Below, in pieces: positions 1-64,000 of a stretch of DNA of 64,000 bases (position 1 is the first letter of the stretch; each line of letters begins with the position of its first letter). The notes beneath the pieces are model-generated. The model made no database searches. It had not been told where the DNA came from and saw only the letters and a list, made by a program, of their open reading frames with translations. Made by a program: the position numbers and the translations under genes. Source of the DNA: Petrosia ficiformis (lineage: Eukaryota > Porifera > Demospongiae > Haplosclerida > Petrosiidae); the NCBI GenBank assembly GCA_947044365.1, contig OX345636.1, forward strand, positions 62,493,537 through 62,557,536. The letters are read 5' to 3'.

Positions 1-30
1 ATTATAGATAAACTAGGAGTTCAGTTAAAT

Positions 31-102
31 CAGGAGCCCATAATGACGTTGACCACAAAGCGTACTCTTACGCTTTGTGGTCAACGTCATTATGGGCTCC
101 TG
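31..102. repeat. Perfect 34-bp inverted repeat (hairpin)
   Basis: Bases 31-64 are the exact reverse complement of 69-102, with a 4-base loop (ctct, 65-68). The arms carry GACGTTGACCACAAAGCG and its complement and are more G+C-rich than the flanks. A perfect 34-bp stem is unlikely by chance. It could be a very short foldback element, a cruciform, or a young palindromic insertion. I found no second copy in the window. Confidence 0.9.
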
Positions 103-212
103 GTTAAATATATAGTACATTTATTAGTTTAGTACTATTATACATTATTTTGGTTATTAAATTTTGTTTAATTATGTGTGGGTAATGAATCCACACCTAC
201 TTTTACATTGGA

Positions 213-951
213 ATGAGGCTGTATTTTGAAACCACATTCATACAACATGGAGACTACGGTGTTGAAACAAAAGAATATGAAAGTAATGAACTGTAAGTTT
301 GTGCGTCTATATGTGCTAATTTCGTATCCTTGGACTCTGAATTGTTAATTACATTATATATACTGTACTTAGAATGAATATTTATTATAATATAATATAA
401 TATATATATATATGTGACCGTGGATATCATTTGTAAAATAAGATTTTTGTCAACTGCTTATTCAAATGCTCGTTTCTCAGCTATTTTACACAGGTAACTT
501 ACTAAACTTGGAATATAGGTGGAGGAATAGTTGCTCTTCATGTCTACAAGATTATATTGGCCAACTATACAAAATCACTGAATAATGAGCATTTGAATAT
601 AAGTGTTTGACAAAATTCTTACTTTACAAATGACTGATTTTCGCATCCACGGTCACGTATATAATATACCAGTAATGTGTATGCACGGTTAAGGATATAT
701 TTCCATTTATTATACATGTACATGTATGTCAAGTGATAATATATAGTGTTAACATTACCAGCAGTCATATGTGAGTTGGGTGTGAAATACTTCCAAGGCA
801 TCATGTAGAAGTACTTAGCAGCACTTCCATTGATACTATCATTACTATGTCTGTAATCTTTTTTTTTTGTTGTTATATACAGTGCTGTTGAGTGCGATGA
901 GGAATTCCCTGAAGAAGTCTTGTGGAAATTTCTAAATGGAAATCAAACTAT
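213..951 (+). CDS. Candidate two-exon gene fragment, unrecognised
   Basis: Exon 213-292 starts with ATG (MRLYFETTFIQHGDYGVETK...) and ends at a strong donor, ct|gtaagt, in phase 2. Exon 883-951 follows a polypyrimidine tract and cag acceptor, continues in the same phase (AVECDEEFPEEVLWKFLNG...) and ends at at|gtgagt. The codon-phase match across the 590-bp intron, which contains the MITE at 413-657, is the main support. No later exon joins cleanly, and the dynein-like exon at 1407 is in another phase. I do not recognise the protein. It may be a gene fragment or chance. Confidence 0.3.
413..657. mobile_element. MITE with TGTGACCG-type terminal inverted repeats
   Basis: The left end GTGACCGTGGAT (414-425) is repeated inverted at 645-656. 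Similarity continues inward for about 70 bp (…ATTTGTAAA.TAAGA.TTTTGTCAA…TTCAAATGCTC), with a short insertion in the right arm. Flanks are TA-rich, consistent with a TA target duplication as in Tc1/mariner-type MITEs. The right arm contains GCGAAAATCAG, also present just inside the ends of the element at 5871-6290, so the two appear to be one family. There is no coding capacity. Confidence 0.8.
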
Positions 952-1406
952 GTGAGTTTCTTAGGGGCTGTAAGGTTGTATAGAACATTTTCATCTGTTA
1001 TAAATAAATGAAAGAATACTCATTTCCACCATATTTTTATACCTATGAGCATACCCATAATAAAGTATCATTAGGTTTAGAGGGTGGAGCAATAGGTGTG
1101 GTTGACATCTACCCATTGGCTTCACAACTCCTGACATCATTGAAGTCTGTTGTGTGGGTTGAGTTACACTGGAACTAGTTTCAACAGTTGACTAGTCTGT
1201 TGCTTGATGCTGTCCTGGAGGTCTCAAAGGCTCTTCCAAAACCTTCTTTAGTGCCTTTAGTGCCACAACCCTACCACTTCTGGTGTATATACATGTACAC
1301 TGTACAGATCTATTTATCGTTCATCCATTCATTTTATTATTCTATCTAGTATTTGTACCTTTATTTCAGCAATTAAGTATCGTATATAACACTTTCTTTT
1401 GATTAG

Positions 1407-1633
1407 TTGTTGAGTGCATCAGAGGAAGTTCAGATAGAACTAGAGGAGATGCAACCATTGCTTGAACAAGCGCAAATAGAAACCGATGAGTCAATGGAAC
1501 AGATTAAGAAAGACATAGCTATTGCAAAAGAAGTAGTTCAAAGAGAAGAAAAGAAGCAAATATTAAAGGTGAAGAGACACAAACCATTGCTGATGATGCA
1601 CAGAGAGACTTGGATGAAGCATTTCCAGCACTG
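1407..1633 (+). pseudogene. Isolated dynein heavy chain stalk exon, frameshifted
   Basis: After a clear acceptor (tttgattag) the exon reads LLSASEEVQIELEEMQPLLE and on through QIKKDIAIAKEVVQREEKK. It matches the coiled-coil 1 stalk region of axonemal dynein heavy chains (the family pattern is …ELxxMQPxLxxxxxxxxxxMxxI…). Near 1550-1556 the frame must change by one base to continue as KGEETQTIADDAQRDLDEAF-PAL, which fits the next stretch of the stalk. A donor (ctg|gttagt) follows at 1634. No AAA modules, P-loop or second stalk helix are visible nearby, so this is a single stray exon. Dynein origin is from family knowledge; the frame break is directly visible. A sequencing indel is the alternative to a pseudogene. 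Confidence 0.6.
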
Positions 1634-2329
1634 GTTAGTTCAATTTAGTTTATATACATGTACATCTATGTACTAGCTGTGGAGTGTTTTCTACAAACAT
1701 TTTAACTGGGCACTTAATAATAATTATTAGTTATGGTATACCCTCTACCGCACTCACACATGTATACACTTGTTTGCTTTTAACTTGTAGAAAATGAGTA
1801 ATGTCAGTTTAAACTGTCCTTTTGACATTTAGGAGTAATGAAAGGCACACACAAGGGTAGAAAGAGTACAGTACCCTTTAAATGCAACCTAGCTGGATAG
1901 AACAATTAATGATACAACACAAAATTTGACTAATTTACATGTACATGTAGCTTACCAAAATATAGCCTCCTGTAGGGTGTTGTGGTTCTCACAACTATAT
2001 TCATTTTAGACTTATAACACCTCCAAAATTCTAGCACACAGTTAAGCAGCATATTATACATGTAAATTATTACAAACAGGTAAGTACATATGTGTATATG
2101 TCACGTGGCTGGGCATGTAAGTAAGTAAAAGCGTACATAATATAAAATAGTTCTTTAATTAATTGCTTGTTACTAATAATTATTATGAAGTTGAATTTCT
2201 TTGATATTGCATGTACAGCTTTATGGTACAGTGGTATAGCTTCATGATTAAACACCTATAAATTCAATTTCTCTGATCATGAAGGTGTTTACAGCTAAAG
2301 GATGAAAGGAATGCAATATTTAGAAAGGG

Positions 2330-2337
2330 TATAAAAG
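2330..2337 (+). promoter_or_regulatory. TATA box of the Cys-cluster gene
   Basis: TATAAAAG lies 34-41 bp upstream of the ATG at 2371, leaving room for a short 5' leader. It is one of the few textbook TATA boxes here and supports the small open frame being transcribed. Confidence 0.6.
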
Positions 2338-2370
2338 ACAAGCACAGTTTGAAAGTGTTCATTTATAGTC

Positions 2371-2736
2371 ATGGCAGAAAGAGAATTACCTCAAGAAATT
2401 ATAGAATTGATGAAGCAAAAATGGAAGGAAATGAGTGATAAAGAACCAGAAGCAAAAAAGCAGAGAACTGAAACAAAGCACAGAGAAGGTACCTGTAAAA
2501 ACTGTAATTGCTATCGATGTTGCCACCACATATGGATCTGTGCCAAATGCAAAATAGAAAAGGAAAGATTTCATGTATGGCTAAACCAGGATAGGCAAGA
2601 AAAAGAAAGGAAAGAGAGAGCAAAAGGTGGAGGTAGGAAAGGAGTGAATAGTGGAGTAAGTAGATCAGGAGTGAATAGTGGAGGAAGTAGATCAGGAGAG
2701 AATAGTGGAGGAAGTACAGGAGAGAAAAAAGACTAA
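2371..2736 (+). CDS. Small Cys-cluster, basic, Gly/Ser-tailed protein (121 aa), novel
   Basis: Single exon with ATG in good context (agtcATGG), preceded by a TATA box. The N-terminal third is a charged helix-like segment (PQEIIELMKQKWKEM). The middle is a cysteine/histidine cluster, C-x2-C-x-C-x2-C-C-H-H-x3-C-x2-C, probably zinc-binding. It is followed by a Lys/Arg/Glu-rich helix. The tail repeats the unit (V/E)NSGG(V)SRSG about three times and ends GEKKD. The alternating charge and internal tail repeats suggest a nucleic-acid- or chromatin-binding role, but I recognise no family. The 14-bp tandem repeat starts just past the stop codon. There are no introns, unlike neighbouring genes, so it could also be a retrogene or a young orphan gene. 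Confidence 0.5.
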   Translation: MAERELPQEIIELMKQKWKEMSDKEPEAKKQRTETKHREGTCKNCNCYRCCHHIWICAKCKIEKERFHVWLNQDRQEKERKERAKGGGRKGVNSGVSRSGVNSGGSRSGENSGGSTGEKKD

Positions 2737-2746
2737 ATTTATGTAT

Positions 2747-2880
2747 TTTTTTACTATACATAAACAAATATTTTACTATACATATTTTACTATACATATT
2801 TTACTATACATAATTTACTATACATATTTTACTATACATATTTTACTATACATATTTTACTATACATAAACAAATATTTT
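2747..2880. repeat. 14-bp tandem repeat (TTTTACTATACATA)n
   Basis: About eight near-perfect copies of a 14-bp unit lie immediately downstream of the small gene. Both ends carry the same variant, ACATAAACAAATATTTTA. The 3'-UTR of the small gene probably runs into it. Confidence 0.85.
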
Positions 2881-3429
2881 AGAATTACTGTACTATAATT
2901 ATAAAGTTAAATAATTATATTAGCTAAATAAGTTTTTAAAATAGGTTTTAACTTTTTCCTTTTTCTCTGCTTTTGTCAGTAAAATATTTTAATCTTAACA
3001 TTAGTAAATTAATATGAAGCTGTTAAGCGGGAATGGGTGCATCCAATTAATAACAGGAGTAAGTAAGTGTGCATATATCACATGGCTGGGCTTTAATAGG
3101 ACCTATATGCCTGTAAATGGTCGAAGAAGAGACGACAACTATAGAATAATAATGTTTACATATAATATAATTAATATTTTTCTAACTTAGTAATAAAAAT
3201 TATCATGTTAATGATACCATTACCCAACATACATACAGTATGTATGTCAAACTGATTATTGGTTTCTGATACCCTCCCAATCTGGTTTGTGGATTTTTGA
3301 CTTTGCTATCCCATTTCTGTACATGATAATGTGTTAACTGAAGTTTCCTGAGGTGAGATTAACACATAGATTATCACATATTGTATGAATCAAGTGTTGT
3401 TCTCCATCAATTAACACATTAAATTCCAT
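2881..3429. other. Non-coding A/T-rich spacer
   Basis: No gene is visible. A weak inverted repeat (gataatgtgttaa / ttaacacatagattatc, about 3324-3376) and a stray copy of the 'atggctgggctttaatagg' motif of the following tandem repeat (about 3080) are present. Confidence 0.5.
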
Positions 3430-3759
3430 AACAGGACACAAGGTTAAGTGGCAATGGCTGGGCTTTAATAGGAACTATATGCAAACACAACGGGAATGCA
3501 CACAGTTCACACAGTTATGTATATATGAATACCAAGTTGTCCGTCCAAGGTTAAGTGGGGATGGCTGGGCTTTAATAGGAACTATATGCACACAGTTAAG
3601 CAGTATAATAATACATGTAAATTATAACAAAGTACACATGCAAACAGCTGATCCTTACCCTTGTTCCCTTGTTCTAAATTGGCACCAAGAAAGACTGAAG
3701 GCTCTTATAAACCTTCGATTATCCTTAAGCAAGACTGATAGATAGACAGCTAGATAGAG

Positions 3760-3794
<35 letters not shown>

Positions 3795-4659
3795 GGAACG
3801 TCAAATAAATGAATGAATAAGAATTATTATTGCATGTGACATCAATCACATCCAGATGATTATTACAAACTACACATATAACAGGACACAAGGTTAAGTG
3901 GGGTTTAATAGGAACTATATGCAAACACAACGGGAATGCACACAGTTCACACATTTATGTATATATGAATACCAAGTTGTCCAGGTTAAGTGGGGATGGT
4001 GGCTGGGCTTTAAATGGAACTATATGCACACAGTTAAGCAGTATAATAATAAATGTAAATTATAACAAAGTACACATGCAAACAGCTGATCCTTACCCTT
4101 GTTCTAAATTGGCACCAAGAAAGACTGAAGGCTCTATAAACCTTCGATTATCCTTAAGCAAGACTGATAGATAGACAGCTAGATAGAGAGAGAGATAGAT
4201 AGATAGATAGATAGATATAGATAGATAGATAGAAGAAGAGGAAGAGAAGAGAGAGGAACGTCAAATAAATGAATGAATAAGAATTATTATTGCATGTGAC
4301 ATCAATCACATCCAGATGATTATTACAAACTACACATATAACAGGACACAAGGTTAAGTGGGGATGGCTGGGTTTTAATAGGAACTATATGCAAACACAA
4401 CGGGAATGCACACAGTTCAAACATTGATGTATATATGAATACCTAGTTGTCCAGGTTAAGTGGGGATGGATGGCTGGGCTTTGAATGGAACTATATGCAC
4501 ACAGTTAAGCAGTATAATAATACATGTAAATTATAACAAAGTACACATGCAAACAGCTGATCGTTACCCTTGTTCTAAATTGGCACCAAGAAAGACTGAA
4601 GGCTCTATAAACCTTCGATTATCCTTAAGCAAGACTGATAGATAGACAGCTAGATAGAG

Positions 4660-4690
<31 letters not shown>

Positions 4691-4826
4691 GGAACGTCAA
4701 ATAAATGAATGAATAAGAATTATTATTGCATGTGACATCAATCACATCCAGATGATTATTACAAACTACACATATAACAGGACACAAGGTTAAGTGGCAA
4801 TGGCTGGGCTTTAATAGGAACTATTA
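3430..4826. repeat. Tandem array of a ~450-bp unit (3 copies plus partial)
   Basis: Units begin at 3430, 3880, 4340 and 4776 (periods 450, 460 and 436), each starting AACAGGACACAAGGTTAAGTGG. Each full unit holds an internal near-duplicate of 'ggttaagtgg..atggctgggctttaa', a (GATA/TAGA)n microsatellite (about 3738-3795, 4160-4240, 4640-4692) and a conserved tail. Short open frames inside it repeat from unit to unit and are not genes. Confidence 0.9.
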
Positions 4827-4828
4827 AT

Positions 4829-4918
4829 TTCCCTTATATTCATTATTGTATGGTTTTGGATTTATATTACACTTGAATTAGTTCCATGCATGCAGAAATC
4901 CAATGTACTCATAGTTAT
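4829..4918 (+). repeat. Left copy of a ~85-90 bp long-range inverted repeat
   Basis: The segment running through ATTGTATGGTTTTGGATTTA and ATATTACACTTGA.TTAGTTCC recurs in inverse orientation at 14604-14686 with high similarity. The two copies face each other across 9.7 kb and enclose the transposase gene and nearly all of the OTU-PHD-Ulp1-SET gene. I see no matching target-site duplication at the outer edges, so it may be subterminal rather than the true end of the element. Confidence 0.7.
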
Positions 4919-4963
4919 ACAATTATTATTGCATAGGATGTTAATCTAAACATTTACTCTTAG

Positions 4964-5170
4964 TGCAAACCAGACAATAAAAAAATTTCTACTTCTACTT
5001 TCATCTTCAAGAAACCTGTTCATATTTCTTCTGCTAGAAAGGTAATTAGTTTATGTAATGTGGAAATTAGTAGATATTTGCAATAATTATGTCATTAGAT
5101 GAGAAAAGGTGAAATATTGACTAGAGATGCTCTTAGAAAGGATTGTCGAAAAGGCTCAGATGACAGGCTT
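4964..5170 (+). pseudogene. Candidate N-terminal exons of the transposase-like gene
   Basis: Exon 4964-5041 (CKPDNKKISTSTFIFKKPVH...) lies between a tag acceptor and a g|gtaatt donor in phase 0. Exon 5099-~5170 (MRKGEILTRDALRKDCRKGS...) lies after a cattag acceptor, also in phase 0. They have coding-like composition and sit between the inverted repeat and the two MITEs that separate them from the 6.3-9.9 kb exons. Assignment to the transposase is inference from position and strand. Confidence 0.35.
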
Positions 5171-5246
5171 GTGATACTATGCAAATTAATTTTTTCACAT
5201 TGTATTTAATATAATATATCATTAATGTTTTTCATAATAACATTAA

Positions 5247-5850
5247 GGTGGTACTAGGGAGTGGGCGGATGCGACTCCAATCAGTTTCAAAATAGAATAT
5301 TATATAATATGACTCTAACCTGCAATCTTCATATCTTCTAATCACCTTTATAGGGTCCTGGAATTGATAAAACATATATAAAATGTCCATTTTTGCAATC
5401 TCAATAAGTACAAAACCGAGAAAGCCACGCCCACCAATCATGGCGTGCACCAAGTACAATGCATTTACAGAAAACAAATAGAGCCGTTTTCTGGAAATTC
5501 ATTTTACTTTTATAGTTACAAGAGGCTGAAGAAAGCTGAATTCTGTAGCTTTTCACTGAAACCATAAAATCTACCTTTCTAGGCACTATCAAACTCCGAT
5601 CTTTCTCAGAGAGCAACTACAGTTACCCGCCATTGTTTCCCACCCACCGCCCCCTCCACGACCCGTGGGGCGTGTTTAGGTTTGTTTCTGAAAATAAACT
5701 ATCAGTCAAAACATTTAGGCCCAATAATTATACCCCCGGGTGGGTGTGGCTTCCAAAAAATACAGAATGGAACCAGATTGTATGCAGCAAGAAGCTTGCA
5801 AGACTAGAAACTGATTGGAGTAGCATCCGCCCACGGAAAAGACTACAACC
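5247..5850. mobile_element. ~600-bp MITE with ~45-bp terminal inverted repeats, TTAA flanks
   Basis: The left end (GGTGGTACTA.GGAGTGGGCGGATG.GACTCCAATCAGTTTC) is repeated inverted at the right end (…GAAACTGATTGGAGTAGCATCCGCCCAC…ACAACC). Both sides are flanked by TTAA (5243-5246 and 5851-5854), as expected for a TTAA-specific transposase such as piggyBac. The interior is more G+C-rich than the surroundings and has no protein-like frame. It sits in what seems to be an intron of the transposase-like gene. Confidence 0.8.
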
Positions 5851-5870
5851 TTAATATTATAGGTCTATAT

Positions 5871-6290
5871 ATGTGACCGAATTTGCAAAAATCAGGCTTA
5901 TGGGATAAAATTTCAAAATTGATTTTTTGTATTACCTGAATAGAGTATTCAATTAGCTCCAGAATGATATATGATACATCCCAATCACACAAAAGACAAA
6001 GCTACAGCGGGGGATTAAACCGATGTAGTCACAAATCCTTCATTTTGAGAAAAATGCAATTAAATAATCATTAAACGTAATGACTAAAAACTTTTTTAGG
6101 AGTGGCTAGCAAAGCACAGAGATGTCTTCGAATTTCTCTGAAGGTATGAGTGAATAGGTAAGATATTAATGAAGCTTTTTATGTAGTAAAACAGTAATCA
6201 CCCGAGTAAGCCATAACTGTCTATTTTCACTCATATCTCAAAATTAATAATTATCCCAGAAGCCTGATTTTCGCAAATTCGGTCACATAT
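5871..6290. mobile_element. ~420-bp MITE, TGTGACCG family
   Basis: The left end ATATGTGACCGAATTTGC (A)AAAATCAGGCTT is mirrored at the right end (…AAGCCTGATTTTCGCAAATT-CGGTCACATAT). The inverted repeats are about 40 bp. It shares the terminal octamer TGTGACCG and inner GCGAAAATCAG with the element at 413-657. It lies only 20 bp from the preceding MITE. Confidence 0.85.
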
Positions 6291-6303
6291 GTTTGAAATC
6301 ACA

Positions 6304-6389
6304 GGTTTAATTTTGCTGCTGATGGTATCTTGAAAAGAAACAAGCTTCGATTATCTGCAACTACTCCTGTAGTAAAAAGTAAACAGTTT
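6304..6389 (+). pseudogene. Possible further transposase exon
   Basis: After an acceptor-like cacag, the frame FNFAADGILKRNKLRLSATT... is open and can end at aaaag|taaac or read on to 6466. Its Lys/Arg-rich look fits the N-terminal part of a DNA-binding transposase. Boundaries are uncertain. Confidence 0.3.
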
Positions 6390-6467
6390 TTGATAGCACA
6401 ACCCATTTTTAAATTTAATCAGCTAGACTATGTATGCACTTTCATTGGCAAATCATCAATTTTATAG

Positions 6468-9400
6468 ATGAAAGCAGCAAGTCTATAAAGTGTATGCAAG
6501 ATGATCATAAGGATGGAGATGATTCTTTCAATAGTGGTAATATATATAATTATTAATTAGATATACATATAATTCGTGCATAGAATTTATACAGCATGGC
6601 ATACTATACATTAATCCTACATTCATTACAAACCAATATAGAGCTAGCATCATATTTCATTTCAGAATAGAAATTATAGAATGCATGTAATGTGCGATAT
6701 TTCTATGACCACAGACTGGCACCTGGAAAATTTGCTTGGCTCACCAGATGATCAACCATCTATAGAAAGTAGCAAAGTAAAGATATATTATGCTACACAG
6801 TACACACATTAGTTCATGGAATGAAATGTATTATGTTATAACTATTTTACATTAGCAGGTCTCAACTAGCAATAGTGAAAGTGGTATTGTTTCATCACTG
6901 TCTGATATGGACATGTATATACATTTGCTGATAACCAATCATGAAATAGTCCCATGTGATCATTCATTTAGGGAATTTGTTGTACAGGAGTTCTCATACA
7001 CAACTTTATCACTAAAAGTTAGTACAGTGCATGCTAAAGACAATAATTATTATAATATAGTATTAATCAGTAAGTTAAAAGTTAAAACGTGGACTCTAGC
7101 AACCTAATGGCTCAATTAAGTCATTATTCTTTTCACTAATTACTTCCTTTAGCCCTACTCTTATGTATTTGTAACACGTTCTGGAAGACAATTTGAAGAT
7201 AGGAAGCATTGGTTATATACTTGCACATGTAACTCTGATAACTCACGATTGTTAAATAGTCTCAGTGCAAAGATCAATTGTGACTATGCCAAGTTTTCTG
7301 AGGATTTTCCACATTGCATTCATATCATTGCTGTTACTCACATACTGATGGAAGTCGACGCTGTGCATTGTATCACGCCTGATTTGGATTTTGAAGGTAA
7401 AGTATTATTATGCTAATAATTGTACTGTGATATGACGAAATTGTACTCTCCATAATATAGATCACAGCTATACTTCAATGAATATTGATTCAGTTATGCA
7501 TGTAAGCTATACTGTCTAATTATCCGAGAATGATTTTTACTAAGTTGCACTTTGTAATGCAGGTTACTGATTCAATCGTACAAGTTGGTAATTGTGGTGC
7601 TATTTGCCTGAAAGTAGAAGACACCTTTGGGGTTATATACATTTCTGAAGCACAATCATTACTTGTGCAACATGCAGATACAGCAAAACATCATGTAAAC
7701 ATATAATTAGTCTATTCCAAATTTTGTCAAATGTGACAGATCATGAAGACATTCCTAAAGCTTTACTGCCAATTTTTCAAGTATATTGCCAGCATAATGA
7801 AGATAAGATTCTTCCCAGACAGAGTGCACCTAGTTTATCGTGTATGTCTAAAGACAAAATTCCATTTGACCTAACAACTACCCTCTCCAGCATTCTATTA
7901 ATGCCTTCAAGTAGTAGATTCAACATTGTGGATGGTTTATCAATGCTTATACCTGAGACCACTGCAGTGTGCAATAGATGTGGACTGATAAATTGGAGTG
8001 AAGATCTTTGCTTATTCACCGGTGCTCACATAGTTACTATGAACTGCTTTGTTCAAGCTAAAGGTCTTTGTTTAACACTTAATGCATGTAAATATGGCCA
8101 CACATTCATCACGATTTATTATTATTTCAGTTTTTTACTTGAAATGCAACACTGAGGATTGTGAAGGATGCCTTCATTATGATGGAGAAAAAATGTGTTT
8201 ACTTAATATGAAGACTCTATTGTTTACATATGAGGTGCTGCGGCAATTTATGTTTCATTTCTTAATGGGAAGGTAAGATTATAATAGTCTTTGTTACTTG
8301 TTATGACATAAAATATTACTGTTGCAGGACAACTATATATACTGAATATACTGTACTTAACCAGTCATACATAGATGCTGGAAACAGCAATTTCAAAGAT
8401 GTTGTACATTACATTCATTTTTGCTCTGCATGGTATGCTTATTTGGAGCTTTTGGATATATACTATTCATGCGGGTTCCAATGCAGCAATTGTGGTCCTT
8501 ATCCTAGTTTAGTAGTCATGGATGCCACAGCTCTTTCATTTAGGAGGCAGTTTGACTTTTGGAGCAATATCTTTACAAGATATCAAGAAATTGATGAAGT
8601 AATTATTCCAAAGGGAAGGTAATAATTATAATCTCTTTCCACACCTCAACGGTTGACTTCAAAATTACACCAGTGTCCATCACATTGGTGAAATTTCATC
8701 CATTCCATAGGAAAGCTCCTCTGCTGTGGGTGCCCTCATACCTCCGATGAAAAATCTATTGCACTAATAAATCAATTATGTGATGAAGATATATTAACAA
8801 ACCCTGAGGTATTGCTAAGTACTCACACTTATTTGCATTATGAATACTAATTTTAGACACACTCACATAAAATACACATCATAATACCTTCATCATGGTT
8901 TATTATTATTAAAATTGCTGTATTAAAGATAGCAAACACGAATGCAAACTTCTTTAATTTACAGAGAATGAAACAACTCCAGGAGACAACCCCAGTACTA
9001 TTTGACTTAATCTTCGTCTTGGGTCATTATCCTTCAATTATTACACCGATATTGAAGGAAATGATCATCAAGTCCCAAGTGCCATTTAGTGTTGTGCCAT
9101 CTACTGATGATGACATCAATCTCAGTGAATCTGGAGTACTATATGATGATGAAATCAAAAACTTATGCTATTTCCCAACTCTTCCTTTAATTCGCAGAAG
9201 AAGAAACTATGAAGCAGATAGTAGTAAATGAACCATTGTCTGTACAAAACAAAATGCTGGTCACCCATCTCTTCTTCCAGGAGTTTTTACTCTTTTCTGT
9301 CACCATGGTAAATTATTGGCTTTAATTATCACAAACTTAACATTCGTCTCTACTATTCTGTAGGTATATGCTATGGATTTCAAGCCATGCGTGTACGTGA

Positions 9401-9897
9401 GTCACCAGATACACCATTCACTCTCCTATATGAACGATGTATAAAAGGTTAGCAACATTATAATTATTGTATTGGATATAAATTATACAGAACGGTTTTT
9501 TCTACTCTATTATACATAGCTCCTGAAACAATTGTTTATGACAACTGTTGCAACTCACACAACTAATGTTTAAATAGAGAACCTGATTTTTTCAGAAATT
9601 CTCAGTTTCTTGTTGATCGTTTCCATTGGTCTAATCATATAGGTACATATAATAAGTATATAAAATATTTATATTGAATCCTTGAATTACTATAAATATA
9701 CAGGTTGCAGTTGTGGATATAATCTTGCAACTTATCCACAGTTCTCATGCATAAATACTCAAGTTGTAGAGCAAGCAAATTCCACTCTCTCAAGGATAAA
9801 GTCATCTCTATCATACATGAATGCAAAGAATTTTATGAGACATTGCAAACTTTATTTATGGTACAGAAATAGATGCAAAAAACTAGGGAATTCTTAA
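6468..9897 (+). pseudogene. SWIM-finger DDE transposase-like gene (Zisupton/KDZ-like), degenerate
   Basis: About 14 exons: 6468-6536, 6715-6776, 6859-7017, 7153-7396, 7461-7501, 7563-7694, ~7740-8063, 8131-8272, 8328-8618, ~8711-8808, 8965-9307, 9364-9447, 9520-9642 and 9704-9897. Most join in phase. Exon 4 carries a SWIM-type zinc finger (TGC-x-TGT at 7222-7230, then C-x-H at 7315-7323, PHCIHIIAV). Next come Cys clusters (CNRCG; LKCNTEDCEGC; CGFQCSNCG). An RNase-H-like triad is readable: D in VVMDATAL (8521), D in VYDNCCN (9540) and E in NTQVVEQAN (9769). The copy is broken: an in-frame TGA at 9229, an in-frame TAA at 9564, and phase mismatches between the exons around 7694/7740 and 8618/8711. 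The order SWIM, Cys cluster, D-D-E recalls Zisupton/KDZ transposases and relatives automatically named HMG-domain-protein-3-like; that family name is from memory. Confidence 0.7.
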
Positions 9898-10420
9898 TAA
9901 TTCTAATTAGTTATTATCTGCTAAATTCACTTGGTAAATATTTGAAAGAATCTAATTTTGACACACACTCATAATCTCAAAAAATTAATTATATAATAAA
10001 CCCAGCACATGTTTTGAATGACATTGTGGAAAAAATGAGTTGAAGTACATAGTGACTGAAGAAGGTTTGTTACTGAATATCGGTGAAAAGCATGAAATTG
10101 GAAAGTAAATCTCTGACAATTGCCACACTTTCTTATATGATGTATTTTAATGTGCTGAGTTCATTTTTGTCAAAACTTGTAACATTTGTTGCTTCATTTT
10201 CAAGTTACAACCACTTTTGATCATTCGGCTCTTGGGTTTAAACTTAGGTTTCGGGTTTACATAAGGTTTAGCATTATATGTAAATATACTTCATACCCAG
10301 AACTCTCTTCTCACATGATTCTGATCAGTATTAACTATGACTGTATTAATATAATATTTTAAACAATCAATACTGATACAGTGATTACAAGGAAATGTTT
10401 AGCATAATGATGTACAGTTT
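9898..10420. other. Convergent intergenic spacer
   Basis: 523 bp separate the stop of the transposase-like gene from the stop of the opposite-strand SET gene. I see no further gene, only A/T-rich sequence that would hold the two 3' ends. Confidence 0.6.
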
Positions 10421-13400
10421 TCATTCTTTTAGCCAGGGGTACACAGTTGTTGCTTCCTTGCTTTTTTCTCCATAGTCATACACTAGTTCATCACCTTCAT
10501 TGATATCACTTCCAGCCATCAAGCAAATGTGTGGGTTGTTATCAACTGAAACAACCTTAGTATAAACATTGGCATGTTTCTTTGAATGGTTAAATAGTCG
10601 TCCTAGGCGGCCATCATCCTTAGTGGCATCAACACTATAGCAAATATAACACCCATTAAATGTTAAGGTATATAGTTATTATATAATCAGTACCATAATT
10701 TCTTGTTGTCAAATGTGAAGTAATACATATAGGACCCAACATCAGGACATTTAAGATACTCATTCTCTCTACTCTTGGCTTCTTTGAATGATATACACTC
10801 TCCAGCATACACACAAAGGAAGTCATCTTTCTTGAATATTCTTGTTGACACTACACCTCTACCTTTACCTTTGATGTCTACTACCATCTTCTGATTTACG
10901 CAAAACTTTATTCACATCTGAGTCATACTAAAAAAGATCAATAAATTAAGCATAATAAAATAATCTATAGCTTGCCTTCATTTCTTGAAATTTCTTCAAC
11001 CTAGAAAGTGAATTGATTAATTTGTCATACATTGCAATATCAACATTGTGGATTTAATTAAAATTTGAAAATTACAAATACTTATGTACCTGGTAACTTT
11101 GTGGGATCTAATTTCACATTCTTTCAAAATGGATTTGCGAAATGATGCTGGATTAACTTCAAATTCTTTTGCATCAATTTCACCATTTAGAAGATCATAA
11201 GGATCATGCTATACATGCACATAATAATTTATAAAATCATCAATTGAAAATCATTGGCTTACATTTGCTATAGTTATTATATTGTGGATTACATGAATCC
11301 CACAGTCAGTTCCTCTTTTTTGCATTGGAACCTATAATTATGTAATTAAAATCATGTATATAACATTGCACATACAAATACTGATGTGTACTTACAGGGT
11401 AAGGTACTGCTTTTAACTGCAAGTCTCTTAATGATGGCCAACATTGAAGTAGAGAGTCGATTCTATTAACTACTGCAATACTGTATGGAAGTACAGCAGC
11501 TGGTGATGTTGAGTCCAAAACTACAGCACTGAAATATTCATACATAAAGGACAAGCATAGAGTGAGCTCTGGTATTGCTACAATATTTCATACATGATGA
11601 AAGCACTAACAAATTTTCTTTTGTATAAACAGCAACAAGAATCCAGTGCCAGGTATTCCTGCATAATTAATATAATTAATGTTAATAAAGATAGGTAATC
11701 TTTAGTTGAATATTGCATACAGTGGATGGCAGGGAAAAAGCAGAATTGGATGTGTTACATCAAAGGCTCCATTTGTGATATTAAACTTCTTCTTTAATTC
11801 TTTTTGAGATGTTTCTGGTCCTATGCTGGCTATAGCAGTGTATGCCAGTGCTCCGGCAGTATAGTGGCATATACTTATAGGAGACACAATTCTACATGAA
11901 AATTATTAACTGTCAAGACATGTATAACAGTGTATATTTTCACATAAATCTGCTAGGTTCACCTCACATAGAAATCAACAATTAAATCACAAATTCCATT
12001 ATCAGGATACACAGATTGAACATCTGTATAACCCTCAAATGAATTGTCCGTTTTTTCCTCTGAGCCTTGATTACTCAAAAGAAATTGACCACTAACATTT
12101 CTAAATGAACATAACTTAGTATGTCATGTTCAAAAACTCACATGCAGTTAAAATGATCACTTGGAGGCTGACAACAAAAGAAAGGAATGTTGGTATCCTG
12201 GAAGTGAATACTTGATATACCAATGCATGCGCAGTGTACCAAGCACAGCACTGGTCACATTGGACCATATCATCCCTTTCCCTACCCACAGGAGCACAAA
12301 ATTTACAAATCTTGTCATATAAGACAGTGTCCTTAATGAAATATTTTGGATCACTCTGAATGTTATCCCCTTCAGTGAAATATTATTCATGTTATAGGCA
12401 GTCAATAATGGGTTGACTTACTACTATACTCTGTGGTGTTGGGAAGTAGTGGTATGGATGTGATTCATCGAACAACTACTAGACATCTTGTCAATGGACT
12501 TCACCCACATTTTATGAATAGTTGATTTGGGAGCACTAGTGGAACATGGACATGGATATACAACTGTGTCATATCCGTCTCTATATACTTCACAGTGCTG
12601 CTGGATTGAATATCCAGTTGCTCCAGCTAGGAAGAGTATTTGGAGAAGACCTGCATAAAACATTCAAAGTGAGTTTACACAAGTACAGGCAGTTTTATTT
12701 TATCACCTGAGTATGAGCCAATCTTGGATGTTGACATTATTTCATTAACTAATGCATATTTTGCAATTTCATTGACGTCCATAGATTCTGGAAGATGATG
12801 CAAAGTGGTATCAGATGAAACCACAGTTGATAGAAATTGTATTGCATGTGACACTGATGTTATCTTGGATAAAATCTATTTTTAATGAATAAGCTATAAC
12901 ACAGTAATGACAGCAAACAAAGTCAACTGACTAGCTCTATATAATGATCAAAATGAGTAACTCCTTGCACAACTGCAGAGAACCTTAAGAGCATTTCATG
13001 TTCATGTGTCCCAAATAGGCACAAACTGACGGAACCAAACAAGCAATCCCCAGTTGATGTTGTTAATGCTGGTGAGAAGCCTTCAGGTAGCTTGTTTTGT
13101 AGTAAGCGTTTTCGTCTATGTATTTTTACATTACTATCATTTGTACATTGAGCAAATTAAACATACCTCCAATCAATAACATTAACAGATTCACTGGTGG
13201 TTACTGTGGATGTTGAGAGATTTGATACATTTACCTTCGTCATTGACTCAGTAACTCTTTCTGTAAAGGCTTGCCATTGGTCAACACTATGGCACCAGTT
13301 CAATGCATCTTCAGGTGTTACTTCCTGCAAAATTAAGCATTAATAATACACTGCATGTATGTGCAAAAGTACAGTTACCTTTATTTGTGACTTGTTTTCT

Positions 13401-14904
13401 GAACAATCTGTATCAATTTCAGGTTCACTGTCATATTCACCAATACTGAATGAATATTGATAGTAACATGGCATGGTAGCAGTACATTAGTCATTATACA
13501 TTTTATAGGAATGAGGACATTTAATCATAAATGCCTTCAAAATCTTCTGCATTTCATTTGCAGTCATTCTCTTTTCGTTTTCTGCAATATAACATGGAAC
13601 CAAATTAAGTTTCAGCTAATATAATTACCTTTTGGATGGTTTGAACGTCTAAATGTAATATCATTTGGGAACCACTCAGGGCAATTCTTAGAAACATAGA
13701 AATTCCTTTTTCCTGACAACAAATAATTAAATAACAGCAAAAAAGTAATATTATAACATTAAGCTACACGTTACCATATGGATTTAGAATTCGTGGAATA
13801 ATTTTTGCCAAAATATCATTTGTGTAATTTGTTGGATTTTTAAATTTTAAGAGCATGGGCTCTTTCATCAAAGGATCCATTTCCTCATTCTTAGCTGATT
13901 TGGAAGCTATAATTAAAAAATTGAATTCAATTATGAGTTTATGACTAGAGACTTACATTCTTCAGTGAAAATATTACGTTTTAGTGCTGACTCTTTGAAT
14001 AATTCTATAACATGCTGATGTTCAGCAAAGTCACGCATGTGATCTGGACCTATCAGTTATTACATGGAGTGTAATTATATAATTTATAATTATGTTGTTT
14101 GCTCTTAAATACATAATTAGAAAAGATATTTATATTATTGTTATAAGTTATCAAGATTATACCTGACCTACCCAAACTATATGTTGACCACCCTTACTAG
14201 TACTCTTCCAGTATAGAAAACAAAAACTAGACTCACAAGGTGATGTAGAACCAAGCCAATGATTACACTGCAATACATAAGAAAGTCAAAATATTAGCAT
14301 AAGTAAATGCACTGCAACTTAATTATACCTTTTGTGCTATAGAAGTATAACATCTACTATTAATAGCATTCATCCTTTTTATCTGCATTATTGTGAATAC
14401 ATAATAACTAAATAAATAAACAAATAATTATATATATAGACCATAATTTATAATAATAATAATATAAATAATTATAATTATAATTATAAAGATTATATAA
14501 TAATATCTTGCACAGATGAAATAGGTATAATAAAATTATGCATAAGCATTGCACTTCAATTATAAAGAACAAGCATAATAACTATTGTGAAATTTTTTGT
14601 TTAGCACAACTGTGAGTACATTGGCATGGTATGGAACTAAATCAAGTGTAATATAAATCCAAAACCATACAATAAATAAAAGGGAACACACCACATCTCT
14701 TCCAACAGCTATAGATTTATTTGGTTCTACCATACTAACAGTTTGGACACTGCAATCTAATATGAATGTATATACAATAATTCTAAAAGATATTGAGCAT
14801 ACTGCATACTTCACCATACCAACATCATCTTCATCACATTTAGTAGCCTTTGGTTTAGTTTCAAGATGGTCACAAGTGGGAAGGATATTCTTCCTCTTAC
14901 TCAT
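10421..14904 (-). pseudogene. OTU-PHD-Ulp1-SET fusion protein of a large DNA transposon, frameshifted copy
   Basis: 23 exons on the minus strand, ATG at 14904, stop at 10421-10423; nearly all phases join. Order: a basic N-terminus with C/H residues (CNHWLGSTSPCPDH); an OTU-like protease (GDCLFGSVSLCLFG, Cys at 13043-13045; NH, His at 12460-12462); a PHD finger (CKFC…VQCDQCCAW, then H-x2-C); a Ulp1/C48 protease with His (HWILVAVYTKEN, 11646), Asp (VVLDSTSP, 11513) and Cys (QKRGTDCGIHV, 11302); and a KMT5A-like SET domain (GKGRGVVSTRIF, GSYMYYFTF, GRLGRLFNHS, ELVYDYGEKSK, YPWLK). Likely roles by family: removing ubiquitin and SUMO-like proteins, reading chromatin and methylating histone H4K20-like sites. 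Three one-base frame breaks are seen: near 12458 (just after the OTU His), near 12222 (inside the PHD finger) and near 10885 (just before the SET domain). One intron uses a GC donor (10975). All catalytic residues are still present, so intact relatives probably exist. Tail to tail with the transposase-like gene. Confidence 0.8.
14604..14686 (-). repeat. Right copy of the long-range inverted repeat
   Basis: Reverse complement of the segment at 4829-4918. It falls in the second intron of the OTU-PHD-Ulp1-SET gene, so exons 1 and 2 (14695-14904) lie outside the bracket. Either the element's ends lie further out or the first exons were acquired from flanking DNA. Confidence 0.7.
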
Positions 14905-14934
14905 GTTGACTTAAAACACACTATACCAATCAAA

Positions 14935-14948
14935 TTTATTATAAATAG
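14935..14948 (-). promoter_or_regulatory. TATA-like element upstream of the OTU-PHD-Ulp1-SET gene
   Basis: On the minus strand, CTATTTATAATAAA lies 31-44 bp before the ATG. The spacing resembles that of the 2371 gene, but the region is A/T-rich, so this is a weak call. Confidence 0.3.
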
Positions 14949-15084
14949 TATGCAACCACAGGAAATTAAGAAGTAATAATTGCCATAAAATTATTATTTT
15001 CCTCATAAAAAAGTGAAAAGACAGTGTAAGATGTGTTTTTAAGTAATATACAAAGCAAAAACAATTCATGACTAGTTTAGTTGG

Positions 15085-16890
15085 AGAGAAGCAGTGGCAG
15101 TTCCTTTAAATAGTTCTATAACTGGTTCCTCCGCTCTTTCTCTTTAACTAAAAATTCTACAAAGTAGATTTCCCACAGTTGTACTCACCTATATTGAATG
15201 AAAAAATGAAGTGAAGTAGATAATTATTAGGTCAAAGTATGATCATTACCAAAGAGTCTTCAGTACATAGTGTTGTGGCTTAATAAAACACCACAAAAAG
15301 TGCATACAGACACAAAGTAATAGCAAATAGACATAAATAGACAAAAAAAAAACAGACAGACAAACAAACAGACAGACGAGTTAAGTAAGGTGATTTAAAC
15401 TGCTAGACTACTGTAACAGTGATTTCGGTTCTAAACCTTTATCATGTGTTTAACTACATGTAACTAGTCTTCTTCTATAAATTCAAGATTGGAAATGAAT
15501 TGTAAGTAGACTTTGCTAGGAATCTTTTAGCTACTCACTTAACAGACAGACAGACACACACATTCACACATAATTATACTAAAATATTTTAAACTTGAGA
15601 CAATTACTGCATTGTAATGTACCATTAGAAAGTTTGCATACGCCGAAGTAAACACTTTAAAAAAAAACAATTAAGACTGTAACTACACTTACATGGTACA
15701 CTCCAGAAAGATTTAACATGTATGTATATTATATAGTTGCATCTTAAATACATTAATTTATAATGGAGTGTATTGCTATGTCTAACACATACATTCCTAA
15801 GAGACGAATATACTATACATATAGATATGACTAATATATTAATCTATTCCAACTTCTAAGGGAAGAAAGGAGTGGCACATTTAAAGCAGTTCCTTAACCA
15901 GTTACTTAGATTATATGCATAGGGTATACACACTGTACATGTAGATGTATCTATTGAATGAAGATACATGTAATTCATAACACACTATACTTATAGATAA
16001 GGGTAATATATTAACCTATTCTAACTTCTAAGGGAAGAAAGGAGTGGCACATTTAAAGCAGTTCCTTAACCAATTCCTTAGATTATATGCATAGGTTATA
16101 CATACACATACCTATATCTATTGATTGAAGACAACTCTAATATACTAGATATGACTATCTGTTCTAACTTCTAAGGGAAGAGAGGAGTGGCTCATTTAAA
16201 GCAGTTCCTTAACCAGTTCCATAGATTATACGCAGAGATTATACATACTGTACGTGTACACGTACATGCATCTATTGAATGAAGATCATTCATAACAGAC
16301 TAATATACTATACATGTACATGTAGATATGAGCAATATATTAATCTGTTCTAACCTCTAAGGGAAGAAAGGAGCGAAACATGTAAAGCAGTTCCTTAAGA
16401 GTTGCACCGGAAATAGGTATAATCATTGATCTGTAGTACAGTGTTTTAGGGCCTAGAGTAATTTGTTAAGGGAAGCAGTAGGCAGTTCCTTAACCAGTTC
16501 CTTAGATTATATGCACATACTGTACATGTATCTATTGAATGAAGATACATGTAATTCATAACAGACTATATAAACTATACTTATAGATAAGAGTAATATA
16601 TTCTAACTTCTAAGGGAAGTAAGGAGTGGCACATTTAAAGCAGTTCCTTAACCAGTTCCTTAGATTATATGCACAGGTTATACATACTGTACATGTATCT
16701 AATGAATGAAGATCACTCATAACAGACTAATATACTATACATGTAGATATGACTAATACATTAATTTGTTCTAACTTCTGATGGAAGAAAGGAGTGAAAC
16801 ATGTAAAGACATGAAAGTTCCTTAAGAATTGCACCGGAAATAGGTATAATCAGTATAGTGTTTTAGGGCCTAGAGTTTGTTGAATAATCA
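15085..16890. repeat. Irregular direct repeats with AGTTCCTTAACCAGTTCCTT motif
   Basis: A block reading roughly TAAGGGAAGAAAGGAGTGGC, then ACATTTAAAGCAGTTCCTTA, recurs near 15092, 15857, 16030, 16170, 16357, 16472, 16608 and 16780, at 110-185 bp intervals after the first. Intervening text also repeats (…TCTATTGAATGAAGATACATG…CATAACAGACTA). It lies just upstream of the OTU-PHD-Ulp1-SET gene. It could be the subterminal repeat region of the large transposon, or an unrelated minisatellite. Confidence 0.75.
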
Positions 16891-16965
16891 GTAGGGTTTT
16901 AATCTGCGTCAATAACCATGCTTGCTTCTGTTGGAATTGTTTACCCGTTGAAATAAACATAGATA

Positions 16966-17021
16966 TATTATTATTATTATTATATTTACATACACACATA
17001 ATAATTATATATATATATATA

Positions 17022-17067
<46 letters not shown>
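16966..17067. repeat. (TAT)n and (TA)n microsatellite
   Basis: A long A/T-only tract, mainly TA dinucleotides, interrupted by TAATTA. Confidence 0.9.
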
Positions 17068-17071
<4 letters not shown>

Positions 17072-17077
17072 TATATA

Positions 17078-17173
17078 GTATGATGGTGACATCATCCCTT
17101 TGGTGTGGTGAGTTCTATATATTGTATGTAGACCTTCCATGTGCACACCATGCAGGAGATGTCACCATCATAC
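17078..17173. repeat. Foldback element, 16-bp inverted repeat
   Basis: GTATGATGGTGACATC at 17078-17093 is exactly complementary to 17158-17173. It abuts the next inverted-repeat element, suggesting nested insertion. Confidence 0.8.
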
Positions 17174-17182
17174 AATATATTG

Positions 17183-17547
17183 TATATAGTATGCTAATAG
17201 GTCCTATATACTGCATATAGGACCCTTGTTTTGTGTCCTCCGATGCAATATAGCCCTCGCAGGCTCGGGCTATATCACATCCTTGAACACAAACTCAGGT
17301 CCTATATTTTGTATATACATGTAGAACCCTCGTTCTGTGTCCTCGGATGCAACATAGCCCTCGCAGGCTCGGGCTATATCACATCCTTGAACACAAACTC
17401 AGGTCCTATATTTTGTATATACATGTAGAACCCTCGTTCTGTGTCCTCGGATGTGATATAGCCCTCGCAGGCTCAGGCTATATCACATCCTTGAACACAA
17501 ACTCAGGTCCTATATTTTGTATAATGGACATATTAGCATACTATATA
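17183..17547. mobile_element. Inverted-repeat element holding three 104-bp tandem copies
   Basis: TATATAGTATGCTAATA (17183-17199) is repeated inverted at 17531-17547 (17 bp, perfect). Inside are tandem copies starting at 17233, 17337 and 17441 (GTGTCCTC.GATG…), each containing a small palindrome (TATAGCCC…GGGCTATA). The internal tandem repetition is typical of some MITEs that expand a central repeat. The two longest open frames here are the same frame repeated and are not genes. Confidence 0.8.
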
Positions 17548-18239
17548 TATATATTGTAAATATATAATATATAATTATAATAATATATATATATTGGTAA
17601 AATCATTACCCTTAGTTTAGAGAGCCAGCACACAGTTCCTTAATTAAAACTATGTAGTTCCTTCCATATGAGATTCCTCACAGGCTGAGTACACCTGCAG
17701 TTTTATTGAAACAGATTTTCTGTGATGTTAATAGATTCCTAACAGATTTTATGTAGATTCTGGAAGATGGTATATAAACTGATGATATCCTAGGGTAGTA
17801 TACGAATATGGTAGTATCCCAATTGTGTACGAGTAGAATTGTTACTGCCCCTGTAAAGTAACACGACGCCTGCAAATTAACGGTTCCTTAGATGTCGGTT
17901 CCTTGTAGCGTTTTGAGTGGTTTTAATAAGAGACCCTAGGATCGAGGGGTGTGTCTATGAATTTTAGTGAGGTTGCGTGTATTCCGGTTGACCCGAAAAA
18001 TACATAGTATTGTTGTAATTCATTGTGTATTTGTTAATTTTAAACATTAAACCAAGAAATAAAGCAAACATACAGTTTAGTAACTACAGATTCACTTATA
18101 TATGATATGGGAGCTTATATAGGCTATTGTGTGTGGTATCTTTCAAAAAAAGGGATAGGGCGAAACGGGGGATGGTCTTTGCGATTTTAATCGTCGATTC
18201 TTAATCGTAAAACAATTCGAATCAGTAAAACGATGACAA
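17548..18239. other. Non-coding, A/T-rich spacer
   Basis: Contains further scattered AGTTCCTT motifs (about 17632-17662, 17881-17908), which tie it to the repeats at 15-17 kb. No coding region is evident. Confidence 0.5.
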
Positions 18240-18376
18240 AACATCAACTTTTTATGTCCTTTACTGTATATTTCTTTTAAAAGGTAGATAATCAAAATAA
18301 TAACTATAATAGACTGTTGTGTTTCAAGCATGATAAAGTCAGCCATGAATACTGAACATTGGACACCCCAAAGCAA
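18240..18376 (-). repeat. Dispersed repeat, copy 1 (partial, inverted)
   Basis: Its reverse complement matches the start of the copies at 24545 and 45343 (GTATCCCTATGA.TG.TTT…GGCTGACTTTATCA…CAACAG.CTATTATAGTTA). Confidence 0.75.
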
Positions 18377-18660
18377 TCATAGGGATACTTTTTTCTATAT
18401 ATATTGTTAAAGTTGGTGAGAATAGACCCTATGTATTATAAGTAGATACCATCTGATTTACCACTTTTTGGGCAAAATTTACATTTGCAGATTTAATTAC
18501 GTTGTCAACAGCGCTTTTGAAACAATCCACTTCAGCTCTACACGGTTTTTATTAAAGCCAGCTAAAGCACCAATGAGACGGAAATTGTGTGGCCCACAGG
18601 TAGCGAAATAAATATGAGATGAAAGTGGTGAAGGCCATTCTGAATTCTAAGATTTGTGAC

Positions 18661-19091
18661 TTAATTAATGGCCAAATTATTATGCATCTCATGATAGTGT
18701 GTCTCAAGAAAGTGATTAAAGCAAGGTTTGCCTTTATTTAAGCTACATCCACACCCATTTTCCAAAAACATCTTAAATTTTTCGTTTTCAATTCTTTGAA
18801 GTTCATTTAAATCACATTGCACCAATTCTTCACATCCCTCATCACTCACTAGTCCATTCACCTCGTCATCTTTATCTGTTTCTATACATCCTTCCATCTC
18901 AATGACATCACATACATTTGCTAATTACTGTACATTCAATTCTTTCTTCATTGCCATTTTTGTCACCTGTTTCCATCTCAATTATATATTATCCATGGGC
19001 ATTCAATTCCAATATCTCTTGTTTCTTCTTCATTTAGATCTGAATCAGAGTCTTCATCATCTATCTCAAGCTCATCTCCACAAAAGTCTAT
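18661..19091 (-). pseudogene. Transposon-protein fragment with acidic start and C-x-C…PC motif
   Basis: On the minus strand an acidic exon-like stretch (CGDELEIDDEDSDSDLNEEE, about 19085-18985) precedes a frame starting at 18897 that ends at 18661. This 78-residue frame contains FLENGCGCSLNKGKPCFNHF. The C-x-C-x5-PC pattern after an acidic N-terminus resembles the start of a family of repeated, transposon-derived proteins of unknown function in aquatic invertebrates. The downstream part is not readable in one frame, so this is probably a truncated copy. Family recognition is from memory and is tentative. Confidence 0.4.
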
Positions 19092-20125
19092 TTTAATTAG
19101 ATGATGTGACATGGATTAATGATTTTCATTGTTTACTTTAATAAATGTAATTAAACATGCAATTAAACCATTGTTGCTTCATCAACACATTGATCTATCA
19201 ACATGTTTCACAATACGTCTTTGTGTTTCTGGCTAGTGAGCTTTTTAAAAAAAGTGTTTTCTCCTGTAGAATTATTTCGCTTCAGTCCAATAAATATTGC
19301 AATGGGTGGAACATAGGATCCGTTCATATTTTTGCATTATTACTGTCTTATCTCTGAATACAAATCCTGTATGTGTAATTACTCATCTTGGAGACACTGC
19401 TTGCATATGAGTGTTGAAAGTCTTGTATTCTTAGTCAAGATTTCGTAGATAATATTTATCCAAAAAATACAAAACTCCAAAAGTGAAGACTGACATATTT
19501 TTGCACGTTTTGGCTTCTACTGCAAACAGTTAATATGTCACTTTTGCATGTTTTGGCTTGTTTTCACATAGATGGTCACATTACTGTATGTTGCAAATGT
19601 TAAGTTATTATAATTAGACCTGGTAGATAGATTAACCCATATAATGAATCTTTTTTGTGGGGTCAATACAATACACAGATGATCTACTCTAACTAGTTGA
19701 ATAATCAATTAAACATGGAGCTGTCAACAACAATTCTTGCTTGTCGAGTTACAGTAATTATTTTGTACTTGCACATTTGATAGACTTGGAACAAGTACTT
19801 TCCTGACACAGGTACTTTCATGGCATCACATGAAGTCATACCAGGAAGGTACTCATTCCAAGTTGATTGTTGAAAATATTTTGATATTCTTCTTACAAAT
19901 AATTATAGCAGAATACATTTAGTAATTATAACTGTCATTGTGCAATCATAATACTGAATTAATGTTCGTGTTTGTGGTTATTATAATCGAGTAGAGAAAA
20001 CCTCTAGTCCTTCAAACCATAAATGAATTCTAAAAGGATAAGTATAAAATGAAATAGAATAGAAACAAAAAATAGCCTTAATTGTGTCTGCTAGTTATAT
20101 GTATAGGTGAAGTTAATCGATATGA
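19092..20125. other. No gene seen
   Basis: A/T-rich, with short open frames on both strands that lack coding bias or splice support. Confidence 0.5.
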
Positions 20126-20455
20126 TTATGTCATCAGTCTCATTCCAAGCAGGCCATTAAGAATTTTCATATCTTGTTGCATTTCTTCATATTTTGAGTT
20201 GCAAATTCCACATTGTGAGCTGCTAAATGCACCTGTGGGGCAGTGGTTGGCCAATCCTACCATGCATAGTACCAAAGATGTATATGAATGGCAGTGTTTC
20301 TCCACACACCACAATAGCTCTAAAACCTCTAGATCATCTCTTGAGTGTCTGCTCCTCTTACCATTTGTTTCAGAATATTCATGTATACTATATATTGTAA
20401 AGCTAATAGTCCCTGGATTGTCATACCTTCCATTGCCCTCTATGTCAGAGAATCT
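20126..20455 (-). CDS. Candidate terminal exon, unrecognised Cys-containing protein
   Basis: On the minus strand an acceptor (ttcatacag) at 20456 opens a 109-codon frame running to a TAA at 20126. It begins RFSDIEGNGRYDNPGTISFT and includes KRSRHSRDDLEVLELLWCVE and several cysteines (…CPTG…CGIC…). Composition looks coding, and the antisense frame of 134 codons is probably its shadow. I do not recognise the domain. It may be the last exon of a receptor or transposon gene whose other exons I cannot find. Confidence 0.35.
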   Translation of the reverse strand, partial: RFSDIEGNGRYDNPGTISFTIYSIHEYSETNGKRSRHSRDDLEVLELLWCVEKHCHSYTSLVLCMVGLANHCPTGAFSSSQCGICNSKYEEMQQDMKILNGLLGMRLMT

Positions 20456-20477
20456 CTGTATGAACTATAAATGTATT

Positions 20478-20600
20478 GATGGATAGACAAAATTGACAGA
20501 TTGATGGATGGATAGGTGGATAGATGTATGGATGGAGGAGTTGTGTCTGACTATGAGGTTGAAGAGAGTTTACATGACTGATGGATGGATTGATGAATGG
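20478..20600. repeat. (GATG/GATA)-type microsatellite
   Basis: Imperfect tetranucleotide runs (gatggatggatag, gatggatgg) over about 120 bp. Confidence 0.7.
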
Positions 20601-23187
20601 GTCAGGAGGAAATTGTGCAATAGCTTCTAAAGCATGCGCAAATGAAAACAAATTGACTAACACTGAGAATGGTTGCTACTCAAAAAGGAAATTTCAAAGC
20701 AGCTAGAATGTTATTGAAACTAGCACTACCTATTACTATTGCTACTGAAAGTTTCATTTCCAGTTCACTATAGTAAATCTGGGACTGTTAGAATTAGCTT
20801 AAGAGTTCCTGAACCCTTAAATAAAAGCAACACACCTATTGATATGATGCAGTTGATGCTTTTGTCAATAACGTGTTCAATAATACAGTAATGTTTAATG
20901 AATGATTACTTCTTAAAACATATGGATTTGGATGACAGCTTATTGATCAATATTGAAGATTGAGAGATGCTTGAAGATTGAGAGATGCACAAATTGCAAT
21001 AGCAATGTGGTGATTAATAATAGACAGATAGGAACAGTATAACTTGTGATGATTATTGATAATGAGAGATGCATAATTATAGATTAATTAGTGAAGGAAC
21101 TTGTCTGCTAGGTAGGACTTAACTTGTGTTTATCATCAAAAGTTCGTATCAGGTTCTTTATTGTTCAACAAGGTAGAGCTGTGTGAATTATAGGACTAGT
21201 CATTTTCATAATTCTAGCTTAAATCTGATATAACATAATATTAATGTTATGAATTCTGGTGTTACAAATGAACTACCAATACACTTTAAATGATACAAGG
21301 ATGAAATGCTTTTTTAAAGCGATGACAATATTTATAAGTCATGCGGTTTCACAATTTCAGTAGACTTCCAGACACAGAGACACATAAAACAATTAACACT
21401 AACCTTCTTCGGCATGTGGGAAGATTAATATTTTCTACAGTTGAAGGACTAATGAATTCTCTCCTTGTGTTTATGTAATCCATGATGGAATAATGATATA
21501 GGTGGAGCTAGAAAGTGACTATATAAGCTTAGATCCAGTGCTGATGTTGTTGTCTAATCATAAATATAATTCATTCCTGATTTGTAATGTGTATACGGAA
21601 TAGAAAGCTACATGAATAATTATTTTTCACGTTATACAATTTACATTTCATGAAAACATACTTTATTACATAGTACTGAACATGTACAAAATAGCATAAG
21701 TTACAATTATTAACACATCAGAGGTGCAACCTAACTTTTTGAAAGTCGTACAAGCACTCTACCTCCAAGATGTTACACCCTTTAGATAACATGGTGGAAT
21801 TACAATGAAGAAAATGCACTGAGTGCTAAATATCCATCTAGTACATAATATCGGCAGTCAGTATATCAAAGAAACCCAAGCATAATTAAAAAGATTAGAT
21901 TCATTGCATGCCTAATTGTTATTGTAACTTTCCAGATTGTAACTATAGATAACTATAATTATAGTACTGTGTGCCCATTAATTATAAATCAGTTGAGTGT
22001 TTGTGTCACATTAGTTTCTCTTTTCATACTGGTAAAAAGTATTTTTGCTTGTAATTTGATTCAATAACTATGCTCCCAGTAGATGTGATACAGTGTAATG
22101 AAATTTTACATGTATCCTTGTAATTATAATAATTATTATTATACTGATTGAACACTAAATTCTTTCAGTAATGATGACAGAGGAAATGGAAAAAAAACGC
22201 CAGTAGTCACTGAGAATCTATCACAGGGCCTCTGACTTCAGCCACAAGTGCTCTTACTATGACAACCACCAGCACTTGAATAACCTCTATGTACTGCATG
22301 AGTGGAGTACTTGAATATGAGCCGAGGTCAGCAAAGCATTAGCAAAGTTTTGATTCATACTGTAATTGGGGTTTTAAAAGTTGAGAAGGAATGTCTTCAT
22401 TTCATTCACTATTTCACTATTTTGTAGACTAAACTAGCTCAATTCATTATAACTGAAAACAAAGTAATTTCCATTGATTTTATATATAGCAATCTCTCAC
22501 ACTGAAAAATACAATTGTTAAAATAACAAATGTATGAGTTAGCACAGTTGCAAGGATGTAAATTATAATTTAATTTGTCAGTCATACAGGTTTCTATGTA
22601 CCAATTATCATCTAATTAGATGCACAAGAAAGGTTTGGAAAACATACAATGATTTAATTAAAACATTTATTTTGTTTCTGTGTACACCTATTAGGCAATG
22701 TATAAGATGTCACTTTGCAGCTGTAATATATAAAGAATAAATTATAACTTATTTTAACTATTTACATTGATATTGTAGCAGTTTATTCAAATTTGAATTC
22801 TTCTGCAACAAGGAACTGCTCACAATTTTGCTATGTGTATATCCTGGCATATCACTGCAAAAAATAGTTTGGCTTTTTTAACCAATAATTTGATAACGTG
22901 AAATGATGTCACCATTTAGTAATGAGTTTATTCAACAACTATATAATTATCTAATTTCAGTATCACAGAGGTAGTTGGTAATCTTAGTTTTAGTGTTAGA
23001 ATGGTATCGACTGACATATGTTTTTTTTTTAACCTATTAATGAATAATTCCTTTGAAGCTTTCATTGTAAATGGGTGCCTCAATCAGATAGATACCTGCT
23101 AGCAGGTATCTAAATCTAATAGATACCTAGGTCCAAAGCTCAAGGAAACAATTTTGTTAATGAGAGAATAAATACATTAACACGAAA
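20601..23187. other. No gene seen in 2.6 kb
   Basis: A/T-rich. A short segment at about 21275-21360 is similar to 47945-48060 (shared 'aaatgatacaag' and 'tttcacaa.ttt' blocks), so it may be an old dispersed repeat. Confidence 0.5.
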
Positions 23188-23828
23188 TTAAATATAAGAA
23201 AGCTGAATACAATAATATACAAAATACAGTTCCTCATCACTGGCTAGAATGGGTTCAGCCTGCTTCTTCTTTGTACCAACTCCTTGTGAAAGTAACTGCT
23301 TCATTTCACTATCTAACACATTCTTCAGAAAAAAGAACTTACGATCAGAGAAAAAATCAATGGCCTCCTCCCGCAGATAACACTGAATGCCACACAGAAT
23401 CTGTCTAAGTTCATCTCTTAATTCATTATCTATCTTAAGCCACTCCTTACTATTAGCAGGAGGGAAAAGGAGCTTAGGTAAGCGCCGAAGATCGGTATAA
23501 TCATTATTGGCATACTGCCGAGCATCTGAATGAACTAAAACCTGATGCTCACCCTCAGCACAGTGTGTGATAAGCTGGCATTCATCAGGTGAGGTTGACT
23601 TACTGAGGAAGATGTCCTCAGGCAATGAAACAGGTTGTTCAATCATAACAGATCCATCAGGTTCTACAAGAGAGGACTCAGACAGCAACTCAGACTGGAG
23701 AGAAATTGGATTTGGAACAGATGGTGGGAGACTTTGTGCCTGAAATCTTGTAAGAGGACCTCTGTTCCTAGGTGCTTGTACAGGCAAATCAAGTGGCTTA
23801 CTGACTCCTTTTTGAGAGTCATCATATG
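23188..23828 (-). pseudogene. Open frame of ~212 codons, probable retroelement ORF fragment
   Basis: After a gttgcag acceptor at 23829-23830, one frame is open to 23188. The N-terminal half is Pro/Ser/Glu-rich and low in order (PVQAPRNRGPLTRFQAQSLP...). The C-terminal half contains LPKLLFPPANSKEWLKIDNE and a Leu/Phe-rich segment, then a Lys-rich stretch. The phrase L.FP.AN.KEW...D..L resembles the region upstream of reverse transcriptase in invertebrate LINE-like ORFs. I cannot see an RT or endonuclease motif. The length without stops is well above chance for this composition. It could instead be an exon of a host gene. Confidence 0.4.
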
Positions 23829-23849
23829 CTGCAACAGGAAATGAACGCG

Positions 23850-23851
23850 AA

Positions 23852-23916
<65 letters not shown>
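23850..23916. repeat. (GA)n microsatellite
   Basis: About 65 bp of GA/AG repeats with few interruptions, immediately upstream (minus-strand sense) of the preceding open frame. Confidence 0.9.
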
Positions 23917-24099
23917 TACACATTATGATACTCGTACATGAGAGAATGAGAAAAGTGAACTGGGAACACGCAAATGAATGTAAAGTTTGCAGTCCATCCC
24001 AGAGAACACATGGTCATTGCATACTAATTAATTATAATATTATAATTATAAGATTCATATTGTCACTCAGAGAATGATCACAACAACAATCTTTCCTAA

Positions 24100-24210
24100 C
24101 TAGGTAATTGTCAAAGGCACATACCACAGTGATTTGCCAAATCCAGTGGAAAGGATGGAAAATACATCTCTTCCCTTCAAAAAGATTTTCACTACTTTAA
24201 ACATTTGCAC
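24100..24210 (-). pseudogene. RecQ-like helicase P-loop fragment
   Basis: A minus-strand exon-like segment after an attgtag acceptor reads …IFLKGRDVFSILSTGFGKSL and WYVPL, then stops. G-x-D-V-F-x-x-L-x-T-G-F-G-K-S is the Walker A (motif I) region of RecQ-type superfamily 2 helicases, which are found in many truncated copies in invertebrate genomes. Only 37 codons are present, and no DEAH box or later motifs are visible. Confidence 0.5.
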
Positions 24211-24544
24211 CTACAATTTCTTGTATTCCAGTCATTCTGCTGTTCTCACTGTGCTTAGAGGTAGTTGTGCTTCATCTTTATTACACAATTGGTGACATCG
24301 AAACTCTTGTTGCTAAACAATATTTCTGCAGATTACACAACTAGTGAATGTGTGTGCCCTGACCCTCCGCCTCTTACTGCGAGGGTCTATCAGACTACAT
24401 GCACGGTAAAAACAGGACTTCACTTCACCAGCTGTCTGCCTCGATGAAGGAGTGGCTGCAAACAGTAAGAATGCCATCCACACACATTCTTTGCTGTTGT
24501 ATGGAAACAAGGTTCAACAAAAACAAGCAAATATGGAAATATAT

Positions 24545-24945
24545 AGAGAAAAAAGTATCCCTATGACTGTTTTGTGGTGTTCAGTATTCAGTAATCTCGG
24601 CTGACTTTATCAAGCCTGAAACACAACAGCCTATTATAGTTATTATTTTGATTACCTACTCTCCTTACCTTTTAAAGTATCTAGAACTTTAGGAATATAT
24701 TTCAGGTAGAATAGACTGCCATTAGTTCCAGTTTCTACGTAGCAGCTTTCTTTATTTCTTCCTGGCTGCTGCCACACAGCTAGAGCACATGTTCTATTAT
24801 GCACTGTGCCCATTAATTGACCGAGCCTCGGGATGACGCAACTTCCTTAACTCTGTACACAACACATACTGACGCAAGTGGATACAAGAATATAAATATA
24901 TATATATATATATAGTTCGAACCCGTGGGAAAGTAATCATAAAGA
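24545..24945 (+). repeat. Dispersed repeat, copy 2 (~400 bp)
   Basis: Collinear with 45343-45725: GTATCCCTATGA.TG…, TTAGGAATATATTTCAGGTA, TTAATTGA.CGAGCC…GGGA.TGACGCAA, a (TA)n tract and finally GTT.GAACCCGTGG. The conserved ends and internal TA tract suggest a non-autonomous mobile element. Confidence 0.8.
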
Positions 24946-27054
24946 ATACGGGCCATAAAGAATTTAAAAACAATTTCCCTTTAAAATTGCCTCCTTTTCT
25001 CTAAACTAGCATTTTGACTGTATGGATACTTGTATCTCAGTGAAGGAAGATGTGATTGCTAAAATAATTCTATGCCTAGATACATTGTAGATGATACAAT
25101 ATAGATCCCAAGAATATCAAAACTCGATTTTCCATATTTGTCACTGCCTCATTTTCACATAGACGATAATTTGTAAGTTAAGAGTTTTGAGGATGAAACT
25201 AAATTGATATTCATGAATGTACATGTTGTTACTACTATAAGATTATGAACCTTCACATATTATCGTTATTATAACAAAAACAAAAAAAATAATAATAACT
25301 TATTAATAAGTAGACCAGAATTATATTATGTAATTCACTTACTAGTGCTTCCTTTTCATCCTTTGTTAATTAAAGATGAAGCCATCATGTGTTTATAGCA
25401 GCAACACGAAGTAGCCTGATACTAAGAATAAAATAATTGAAGACAAGAATATAATTTTAATTTTAATTATTGCTAATCAAATTTCTGAGGAGTAAACAAA
25501 TATCATACAAAAAACATTTTCAATATAAATGAGAGAAGATGTAGGGACATCAAAACCCAAAAAAGCATGTGAACAAGGTTGAGAAGCTAACATAGGACCC
25601 AAAATGAAACAAACCACTTCCATATAACACCACATAAGTACTTAAACCGCTACAAAGCAAAATACAAAGAGCTGTACTTATATTCTTTAATGTTGGCACC
25701 ACAATAATTATATACATAGGTGCAATTACAAGGCTTGTTCATCATTGAAGGATAGTCTTTTTGTATATCAATTATTTATATATAAGTTGATGATCATTCT
25801 CTATCTGTTACAGATGATGAGTATTGTCTGCAGTCCCATTGTCTGTAGTCACATAAGTTGCGTCAGTCACTGTGTCAAACACTCGGCATTCCAATAGTTA
25901 TGGTATATTAATAATCTTATTATTATTATTATCAGTCCTATATACAATAGTTTAAAATTACAATATTTATTATGAAAATGGTTTTGCTTACAAATAATTA
26001 TGCTTATGATCAACTACTTTTCTTTCATTACTATCAACTACTACCTACTATACTCAACCATACACACCTCATCATTACCAAACAATGTGACCCCAAAAAC
26101 TCAAATAACAATACACTATAAGACATATCTGAGTCTGGTAATATTTGAAAGATCGCTGGAGTTCTAAGTCGAGATTGCACAGCCACTCCTATAGGAGGAG
26201 TCTGTACGACAAGTTCATCATATCCGCAAAAGGTCATTTTGTTTTCCTTTTGAATGTGAGTCTGTGAATGTAGCTCTTGTAATGAGTGAAACAATCCAAT
26301 ATTTGTGTACTTCAGATTAGCCAAATGCATAGCTGATGATGGTATGCTGTAACACTGTTTCCTGTGACTGAATATATAACAGTATAAATATACATTCCAG
26401 ATTCTACTCAGTTTGAAGTCACTGATATTGAAGACACAAAAGAAGATGGAGTCAAGAATATTGTCACCTTCACTTAATATTTCATTGTTCTGTTATGAAG
26501 AAATGTAAGTAAGTACATGTACATATACAATAGATAATTACATAATAGAGTATACATGTATACCTTGTTAGTGTTACACTAATAATCATATCAGCTATTG
26601 GTATCACGCTGATATTTGGGCTAATAAGCTGTATTAGTATTGGTTTAAACCTAGCTGACTATCTGTTATTCGGAGTTACTTTGTTGTGTGCGAAGCCTCA
26701 AAATATGCTAAGTGTAGTACTTGTAAACAGAAAAAACCATTAAAATGTTCAATACATCAAACTTAGTAGCTCACTTGAAGAGCAATCACATTAATCAATA
26801 CAACGAATATGAAGAGAAGCGAGCTAATGAACAAGCCATTGTGACAGTCCTCCTCTTTATCAAGAGTAACTACACTCTTATTAGTGATATCTATGAATAT
26901 TAAGTAAATGACTAATTAATAATAATCAGTGAAGTATTTCCTATTGTAATTTTATACTTCTTTAATTCAGAAGATAAATAAATAGTTAAATACAAAATTA
27001 AAGTTAATAATAATACATTGAACTATAGGATCAGCTATTGGTATTGGCCAATAT
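24946..27054. other. No confident gene
   Basis: A/T-rich with homonucleotide runs. One minus-strand frame of 98 codons (26034-26330) lacks splice or domain support. Confidence 0.5.
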
Positions 27055-27335
27055 TTGTCTCATTATCAGTACAACACTAATACATGTACATGTATTATAC
27101 ATGTACATGTTAATACTCATCAGCTAATACTTGTACATGTATTATACATGTACATGTTAATACTCATCAGTACAACACTAATACTTGTACATGTATTATA
27201 CATGTACATGTTAATACTCATCAGTACAACACTAATACTTGTACATGTATTATACACGTACATGTTAATACTCATCAGTACAACACTAATACTTGTACAT
27301 GTATTATACACGTACATGTTTATACTCACTGTTAC
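27055..27335. repeat. ~53-bp minisatellite, about 5 copies
   Basis: The unit carries TACTCATCAGTACAACACTA, then ATACTTGTACATGTATTATA and CATGTACATGTTAA. It is rich in the palindrome TGTACATGTA… so each unit can form a hairpin. The period is 53-54 bp. Open frames through it repeat with that period on both strands. Confidence 0.9.
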
Positions 27336-27639
27336 CACATAGTATTATAATTATTATACACATGTATGAAAACAATTATGTGTAATTATGTAGATGAAGG
27401 AAAAACCATTGATTTATTTTTTGATTAAATTACCACTCAAAGTGATCTATATACATAACCCTGTACTTACTATACATGTACATGTAGATTGTAAATTGTA
27501 ATGTATAGGGTATGTACATTACATGTATATGTACATGTTGTAGTAATAGTTGACCACATGTACATGTATCCAGTCTATGCAAATAAAACAATAAATTGTA
27601 TATGTGTATTATAAATTTATAAATTTTATTAGATTATTC

Positions 27640-27763
27640 ATATACATCTATACACACATAAACACACACATACACCTACATGTATATACACATATACACA
27701 CACACATACACCTATACACATGCATACACCTATCTATACATCGCATACACCTATGTACACACA
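27640..27763. repeat. CA-rich imperfect microsatellite
   Basis: (ACACATACACCTA)-like units; the same array resumes after the MITE at 28092. Confidence 0.85.
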
Positions 27764-27771
27764 CATATACA

Positions 27772-28091
27772 CAGTGTTCTCACCAGGATTTTGCAATAGG
27801 GGGGCACACGAAAGTGACAAAGTAATTATTACGTCATAGTTAATTAAGTAATCTTGTACAAATGTCAATTGAAGGTCCACGTGTTACAATGTGACCTTAC
27901 CCTGCTCTTAGGAAATGGGTAATAGGTGAATGTGTCTATCGAAATACTTTGAATTTATATTTTTGTGTGTTATCATTTTAAAATAGTATTAATATTCAAA
28001 ATCAATTGAGTGTTTTTATGACTGATAGAGGGGGACATTTACACTATAGGGGGGTACTGTACCCCTCTAAAACAACATAGAGAGAACACTG
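27772..28091. mobile_element. hAT-type MITE, 320 bp, with perfect 8-bp target duplication
   Basis: The termini are CAGTGTTCTC (27772-27781) and GAGAACACTG (28082-28091). They are flanked by an identical octamer, CATATACA (27764-27771 and 28092-28099). CAGTG ends plus an 8-bp duplication are the hallmark of the hAT superfamily. The interior has G-rich runs near both ends (ataggggggcac; ataggggggtac), forming a subterminal inverted repeat. It interrupts the CA-rich array. Confidence 0.9.
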
Positions 28092-28520
28092 CATATACAC
28101 CTATGTACACACACATATACAGTGTTCTACCCACACTGGTGGGCACTGGTCGGGAATAACCACCTCTTAGATAAATTAACCACCTCTCAAAAATACATAT
28201 ATAGGCTAATGAGACAGAATTAAGTATACATACACAAACATCTGTACGCATAATATATATAATATATACATGTGTAGTATATACACATACACCTATACAC
28301 CCACATACCTGTACACACGCATACATACACATACCTATACACACATGTACATACACCTAAACACACATACACACGTGTATACACCTATACACACATATAC
28401 ACACACATACACCTATGTATACACACATATACATACACATACACCTATACACACATATACATACACTTACAGCTAAACACACATACACACGTGTATACAC
28501 GTCGTTTATACAGTGTTTTC
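28092..28520. repeat. CA-rich array with further CAGTGTT ends
   Basis: Continuation of the microsatellite. CAGTGTTCTACCC at about 28120 and CAGTGTTTTCACC at about 28510 look like solo or truncated ends of the same hAT MITE group. Confidence 0.6.
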
Positions 28521-28589
28521 ACCGTTTATCGTTCCGTACTACGGTCATACTACAAATACAGAATGTGAACTTTTTTGGTTTCTACTAAA

Positions 28590-29325
28590 CATATACTCAT
28601 ACATTTACACGCATTTACTGTGTATGTATAGTATACACATGTACATACATATACTCACACATGTACATGCAGGCATGTACATACATGTACATGTAGTCAT
28701 ACATTTACACGCAGTTACTGTGTATGTATAGTATACACATGTACATACATATACTCACACATGTACATGCAGGCATGTTTATACATATAGTCATACATTT
28801 ACATGCAGTTACTGTGTATGTATAGTATACACATGTACATACATGTACATATACTCATACATGTACATGCACATACAGTGTATGTATTGCATACACAGGT
28901 ACATAAAAGCCATGTACATATGTAAAGTACTACATGTACATGTACACGCAGTTACTGTGTATGTATAGTATACATGTACATACATATACTCATGCATGTA
29001 CATGCAGGTACTGTGTATGTATAGTGTACACAATGTGTATACTATACATACACAGTACCTACATGTACATGTATGAGTATATTTATGTACATGTGTATTA
29101 CACATGTACATACATATACTCATGCATGTACATGCAGGTACTGTGTATGTATAGTGTACACAATGTGTATACTATACATACACAGTACCTGCATGTACAT
29201 GTATGAGTATATGTACATGCAGGTACTGTGTATGTATAGTATACACATGTACATACATACACTGTATACTCATACATGTACATGGAGTTACTGTGTATGT
29301 ATATTATACACATGTACATAGTAGA
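28590..29325. repeat. Palindrome-rich minisatellite
   Basis: Units carry CAGTTACTGTGTATGTATAG, then TATACACATGTACATACATA and TACTCA.ACATGTACATGCAG, with period roughly 70-120 bp, several of them inverted relative to their neighbours (about 29035-29070 and 29165-29200). Overlapping 70-105-codon frames on both strands (Tyr/Met/Cys/Thr-rich) arise from the repeat and are not genes. Confidence 0.85.
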
Positions 29326-32300
29326 GCTCAGCTGTTAGGAAAAAAGGCTTGAATGTTAGAACCTTTGTTCATTTCCAACCCATTTAAATGTTAATGCTCC
29401 CTTTGCAGGTTTGCTGCCACATTCACTGTAATGTTTGTATATGGGTACTTGTACACTCTAAACATGTGGCTAATAATGTGGGCATGTTGCAAAAAGTTGA
29501 AGCTGTGTTACTAGCTGCTTCTGCATCTTTCCTCAGTGATACTTAATCCAAGTGGAAACAGTGACAGGATCAAGACTAGTACTGCTTTAAGTTTTGGAGG
29601 CTTTCTAAAGCCAAAGAAGGTGAGAGCAACATTTGATAAAAAGATTATTAAAATTTGTGTGTGAAAATTCGAAGCCTTCAAAGCTTCTCTTAACAAAGCA
29701 TTGAATTTGATATTGAATATTCATCCCAGCGGTACATACATATAGTCCATACATGTACATTTGTACATCATGTGTATAAGTGTAAGACACACCTCTTTTA
29801 TAATGATGTTTGTATTATTATAATTATCCTATAGTTTAATAATCAATGATCAATGACTTACTATTCTTATCTCCTGTAGTATATGTACTCTACATCCATT
29901 GATGATTTCTATATAATATCCAGTATATAATTATACCTGACATGATTACTGACATGATTACTGATTTGTAGTTTACACGTACTGAGTGAATATATATTTT
30001 ATAAACTAGATAATATATTATATTGTATTGTGTGATACATAACAATAGTGCTTATGTAATCATTAGTTAATTCAGAGCCTTATAATTAACCCAAGCATGT
30101 AGGTGGAGGGTTATAGTAGTCTTCTTGTGTGTCTGTGTCTGTGTCTGTATGTCAGTGTGTTACCGCTTGATCTCCACAACTGCAAGGTCTTACTGTATTC
30201 TGAGCATATCGGCAGAATACTGATATAGTGACAGGTAAGAAATAAAAGCGATTTGTTCTGAACTCGTCTTGTTACAGTGAAACAGCTGTGTAAATTCTCA
30301 TCGATGTGTCGCCATCTTGAAATTTTATCGTTTTTGCTGATGTCAGCAGAAAACACTGAAACACTAACTTTTGTCTCTTTGAAGCTTTGTTTCTTGAGCT
30401 TTGTCTATTGTCCTAACAAGTGTTTATACAGCTATTTGTGAAGTTTTGTCCAGAAATTCGCTAGTTCTCAAGAAATGTGATGCCCATGTTATCCCCATAA
30501 TGTGCATATTCATGATGTACTACTGACTTCTCTTGAATAGTATATAAAGTACATGTCATATAATAAAGTATAGTAATAATATAATGTATTATAGTAATTA
30601 GGTATAACATGTGATATATTATTATGATAACTACATAATATTGTTATTATAATTACATTCCATAGTGATTAGTATATATATAATTTATGCATTTATAATA
30701 ACAAATATCATGTGTTTTATACCTTTATCATATAGTATGGTAGTACTCTGTATGTAGGGATGGTAGGGAAAGAAATACATTTAAAGTGATGAGACAATTA
30801 TCTCAAGGGTGTTATATGCCCATAACTGCCTCCAACTAGGGCTATATGTATTTTACACCATGGTAACACAAAAGTATGCAATTAAATCACATTTGATATG
30901 GCTGTTGTCAAGTAGAAACCATAGTACTATACAATTAGCATTTACTGTAAAAACTGTGAAAATACAATTAGTGGCTAGACACTAAATCTCCCTGTCTACA
31001 GGCATGTTATGGGCATATATCTCCCCCAACACCTAAGGTTACCATGGTGATCGCCCACGCACCTTGTATAAACCTGCATATTTGTGAATTATATGTTAAC
31101 GTAGTATAGTACACTACAGTACATTACAGTACATTACAGTACAGTACAGTACAGTATAGTATATGTGTGTTATAAGGACTTGGAAATTAATACTGTACAT
31201 ACATTTGTGAAGTGTGGAATTCACAAATGTATCTACAGTATCTCATGGGGACATCATGTCAGATAGATAATCATCTTCATCCACTTATTCTCTAAAAGGT
31301 TATGAAAGAAAAGTGAAAGTTATGCATCACATTGGAGCAACAAACAGACAGGATGTTTATCAATCTGGAGATTCTATTTCCATTGGCATTGATCATAATG
31401 CCACTGTTTATTTAATTGTTTCTTATAATTTGTTTGATTGTTGAGATAATAATTACGCAAGGCTATCATCTGAAGACTTGACGATACTGGAGAGTGGAGA
31501 ATTAAGAATGTAGATATGATGAGACTGAGGACAAATCTGAGGGACTGGACACTTGACGAGAGCCTAAAAAAATTCCAATTATAAAGTTTACACTATCATG
31601 TAATTTAGTTATACATTTACATATCAATCAGACCCGGGATCAATTATTTAAGAGACATATTACAATTACATAATTATTGTTATTGATGTATATACATCTT
31701 CAGACGCTGAATGTAGTTGTAAGTACAGCGGCTATTTTTAATGCGGTAGCCATAAATGACTTTAAGAATGTGTGATAGTCTGCCTTATAAATAAGTATAG
31801 TACCTACACAGTTTAAACTACCATCTTCCGCGAAGCAGATACACTCGAAGTAGGAGACAGTCGATGCCCAAAATTATGAATGTTTGTCCTGACTTGTCTG
31901 TTGGCAATAATTATAACAAGTTGTAGCTTACGCTGTACCTGGAAGAAATGTCTCGCTTTATTTGGTACTTGCGTATAAATTGTGTAGATGCAAACAACAA
32001 AAATGGGGAAATGAGATCTGAGGAAGCCAGCTTATAAAATGTTGGGTTTCTATCAAAACCTTTTGTTTTATAAACAAAATTAATTTTGTTTATTTAATAT
32101 AGCATTTACTGTCATAACAACTCTAGTATAGATAGCATAAGCTGCATGCACTAAGTAAATATACCAGAATGTAATTGTGATGCACTGATAAAAGATTTTA
32201 TCAAAGGATTTAGTTATGTATCGATAACCAATATGGATCGAATGCATGAATATTATAATAATCTACTTTGGGGTTTTTAATTATTTCACTGAAAATTAAT

Positions 32301-33000
32301 GTTTGACAATAGTTAGGACTATCATTAAAGTGAATATATGATAAAATCACCAATGCTACAATAGAAATAATGGCCGATGATGACTAATAACAATTCTCAA
32401 CTTTTATGCAAATCCAACCTTATATATTATTATTATTAATAATACATGAAATAAACAATGTTATAATTATTCTAGTGTATTATTAATAATAATAATATAT
32501 AATTTGTGTATGCGTGCATGGTTGGATTTGCATAAAAGCTTTACTAGAAATAATGCTATTATTCTCCTTTTCAGCTTTGTGCTTTTGCAAGGAAGGTGAC
32601 ACATCCTGCTACCACAACATGCCCCAGGTGGCTGCATGCTTATCCAGCTGCATAGGCTTGTCCCTCAGTGCCATTACCCCTGTTCAGTTTAGCGATACAC
32701 TCATACATAAATGACATGAAGAGTGGAGCTAGGTAACTATATATTACAACTGGTCAATCAGTTTACTCACTGAATGGAACCATAATTCTGCATCTAAAAT
32801 TTGGATGCAGAAGATCTATTATTGCGCATAGCACGGTAGGCTGAATACACCCCTCATGAATAATTACTTAGGCAAAAATGTTTACTGACTATAATTATTA
32901 TGTATGAACACATTGCAGTTGTCAGTACAAAAGCTGTAATTAAAATTGTTATTGCATTAGGTAATTAACCTCAGGTTTACTGTGTGGCTGAAATAGCACT
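29326..33000. other. Gene-poor region
   Basis: Mostly A/T-rich. It includes an inverted pair (TATGCCCATAACTGCCT near 30812 against GGCATGTTATGGGCATA near 31001, about 190 bp apart) that could be a decayed MITE, and an (ACAGT)n run at about 31100-31160. One exon-like plus-strand segment (about 29530-29620, ending at a gtgag donor) has no partner. No convincing gene. Confidence 0.5.
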
Positions 33001-33039
33001 TTGAAAGATGCTAAAATGTCATCATGTTGTTATAAAAAA

Positions 33040-34020
33040 TAAAAAGATAACCAAGTGGCAATTGAACCAGAGTCCTTCAGCTCCAAATGAACAAAAAAAA
33101 GGGATAACCAAGCGGCAATTGAACCAGGGTCCCACAGCTCCAAAGAAACAAAAAGAGATAACCAAACTTCTAGTTCTACCATGCCTATAGTAAACTCACC
33201 AATCAGATTGCGGGGTTGATAAATGTATTATCAACCGCTTCAAAAGGCTGATTTTAATCAATTTGATTAGTCACTTTTACGGAAATTCCCACTCATTGCT
33301 GGGAGATAGGAAATATTGTTTTCTGTTATTTCTTATTATTATTTTCTATGATATTTTATTATACAACAATTATAAATTATGTGATTATAGCATTACATGT
33401 GTTACTCTAAGTAGTTGTACTGTTCAGTGATTGCAGTTATAATTCAGTGTAATATTGCTACTGGTGGATAGATAGCTAATGGTTGGGCTGGAAGTCTGCC
33501 ACATACGCATGATAGTAGGAGCTCTTTCTGTTGTTTGCAATTGAACTGTTGTTACTTGTCTAAGGAATCACAGAAATCCATGCTAGGTTAGTAAAATTAT
33601 GCATACAGTTGCCACTCGAAAAGATTTGCTTAGCTACTATATTTCACGCTTGTTTCATGGTAAAAGGTAAAATGGTAAAAATACACCTCAGTACTGTTTC
33701 TACTGATTCATCAAACATCATGCCTTCGGCCCTCGATTTGATAAATCCAGTAGAAACCTTCACCTGTGTGAATAACCTATACATGTATCGAACCAGAGTC
33801 CTCCAGCTTCAAATGAACAAAAAGAGAAAAACTCGAAATTGACAGAAGGACAACCAAGCTCCAGAGTGCAGCTCAAAACCAGGGTCTCACAGTTCAAAAT
33901 TGACTAATGAACAAAAAGAAAAAAAAAGACAACCATTGTATCGAACCGGAGTCCCAAGCTCCAAATGAACAAAAAGAAAAAAAAGATAGCCCATGGTGTA
34001 TCGAACCAGAGTCCCCTAGC
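33040..34020. repeat. Scattered repeats of a ~60-bp unit with a tRNA B-box-like motif
   Basis: Units read 'GAACCAGAGTCC.CCAGCTCC', then AAATGAACAAAAAGA..A. They occur near 33064, 33120, 33790, 33944 and 34005. On the minus strand each gives GGAGCT…GACTC.GGTTCGATAC, close to the polymerase III B box (GGTTCGANTCC). This suggests fragments of a tRNA-derived SINE, though no complete A box or tRNA fold is seen. Confidence 0.5.
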
Positions 34021-35088
34021 GTAAAAAAATACTAATCACTCATGAATATATTTGGGAGGACTGTTATTGATTACGAAAATGTAATACTGCAATTATTATT
34101 ACCTGTACATGTACTGTTAGAGACTATATGATGGACCTATGCTACCTTTATATAATTGAAAACAAGGTCAATTGTTAGTAATGATAATTACTATAATTAT
34201 AGTACTGAAAGCACTATGTAGTTTATGATGAATGTCCTTAGTATGGTTTAAACCATGCACACAGAGGATGATATACTAAGTATACCATTGATAATTATAT
34301 TTGAGTATGGTGAGTAACATACGTACTATCACTGAAGGGATTATAAATATCCCATAGCAAGAGTATGCATGTTATTATGAATTGAACTACTTTGTATATA
34401 GCATCTCCTATATAATTTTTGGTGCTCCTTATAGTGTTGTAGTTTGTGTTACTGTGGATGATAACAGGTTATATAACAGACTTATAAAACATGTTACTAC
34501 ACCAGATTCCAGACTAGTTTTCATTTGAAGTTTTGCTGTATCAGTATAAATAATTATGGTATAGATAATGTATAATTATCACTTATAAAAGAAGCTTTTT
34601 TTTTTCTATCAAGATTAATAACAACAGTACAACTACCATTTCTAACAAATTAAAAGCCAAAAAAAAAAACGTTTCTACCTATAAAGCAAGGATTATGTTA
34701 AAGGATAAAGGGGTAATACATAATAATAACAGCAACATCGTCTATATCTTGGTTTCTTGTCATGAAATTAAACTTCCTCAATAACTGCAAAACAAAATGA
34801 AACACAAATACAAACTTAATATATCTCTGGATTTCATATATGAATTGTGGTTAGGGGAGAAAACCAGTCATCCAAACCTCATTGCCCCTTGCTGACTGTT
34901 CAAGTATGCTCTGCATGCAACATTTTTTTGTATTCACTTATTCAGGACTACTGCATACATAATATTCCTACCAAAATGCACAGTTCAATTGATTATGTAA
35001 TTCAGATTAGATTGCATTGATTGTTTCAGCTACTCACTTTTTCTCAAAATGAAATTAAACAGAACATATATTTTAAGGTGATGAATAA
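34021..35088. other. No gene seen
   Basis: A/T-rich spacer without coding signals. Confidence 0.5.
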
Positions 35089-35427
35089 TTATAGTAAGTT
35101 CATACATCTATACAGAATAAAAATAAACAGTACTTTCATTAGTCTCTCACCAGTGAATTTGAAATCTGCAGTTTTGCAGTATTTCTTGATGACATCCTCC
35201 TGGCATAAGTGCTTTTGAACCAGGTTTAAGAGGGCAATGTACTTCAATTCTTTCAATACATTCAAAATACATTTCCATGTTACTTCCCATGTTTTGGAAT
35301 CAATCCACTTGGCTAGGACTTTCTCCAAAGTATCGTCAGGAGATGACATATGAATGGTTGTCTTAATTGATTGCGATAATTGTCCTCAAACTTTAATTCT
35401 CTTGCAAACTCATCCCAGTCGGCTGAC
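35089..35427 (-). pseudogene. Death-domain exon, frameshifted
   Basis: After an agcag acceptor, the minus strand reads SADWDEFARELKFE. About one base out of frame it then continues SIKTTIHMSSPDDTLEKVLA and KWIDSKTWEVTWKCILNVLK. W.EFA..L at the start, PDD.LE.VL..WI in the middle and TW..ILN.L towards the end are typical of helices 2-6 of Death domains in invertebrate signalling proteins. The frame change lies near 35385. It resembles the Death domain of the intact gene ending at 39519 and may be a relic of a duplicate. Confidence 0.55.
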
Positions 35428-36558
35428 CTGCTTTTGAGCTAATGGTAAACATCATTTCTTTCTGGTCGTTTCTTGCGTATCCTTTCACCTTTGTGACACA
35501 AAAATAATACATGTCAAATGGTTTTGTTTACATCAATTATTAATAACGAAGTCATTATGTTTTATTTGATAGCTGTTGTTAGTGTTTCACCTCATACTCA
35601 ATTGTGTTTTGTGCATATGCATTTAGTGCTATTACTTACATATCATTAAGTTTCAGTGTAGCACCGAAATAGGAAAAGTTGTCTAATACAGTGTTAGCTA
35701 TTCGTTGAATTGTTCATTCAAATCTAGACTCTCATAACACCCAGAAACTGTGAGCCATTAAATCTTTCAAAGCAAATGGAACATTGATCAGAGCTCTACT
35801 GCTTTTAGTTTTAGCTGGAATATTTTAGTAACACACACACATACACATCCACAACTCTCGGTAAACGTAATATTTCACAAGCATCCTCATCATAAGGATA
35901 GGAACTAAAGCTGGGACAAATTTGCTAGACTTTGTTCATTTAGTTAACATTCCAAAGGTGAATTTCACTTTCAGAAGATTAGAATCTTAGCTTCTATCTA
36001 AAACAAGTGCAAACCTTCAAACTTTCACTTGTTTTTGTTGACAAAGCTTTAACGGTACATTTTCAGCAATTGTCCCAGCTTTAGTAGGAACAGGGTGAAC
36101 TAGGTGGGCTGAAGGCCAAGAGCCCTATTCCAACTTTCACGTTGTAAAATTAGTATACTGCCCACGTAAAAATAACTTAATAATTCAGAAAATTGTTGCA
36201 CTACGTATTTTCCATTCACAATACTTTATATCACTGTGATTGCATCAGTATCAATCTCAAACTGGAATTCATGTTTTCATTGCGAACAATCCTTCAGTGA
36301 ATGGGTTTTGTTGCTACGAACTATTTCATTTAACATGTCACCACTTACTATTTTAAAACCTACTGCCTATTAAAATGTTTTATATAATTGCCTATGTAAT
36401 ATGTACACTTGAATGCTGAGTTAACTCGCCTCCCTCCAACTTGTATTTCAATCCTACTAATATGATCCTCCTGCAAGTGTTTAATATATCTGTATGCTGT
36501 AATGTGGATTTCAGTTATTTGTGTTTTAGCGACACTGATTAAACACAAAATCCACAGA
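35428..36558. other. No gene seen
   Basis: A/T-rich non-coding sequence; possibly the former upstream part of the Death-domain relic. Confidence 0.45.
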
Positions 36559-37015
36559 TATTTGGACTGCTGTCTATTTGTCCTAAGTCCAAGTAGTCCC
36601 ATGACCCTGGATATGTTGGGATATCCTATGATACTTGGACATGTATTTACACGTGTGATTCTTGGACTTGTATCTATTTGTCCTAAGTCCAAGTAATCCT
36701 ATGTCCTAGGATATACTGGGATATCCTTTTAAACTTTAACTTGTATCTATTTGTCCTAATCCATGTAGTCTCATGTCCCAGCATATCCTTCCATACTTTG
36801 CCTATGTATCCTAAGTTCAAGTAGTCACATATCCTAGGATATGTTGGGATATCTTTCGATATTTGGACTTGTATCTATGTGTCTGAAGTCCAAGTACTCC
36901 CATATCCTACGTTATGTGGTGATATCCTTTGATACTTGGACCTGTACCTATGTTTCCTAAGTTCAAATAGTCCTATGTCTTAGTATATGTTGGTATATCC
37001 TTTAATACTGCGACA
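36559..37015. repeat. ~75-bp minisatellite, about 6 copies
   Basis: The unit is TTGTCCTAAGTCCAAGTAGT, then CCCATGTCCTAGGATATGTT, GGGATATCCTTTGATACTTG and GAC…. Copies begin near 36578, 36680, 36750, 36805, 36878 and 36954 and become more diverged downstream. Confidence 0.85.
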
Positions 37016-37429
37016 CTTTGCTTCATACTCTTTTACAAATCGAGAAAGATAGGTTCTTTCAGTTCACGCAGAAAACAAAGATTGGTCTTATTAACAGGTT
37101 GGAATTTATTTTTTAAAACTGAGCGTTACAAAAGTTGTATGATCATTCCAGCTGACAATGTAAGGGTAAACGTAATATGTTGTGTTGGTAATGGTTATAA
37201 CAACATTGACAACTCTTAAGGTAACTTGTGATAATGTTAAAGTACAGAGCAATGCCAAGTCACATTATTAACAGCCAAGTGTGTTTGAGAAGGTCCAAAG
37301 CTATACTATCACACTGAGCTGATGTAGGTCATTGATTGAGTGCATATATTTTCGTTGCTGTGCATAATAATTATATGAACGATTTCTTTGGTGTGACATG
37401 ATTTTTTTAGGACAGAATCTACAACATCT

Positions 37430-38074
37430 CCCCAAAAATGAGGTATAGAAAATGACTTTGGAAAATGATTTGATTTAGGAGTGTTAGACACATTTGAGGT
37501 GAGAATAGAAGTACTGCTGGAATCATTTTTCGTAGTAGAAGTGAAGTATATGTACATGTATCACTGTCAACAATATGATCAACAAAACAATCACTCATTG
37601 CAGGATGAATGGAGTTATATGAAATATTATAATCAAGAAGTATGTAACGTAACAAGGGACTGAAACAGGTGAAGCAATGCATTAGAAGCTACAAATATAA
37701 AAGGAGTATATACTCCACTAACCACTATATGTCAATGATTCTTTTTACACACTCCAGTTGGATTCACCAACTTCTCTAAATCAATGTGTGTCAGGTTATT
37801 AAACCCTTCTCCATCTATGTAATTATCTAAAAGCAGAACATTGTGACAACAGCTTTACCACTGAAGTAAATAATTCTGATTTCATGCATAGTTAGTTTCT
37901 TTAGTGAAAACAAGAAATATATTCAACATAAAGTACCTATTGGACAACAACTATATGTATATGGGTCATATTATGTTCAAAAGACACTGATAAATGTATG
38001 GCATAATCTTGAGGCATTCCAAGCTCACACTCCAAACATTTTGCTACCTCCTCGGGAATACGGGTTGCTTCCAT
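37430..38074 (-). pseudogene. SAM-domain-like gene remnant (SAMD3-like)
   Basis: Three minus-strand exon-like pieces. First, ATG at 38074: MEATRIPEEVAKCLECELGM and PQDYAIHLSVSFEHN, ending in a stop close to a gtactt donor. Second, at about 37828 after cttttag: NYIDGEGFNNLTHIDLEKLV then NPTGVCKK, which fits the second half of a SAM domain. Third, at about 37550: SNHFPKSFSIPHFWGDVVDS then VLKK, which fits the 'FP..F.IP.F' region after the SAM domain in SAMD3-like proteins. The pieces end in stops and do not form one continuous frame. The family call is tentative. Confidence 0.4.
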
Positions 38075-39518
38075 GTATCGGTATATATAATTATAATAAT
38101 ATGTAATTTAATTGTAATGTAAAAGTTGATACAACTTGCTACAATATTTGTAAAGACCAAAGATAGAATGAAAGCAAGGTCCAGATTATTGAAGGAATAA
38201 TTACAGCTGGAATAATTTTCATTAGCAGTTGCAAGAGCAATGTGCATGTGCATACGCTTTGCAAGCAGCTCCACCCTGGGTCTGGGTGGGGCTGTGTACA
38301 AATCCATGCTAAAGAGTATTGTACAGAACTGATAATGATAACCTATATTACATCTTCTCACAACCTGTAAGATAAAAAACTCCACTATATGGTGCACTAT
38401 CCAAATGAAATCATCCAACATGTGCCACTTATATGATCATGGATATTGAGATATGGTTAACTCAATTTCCTTTAAGCAAGCTGCTTGTTTTAGGTTATTT
38501 CAAGAATATTACTCTCACACTGTCAAATCAACACCAACATTGGCTTGCTTATCATATTCAAACAGGTAGCTTTTTTGGCCAAGAAACAACTCTTTGCTGA
38601 CAACAATTGCCTCTGTATGGTTCACATAGCCTAGTCATTATGTATATATAGATGGTTAAAGTTAAGTAGTTTAAAATATAAGAACAACTGTTTTCTAGTA
38701 TTAAGTGTTTAAGATTGTGAGCCTCTATTTGGTAGGGAGTTAGATATCTTGCAACTAAACTCATTACAACTATTTCTTTCAGTTTATATTTACACGACAA
38801 CATTATATGATCCATGTAGTATTCAATTATTGACACTCACATATTTCCTGTTACCAGTTATCACTCTGGACTATACAAACGACATGAATTCTCACAAAGT
38901 TTCCAAACTTTATAAATATGGCCATTGTAAAACTGCCAACCAGTATATATGTAACTGTAACCATATAGTGAGTGGATTGATATAAACCATTATAATATAC
39001 AGGATTAAAAAAATAACTAATGGTTAGTTTTACCCATGCATGTGTAGTATATTTTATACTTTTAAACCACAAACATTCAAATTAATCCCGTATTACACAA
39101 ATAACCACAAAGTGGGTAGCTATAATTATACTACCAAGATGGGTTATTTTAACAAGTTACATTTTACAGTGTATCGATTACATGGTGGTACAACAAAATC
39201 CCCCAAAATATATTATTATATTACATCATAATTATTTTACTACAAATAATGGCAAAAGTAAATATAAAATCAATAACTTATCTCCAATATCATACTAAAA
39301 ATGATTATAATAATAGTCTGAGGCAAAAAAAAACATTGTTACTAAATATACATCACTAGAAATACATATTCTACTTTCTAATACTATACTTACCAACTAA
39401 AAAAAATTATAATCAAGAGAACATTATATTCAGGGGCAAAAAACAACATACATTGTTACTAAATATACATCACAAGAAATACTTAATGGTTAAAAACTTG
39501 TTACAACAAAATACACTC
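38075..39518. other. No confident gene
   Basis: Several 60-125-codon minus-strand frames (for example 38044-38421 and 38558-38836) lack recognisable domains or consistent splice sites. Confidence 0.45.
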
Positions 39519-42500
39519 TCAATTTTGTCGTGTAACTGGACTCTTGTTGTTTACTTCTTTCACAGATCTATAATAGTTAAAGCAAATTAATGATAACAAT
39601 GTAGGTTTCTTAATGATTTACTAAAATTGTTATATCATATTCTAGTTTTATTAACTACAATTAGTCAACTGATTATATAACATGTTACGTCAAAAATGAT
39701 TTTGTAGAATATGAATATGTAATCATACATACAATGAGAAACAGTAGAATTACTATAACATACTTCATGTATTTAACTTCTATCTCCTGAGCAAGCTGCT
39801 GATTATCCAAAAGTGGACTACGAAGGGCTTCCACTAGTCCACTCCATGTTGCATTTCCGGTTGAAATCCAGGAATACAACATGTCATTCTGACATTTTTG
39901 AGCTTCTCTATTATCATACTCGATTCTTTTCAGTTGATGTTGCTCCAAATTTAATGCAACACCTAGGATGAACCATCTGGTCTCGCTGATAGTAGCTGTC
40001 AGTACATCACGTAAATCAGAATCTAAAAAACAATTTAAAAAAAACAGTGATTTGTTGCTATATAGTTAGTACTTTTCACTGGTGTTAGATACAGGGTAAC
40101 AAATAATATTCTGCAGAAATATTTCACTTGTGAATTATTAGAATAGATATCATGTTTATGCTGCAATAGGTGTGAAATTTAGATTCACATAATACAGCAT
40201 GTATCTGCAACTGTGACTATTTATGTCCTCACACAAAGATCTGGTTGTATTGTAACAATTGACAGTAGATGATTGAAAAGAGATTTTTGTAATGTAACAT
40301 TGTGTTTTCATACTTAACACAGAAGTATATATGTATCTAAAATTAACATAATTATTATGTAAACTGAATATTATTGGATGTATATGATGGGAACATATCA
40401 GAATAACCTTGTAGAAATTCTTGTTCGTTGTTTGATTGTGGTTGAGCAGTCAGTTTGAGTACAGGATGAGATAACACTAACATAATAGAAAAGGAAACAT
40501 TCATACAGCAGTAACTATAACAAAATGAATTAGTGTTTCTACTCTTTGTTGAGCTAAATTTTATGTATTGTAATTATAATAATTTTATAATAATTCAAAA
40601 TCAAAATAGAATAGTAATGAAAAATATCACTGATCCTTTAGCATCTATAATTCAATTGGGAGTTTTTGCTTATTACTAAATACTATATAAGCACTGATTA
40701 TGTTACTGGTATTGTAAAGGGAATAATTAATTATCTACAAAATGACAATCACTAAAAATCTTCTATTAGTGGAAAGAATCTCTATATGGATTTAGGATAA
40801 GCCTTGGAAATGAAAATGTGAAGCATTTACCATCATATATTATACAGAACATAAGAATGATATTAGAAGTAAAAAAAAATTACTTGGTAATAGTTTTTCA
40901 TCCCCTGATGTTTCAATTGCTGTCTGTTGTGAATGATCTGTGCAAAGTCACAAAGATTATTATCATTACCAATAAGCTCTCTCACAAACATACACACACA
41001 CACATACACGCACACACACACACACACACACACCTGTTTTACTTGTTGTGTCATCAGTAGGGATAGTGGCTATAAAAGCAAACAAAGTCAAAAATGCTAC
41101 CAACTAAAATGTGTATGTAATTATATACTCACCTGCTTTAGGAGTAGATCGATACCAGACCAAACGAGGCTGCGCTTTAGTATCGTCCACTATCTCATTA
41201 GTTTCACAGCACCGAAGCAGAGTAGGTCGATCCTGTGCAACTACAGCTATATGATCACGTGGCTCATGAGGACAAGGACAGAAGAAACCTGGCTCAGGTT
41301 TGACATTCCCTTTTACAGCAGCCTCTACCGATTCATGGATGGCACACCTCACTTTTTCTATGTCATCAGCAATTTCGCTAAGTAACTGGATGTAATATGG
41401 AGTTTCCATGATGGCAAATTTTCCTATCCTCTGGAGTGGTTGAATAATCATAAAGTTCGAATAATTTAATGCATTTCGATTACGAATTATTGACCATTTG
41501 TGGGAAAGGAGATGGACAATTATGGAACAGAAAAGCCCAATAGGTAAACCTTTTTTGAAGTAAAAAAGCATTGGTGGAATAGTGGATTCAGGAAAGGGAT
41601 TGATATCTGTAGTATCACATACTGGTAGTAGTGCGGGAATGAAGAATTGATCTTCATTGTTTTCAACCTTTACTGCAATAAGGAGATGCTGAAAAATGGC
41701 TAGCAATTTCTCCACAAACTGAGGGAAGCTTTTCAATATGTTTGAACACGTCTCCATCGTTTGGATGAAATCCATGGTGGCAATACCTTCCATAGCTAAC
41801 AGCTTAATATCTAAATTGGGGTACTTGTTTACGTTGCGTGCGTTACAAATAGTAACCATCAACTCATTGATAATATCAATGAGACAGTGAAGGTTGGCGA
41901 ATACTATATCATCAGCTCCAGAATCAGGATAGTACAGCATGGAATTGAGGATATGAAAAAACTTGATAGCACTGACTACTTCTTCATCACTCATACCTAG
42001 CTTATGACCGAAAACCTTGCATAGTGACATATTGAGGACACCACAGCGATTCAAAGCTGCTTTTTGGATGAGAGTTTGAAAGCAGTGCCACTTTAGAGGT
42101 ACTTTGACAATGTATGCTTGCTCTCGAAGCTTACATGCTATTTCTTCTACAACTGGATCATCAAAATTACCTTGCTTTGCTTTTCTGCCATCGACTTCAT
42201 GCAAGATTTTGAATTGAGCTTTGTTTTGGTAACAGATTTTTCCTTCCACTGATTTCAAGATATTTGTGAGCTTCTTTTCTTTGTCTTCGATACTTTCTGT
42301 GTTTCCATCATACTCATCTCGATGTGTAGCTATGGCCATAATGCTTAGACTATCAGGAGGCGTGATATATTTGGAGAGAATGCGATCATTTTCGATGATT
42401 GCTTTCTGTTGCTGTGAACTGGAATTGACCATTACAAGGAGCTGCTTCAGCATTTCCTCCACTTTAGGCGAATGCTCACTAACTTTGATTTGTCCAGTCT

Positions 42501-45500
42501 CCAAACACATTTCTGTTGAAGCTGGGCCAGAGAGATCGTCTGCTAGATTAATCACTAACATGAGGGCTGATGCACATGGTAGAAAAGCTGGAAGTAATTT
42601 CTGAAATTGAATTTGCCCTCCACAATCTGTAAAATACAGCCAGCGCTCATGAAGACTCAACTGTTGAGCTTGGATACCTTTACTACACCTGTGATATAGC
42701 TCTTGTATAAGAGAAACAGCTTTTTCCACATCCTCGGTCTGACCAGGTGTCACTGGGAATTCACTACCAACATTGATATCATTTTGCGATATTTCTTCAT
42801 CATCTTCATTTAAACGTGCAGATGCTACCGACGAGGGAATCTTTGGAGAAATGGTTGAAGATGGTTCCTCTTTCAAGGCAATCATTTGTAATTCTGCTAG
42901 AATTTTTTCTTCCATGTCTTGATTGTTGACACAAGTCCAGCATTTCCCTGATTTGCCAAATCGGCCTACGGACAAAGTGCCAACAGCAATATCTGGTGCT
43001 TCAATACAGGGAGTGCTGAGTTCCTTATATGGAAGTGATAAAATGAGGGATTTGAGGGATGTTTTACCAGCACGTGCTGCTCCTTGTATGACAGCCTTGG
43101 TTATATGTGACTGGACAAACCCATCTTTCATAGCCTTAATAAGATGGTGCCGATCTAGATGAAAGATATATCAGTACTTTAGATATGCTAATAATTATTA
43201 TAATATTGTTCATATTCTATTATTACAAGTTATAAATTCTACTAAACTTTAGCAAATGCTTACCATTATTAGCTAACAGTACAGAACATTATGTTCAGCA
43301 ATTACCCATCCATAGTGAAATGTGAGAATTGATATTGTTACTGGAATTATATAGTCACAAAAGACATTACCTACAGACGCAAGCAATTGAAATCAACCCA
43401 CATCAAGAAAATACATGACAATGCCCTCCATTTCCATTTAACCATTTTTTAAACACTTTTGTACTCATATCTCCCTCCCCACCACCTCCTCCAGTCGTGC
43501 CATACTAACAAGCAAGAAAATTATTCATTTACTAGGAATATCAATGATGTATGATGTAAATATTCATATTGTAATTGCAATCCTGTATGAATGACAAACC
43601 TATATCTTTCAAAGGAATAGAGACTGGAGCAGTCTTAGATTGTTCAGTGTCATTGGATTGACCTAAAAACATAAAAATCAGTTATAATATATTATTATAA
43701 GTGCCGTGTAGTTTAAATGAAATGATAGCTTGTTGGTACCAATATTTAATTGAACAGTAGTTTCAGGGTTGTAGGATAATTTGATAGGTTATTACTATGA
43801 TAGTGCTGACAATAGCCAGTGTAATTAATGACTTGAGATAATTGGACTACATAAAAACCACATTCATTGTATATGTATGCTTATTTGTCTAGTTGTGTAG
43901 TCATATCATGTTCAACTTATTTGAAGGAATAGTTAAGTTGATTATAAAGCAAGTCCTGTTTTTGTGTTCTTAACTAATATTGATATTTGGATAACTCTTT
44001 ACTGAAGTCATCATGATTACAATCATTGTCTACTTCAGCATTAATTGAAAATAAACACTAGAAAGTGATTAATTTCTTGTATTCAATAATAAACTATTTC
44101 TTGTAATGTACAACTAAGTGTCTGTAATAGGCCTCAATGTGTAAATATTTGAATACCATCAACTATATACTATCACTATATGAATTAATTGAAGCACTAC
44201 AATGCATATTTATGGTTTGTAACTAGTAGGCTAGTTCAAATCCATGATCACTAATATTTAGTCGGACCATTTACAGACAATAATTGTAATTAATTATAAT
44301 TATGCGATAATAGTTTTTCAGAAATTCAAATGCAAAAAAAGTCACAGAAATACAAATAACATATATAACCCTTAGAGGACAGAGCTTGTTTTCAAAATTC
44401 TTCCCATTTCCAACACTGGCGACTCTATTGCATATATTTTGGCCACCGTTCACTTTCTCTACCCCAAACTTGGCTCCTTTTCCGACATGGAGTACTACTT
44501 CCACCAACTTGCTTACCGGGACTTGAAAGTCCCCAAGCGCTTCGTAGGATTAAATCAAATGCAGTGCTCTCCCTCTTTTGATTGGAACTGTGGCAAACAA
44601 AATGACCCCACTTCATGTCAGTACCAGCTAAACCCACGATTTCAGGTTTTACACCAAGGGAAATGTCTCAGGAACTCACCAGAGCGTGTGGGCGGGGTCA
44701 CTGAAATCACAATTTGCATGGGCATTGAGGGGGCTGTGCCCCCTTTGAACCCCCATCAACGGGGGACACCTCCCTTTAAAATCCCCCATAGTTGTTATTT
44801 AGGCCAATGGGCAACCGAAAAACCATCAACTTTTTTTAGCCATATTCATGGGCTTGTGCCTGACACCAATTACAAGCATTTGGAGAGCTTCATATTGCTA
44901 GGAACACACTCCGAACCATGTAGGGGTGAAATGTCACATATATGTGACATCAGTCTTCTAAGGGTTAATATATGTGTGGTAACATCATTATTAGTATATA
45001 AAATCAAAATAAAGAAGTGAGGTTTGCACTGAATATCATCTATCATTATTCATGTAACCATAAACACATAAACACCAACAAACAGTTTACCTTCTCAGTA
45101 ATGTAAAATAGTATATAGCTTTGAATTGCAAGTACAAAGTAGGCAATTACAATTAGGAATGCTAAAATGGGTGTAACCATATACTGGATATGTCATGACA
45201 ATAGTGAGATTAAACTACACTGTCATGTTCCTGGTTCACATCAAAGCAAAGTAATTTTTTGGTGTCATCTCTGTAAGTAAAATCAGTACACATAACATAT
45301 TAAATTACAAATACTTTATTCTAATATTAACAAGTGCATATACAGAAAAAATGTATCCCTATGATTGCTTTATGGTGTCCAGCATTCAGTAATCATGGCT
45401 GACTTTATCATGCCTGAAACACAACAGCCTATTATAGTTATTATTTTGATTATCTACTCTCTTTACCTTTTAAAGATCTTGTAGAACTTTAGGAATATAT

Positions 45501-47504
45501 TTCAGGTAGAATAGTTAGCTAGTAGTTCCAGTTTCTAATTCCCTACAAGCAACTTTCTTTCTGCTGAGTTCGTGCGCGAAATCTATTACGCGCCACGCCC
45601 ATTAATTGATCGAGCCCCCGGGAATGACGCAATTTTCTTACCTACGCATACTCACGAAGTGAATACAATATATATATATATATAATTATATATATAGTTT
45701 GAACCCGTGGTAAAGCAATCATAGGATATCACGCCAATCAGCAAAATATTGTTCCTAAGAGATAAAGCACAAATAAATGAACAAATATTTGATCCATACA
45801 TTCTAGGGCAATGCTAACTAGACAACTACCACACAGATAAGACACAGTCACACAACCTACTTATAATTGAATTTGAAAAAAAGAATATAATGAGATAATT
45901 CACACATACAGTGATCCAGCTTAATATTAACATGTATGATATGACATTGACAGGCAAATGATCACACCCACTATAAATAATTGCTTTGGTACATATATTT
46001 TGTAGACCTTTCTAAATCATGACTATACAGAATACATGATTATGAAATAACTATTCCAAATAGGAAATATTATACCTTGTACTACTGAGGAAATATTTTC
46101 TGAAGGCTTGACTTTTATATCTTCTTCTTGTCTGGACTAAAAGAAATATCACATTATAATAATTATTAATAAAATAATAATTCTTTTATATTATTACTAG
46201 TATGAGTATTATTATTATTGGATATGATAGTTACATATAATATTACAAGTTTAAAGTTGGATTGTCTGGTGAAAGCTATAATTAATTTTTACAAAGAAGC
46301 TGATAACATTCATTTTCAAAGTAGGGAAGATATAATTAAATTATGTCTCAGTTACTAATAAGAAATAGCTTCTACTAAATAGTTCCTCTTGAAATGTAAA
46401 ATTATAATAATAAATATTTTCCATAAAAAGTCTTTTCAAAAATAAAATATAATTATACTGATAATGGAAGATATCATAATAATAATTATTATGAATATAC
46501 TTTTACATTCTACAACTGGAGTTAGTGTAATACACAACATTTCAAACCTTAATTAATGATTTCAAAGCTAATATAATATATAAACCACAATGCCTATCAA
46601 TAAATTATGTTGTAACTAGTGATAAACAATGGGACTATGAGCCTAACTAGTTTAATACATTCAAATTCAATATATTAACTGATAATGTGGATGTAAAGAA
46701 CAAGTCATTGTTCAATTACAATATTAAAATAACATGCCATAGCTGACTGTAAAATATGAATACAAGTTGGACTATTTCTACTCTTTGCTGTATCAATAGG
46801 AGTATCTCCATGCTGTAAAACAATAATATTTAGTAAAGGAGTGTTTGACATGTCTATTTTTAAACCCTATAATATTATAATTATGATAATACTAGAAGTG
46901 GAAGTAACAAAAGCTTGATTCATGATTCTGGTTCAACTGATACAACTAATAATTGGAATTCATAGGAAGATATTTCAAAATTATTAGGAATAAAGTTGTG
47001 AACAAGTGGTACAAGTTTAAAAGCTATCCTCAAGTAGAAGTTTTAACATAAACCTAATATGAATTGTGTCAGTATTGTAAGAATTATATTCCTCTCTATA
47101 TATCAAGTGATGAGGTAGGTACGTATGTGTTATTATCATTCACTACATTAATAATTATTACATCAAAGTTCATAATTCACATGAAAGGTGTCAAACTAAT
47201 ATTTATAAGTAATATATTATATTATATTTCAGTTAGTTTACACATCATAACACATGATGTACTTGTTATACTAATCAGAAACATAATTGAACTATTTGGT
47301 CTTACTATAATTATAATTATCATAATGGACATAAATTAGGATATGATTATTATAAGTAAAGAAACAGTTCATTAATTATAAGAATTTTATCATTTGATTA
47401 CTAACATTATTTTTGATATAAAGGTTTGCTCCATGTTTAATGAGAACTTTTACAACTTCAGGATGTTCCCAGTCTGCAGCCACATGTATTGGTGTATTTC
47501 CAAA
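39519..47504 (-). CDS. Ankyrin-repeat / Roc-like GTPase / Death-domain protein (5' partial)
   Basis: Nine minus-strand exons join in phase: 47504-47406, 46812-46720, 46136-46076, 43662-43600, 43154-41133, 41069-41034, 40476-40408, 40022-39764 and 39567-39519 (stop). Exon 47504-47406 is exactly 99 bp, one 33-residue ankyrin repeat (FGNTPIHVAADWEH…); the next begins HGDTPIDTAK. After two Ser/Glu-rich linker exons, the 2-kb exon holds a P-loop GTPase: Walker A GAARAGKTS, then (about 150 residues later) YFTDCGGQIQFQKLLPAF as the D-x-G-G switch, VINLADDLS, and THRDEYD as the specificity motif. A helical, COR-like region follows. The 40022-39764 exon is a Death domain (…FILGVALNLEQHQLKRIE…MLYSWI…ATWSGLVEALRS). 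Such proteins act in cytoplasmic signalling and are expanded in sponges and cnidarians. More ankyrin exons and the start codon must lie upstream, possibly beyond the repeat array. Confidence 0.88.
40990..41033. repeat. (CA)n microsatellite containing a splice donor
   Basis: On the minus strand the intron after exon 41069-41034 begins aacag|gtgtgtgtgtgtgtg, so the donor GT is the first unit of a (GT)n tract. Confidence 0.85.
44369..44964. mobile_element. ~600-bp TTAA/CCC-type MITE (piggyBac-like)
   Basis: CCCTTAGAGGAC at the left end is mirrored by GTCTTCTAAGGG at the right end. The right flank is TTAA and the left flank is TATAA, consistent with a mutated TTAA duplication. The interior is strikingly G+C-rich, with G/C-run hairpins (gggggctgtgccccc; gaacccccatcaacggggg). 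Near the right end is a perfect palindrome (gtcacatatatgtgac). A 193-codon frame crosses it by chance. It lies in an intron of the ankyrin-GTPase-Death gene. Confidence 0.75.
45343..45725 (+). repeat. Dispersed repeat, copy 3 (~385 bp)
   Basis: Collinear with 24545-24945 over its whole length, including the TA tract and the end GTTTGAACCCGTGG. It lies in an intron of the ankyrin-GTPase-Death gene in antisense orientation. Confidence 0.8.
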
Positions 47505-48629
47505 CTATGAAAAAGAGATATAATATAATATGAATATGTAATCATGTTCAGTGTAACTATAATAATTACACAAAGATTAAAAACCACATATTAAACTGGA
47601 AAATGAAATACATAGCTTTTACATTTAGATATACTTCTGGTAAGCTAACATAGTTATGTATGGAAATCATGAAAATTAAATAATATAGTAGATTTGTGTC
47701 TACCACTGTAATGTAGTGTCTACTTGTGTGTGTTATAGTTGTAAACAGTATACAGTATTACATTGTGTATTAATACTTGTTTCAAAAGACATGCATTGTC
47801 ACAACTTATACCAAAAACATTATCAAGTTATTCACAATGGATAAATAATATATTGTTGACTACATGAAGCATTGTGTGTGTGTGTGTCTGTGTGCTAGCA
47901 GTTTATCTGGAAAAATATAAATATTGACAATTCAAACGGGGTACTGGTAGACTTCAAATGATACAAGGGAAAAAAATAATGTAGGAGTTCTTCTAAAACC
48001 TTTTGGTTCTAAAGTTATGACAATTTTTATAACATACAGCTACCATTTCACAACTTTAAGATGAAACGAGGGCAATAACGAGAGTAAGTATGGACACACA
48101 AGACACAAGTAATCCTGTTTCATGGCTGTCGCTTCAAACCAAAAACAATCGAGGTACTGGTTGCTACTACACCACCATAATGCATTGATGCAAGATAGAA
48201 AGCTGCCTAGCTCCACCTACAGGTGTGTGCACGTACGTGTATGCTTGCATACTAAATACGTGGTAAAGGTGATTCGTTTTTTTTTCCGAAGGGAAACAGG
48301 GAATTAGATGTAAGATATATATACAAATTATACATTTCTTTCATTGATATTCTTATTTTGTCTTTTAGGATATAAAGTTATAACAGTTTTTATTAATGCC
48401 ATAAATGTTTTTCAAATTTATATTTCTATTCCATGTAAAAAAAGTATTGTTTGTTTCATACACAAAATTTATTATATTTATTAAAAAAAATTGTAGTGCT
48501 TTGTATTACTTTGCCACGTAGGCGAGGGTCCGGTCCCAATGGCGCTAGTTACTGTTGCATAGTTATTTGGACTCTCCAATTAGAAATGTTTTTCCGGTAA
48601 CAACTGTATCATGTTTTTATAATTATCAC
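47505..48629. other. Upstream flank/intron of the ankyrin-GTPase-Death gene
   Basis: No further ankyrin exon or start codon found on the minus strand. Short (TG)n at about 47874-47888 and a segment similar to 21275-21360. Confidence 0.5.
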
Positions 48630-50149
48630 CAATCCTTAGTGTGTGTGTGTGTGTGTGTGTTTAGAAAATAAGAAAGACAGCTAGTGTTTGCAAAATCTTC
48701 AGGCCTTCAACTGAACGAACAGGCGGCCGTATGGGGACTGACTTCCAACTGAATGACAGACCTCTCTCTGTCAGGAGGTAACTTCTCCTCTGAAGCTTCA
48801 GTGGTACAAGTATCTGACTCTTACTTCATGTCATCTATATTGCGCTAAAGTGATAAGCTTAAAAACCTAGACAGGCATAATAGGTCTCTCTTCAGCTCTA
48901 GTGCTTTTGTTTTTTATTTACATGTTTTATTTGATGATCTGTGGTTATTCTTTTAGCATGTGGGTTTACAGACTTCTGTGATTATAGTAAAATATGGTAT
49001 AGATTAAGCAATTAGTTACTTAACATAAAGCAGTGTAATAAATAGTATTTAACAATCTTAACTTTTAACACATTCATATATGCTTTGATACTTTGGTGTT
49101 ATTGGACTCCTGACAGGGATAGTCTGGTCTTGGGAACCAGAACTGGGGGTTAAAGACATCTTTGGTGGGATCCCAACCCTCCCCTCTCTATCCGTATCTG
49201 GAAATGCTTATGGAGTCCTGTTCACCAATGCACCAGTAAATACATGTAATAATAACTTACTTACAAAACCTTGAAGTTAAATAATGGCCCATTCCTACTG
49301 GATTATAAAAGATCCTACTCCCTTGAACCCTTTACCTGCCGTGCTATTACACATGCGCTCTCCTAATTAATCTTAGGTGGGCGTTTTTAATTAATAATTA
49401 AAATTATTGCAAGGCTATTACTATTACAGATGCTGTTGTGTGTGTAGGTGTGTATATACGTGTTGGGTGGAACCCCTGTCCTGGTCATTCCACTAAGGTG
49501 AGCTGCGAGGGACCAACCCCAATTAGTATAAAGTTCAGTCAAGTCACTGATCTCACAGACGATGACTCTCCCCTAAGGTTACCCACATCGAAAAGTGCTT
49601 TGTTCATACATGTTGGGTGGAACCCCTGTCCTGGTTTATACCACTGAGGTGAGCAGCGGGGAACCTGCTCCAACTAGTATAATGACTAGTGAAATTGCTA
49701 ATCTCAGAAGTACATTAAAAACCCAAAAACTACTAGAAAATTCAGAAGTACAGTTGTTACATGATTATAATAATCAATTATTTACTTAACATTTCCATAT
49801 GCTTTGATGCTTTGATGCTGCAGGACTATTTAACACAGATAGTGTGGTCTGGGGAACCAGAAATGGGGGTTAAAGACATCTTTGGTGGGATCCCAACCCT
49901 CCCCTCTCTATCCGTATCTGGAAATGCTCAGAGTCCTCTTTACCAATGCATCAGTAAATACATGTAATAATCACTTACTTTCAAAATCTTGAAGTTAAAC
50001 AATGGCCCATTCCCATTAGATTACAAAAGATCTAATTCCCTTGAAAATCATGTGCTTTTACACATGTGGTCTATTAATTAACCTTATAGGTGGGCATTTG
50101 TTAATTATTAATTAAAATTATTGCAAGACCACTATATATACAGATGCTT

Positions 50150-50195
<46 letters not shown>

Positions 50196-50846
50196 ATATA
50201 AGATCAATGTGTGGTTCGATGCACCAGAGGTGGCTTAGTACACTTGGGTTAATACCAACCAAAAACAAAGAGTGCTGTCTATTGCTCACAACACGAAAGC
50301 TGACTTTTCCCCACACAGAAGTATATTTCTCTCCCGAGGCTAGCATGAGTATTGGGCTTCTTAAGTTTAAGGCTTTTTTCAACAGCTGTGGGACAACCTT
50401 CAGTGCTGTAACATGGGCAGGTTTATTTGTGTTTGTAAATATTTTCATAAATAGTATTTAACAATCTTAACTTTTAACATATTCACATATGCTTTGATTC
50501 TTTGGTGTTACAAGACTCTTGACAGGGATAGTCTGGCCTTGGGAACCAGAAGTGGGGGTTAAAGACATCTTGGTGGGATCCCAACCCTCCCCTCTCTATC
50601 TGTATCTGGAAATGCTTATAGAGTCCTGTTCACCAATGCACCAGTAAATACATGTAATAATAACTTACTTACAAAACCCTGAAGTCAAACATTGCCCTAT
50701 TCCTACTGGATTACAAAAGATCCTACTCCCTTGAAAACTTTACCTACCATGTGCTTATACACATGTGCTCTCCTAATTAATCTTAGGTGGGCATTTTTAA
50801 TTAATAATTAAAATTATTGCAAGGCTATTACTATTACAGATGCTGT

Positions 50847-50877
<31 letters not shown>

Positions 50878-51654
50878 TTAGAAAAAAGAGACAGTGTTTG
50901 TCAGATCCTCAGGCCTTCAACTGAACGAACAGGCCGCCCTCGGGGACTGACTCCCAACTGAATGACAGACCTCTCTCTGTCAGGAGGTAACTTCTCCTCT
51001 GAAGCTTCAGTGGTACGAGTATCTGACACTTACTTCACCTCATTCATATCTTATAAAGCTTAAGTGCTAAGCTTAACAAACTAGACAGGCATAATAGGTC
51101 TCTCTTCAGCTCTAGTGCTTTTGTTTTTTATTTCCATGTTTTATTTGATGGTCTGTGGTTATTCTTTTAGTATATGGGCCTACAGAGTCTGTATACTTTT
51201 GTGATTATAGTAGAATATGGTATCGATTTAGCACTTAGCTATTTAATAAAAAGCAGTGTCATAAATAGTATTTAACAATCTTAACTTTTAACATATTCAC
51301 ATATGCTTTGATGCTTTGGTGTTACTAGACTCTTGACAGGGATAGTCTGGCCTTGGGAACCAGAAGTGGGGGTTAAAGACTCTTTGGTGGGATCCCAACC
51401 CTCCCCTCTCTATCCGTATCTGGAGATGCTTATAGAGTCCTGTTCACCAATGCACCAGTAAATACATGTAATAATAACTTACTTACAAAACCCTGAAGTT
51501 AAATAACAGCCCAATCTTACTGGATTAAAAAAGATCCTACTCCCTTGAAAACTTTACCTACCATACTTATACACATGTGCTCTCCTAATTAACCTTAGGT
51601 GGGCGTTTTCAATTAATAATTAAAATTATTGCAAGGCTATTACTATTACAGATG

Positions 51655-51723
<69 letters not shown>

Positions 51724-52923
51724 GTGCTATGATAAAAAACCCACAGGGGTTGGGGGAATGGGATCCCCACCCCTGCGGGTGATCCCATTCCCCCTGTTAC
51801 ATGTATGCTACAAAATGTATGTGTATGTCGTGTTTTCCATCATTTCAGCTATTCCTGTCTGTTCTAATCTACGTGTATATCTAGAGACAATGTTTATTTC
51901 AACCATGAATGTGTAGTTATGTGTGTAGGTATGTGTGTATGCTACATAATCTCAGCTATCCTGCCTGCCCTAACCCGTAGGTCTAGCGACAGTGTTCACC
52001 TTGACCATGCATATGTGTGTTACACAATCTCAGCTATCCTGCCTGCCATAACCCGTAGGCCTAGTGACAGTGTTCACCTCGACCATGCATGTGTAGTGTG
52101 TATGTGTTTAGAAAAAAGAGACAGTGTTTGTCAGATCCTCAGGCCTTCAACTGAACGAACAGGCCGCCCTCGGGGACTGACTCCCAACTGAATGACAGAC
52201 CTCTCTCTGTCAGGAGGTAACTTCTCCTCTGAAGCTTCAGTGGTACGAGTATCTGACACTTACTTCACCTCATTCATATCCTATAAAGCTCAAGTGCTAA
52301 GCTTAACAAACTAGACAGGCATAATAGGTCTCTCTTCAGCTCTAGTGCTTTTGTTTTTTATTTCCATGTTTTATTTGATGGTCTGTGGTTATTCTTTTAG
52401 TATATGGGCCTACAGAGTCTGTATACTTTTGTGATTATAGTAGAATATGGTATCGATTTAGCACTTAGCTACTTAATAAAAAACAGTGTCATAAATAGTA
52501 TTTAACAATCTTAACTTTTAACATATTCACATATGCTTTGATGCTTTGGTGTTACTAGACTCTTGACAGGGATAGTCTGGCCTTGGGAACCAGAAGTGGG
52601 GGTTAAAGACTCTTTGGTGGGATCCCAACCCTCCCCTCTCTATCCGTATCTGGAAATGCTTATAGAGTCCTATTCACCAATGCACCAGTAAATACATGTA
52701 ATAATAACTTACTTACAAAACCCTGAAGTCAATCAATGGCCTATTCCTACTGGATTACAAAAGATCCTACTCCCTTGAAAACTTTACTTACCATGTGCTT
52801 ATACACATGTGCTCTCCTAATTAATCTTAGGTGGGCGTTTTTAATTAATAATTAAAATTATTGCTTAGGTGGGCGTTTTAATTAATAATTAAAATTATTG
52901 CAAAGCTATTACTATTACAGATG

Positions 52924-53014
<91 letters not shown>

Positions 53015-53018
<4 letters not shown>

Positions 53019-53689
53019 GTATGGGCGATCTAACCTCAGTTAAATCTCAGGGACCCTGCCTACCTTAGCCCGGAGGCCTGGTGACAAGGCTTGCACCTCG
53101 ATTGGAATGATTGGCTAGCCTTCAGGCAACCCCACTCATTGATTCTATTGGAATAATCGCTGCTGGTCAGCCTAATCACCCACACTCCTATTCCTATGGT
53201 TTATCCCCAGTCCCATTCCAGTATGTGGTGGCTCACGTTCATATATATATATATATATATTTAATTTGCAATTATAATTATGTGTGCATAATGAAATTTT
53301 AAAACTTAACAGACTATGGATTATTCTTTTAGCATGCAGGCTTACAGAGTCTATTTGCTTTTTTGATTATAGTAAAATGTGGTATAGATTTAGCAATTAG
53401 CTACTTAACATAAAGCAGTGTCATAAATAGTATTTAACAATCTTAACTTTTAACACATTCACATATGCTTTGATGCTTTGGTGTTATTGGACTCCCGACA
53501 GGGATAGTCTGGTCTTGGGAACCAGAACTGGGGGTTAAAGACTCTTTGGTGGGATCCCAACCCTCCCCTCTCTATCCGTATCTGGAGATGCTTATAGAGT
53601 CCTGTTCACCAATGCACCAGTAAATACATGTAATAATAACTTACTTACAAAACCTTGAAGTTAAATAACAGCCCAATCTTACTGGATTA
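53015..53689 (+). repeat. Direct duplication, copy 1 (identical to 54689-55363)
   Basis: By eye the 675 bp match base for base at an offset of 1674, starting TTTGGTATGGGCGATC and ending ACTGGATTA. They then differ at one base. This marks a very recent duplication within the array. Confidence 0.85.
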
Positions 53690-53816
53690 AAAAAGATCCT
53701 ACTCCCTTGAAAACTTTACCTACCATACTTATGCACATGTGCTCTCCTCATTAACCTTAGGTGGGCGTTTCCAATTAATAATTAAAATTATTGCAAGGCT
53801 ATTACTATTACAGATG

Positions 53817-53884
<68 letters not shown>

Positions 53885-54688
53885 TGCCATGATAAAAAAA
53901 CCCACAGGGGTGGGGGGAATGGGATCCCCACCTCTGTGGGTGATCCCATTCCCCCTGTTACTATGTATGCTACATGTATGTGATTGTTATATCATTTCAG
54001 CTACTCCTGTCTGTTCTAACCTGCACATGTACATGTATGTCTAGAGACAGTGTGTATTTAACATGCACATGTGCAGTTATGTGTGTAAATTACATAATCT
54101 CAGCTATCCTGCCTGCCATAACCCGTAGGCCTAGCGACAGTGTTCACCTCGACCATGCATGTGTGTTACACAATCTCAGCTATCCTGCCTGCCATAACCC
54201 ATAGGCCTAGCGACAGTGTTCACCTCGACCATGCATGTGTGTTACAGTCTCAGCCATCCTACCAGCCCCAGCCCGTAGGCCTGGTGACAGTGTTAACCTC
54301 AACCATGCATGTGTGAAAACTTATATAATTGTGTTGTTGTTGTGTGGGCGAGCCCACCTCAGTCAGGAAAAGGACTTGGTTTTTGTTTTTAGGATTACTG
54401 TATTTATTAATGGTACCTGTACAATTATTTTTTAGGTTTAACAGAATGTTGTAATGCATGACTTAGATTTTGATTACACCAGCTAAAAGTATACAAATGG
54501 AGCCACACTGGCAGAAAGCCACAGTGACCCAAAACTCAAGGAGCCTTCCCCGTGGGTGAGGGGACTAGTGGGTGCTTTCCAAAAGTACTGGTGACTAACT
54601 TTGGGTGGTGTTGTAATTTCGGCTCTGAGATCAGCTGTGCACCTTTACTCAGTCCCTACCACCTCACCTAGCATAGCTAGAATGTATG

Positions 54689-55363
54689 TTTGGTATGGGC
54701 GATCTAACCTCAGTTAAATCTCAGGGACCCTGCCTACCTTAGCCCGGAGGCCTGGTGACAAGGCTTGCACCTCGATTGGAATGATTGGCTAGCCTTCAGG
54801 CAACCCCACTCATTGATTCTATTGGAATAATCGCTGCTGGTCAGCCTAATCACCCACACTCCTATTCCTATGGTTTATCCCCAGTCCCATTCCAGTATGT
54901 GGTGGCTCACGTTCATATATATATATATATATATTTAATTTGCAATTATAATTATGTGTGCATAATGAAATTTTAAAACTTAACAGACTATGGATTATTC
55001 TTTTAGCATGCAGGCTTACAGAGTCTATTTGCTTTTTTGATTATAGTAAAATGTGGTATAGATTTAGCAATTAGCTACTTAACATAAAGCAGTGTCATAA
55101 ATAGTATTTAACAATCTTAACTTTTAACACATTCACATATGCTTTGATGCTTTGGTGTTATTGGACTCCCGACAGGGATAGTCTGGTCTTGGGAACCAGA
55201 ACTGGGGGTTAAAGACTCTTTGGTGGGATCCCAACCCTCCCCTCTCTATCCGTATCTGGAGATGCTTATAGAGTCCTGTTCACCAATGCACCAGTAAATA
55301 CATGTAATAATAACTTACTTACAAAACCTTGAAGTTAAATAACAGCCCAATCTTACTGGATTA
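54689..55363 (+). repeat. Direct duplication, copy 2
   Basis: Second copy of 53015-53689. It includes a 63-codon frame present identically in both copies, which is not evidence of coding. Confidence 0.85.
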
Positions 55364-55527
55364 CAAAAGATCCTACTCCCTTGAAAACTTTACTTACCAT
55401 ACTTATACACATGTGCTCTCCTAATTAATCTTAGGTGGGCGTTTTTAATTAATAATTAAAATTATTGCTTAGGTGGGCGTTTTAATTAATAATTAAAATT
55501 ATTGCAAAGCTATTACTATTACAGATG

Positions 55528-55567
<40 letters not shown>

Positions 55568-55570
<3 letters not shown>

Positions 55571-56175
55571 AAATAATAAGAGAATGTGTCGACAAACAGA
55601 GGCAGCGTGATTAATGTGCTTGCTGTCAACGGTTTCAATTGCCTGTATTCTGACAGACAGACAGCCGACCACTCTATAGCTGCTTGCACACGTTGATAGA
55701 CCGAATACTTTCCTCCACAGACTTTATGTTTCTGTTGTTCAATGAAACTTTATTGGTGAAATTATTAAAGCAGTGTCATACATGTAAATTGTATTTAACA
55801 ATCTTAACTGTTAACATATTCATATCCTTTGATGCTTTGGTGTTACTAGACTCTTGACAGGGATAGTCTGGCCTTGGGAACCAGAAGTGGGGGTTAAAGA
55901 CTCTTTGGTGGGATCCCAACCCTCCCCTCTCTATCCGTATCTGGAGATGCTTGTAGAGTCCTGTTCACCAATGCACCAGTAAATACATGTAATAATAACT
56001 TACTTACAAAACCTTGAAGTTAAATAACGGCCCAATCTTACTGGATTAAAAAAGATCCTACTCCCTTGAAAACTTTACCTACCATACTTATGCACATGTG
56101 CTCTTCTAATTAACCTTAGGTGGGCGTTTCCAATTAATAATTAAAATTATTGCAAGGCTATTACTATTACAGATG
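55568..56175 (+). repeat. Second recent duplication (matches ~56657-57265)
   Basis: Module C plus the following core recur 1089 bp downstream with only scattered differences (e.g. CTTGTAGAG vs CTTATAGAG). A third, more diverged copy starts near 61876. Confidence 0.8.
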
Positions 56176-56225
<50 letters not shown>

Positions 56226-57265
56226 TATAAAAAAAACCCCACAGAGGTGGTGACATGGGGGCCCCCACCCCTGTGAGGGCCCCATGCGGTATAGCCACAG
56301 TTTTTTTTCTGTCAATGTAATACATTATCATCATAGTTGTATAATTATATTTTTTTACCATATTATTATAATTATCTCTCAAGCTTCTCAGAACTGTCAC
56401 CATACACTTCCACTAATGCCAAGAAGTTCTACTACTACTATTACTATATCTAGTGGAAAATCATATTACAGCCTTGTGTGCAGCTGGACCCGAATGCCTG
56501 GCATTGATTGCACTATGTGCGATATACCGAGGCCTTATAACGTGGTCCACTATAGAGATTTAGGGAGACCCTCGGAGTACTTGCCAACAGAGGCAGCCTT
56601 GTGCTTGTTATCACTTTCCTCTCTGGGGCAGTCTCTACTTAGTAGAAGCCTGTGTGTTTTAAATAATAAGAGAATGTGTCGACAAACAGAGGCAGCGTGA
56701 TTAATGTGCTTGCTGTCAACGGTTTCAATTGCCTGTATTCTGACAGACAGACAGCCGACCACTCTATAGCTGCTTGCACACGTTGATAGACCGAATACTT
56801 TCCTCCACAGACTTTATGTTTCTGTTGTTCAATGAAACTTTATTGGTGAAATTATTAAAGCAGTGTCATACATGTAAATTGTATTTAACAATCTTAACTG
56901 TTAACATATTCATATCCTTTGATGCTTTGGTGTTACTAGACTCTTGACAGGGATAGTCTGGCCTTGGGAACCAGAAGTGGGGGTTAAAGACTCTTTGGTG
57001 GGATCCCAACCCTCCCCTCTCTATCCGTATCTGGAGATGCTTATAGAGTCCTGTTCACCAATGCACCAGTAAATACATGTAATAATAACTTACTTACAAA
57101 ACCTTGAAGTTAAATAACGGCCCAATCTTACTGGATTAAAAAAGATCCTACTCCCTTGTAAACTTTACCTACCATACTTATGCACATGTGCTCTCCTAAT
57201 TAACCTTAGGTGGGCGTTTCCAATTAATAATTAAAATTATTGCAAGGCTATTACTATTACAGATG

Positions 57266-57359
<94 letters not shown>

Positions 57360-58138
57360 TTAGAAAAAAGAGACAGTGTTTGTCAGATCCTCAGGCCTTC
57401 AACTGAACGAGCAGGCCGCCCTCGGGGACTGACTCCCAACTGAATGACAGACCTCTCTCTGTCAGGAGGTAACTTCTCCTCTGAAGCTTCAGTGGTACGA
57501 GTATCTGACACTTACTTCACCTCATTCATATCTTATAAAGCTTAAGTGCTAAGCTTAACAAACTAGACAGGCATAATAGGTCTCTCTTCAGCTCTAGTGC
57601 TTTTGTTTTTTATTTCCATGTTTTATTTGATGGTCTGTGGTTATTCTTTTAGTATATGGGCCTACAGAGTCTGTATACTTTTGTGATTATAGTAGAATAT
57701 GGTATCGATTTAGCACTTAGCTACTTAATAAAAAGCAGTGTCATAAATAGTATTTAACAATCTTAACTTTTAACATATTCACATATGCTTTGATGCTTTG
57801 GTGTTACTAGACTCTTGACAGAGATAGTCTGGCCTTGGGAACCAGAAGTGGGGGTTAAAGACTCTTTGGTGGGATCCCAACCCTCCCCTCTCTATCCGTA
57901 TCTGGAGATGCTTATAGAGTCCTGTTCACCAATGCACTAGTAAATACATGTAATAATAACTTACTTACAAAACCCTGAAGTCAATCAATGGCCTATTCCT
58001 ACTGGATTACAAAAGATCCTACTCCCTTGAAAACTTTACCTACCATGTGCTTATACACATGTGCTCTCCTAATTAATCTTAGGTGGGCGTTTTTAATTAA
58101 TAATTAAAATTATTGCAAGGCTATTACTATTACAGATG

Positions 58139-58174
<36 letters not shown>

Positions 58175-59787
58175 AGAAAAAATGAGACAGCTAGTGTTTA
58201 CCAGATCCTCAGGCCGTACATCTGAACGAACAGGCGGCCCTACGGGGACTGACTTCCAACTGAATGACAGACCTCTCTCTGTCAGGAGGTAACTTCTCCT
58301 CTGAAGCTTCAGTGGTACGAGTATCTGACACTTACTTCACCTCATTCACATCTTATAAAGCTGAAGTGCTAAGCTTAAAAATCTAGACAGGAATAATAGG
58401 TTTCTCTTCAGCTCTAGTGCTTTTGTTTTTTATTTTCATGTTTTATTCAACTCATCTTGATGGTCTGTTGTTATTATTTTAGCATGCAGGTTTACAGAGT
58501 CTATATGCTCTGTTGATTATAGCAAAATCTGGTATAGATTAGCAATTAGCTACTTAACATAGATATATAACAATCTTAACTTTTAACATATTCATATATG
58601 CTTTGATGCTTTGGCGATACTAGACTCTTGACAGGGATAGTCTGGCCTTGGGAACCAGAAGTTGGGGTTAAAGACTCTTTGGTGGGATCCCAACCCTCCC
58701 CTCTCTATCCGTATCTGGAAATGCTTATAGAGTCCTATTCACCAATGCACCAGTAAATACATGTAATAATAACTTACTTACAAAACCCTGAAGTCAATCA
58801 ATGGCCTATTCCTACTGGATTACAAAAGATCCTACTCCCTTGAAAACTTTACTTACCATGTGCTTATACACATGTGCTCTCCTGATTAATCTTAGGTGGG
58901 CGTTTTTAATTAATAATTAAAATTATTGCTTAGGTGGGCGTTTTAATTAATAATTAAAATTATTGCAAAGCTATTACTATTACAGATGCTGTGTGTGTGT
59001 GTGTGTGTGTTTAGAAAAAAGAGACAGTGTTTGTCAGATCCTCAGGCCTTCAACTGAACGAACAGGCCGCCCTCGGGGACTGACTCCCAACTGAATGACA
59101 GACCTCTCTCTGTCAGGAGGTAACTTCTCCTCTGAAGCTTCAGTGGTACGAGTATCTGACACTTACTTCACCTCATTCATATCTTATAAAGCTCAAGTGC
59201 TAAGCTTAACAAACTAGACAGGCATAATAGGTCTCTCTTCAGCTCTAGTGCTTTTGTTTTTTATTTCCATGTTTTATTTGATGGTCTGTGGTTATTCTTT
59301 TAGTATATGGGCCTACAGAGTCTGTATACTTTTGTGATTATAGTAGAATATGGTATCGATTTAGCACTTAGCTACTTAATAAAAAGCAGTGTCATAAATA
59401 GTATTTAACAATCTTAACTTTTAACATATTCACATATGCTTTGATGCTTTGGTGTTACTAGACTCTTGACAGGGATAGTCTGGCCTTGGGAACCAGAAGT
59501 GGGGGTTAAAGACTCTTTGGTGGGATCCCAACCCTCCCCTTTCTATCCGTATCTGGAGATGCTTATAGAGTCCTGTTCACCAATGCACCAGTAAATACAT
59601 GTAATAATAACTTACTTACAAAACCTTGAAGTTAAATAACAGCCCAATCTTACTGGATTAAAAAAGATCCTACTCCCTTGAAAACTTTACCTACCATACT
59701 TATGCACATGTGCTCTCCTAATTAACCTTAGGTGGGCGTTTCCAATTAATAATTAAAATTATTGCAAGGCTATTACTATTACAGATG

Positions 59788-59864
<77 letters not shown>

Positions 59865-60364
59865 GTGCTATGATAAAAAAAACCCACAGGGGTTGGGGGA
59901 ATGGGATCCCCACCCCTGCGGGTGATCCCATTCCCCCTGTTACATGTATGCTACAAAATGTATGTGTATGTCGTGTTTTCCATCATTTCAGCTACTCCTG
60001 TCTGTTCTAATCTACGTGTGTACATGTATATCTAGAGACAATGTTTATTTCAACCATGAATGTGTAGTTATGTGTGTAGGTATGTGTGTATGCTACATAA
60101 TCTCAGCTATCCTGCCTGCCCTAACCCGTAGGTCTAGCGACAGTGTTCACCTTGACCATGCATATGTGCGTTACACAATCTCAGCTATCCTGCCTGCCAT
60201 AACCCGTAGGCCTAGCGACAGTGTTCACCTCGACCATGCATGTGTAGTGTGTATGTGTGTGTGTATGATAAATATTTGTATGTACATACTTATACATATG
60301 CATATACCTATATATATATCTATTGTTATTTATTTTGTTTCCAGGCATATTGTAAATAAACAAC

Positions 60365-60612
60365 CTAGCAAACTAAATAAGTAAATAAAGAATAAAGAAA
60401 TAAAGAAATAAAGAAATGTCAGATGGTAGCACTGCTCACAGGCCTCTGTTGCCCAGCTCAAGGGATTAGAGCCCGAACGTGGGATTAGATGTTTGTGAGT
60501 TTCAGGCAGAGCACTGGTCTCTTACTAGTAATGCCTCTATGTGTGACCTAGCCGTAGCCCGCACACAGTTTGGGTCTCCTAGCTGAGGACTGCACCGTAG
60601 TGACAGTATGTG
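60365..60612. other. Unique insert in the repeat array
   Basis: After an (AATAAAGAA)n stretch, about 200 bp (GTCAGATGGTAGCACTGCTC… to …GCACCGTAGTGACAG) has no counterpart elsewhere in the array and is relatively G+C-rich. No protein or RNA fold was recognised. Confidence 0.5.
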
Positions 60613-61390
60613 TTTAGAAAAAAGAGACAGTGTTTGTCAGATCCTCAGGCCTTCAACTGAACGAACAGGCCGCCCTCGGGGACTGACTCCCAACTGAATG
60701 ACAGACCTCTCTCTGTCAGGAGGTAACTTCTCCTCTGAAGCTTCAGTGGTACGAGTATCTGACACTTACTTCACCTCATTCATATCTTATAAAGCTCAAG
60801 TGCTAAGCTTAACAAACTAGACAGGCATAATAGGTCTCTCTTCAGCTCTAGTGCTTTTGTTTTTTATTTCCATGTTTTATTTGATGGTCTGTGGTTATTC
60901 TTTTAGTATATGGGCCTACAGAGTCTGTATACTTTTGTGATTATAGTAGAATATGGTATCGATTTAGCACTTAGCTACTTAATAAAAAGCAGTGTCATAA
61001 ATAGTATTTAACAATCTTAACTTTTAACATATTCACATATGCTTTGATGCTTTGGTGTTACTAGACTCTTGACAGGGATAGTCTGGCCTTGGGAACCAGA
61101 AGTGGGGGTTAAAGACTCTTTGGTGGGATCCCAACCCTCCCCTCTCTATCCGTATCTGGAGATGCTTATAGAGTCCTGTTCACCAATGCACCAGTAAATA
61201 CATGTAATAATAACTTACTTACAAAACCTTGAAGTTAAATAACAGCCCAATCTTACTGGATTAAAAAAGATCCTACTCCCTTGAAAACTTTACCTACCAT
61301 ACTTATGCACATGTGCTCTCCTAATTAACCTTAGGTGGGCGTTTCCAATTAATAATTAAAATTATTGCAAGGCTATTACTATTACAGATG

Positions 61391-61472
<82 letters not shown>

Positions 61473-62497
61473 TATAAAAAACCCACAGAGGTGGTGACAT
61501 GGGGCCCCCACCCCTGTGGGGGCCCTAGGTGGTATAGCCACAGTTTTTTTCTGTCAATGTAATACATTATAATTATTTGTTTTTACCATATTATTATAAT
61601 TATCTTTCAAGCTTCTCAGAACTGTCACTATACACTTCCACTAATGCCAAGAAGTTCTACTACTACTATTGCTATATCTAGTGGAGAATCATATTACAGC
61701 CTTGTGTGCAGCTGGACCCGAATGCCTGGCATTGATTGCACTATGTGCGATATACCGAGGCCTTATAACATGGTCCACTATAGAGATTTAGGGAGACCCT
61801 CGGAGTACTTGCCAACAGAGCAGACTTGTGCTTGTTATCACTTTCCTCTCTGGGGCAGTCTCTACTTAGTAGAAGCCTGTGTGTTTTGGATAATAAGAGA
61901 ATGTGTTGACAAACAGAGGCAGCGTGATTAATGTGCTTGCTGTCAACAGTTTCAATTGCCTGTATTCTGACAGACAGACAGCCGACCACTCTATAGCTGC
62001 TTGCACACGTTGATAGATCGAATACTTTCCTCCACAGACTTTATGTTTCTGTTGTTCAATGAAACTTTATTGGTGAAATTATTAAAGCAGTGTCATACAT
62101 GTAAATTGTATTTAACAATCTTAACTGTTAACATATCCATATGCTTTGATGCTTTGGTGTTACTAGACTCTTGACAGGGATAGTCTGGCCTTGGGAACCA
62201 GAAATGGGGGTTAAAGACATCTTGGTGGGATACCAACCCTCCCCTCTCTATCTGTATCTGGAAATGCTTATAGAGTCCTGTTCACCAATGCACCAGTAAA
62301 TACATGTAATAATAACTTACTTACAAAACCCTGAAGTCAAACATTGACCTATTCCTACTGGGTTACAAAAGATCCTATTCCCTTGAAAACTTTACCAACC
62401 ATGTGCTTATACACATGTGCTCTCCTAATTAATCATAGGTGGGCGTTTTTAATTAATAATTAAAATTATTGCAAGGCTATTACTATTACAGATGCTG

Positions 62498-62585
<88 letters not shown>

Positions 62586-62586
<1 letters not shown>

Positions 62587-64000
62587 TTTGTGGGTGAGTG
62601 GGTGCAGGGTTATACTTGTGGGCTTTTTATATGTGTACATATGTGTTTGTGAGCATATGAGTAGGTATTGTTCAATTTATATATAGTATAAATAATAGAA
62701 GTATAATAGTGATGATCATATCAATAATAATTACTGTTATTAGTAGAGGATGTAACTGACTAGTTCAGTAAATTATTGTTCATAAATTATTATTATAGAA
62801 TTATATTTAAACTATGATTATATAGTGTATATTATACAGGTTATATAATTATGAAAATAACATTTATTGTTCATAATCATAAGACAATACTTCAAGTTCA
62901 ATAGATCAAAATTGATTGCATTCCATAGACACAATATAGAAACAAATGAAAACTAAAATCAGTAATCACAACTAAGGATTGAACCCAGGACATTATGATA
63001 TCCAGTCAGGTAATTTATTTCTTATTTAATTCTGAATATTTTATCACAAAAACTACCGTTAGTAAAACTAATTATATATAAGTATTTATATATACAATAT
63101 ATAAACAAATATTCTAAGATAGAAACGCAACACGACACAAAGCAATCCATTTAATAGGTTATGTACACAAAAATAGCAAATAACTTCATAAATTTCATAA
63201 TAGAATGTACAGAACATTAGATTGTAGTGGATAAAAATCATTAATAATATCATCTATAATTTACTAATATTTGATAATCAGTATAAAATACAATACAATA
63301 ATAGAAAGCTGATATTCATTACATTCCAGCAGTACATGTGTGTAATTATACACATTCATATATACACTCAACATGACATATACAATCAATACACACAATA
63401 TTATAACACCTTGTTATATACACTAACTATAATAATACAACTTTACAAGTAGAAGAACAATAGTTACATAATCATGATAGTACATGTATTATTAATAATG
63501 GCAAGTCATTATACATAATATAATGAAGTTATATTGATTATTATATAAGTACATATGACTTGTATGTATAATGAAACATGTAATTATCAATATGACTGAC
63601 TATAGTATACAATCAAGCAATCATTTATTGTTAGTCAGTTGATTATATAATCATTCTATCAATATTAATATTTAAACATGATTCTTACTTCATTACACAC
63701 TATAAATATCTAAAGTAGGATATACAAATATTACATTATTTATGATATCGAGGCATGATAGAATTCTAAACAAAGGAAAACTGGAATCTAACTAGTAATT
63801 GAACCAAGAATATTACCTATTGAGTTTCCCTTGTTTATAGTTCCTCATACCTCCATATCATAATAAGATAGTGTACAGTTCTTATACAATCAAACTAGTG
63901 TGTAATTACAATATCTGTTTGTTAAATACACATTGTTTCATCATAATTATTTAGAACACTATTTCAAATTTAATTATTGTTATCCATTGTTATGTATAGT
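62586..64000. other. A/T-rich tail, no gene seen
   Basis: Extremely A/T-rich with short TA/AT runs. Two related phrases (ATTGAACCCAGGACATTATG, about 62978; ATTGAACCAAGAATATTACC, about 63800) hint at another B-box-like repeat. Confidence 0.5.

Follow-up and report, generated by a model that had tools for sequence, protein, structure and literature searches.

Two converging genes at the locus

The window analysed here is a 64,000-nt stretch of the Petrosia ficiformis genome (assembly GCA_947044365.1, contig OX345636.1, forward strand, 62,493,537-62,557,536), and all positions below are counted within it. Reading-frame analysis of the window revealed two long multi-exon genes, a transposase gene on the plus strand and a partner gene on the minus strand, converging tail to tail with 523 bp between their stops (9898..10420), in agreement with a preliminary description of the locus. 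Within this gap we found no terminator and four promoter-like sites against 3.5 expected, the scanner being of a bacterial type and the DNA eukaryotic. Exon borders in both genes were placed by eye. The breaks in the two genes are copy-specific, other copies having different lengths at these places. With its left end lost and both genes broken, the window copy is dead; yet, as previously described, its catalytic residues are kept.

The transposase gene (6859..9897) comprises about 12 exons (coding 6859-9894, stop 9895-9897). In the window its frame is broken near 7647 and within 8716-8808, and it is interrupted by a stop at 9564-9566, the latter being present in five of the eight near-full copies discussed below and absent from three. 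A SWIM-like cysteine cluster of the form CxxC...CxH (7664..7702, plus strand) is kept in all eight, and a second cysteine motif, CxC...CxH, lies at about 7220-7320. Residues of catalytic type are retained at D 8521, D 9540 and E 9769. Both aspartates are invariant in 12/12 aligned rows; among the 11 rows extending as far as the third motif, 10 have the glutamate (P0008 is the exception). A catalytic role of the three residues is inferred from the family. The SWIM/DDE transposase recognized earlier can be upheld, and its relatives allow it to be refined to the KDZ kind. A protein search returned 18 relatives with E values down to 4.7e-102, the closest sharing 36% identity over 97% of residues 150-748. 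The KDZ Pfam model matches ten of these 18 proteins and the CxC4 model six; a profile built from the relatives scored the window transposase at 451 bits and reported none of 22 controls. The Pfam KDZ model (PF18758) itself does not match the window transposase directly, its 25 matches in the genome include no member of this transposase family, and the CxC4 and CxC5 models, searched against the genome, have no match at this locus. The KDZ link is therefore made through relatives carrying PF18758/PF18717. An NCBIfam scan of the transposase returned no match. Two other identities were considered and rejected: the MULE transposase model PF10551 has 40 matches in the genome, none within the window, and for Ginger1 no integrase model appeared in the Pfam scans, and the proteases lie in the separate convergent gene.

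The partner gene (10421..14904, minus strand) consists of about 24 short exons (14904-10424, stop 10421-10423), with frame breaks in the PHD finger (about 12236) and ahead of SET (about 10890). Its protein, spliced by hand for the domain searches, has the order N-terminal leader, OTU-like, PHD, Ulp1, SET. The four domains proposed earlier differ in standing, SET and Ulp1 being recognized by Pfam, while PHD falls below the cut-off and OTU is weak. The SET domain (10424..10890, minus strand; Pfam E 1.1e-18) is closest among PDB sequences to KMT5A/SETD8 (E 2.2e-38) and keeps N 10591 and Y 10474 in the motifs NHS and YDYGE; by similarity it is of the KMT5A/SET8 type, a predicted methyltransferase. 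The Ulp1-type (C48) protease domain (11260..11895, minus strand; Peptidase_C48 E 6.4e-6) has a complete catalytic set in the window (H 11648, D 11515, Q 11322, C 11304). The PHD finger (12144..12320, minus strand) is split by the frame break, and its Pfam E value is 0.012. The OTU-like domain (12427..13117, minus strand) contains a GDCLF motif with Cys 13045. A profile of this domain from two families found OTU domain-containing protein 1 (OTUD1) as the better of two PDB matches, at a weak E 0.017; the Pfam OTU model matches neither the window partner nor a diverged partner gene, L018, and a catalytic His was not located. The OTU assignment is accordingly weak. A protein-database search with the partner, limited by length and word, gave no match at E 0.001, and the Ulp1-SET part as query retrieved just two SET proteins, of which one is labelled as fungal; hence these searches found no four-domain relative outside this genome. 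Separately, a candidate host gene, with KMT5A/SET8 as its putative name, is present on contig C14 with no transposase match nearby.

Terminal repeats, copies and flanks

The preliminary description placed the element at 4829..14904 and bracketed most of the gene pair with an inverted repeat. This 45-nt repeat (4843-4887 / 14631-14675) is real, at 98% identity, but it forms only the innermost border of a terminal inverted repeat that extends over several kilobases, so the element is larger than those limits. On the left, the window retains the innermost 88 bp (4829..4916), the outer remainder having been lost. The right terminal inverted repeat spans 14608..17927 and includes units of ~172 bp (15807-16855) and ~104 bp (17214-17523). 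Its outer terminal sequence (17904..17927, plus strand) is found also at eight other copy ends; as a 24-mer it occurs at 14 genome places with up to three mismatches, the reversed-pattern control occurring at none. The right end of the element in the window is thus at about 17930, and the left end is truncated. An extra insert at 5246..6287, MITE-like with two inverted-repeat pairs inside, has no counterpart at the same place in the seven other full copies.

A genome search revealed that the partner gene exists in at least eight near-full copies, window included, with pairwise DNA identities of 98.0-99.2%; in all eight the transposase converges on the partner. The seven others all possess long inverted arms on both sides. 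In the sequence examined around each of them, the left arm reaches 2.5-5.7 kb further out, the best stretch of arm-to-arm likeness is 87-94% over 1.6-3.2 kb, and the spans between outer ends are 19.1-22.8 kb in copies cA, cD, cE and cF. Partner exons 1 and 2 (14695..14904, minus strand) lie inside the repeat, and consequently the same exons also lie upstream of the transposase: the same ATG exon and exon 2 are present in both arms of 7/7 other full copies. The earlier reading of a decayed DNA transposon is borne out by these eight convergent pairs and seven sets of long inverted ends. The paralogues anticipated for the pair exist, both here and in the diverged families described below, but no intact one was found.

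How these copies arose is indicated by their surroundings. Contig C1 carries seven of the eight full copies, clustered at its two ends and mirrored in orientation. Right flanks were compared over 6 kb; the window has most of this length in common with six other loci, at 92-99% identity, which marks these seven as segmental duplicates. From this comparison, the seven loci are judged to have arisen by segmental duplication of the C1 ends and not by separate jumps. Among the eight present copies constraint is undetected, with ratios of 0.95 (p 0.89) and, for the partner gene, 0.84 (p 0.46); by this measure all eight are now decaying neutrally. Shared flanks, mirrored C1 ends and broken, neutrally evolving copies would all suit two old adjoining host genes or pseudogenes in a subtelomeric block, multiplied by segmental duplication with no transposon involved. 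We consider this highly improbable, however, because the long inverted repeats end with one common terminal sequence in differing flanks, the plus-strand gene is a relative of DDE transposases, the convergent pair reappears in diverged families, and the element extends beyond the block. A full copy on C12 lies outside the duplicated C1 block with different flanks, and repeat-arm sequence occurs at two places on C2 and on C8; one of the C2 places adjoins a transposase with 88% identity across the part that matches best.

The right flank common to seven loci, together with left flanks that differ between cA, cE and cB/cG, could alternatively indicate a still larger mobile unit, reaching from 17928 to beyond 24000 and containing the inverted repeats internally. 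This is even less probable, since a different sequence follows immediately on the right end of the C12 copy and of cD, and a common terminal sequence closes cA, cD and the C12 copy on the left. The transposon bounded by its terminal repeats is preferred, and of the shared ends and target duplications predicted for it, the ends are clearly present as long inverted repeats. No perfect target-site duplication was found at the ends examined. The best match, 7/8 bases, pairs the left terminus of cA with the right terminus of cB, two different duplicates, with a border chosen after looking; cD, the single copy with both termini readable, has no match.

Diverged families with the same gene pair

Beyond the eight copies, 18 other transposase loci were compared, and 12 of them have a converging partner match against 0.02 expected, with convergent orientation in 12/12 pairs. 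The pairs are not all independent, as one family contributes three closely similar copies. Pairs of diverged families are located on C1, C2, C3, C6 and C13. The remaining six transposase loci lack a partner match. Conversely, a transposase is missing from eight of 20 partner-like loci; several of these eight may be host SET genes. As grounds for doubt, the preliminary description had named genes never found together elsewhere, or a single-copy host gene on the minus strand; instead, the pair recurs and the partner is multicopy.

L018 displays the same domain order at 33% identity, with Pfam scores of 1e-14 for SET and 2.4e-4 for C48. A similar Cys/His stretch occupies the place of its PHD finger, where Pfam PHD reaches only E 2.9; its OTU-like part has Ser at the expected catalytic Cys position, and its Ulp1 Cys was not located. 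Three further loci match L018 from the OTU-like part through SET. Comparison of the partner gene with the diverged copy yielded pN/pS 0.42 (Fisher p 0.003), a signature of old constraint, acting on the partner gene before its decay.

The partner could nonetheless be a passenger, a KMT5A-type fusion gene captured between the repeats of a KDZ transposon with no role in transposition. The function of the partner is predicted from its sequence, the search for transposase relatives covered proteins without gene neighbours, and a third of the other transposase loci are those with no partner match. Against this stand the retention of OTU-like-PHD-Ulp1-SET order between families just 33% identical, the three additional end-to-end matches, the constraint that preceded decay and the uniform orientation of the pairs, and we regard a passenger as unlikely.

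Taken together, the sequence establishes a unit with defined ends and several copies, and a pairing of genes that recurs in diverged families. The unit is very probably what remains of an autonomous cut-and-paste transposon of KDZ kindred, with long terminal inverted repeats and a DDE transposase converging on an OTU-like-PHD-Ulp1-SET8 partner.

A possible chromatin-editing partner and known systems

In such an element the transposase would cut and join DNA. Start exons, presumably with their promoter, occupy both repeat arms, so that a single regulatory sequence may serve both genes. The partner would bind nucleosomes via PHD, strip SUMO or ubiquitin via Ulp1 and perhaps OTU, and monomethylate H4K20 via its SET8 module. 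Through this activity, the element or the site where it lands would stay open to expression, repair or integration, a role modelled on that proposed for the TET/JBP genes of fungal KDZ elements. We tentatively suggest an ancient animal KDZ lineage with its own chromatin-editing enzyme, combining nucleosome reading, SUMO/ubiquitin removal and H4K20 methylation, with start exons doubled in both terminal repeats, the enzyme serving to make the insertion site accessible, to shield it or to conceal the element from silencing; this is possible, though somewhat short of probable. If true, transposon-borne epigenetic enzymes, represented by fungal TET/JBP and oomycete SET, would extend to an animal KDZ lineage, and a single enzyme would act on SUMO/ubiquitin and histone H4 together. 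The element would allow the idea of a transposon that itself writes chromatin to be put to the test, its diverged natural variants providing a set for learning which domains matter.

Maize MuDR also carries two convergent genes with their 5' ends at the two inverted repeats; the layout is similar to that described here, but the MuDR transposase and helper are unrelated and its repeats are short. The host KMT5A/SET8 H4K20 methyltransferase is a small protein not known to carry an OTU, PHD or Ulp1 domain; the partner has the SET module in common with it and adds the OTU-like, PHD and Ulp1 parts.

OTU, Ulp1, PHD and SET were each already reported on other transposons. According to PMC2836005, Ginger1 carries OTU, Ulp1 or Ulp1+PHD in an animal transposon protein. 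There, the proteases are C-terminal parts of a Gypsy-integrase-like transposase, with no SET domain mentioned, whereas here all four domains belong to a gene of their own that converges on a KDZ-type transposase. SET histone methyltransferase genes are borne by HarbingerS and by oomycete MuDR elements (PMC12730594, citing Repbase Reports); as here, a SET gene is borne on a DNA transposon, the transposase superfamilies and host being different. The combination of four domains, previously described as unfamiliar, was not found on a KDZ element among the papers retrieved from 5.39 million open-access articles, passages of PMC12062965, PMC12730594 and PMC2836005 included.

The transposase kindred is shared, through relatives, with the KDZ elements, both platyfish Zisupton and the TET-carrying fungal ones. 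A CxC-type cysteine cluster precedes the core as in KDZ, and terminal inverted repeats are present as in Zisupton in 7/7 other full copies, the window lacking the left arm. The 8-bp target-site duplication of Dileera and of Zisupton, for which PMC12730594 reports it, is approached by the 7/8 match across cA and cB, and not by cD. Unlike those KDZ elements, this one has kilobase-long inverted repeats with common start exons and a transposase that the Pfam KDZ model does not match directly. The fungal Dileera/Kyakuja/Zisupton elements carry TET/JBP genes, and thus, as here, an extra epigenetic enzyme gene (PMC12730594); their partner is a DNA dioxygenase, whereas that of the sponge element is predicted to be a histone methyltransferase/SUMO-protease-like fusion.

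The convergent gene pair and its copies

The window lies at 62,493,537-62,557,536 of a 63.28-Mb contig (C1) in a genome of 191 Mb. Open frames read in it define two converging genes: a transposase gene on the forward strand, whose coding frames, with splice-like borders, begin at 6859 and close with the stop codon 9895-9897, and a partner gene on the reverse strand, whose coding frames open with the ATG at 14904 and end in the stop codon 10421-10423. The gap of 523 bp given in the preliminary description is exact. In the hand-spliced partner protein, Pfam detected SET (1.1e-18) and Ulp1 (6.4e-6), PHD remained below the cut-off (E 0.012) and the OTU model gave no match; the SET domain belongs to the KMT5A/SETD8 type (E 2.2e-38).

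Searching the genome with the partner protein returned at least 122 matches (48 of 170 candidates scored), on which the grouping into copies rests. At least eight near-full copies of the partner gene were distinguished: seven on C1, at 0.39 (cA), 1.04 (cB), 1.55 (cC), 1.70 (cD), 1.80 (cE), 62.5 (the window copy) and 63.0 Mb (cG), and one on C12 at 3.13 Mb (cF). A diverged partial copy (cH, C1 24.24 Mb) and a fragment (cI, C1 0.86 Mb) were also found. The pair had been described as a composite transposon, an arrangement expected to recur, and it does: within the 20 kb examined around each of the seven other full copies, a transposase gene converges on the partner gene in 7/7, covering 639-748 of the 748 query residues. 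Pairwise DNA identity among the eight copies is 98.0-99.2%, the C12 copy being farthest from all others. We consider it very probable that the locus is a mobile unit.

Terminal inverted repeat, ends and flanks

The 45-nt inverted repeat reported to bracket most of the pair is real, but is just the inner edge of a much longer terminal inverted repeat rather than the border of the element: sequence from 14608 outward recurs inverted beyond the transposase gene in all seven other full copies, reaching as far as 16.8-17.9 kb within the fetched stretches. The best arm-to-arm stretches measure 1.6-3.2 kb (87-94% alike), and the arms hold arrays of units of about 172 bp and 104 bp. In the window, 88 bp of the left arm are left (4829-4916). 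The ATG exon of the partner gene and the next exon (14904-14695) lie inside this repeat and occur in both arms of 7/7 other full copies, the ATG being kept and the exon-1 frame open in 14/14 arms. Consequently, one start exon also points at the transposase gene, which may make use of it.

Tandem units of 440-470 bp occupy 3428-4828, directly outside the truncated left arm. An insert at 5246-6287, which contains two inverted repeats (28 and 40 nt) and is absent at the same place in the other copies, is perhaps a member of a MITE family; a 622-nt piece of it recurs in the right arm of cE (90%), and part of it was seen by eye in the sequence flanking the C12 copy on the left.

The outer terminus contains a common 24-mer (window 17904-17927), present at 14 genome places with at most three mismatches; the reversed pattern, a control, occurs at none. 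Assigned by hand, nine of these are ends of the listed copies and two are part of lone arm pieces (C1 16.86 and 38.73 Mb); an exact 24-mer lies on C13, where no other element match was seen, and the remaining two are both on C3. Repeat-arm sequence is also present on C2 (two places) and C8. Outer-end spans are 19.1-22.8 kb in cA, cD, cE and cF (two figures approximate), and the fuller element ends read ATGTATTAAAACC...GGTTTTAATACAT. A candidate target duplication pairs CTGATAAG, beside the left end of cA, with CCGATAAG, beside the right end of cB, 7/8 positions matching for a border picked after looking; cD, both of whose termini are readable, shows none. Among cA, cB, cC, cD, cE and the window, the terminal bases occur in similar alternative forms at the left end of one copy and the right end of another, as though sequence were converted between the two element ends.

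To the right of the terminus, the window, cA, cB, cC, cE, cG and cI resemble one another piecewise at 92-99% across most of the 6 kb of flank examined (40 of 4224 candidates scored); thus, these seven loci arose by segmental duplication of the C1 ends. Copies at the two ends lie in opposite, mirrored orientation. The right flank of cD is unlike the others, and the C12 copy has different flanks on both sides, its left end stopping at the common terminus and its right end cut short within the repeat. Window 17928-24000 is a subtelomeric segmental duplication common to seven loci at both C1 ends, near which other repeats, about 75% alike, recur. A 688-aa open frame at 41104-43170 on the reverse strand is a putative ROCO-type GTPase host gene.

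Decay, past constraint and diverged families

Every one of the eight copies carries lesions, private or common to subgroups. Substitutions among them hit both site kinds alike, in the transposase (61 of 1623 vs 20 of 507; ratio 0.95, p 0.89) as in the partner (67 of 2146 vs 25 of 674; ratio 0.84, p 0.46). When the OTU-PHD part is compared with that of the diverged 24.24-Mb copy, the counts are 29 of 946 vs 21 of 290 (ratio 0.42, p 0.003); hence this part was constrained before decay, an estimate weakened somewhat by noncoding divergence from that copy (18 of 412) below the synonymous-site level.

With the C-terminal 151 transposase residues as genome query, loci merged by hand and the eight copies left out, 18 further transposase loci were recovered, most 33-64% identical and one, at C2 2.51 Mb, close (up to 88%). 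A partner-gene match lies within 6 kb of 12 of the 18, where 0.02 would be expected by chance, and all 12 pairs are convergent. Eight of 20 partner-like loci have no transposase, and several of these may represent SET genes of the host. At one diverged locus, L018 (C1 60.17 Mb), the partner gene (33% identity) has OTU-like, PHD, Ulp1 and SET parts in the same order. As a query it matches three more loci from the OTU-like start to SET, two of them close copies of its own family (C1 10.44 Mb and C3 3.32 Mb) and one of another family (C6 4.99 Mb). Thus, the four-domain gene predates these families and has stayed with this transposase. L018 carries Ser in place of the OTU Cys, and the Ulp1 Cys was not located in its partner-gene reading. 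At C2:2878154-2879563, a diverged transposase fragment (63% at the amino-acid level) directly adjoins a repeat arm that shares 88% identity with the arm of this element, an odd mixture of close and distant parts.

Transposase kinship and the partner protein

The transposase has 18 protein relatives (E down to 4.7e-102), from sources including molluscs, jellyfish, fish, lancelet and acorn worm. One carries the name 'HMG domain-containing protein', which we take to resemble vertebrate HMGXB3. The Pfam model for Kyakuja-Dileera-Zisupton (KDZ) transposons matches 10 of the 18 relatives, and CxC4 six. That KDZ model gave no match to the window's own transposase reading, so its probable KDZ membership rests on the relatives. 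Two D columns are invariant in 12/12 aligned rows and the glutamate of VEQ(A/S)N is present in 10/11; the D, D and E residues are all kept in the window transposase. Canonical KDZ matches (PF18758) occur elsewhere in the genome, at C1 14.52-14.61 Mb, C1 40.9 and 49.3 Mb, and on C2 and C3, with none at the element loci.

Most likely, the element is an autonomous transposon of KDZ type, and its partner protein would edit chromatin at the donor or target. That the partner plays a role in transposition or anti-silencing comes close to an even call, leaning slightly against. PHD domains are readers, Ulp1 proteases deSUMOylases and SET8 enzymes writers of H4K20; since these roles are established for their families, the partner's PHD would act as a reader, its Ulp1 as a deSUMOylase and its SET8 module would write H4K20. 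OTU activity is doubtful. Such editing may open chromatin, aid repair or hide the element.

Full-text searches of the literature found no four-domain partner on a KDZ element; its domain types are known from other transposons. Ginger1 likewise has OTU, Ulp1 and Ulp1+PHD on a transposon, although there within the transposase itself (PMC2836005). Fungal KDZ elements likewise carry an extra gene, there TET/JBP, and SET genes are likewise reported on DNA transposons, the HarbingerS and MuDR elements of oomycetes (PMC12730594).
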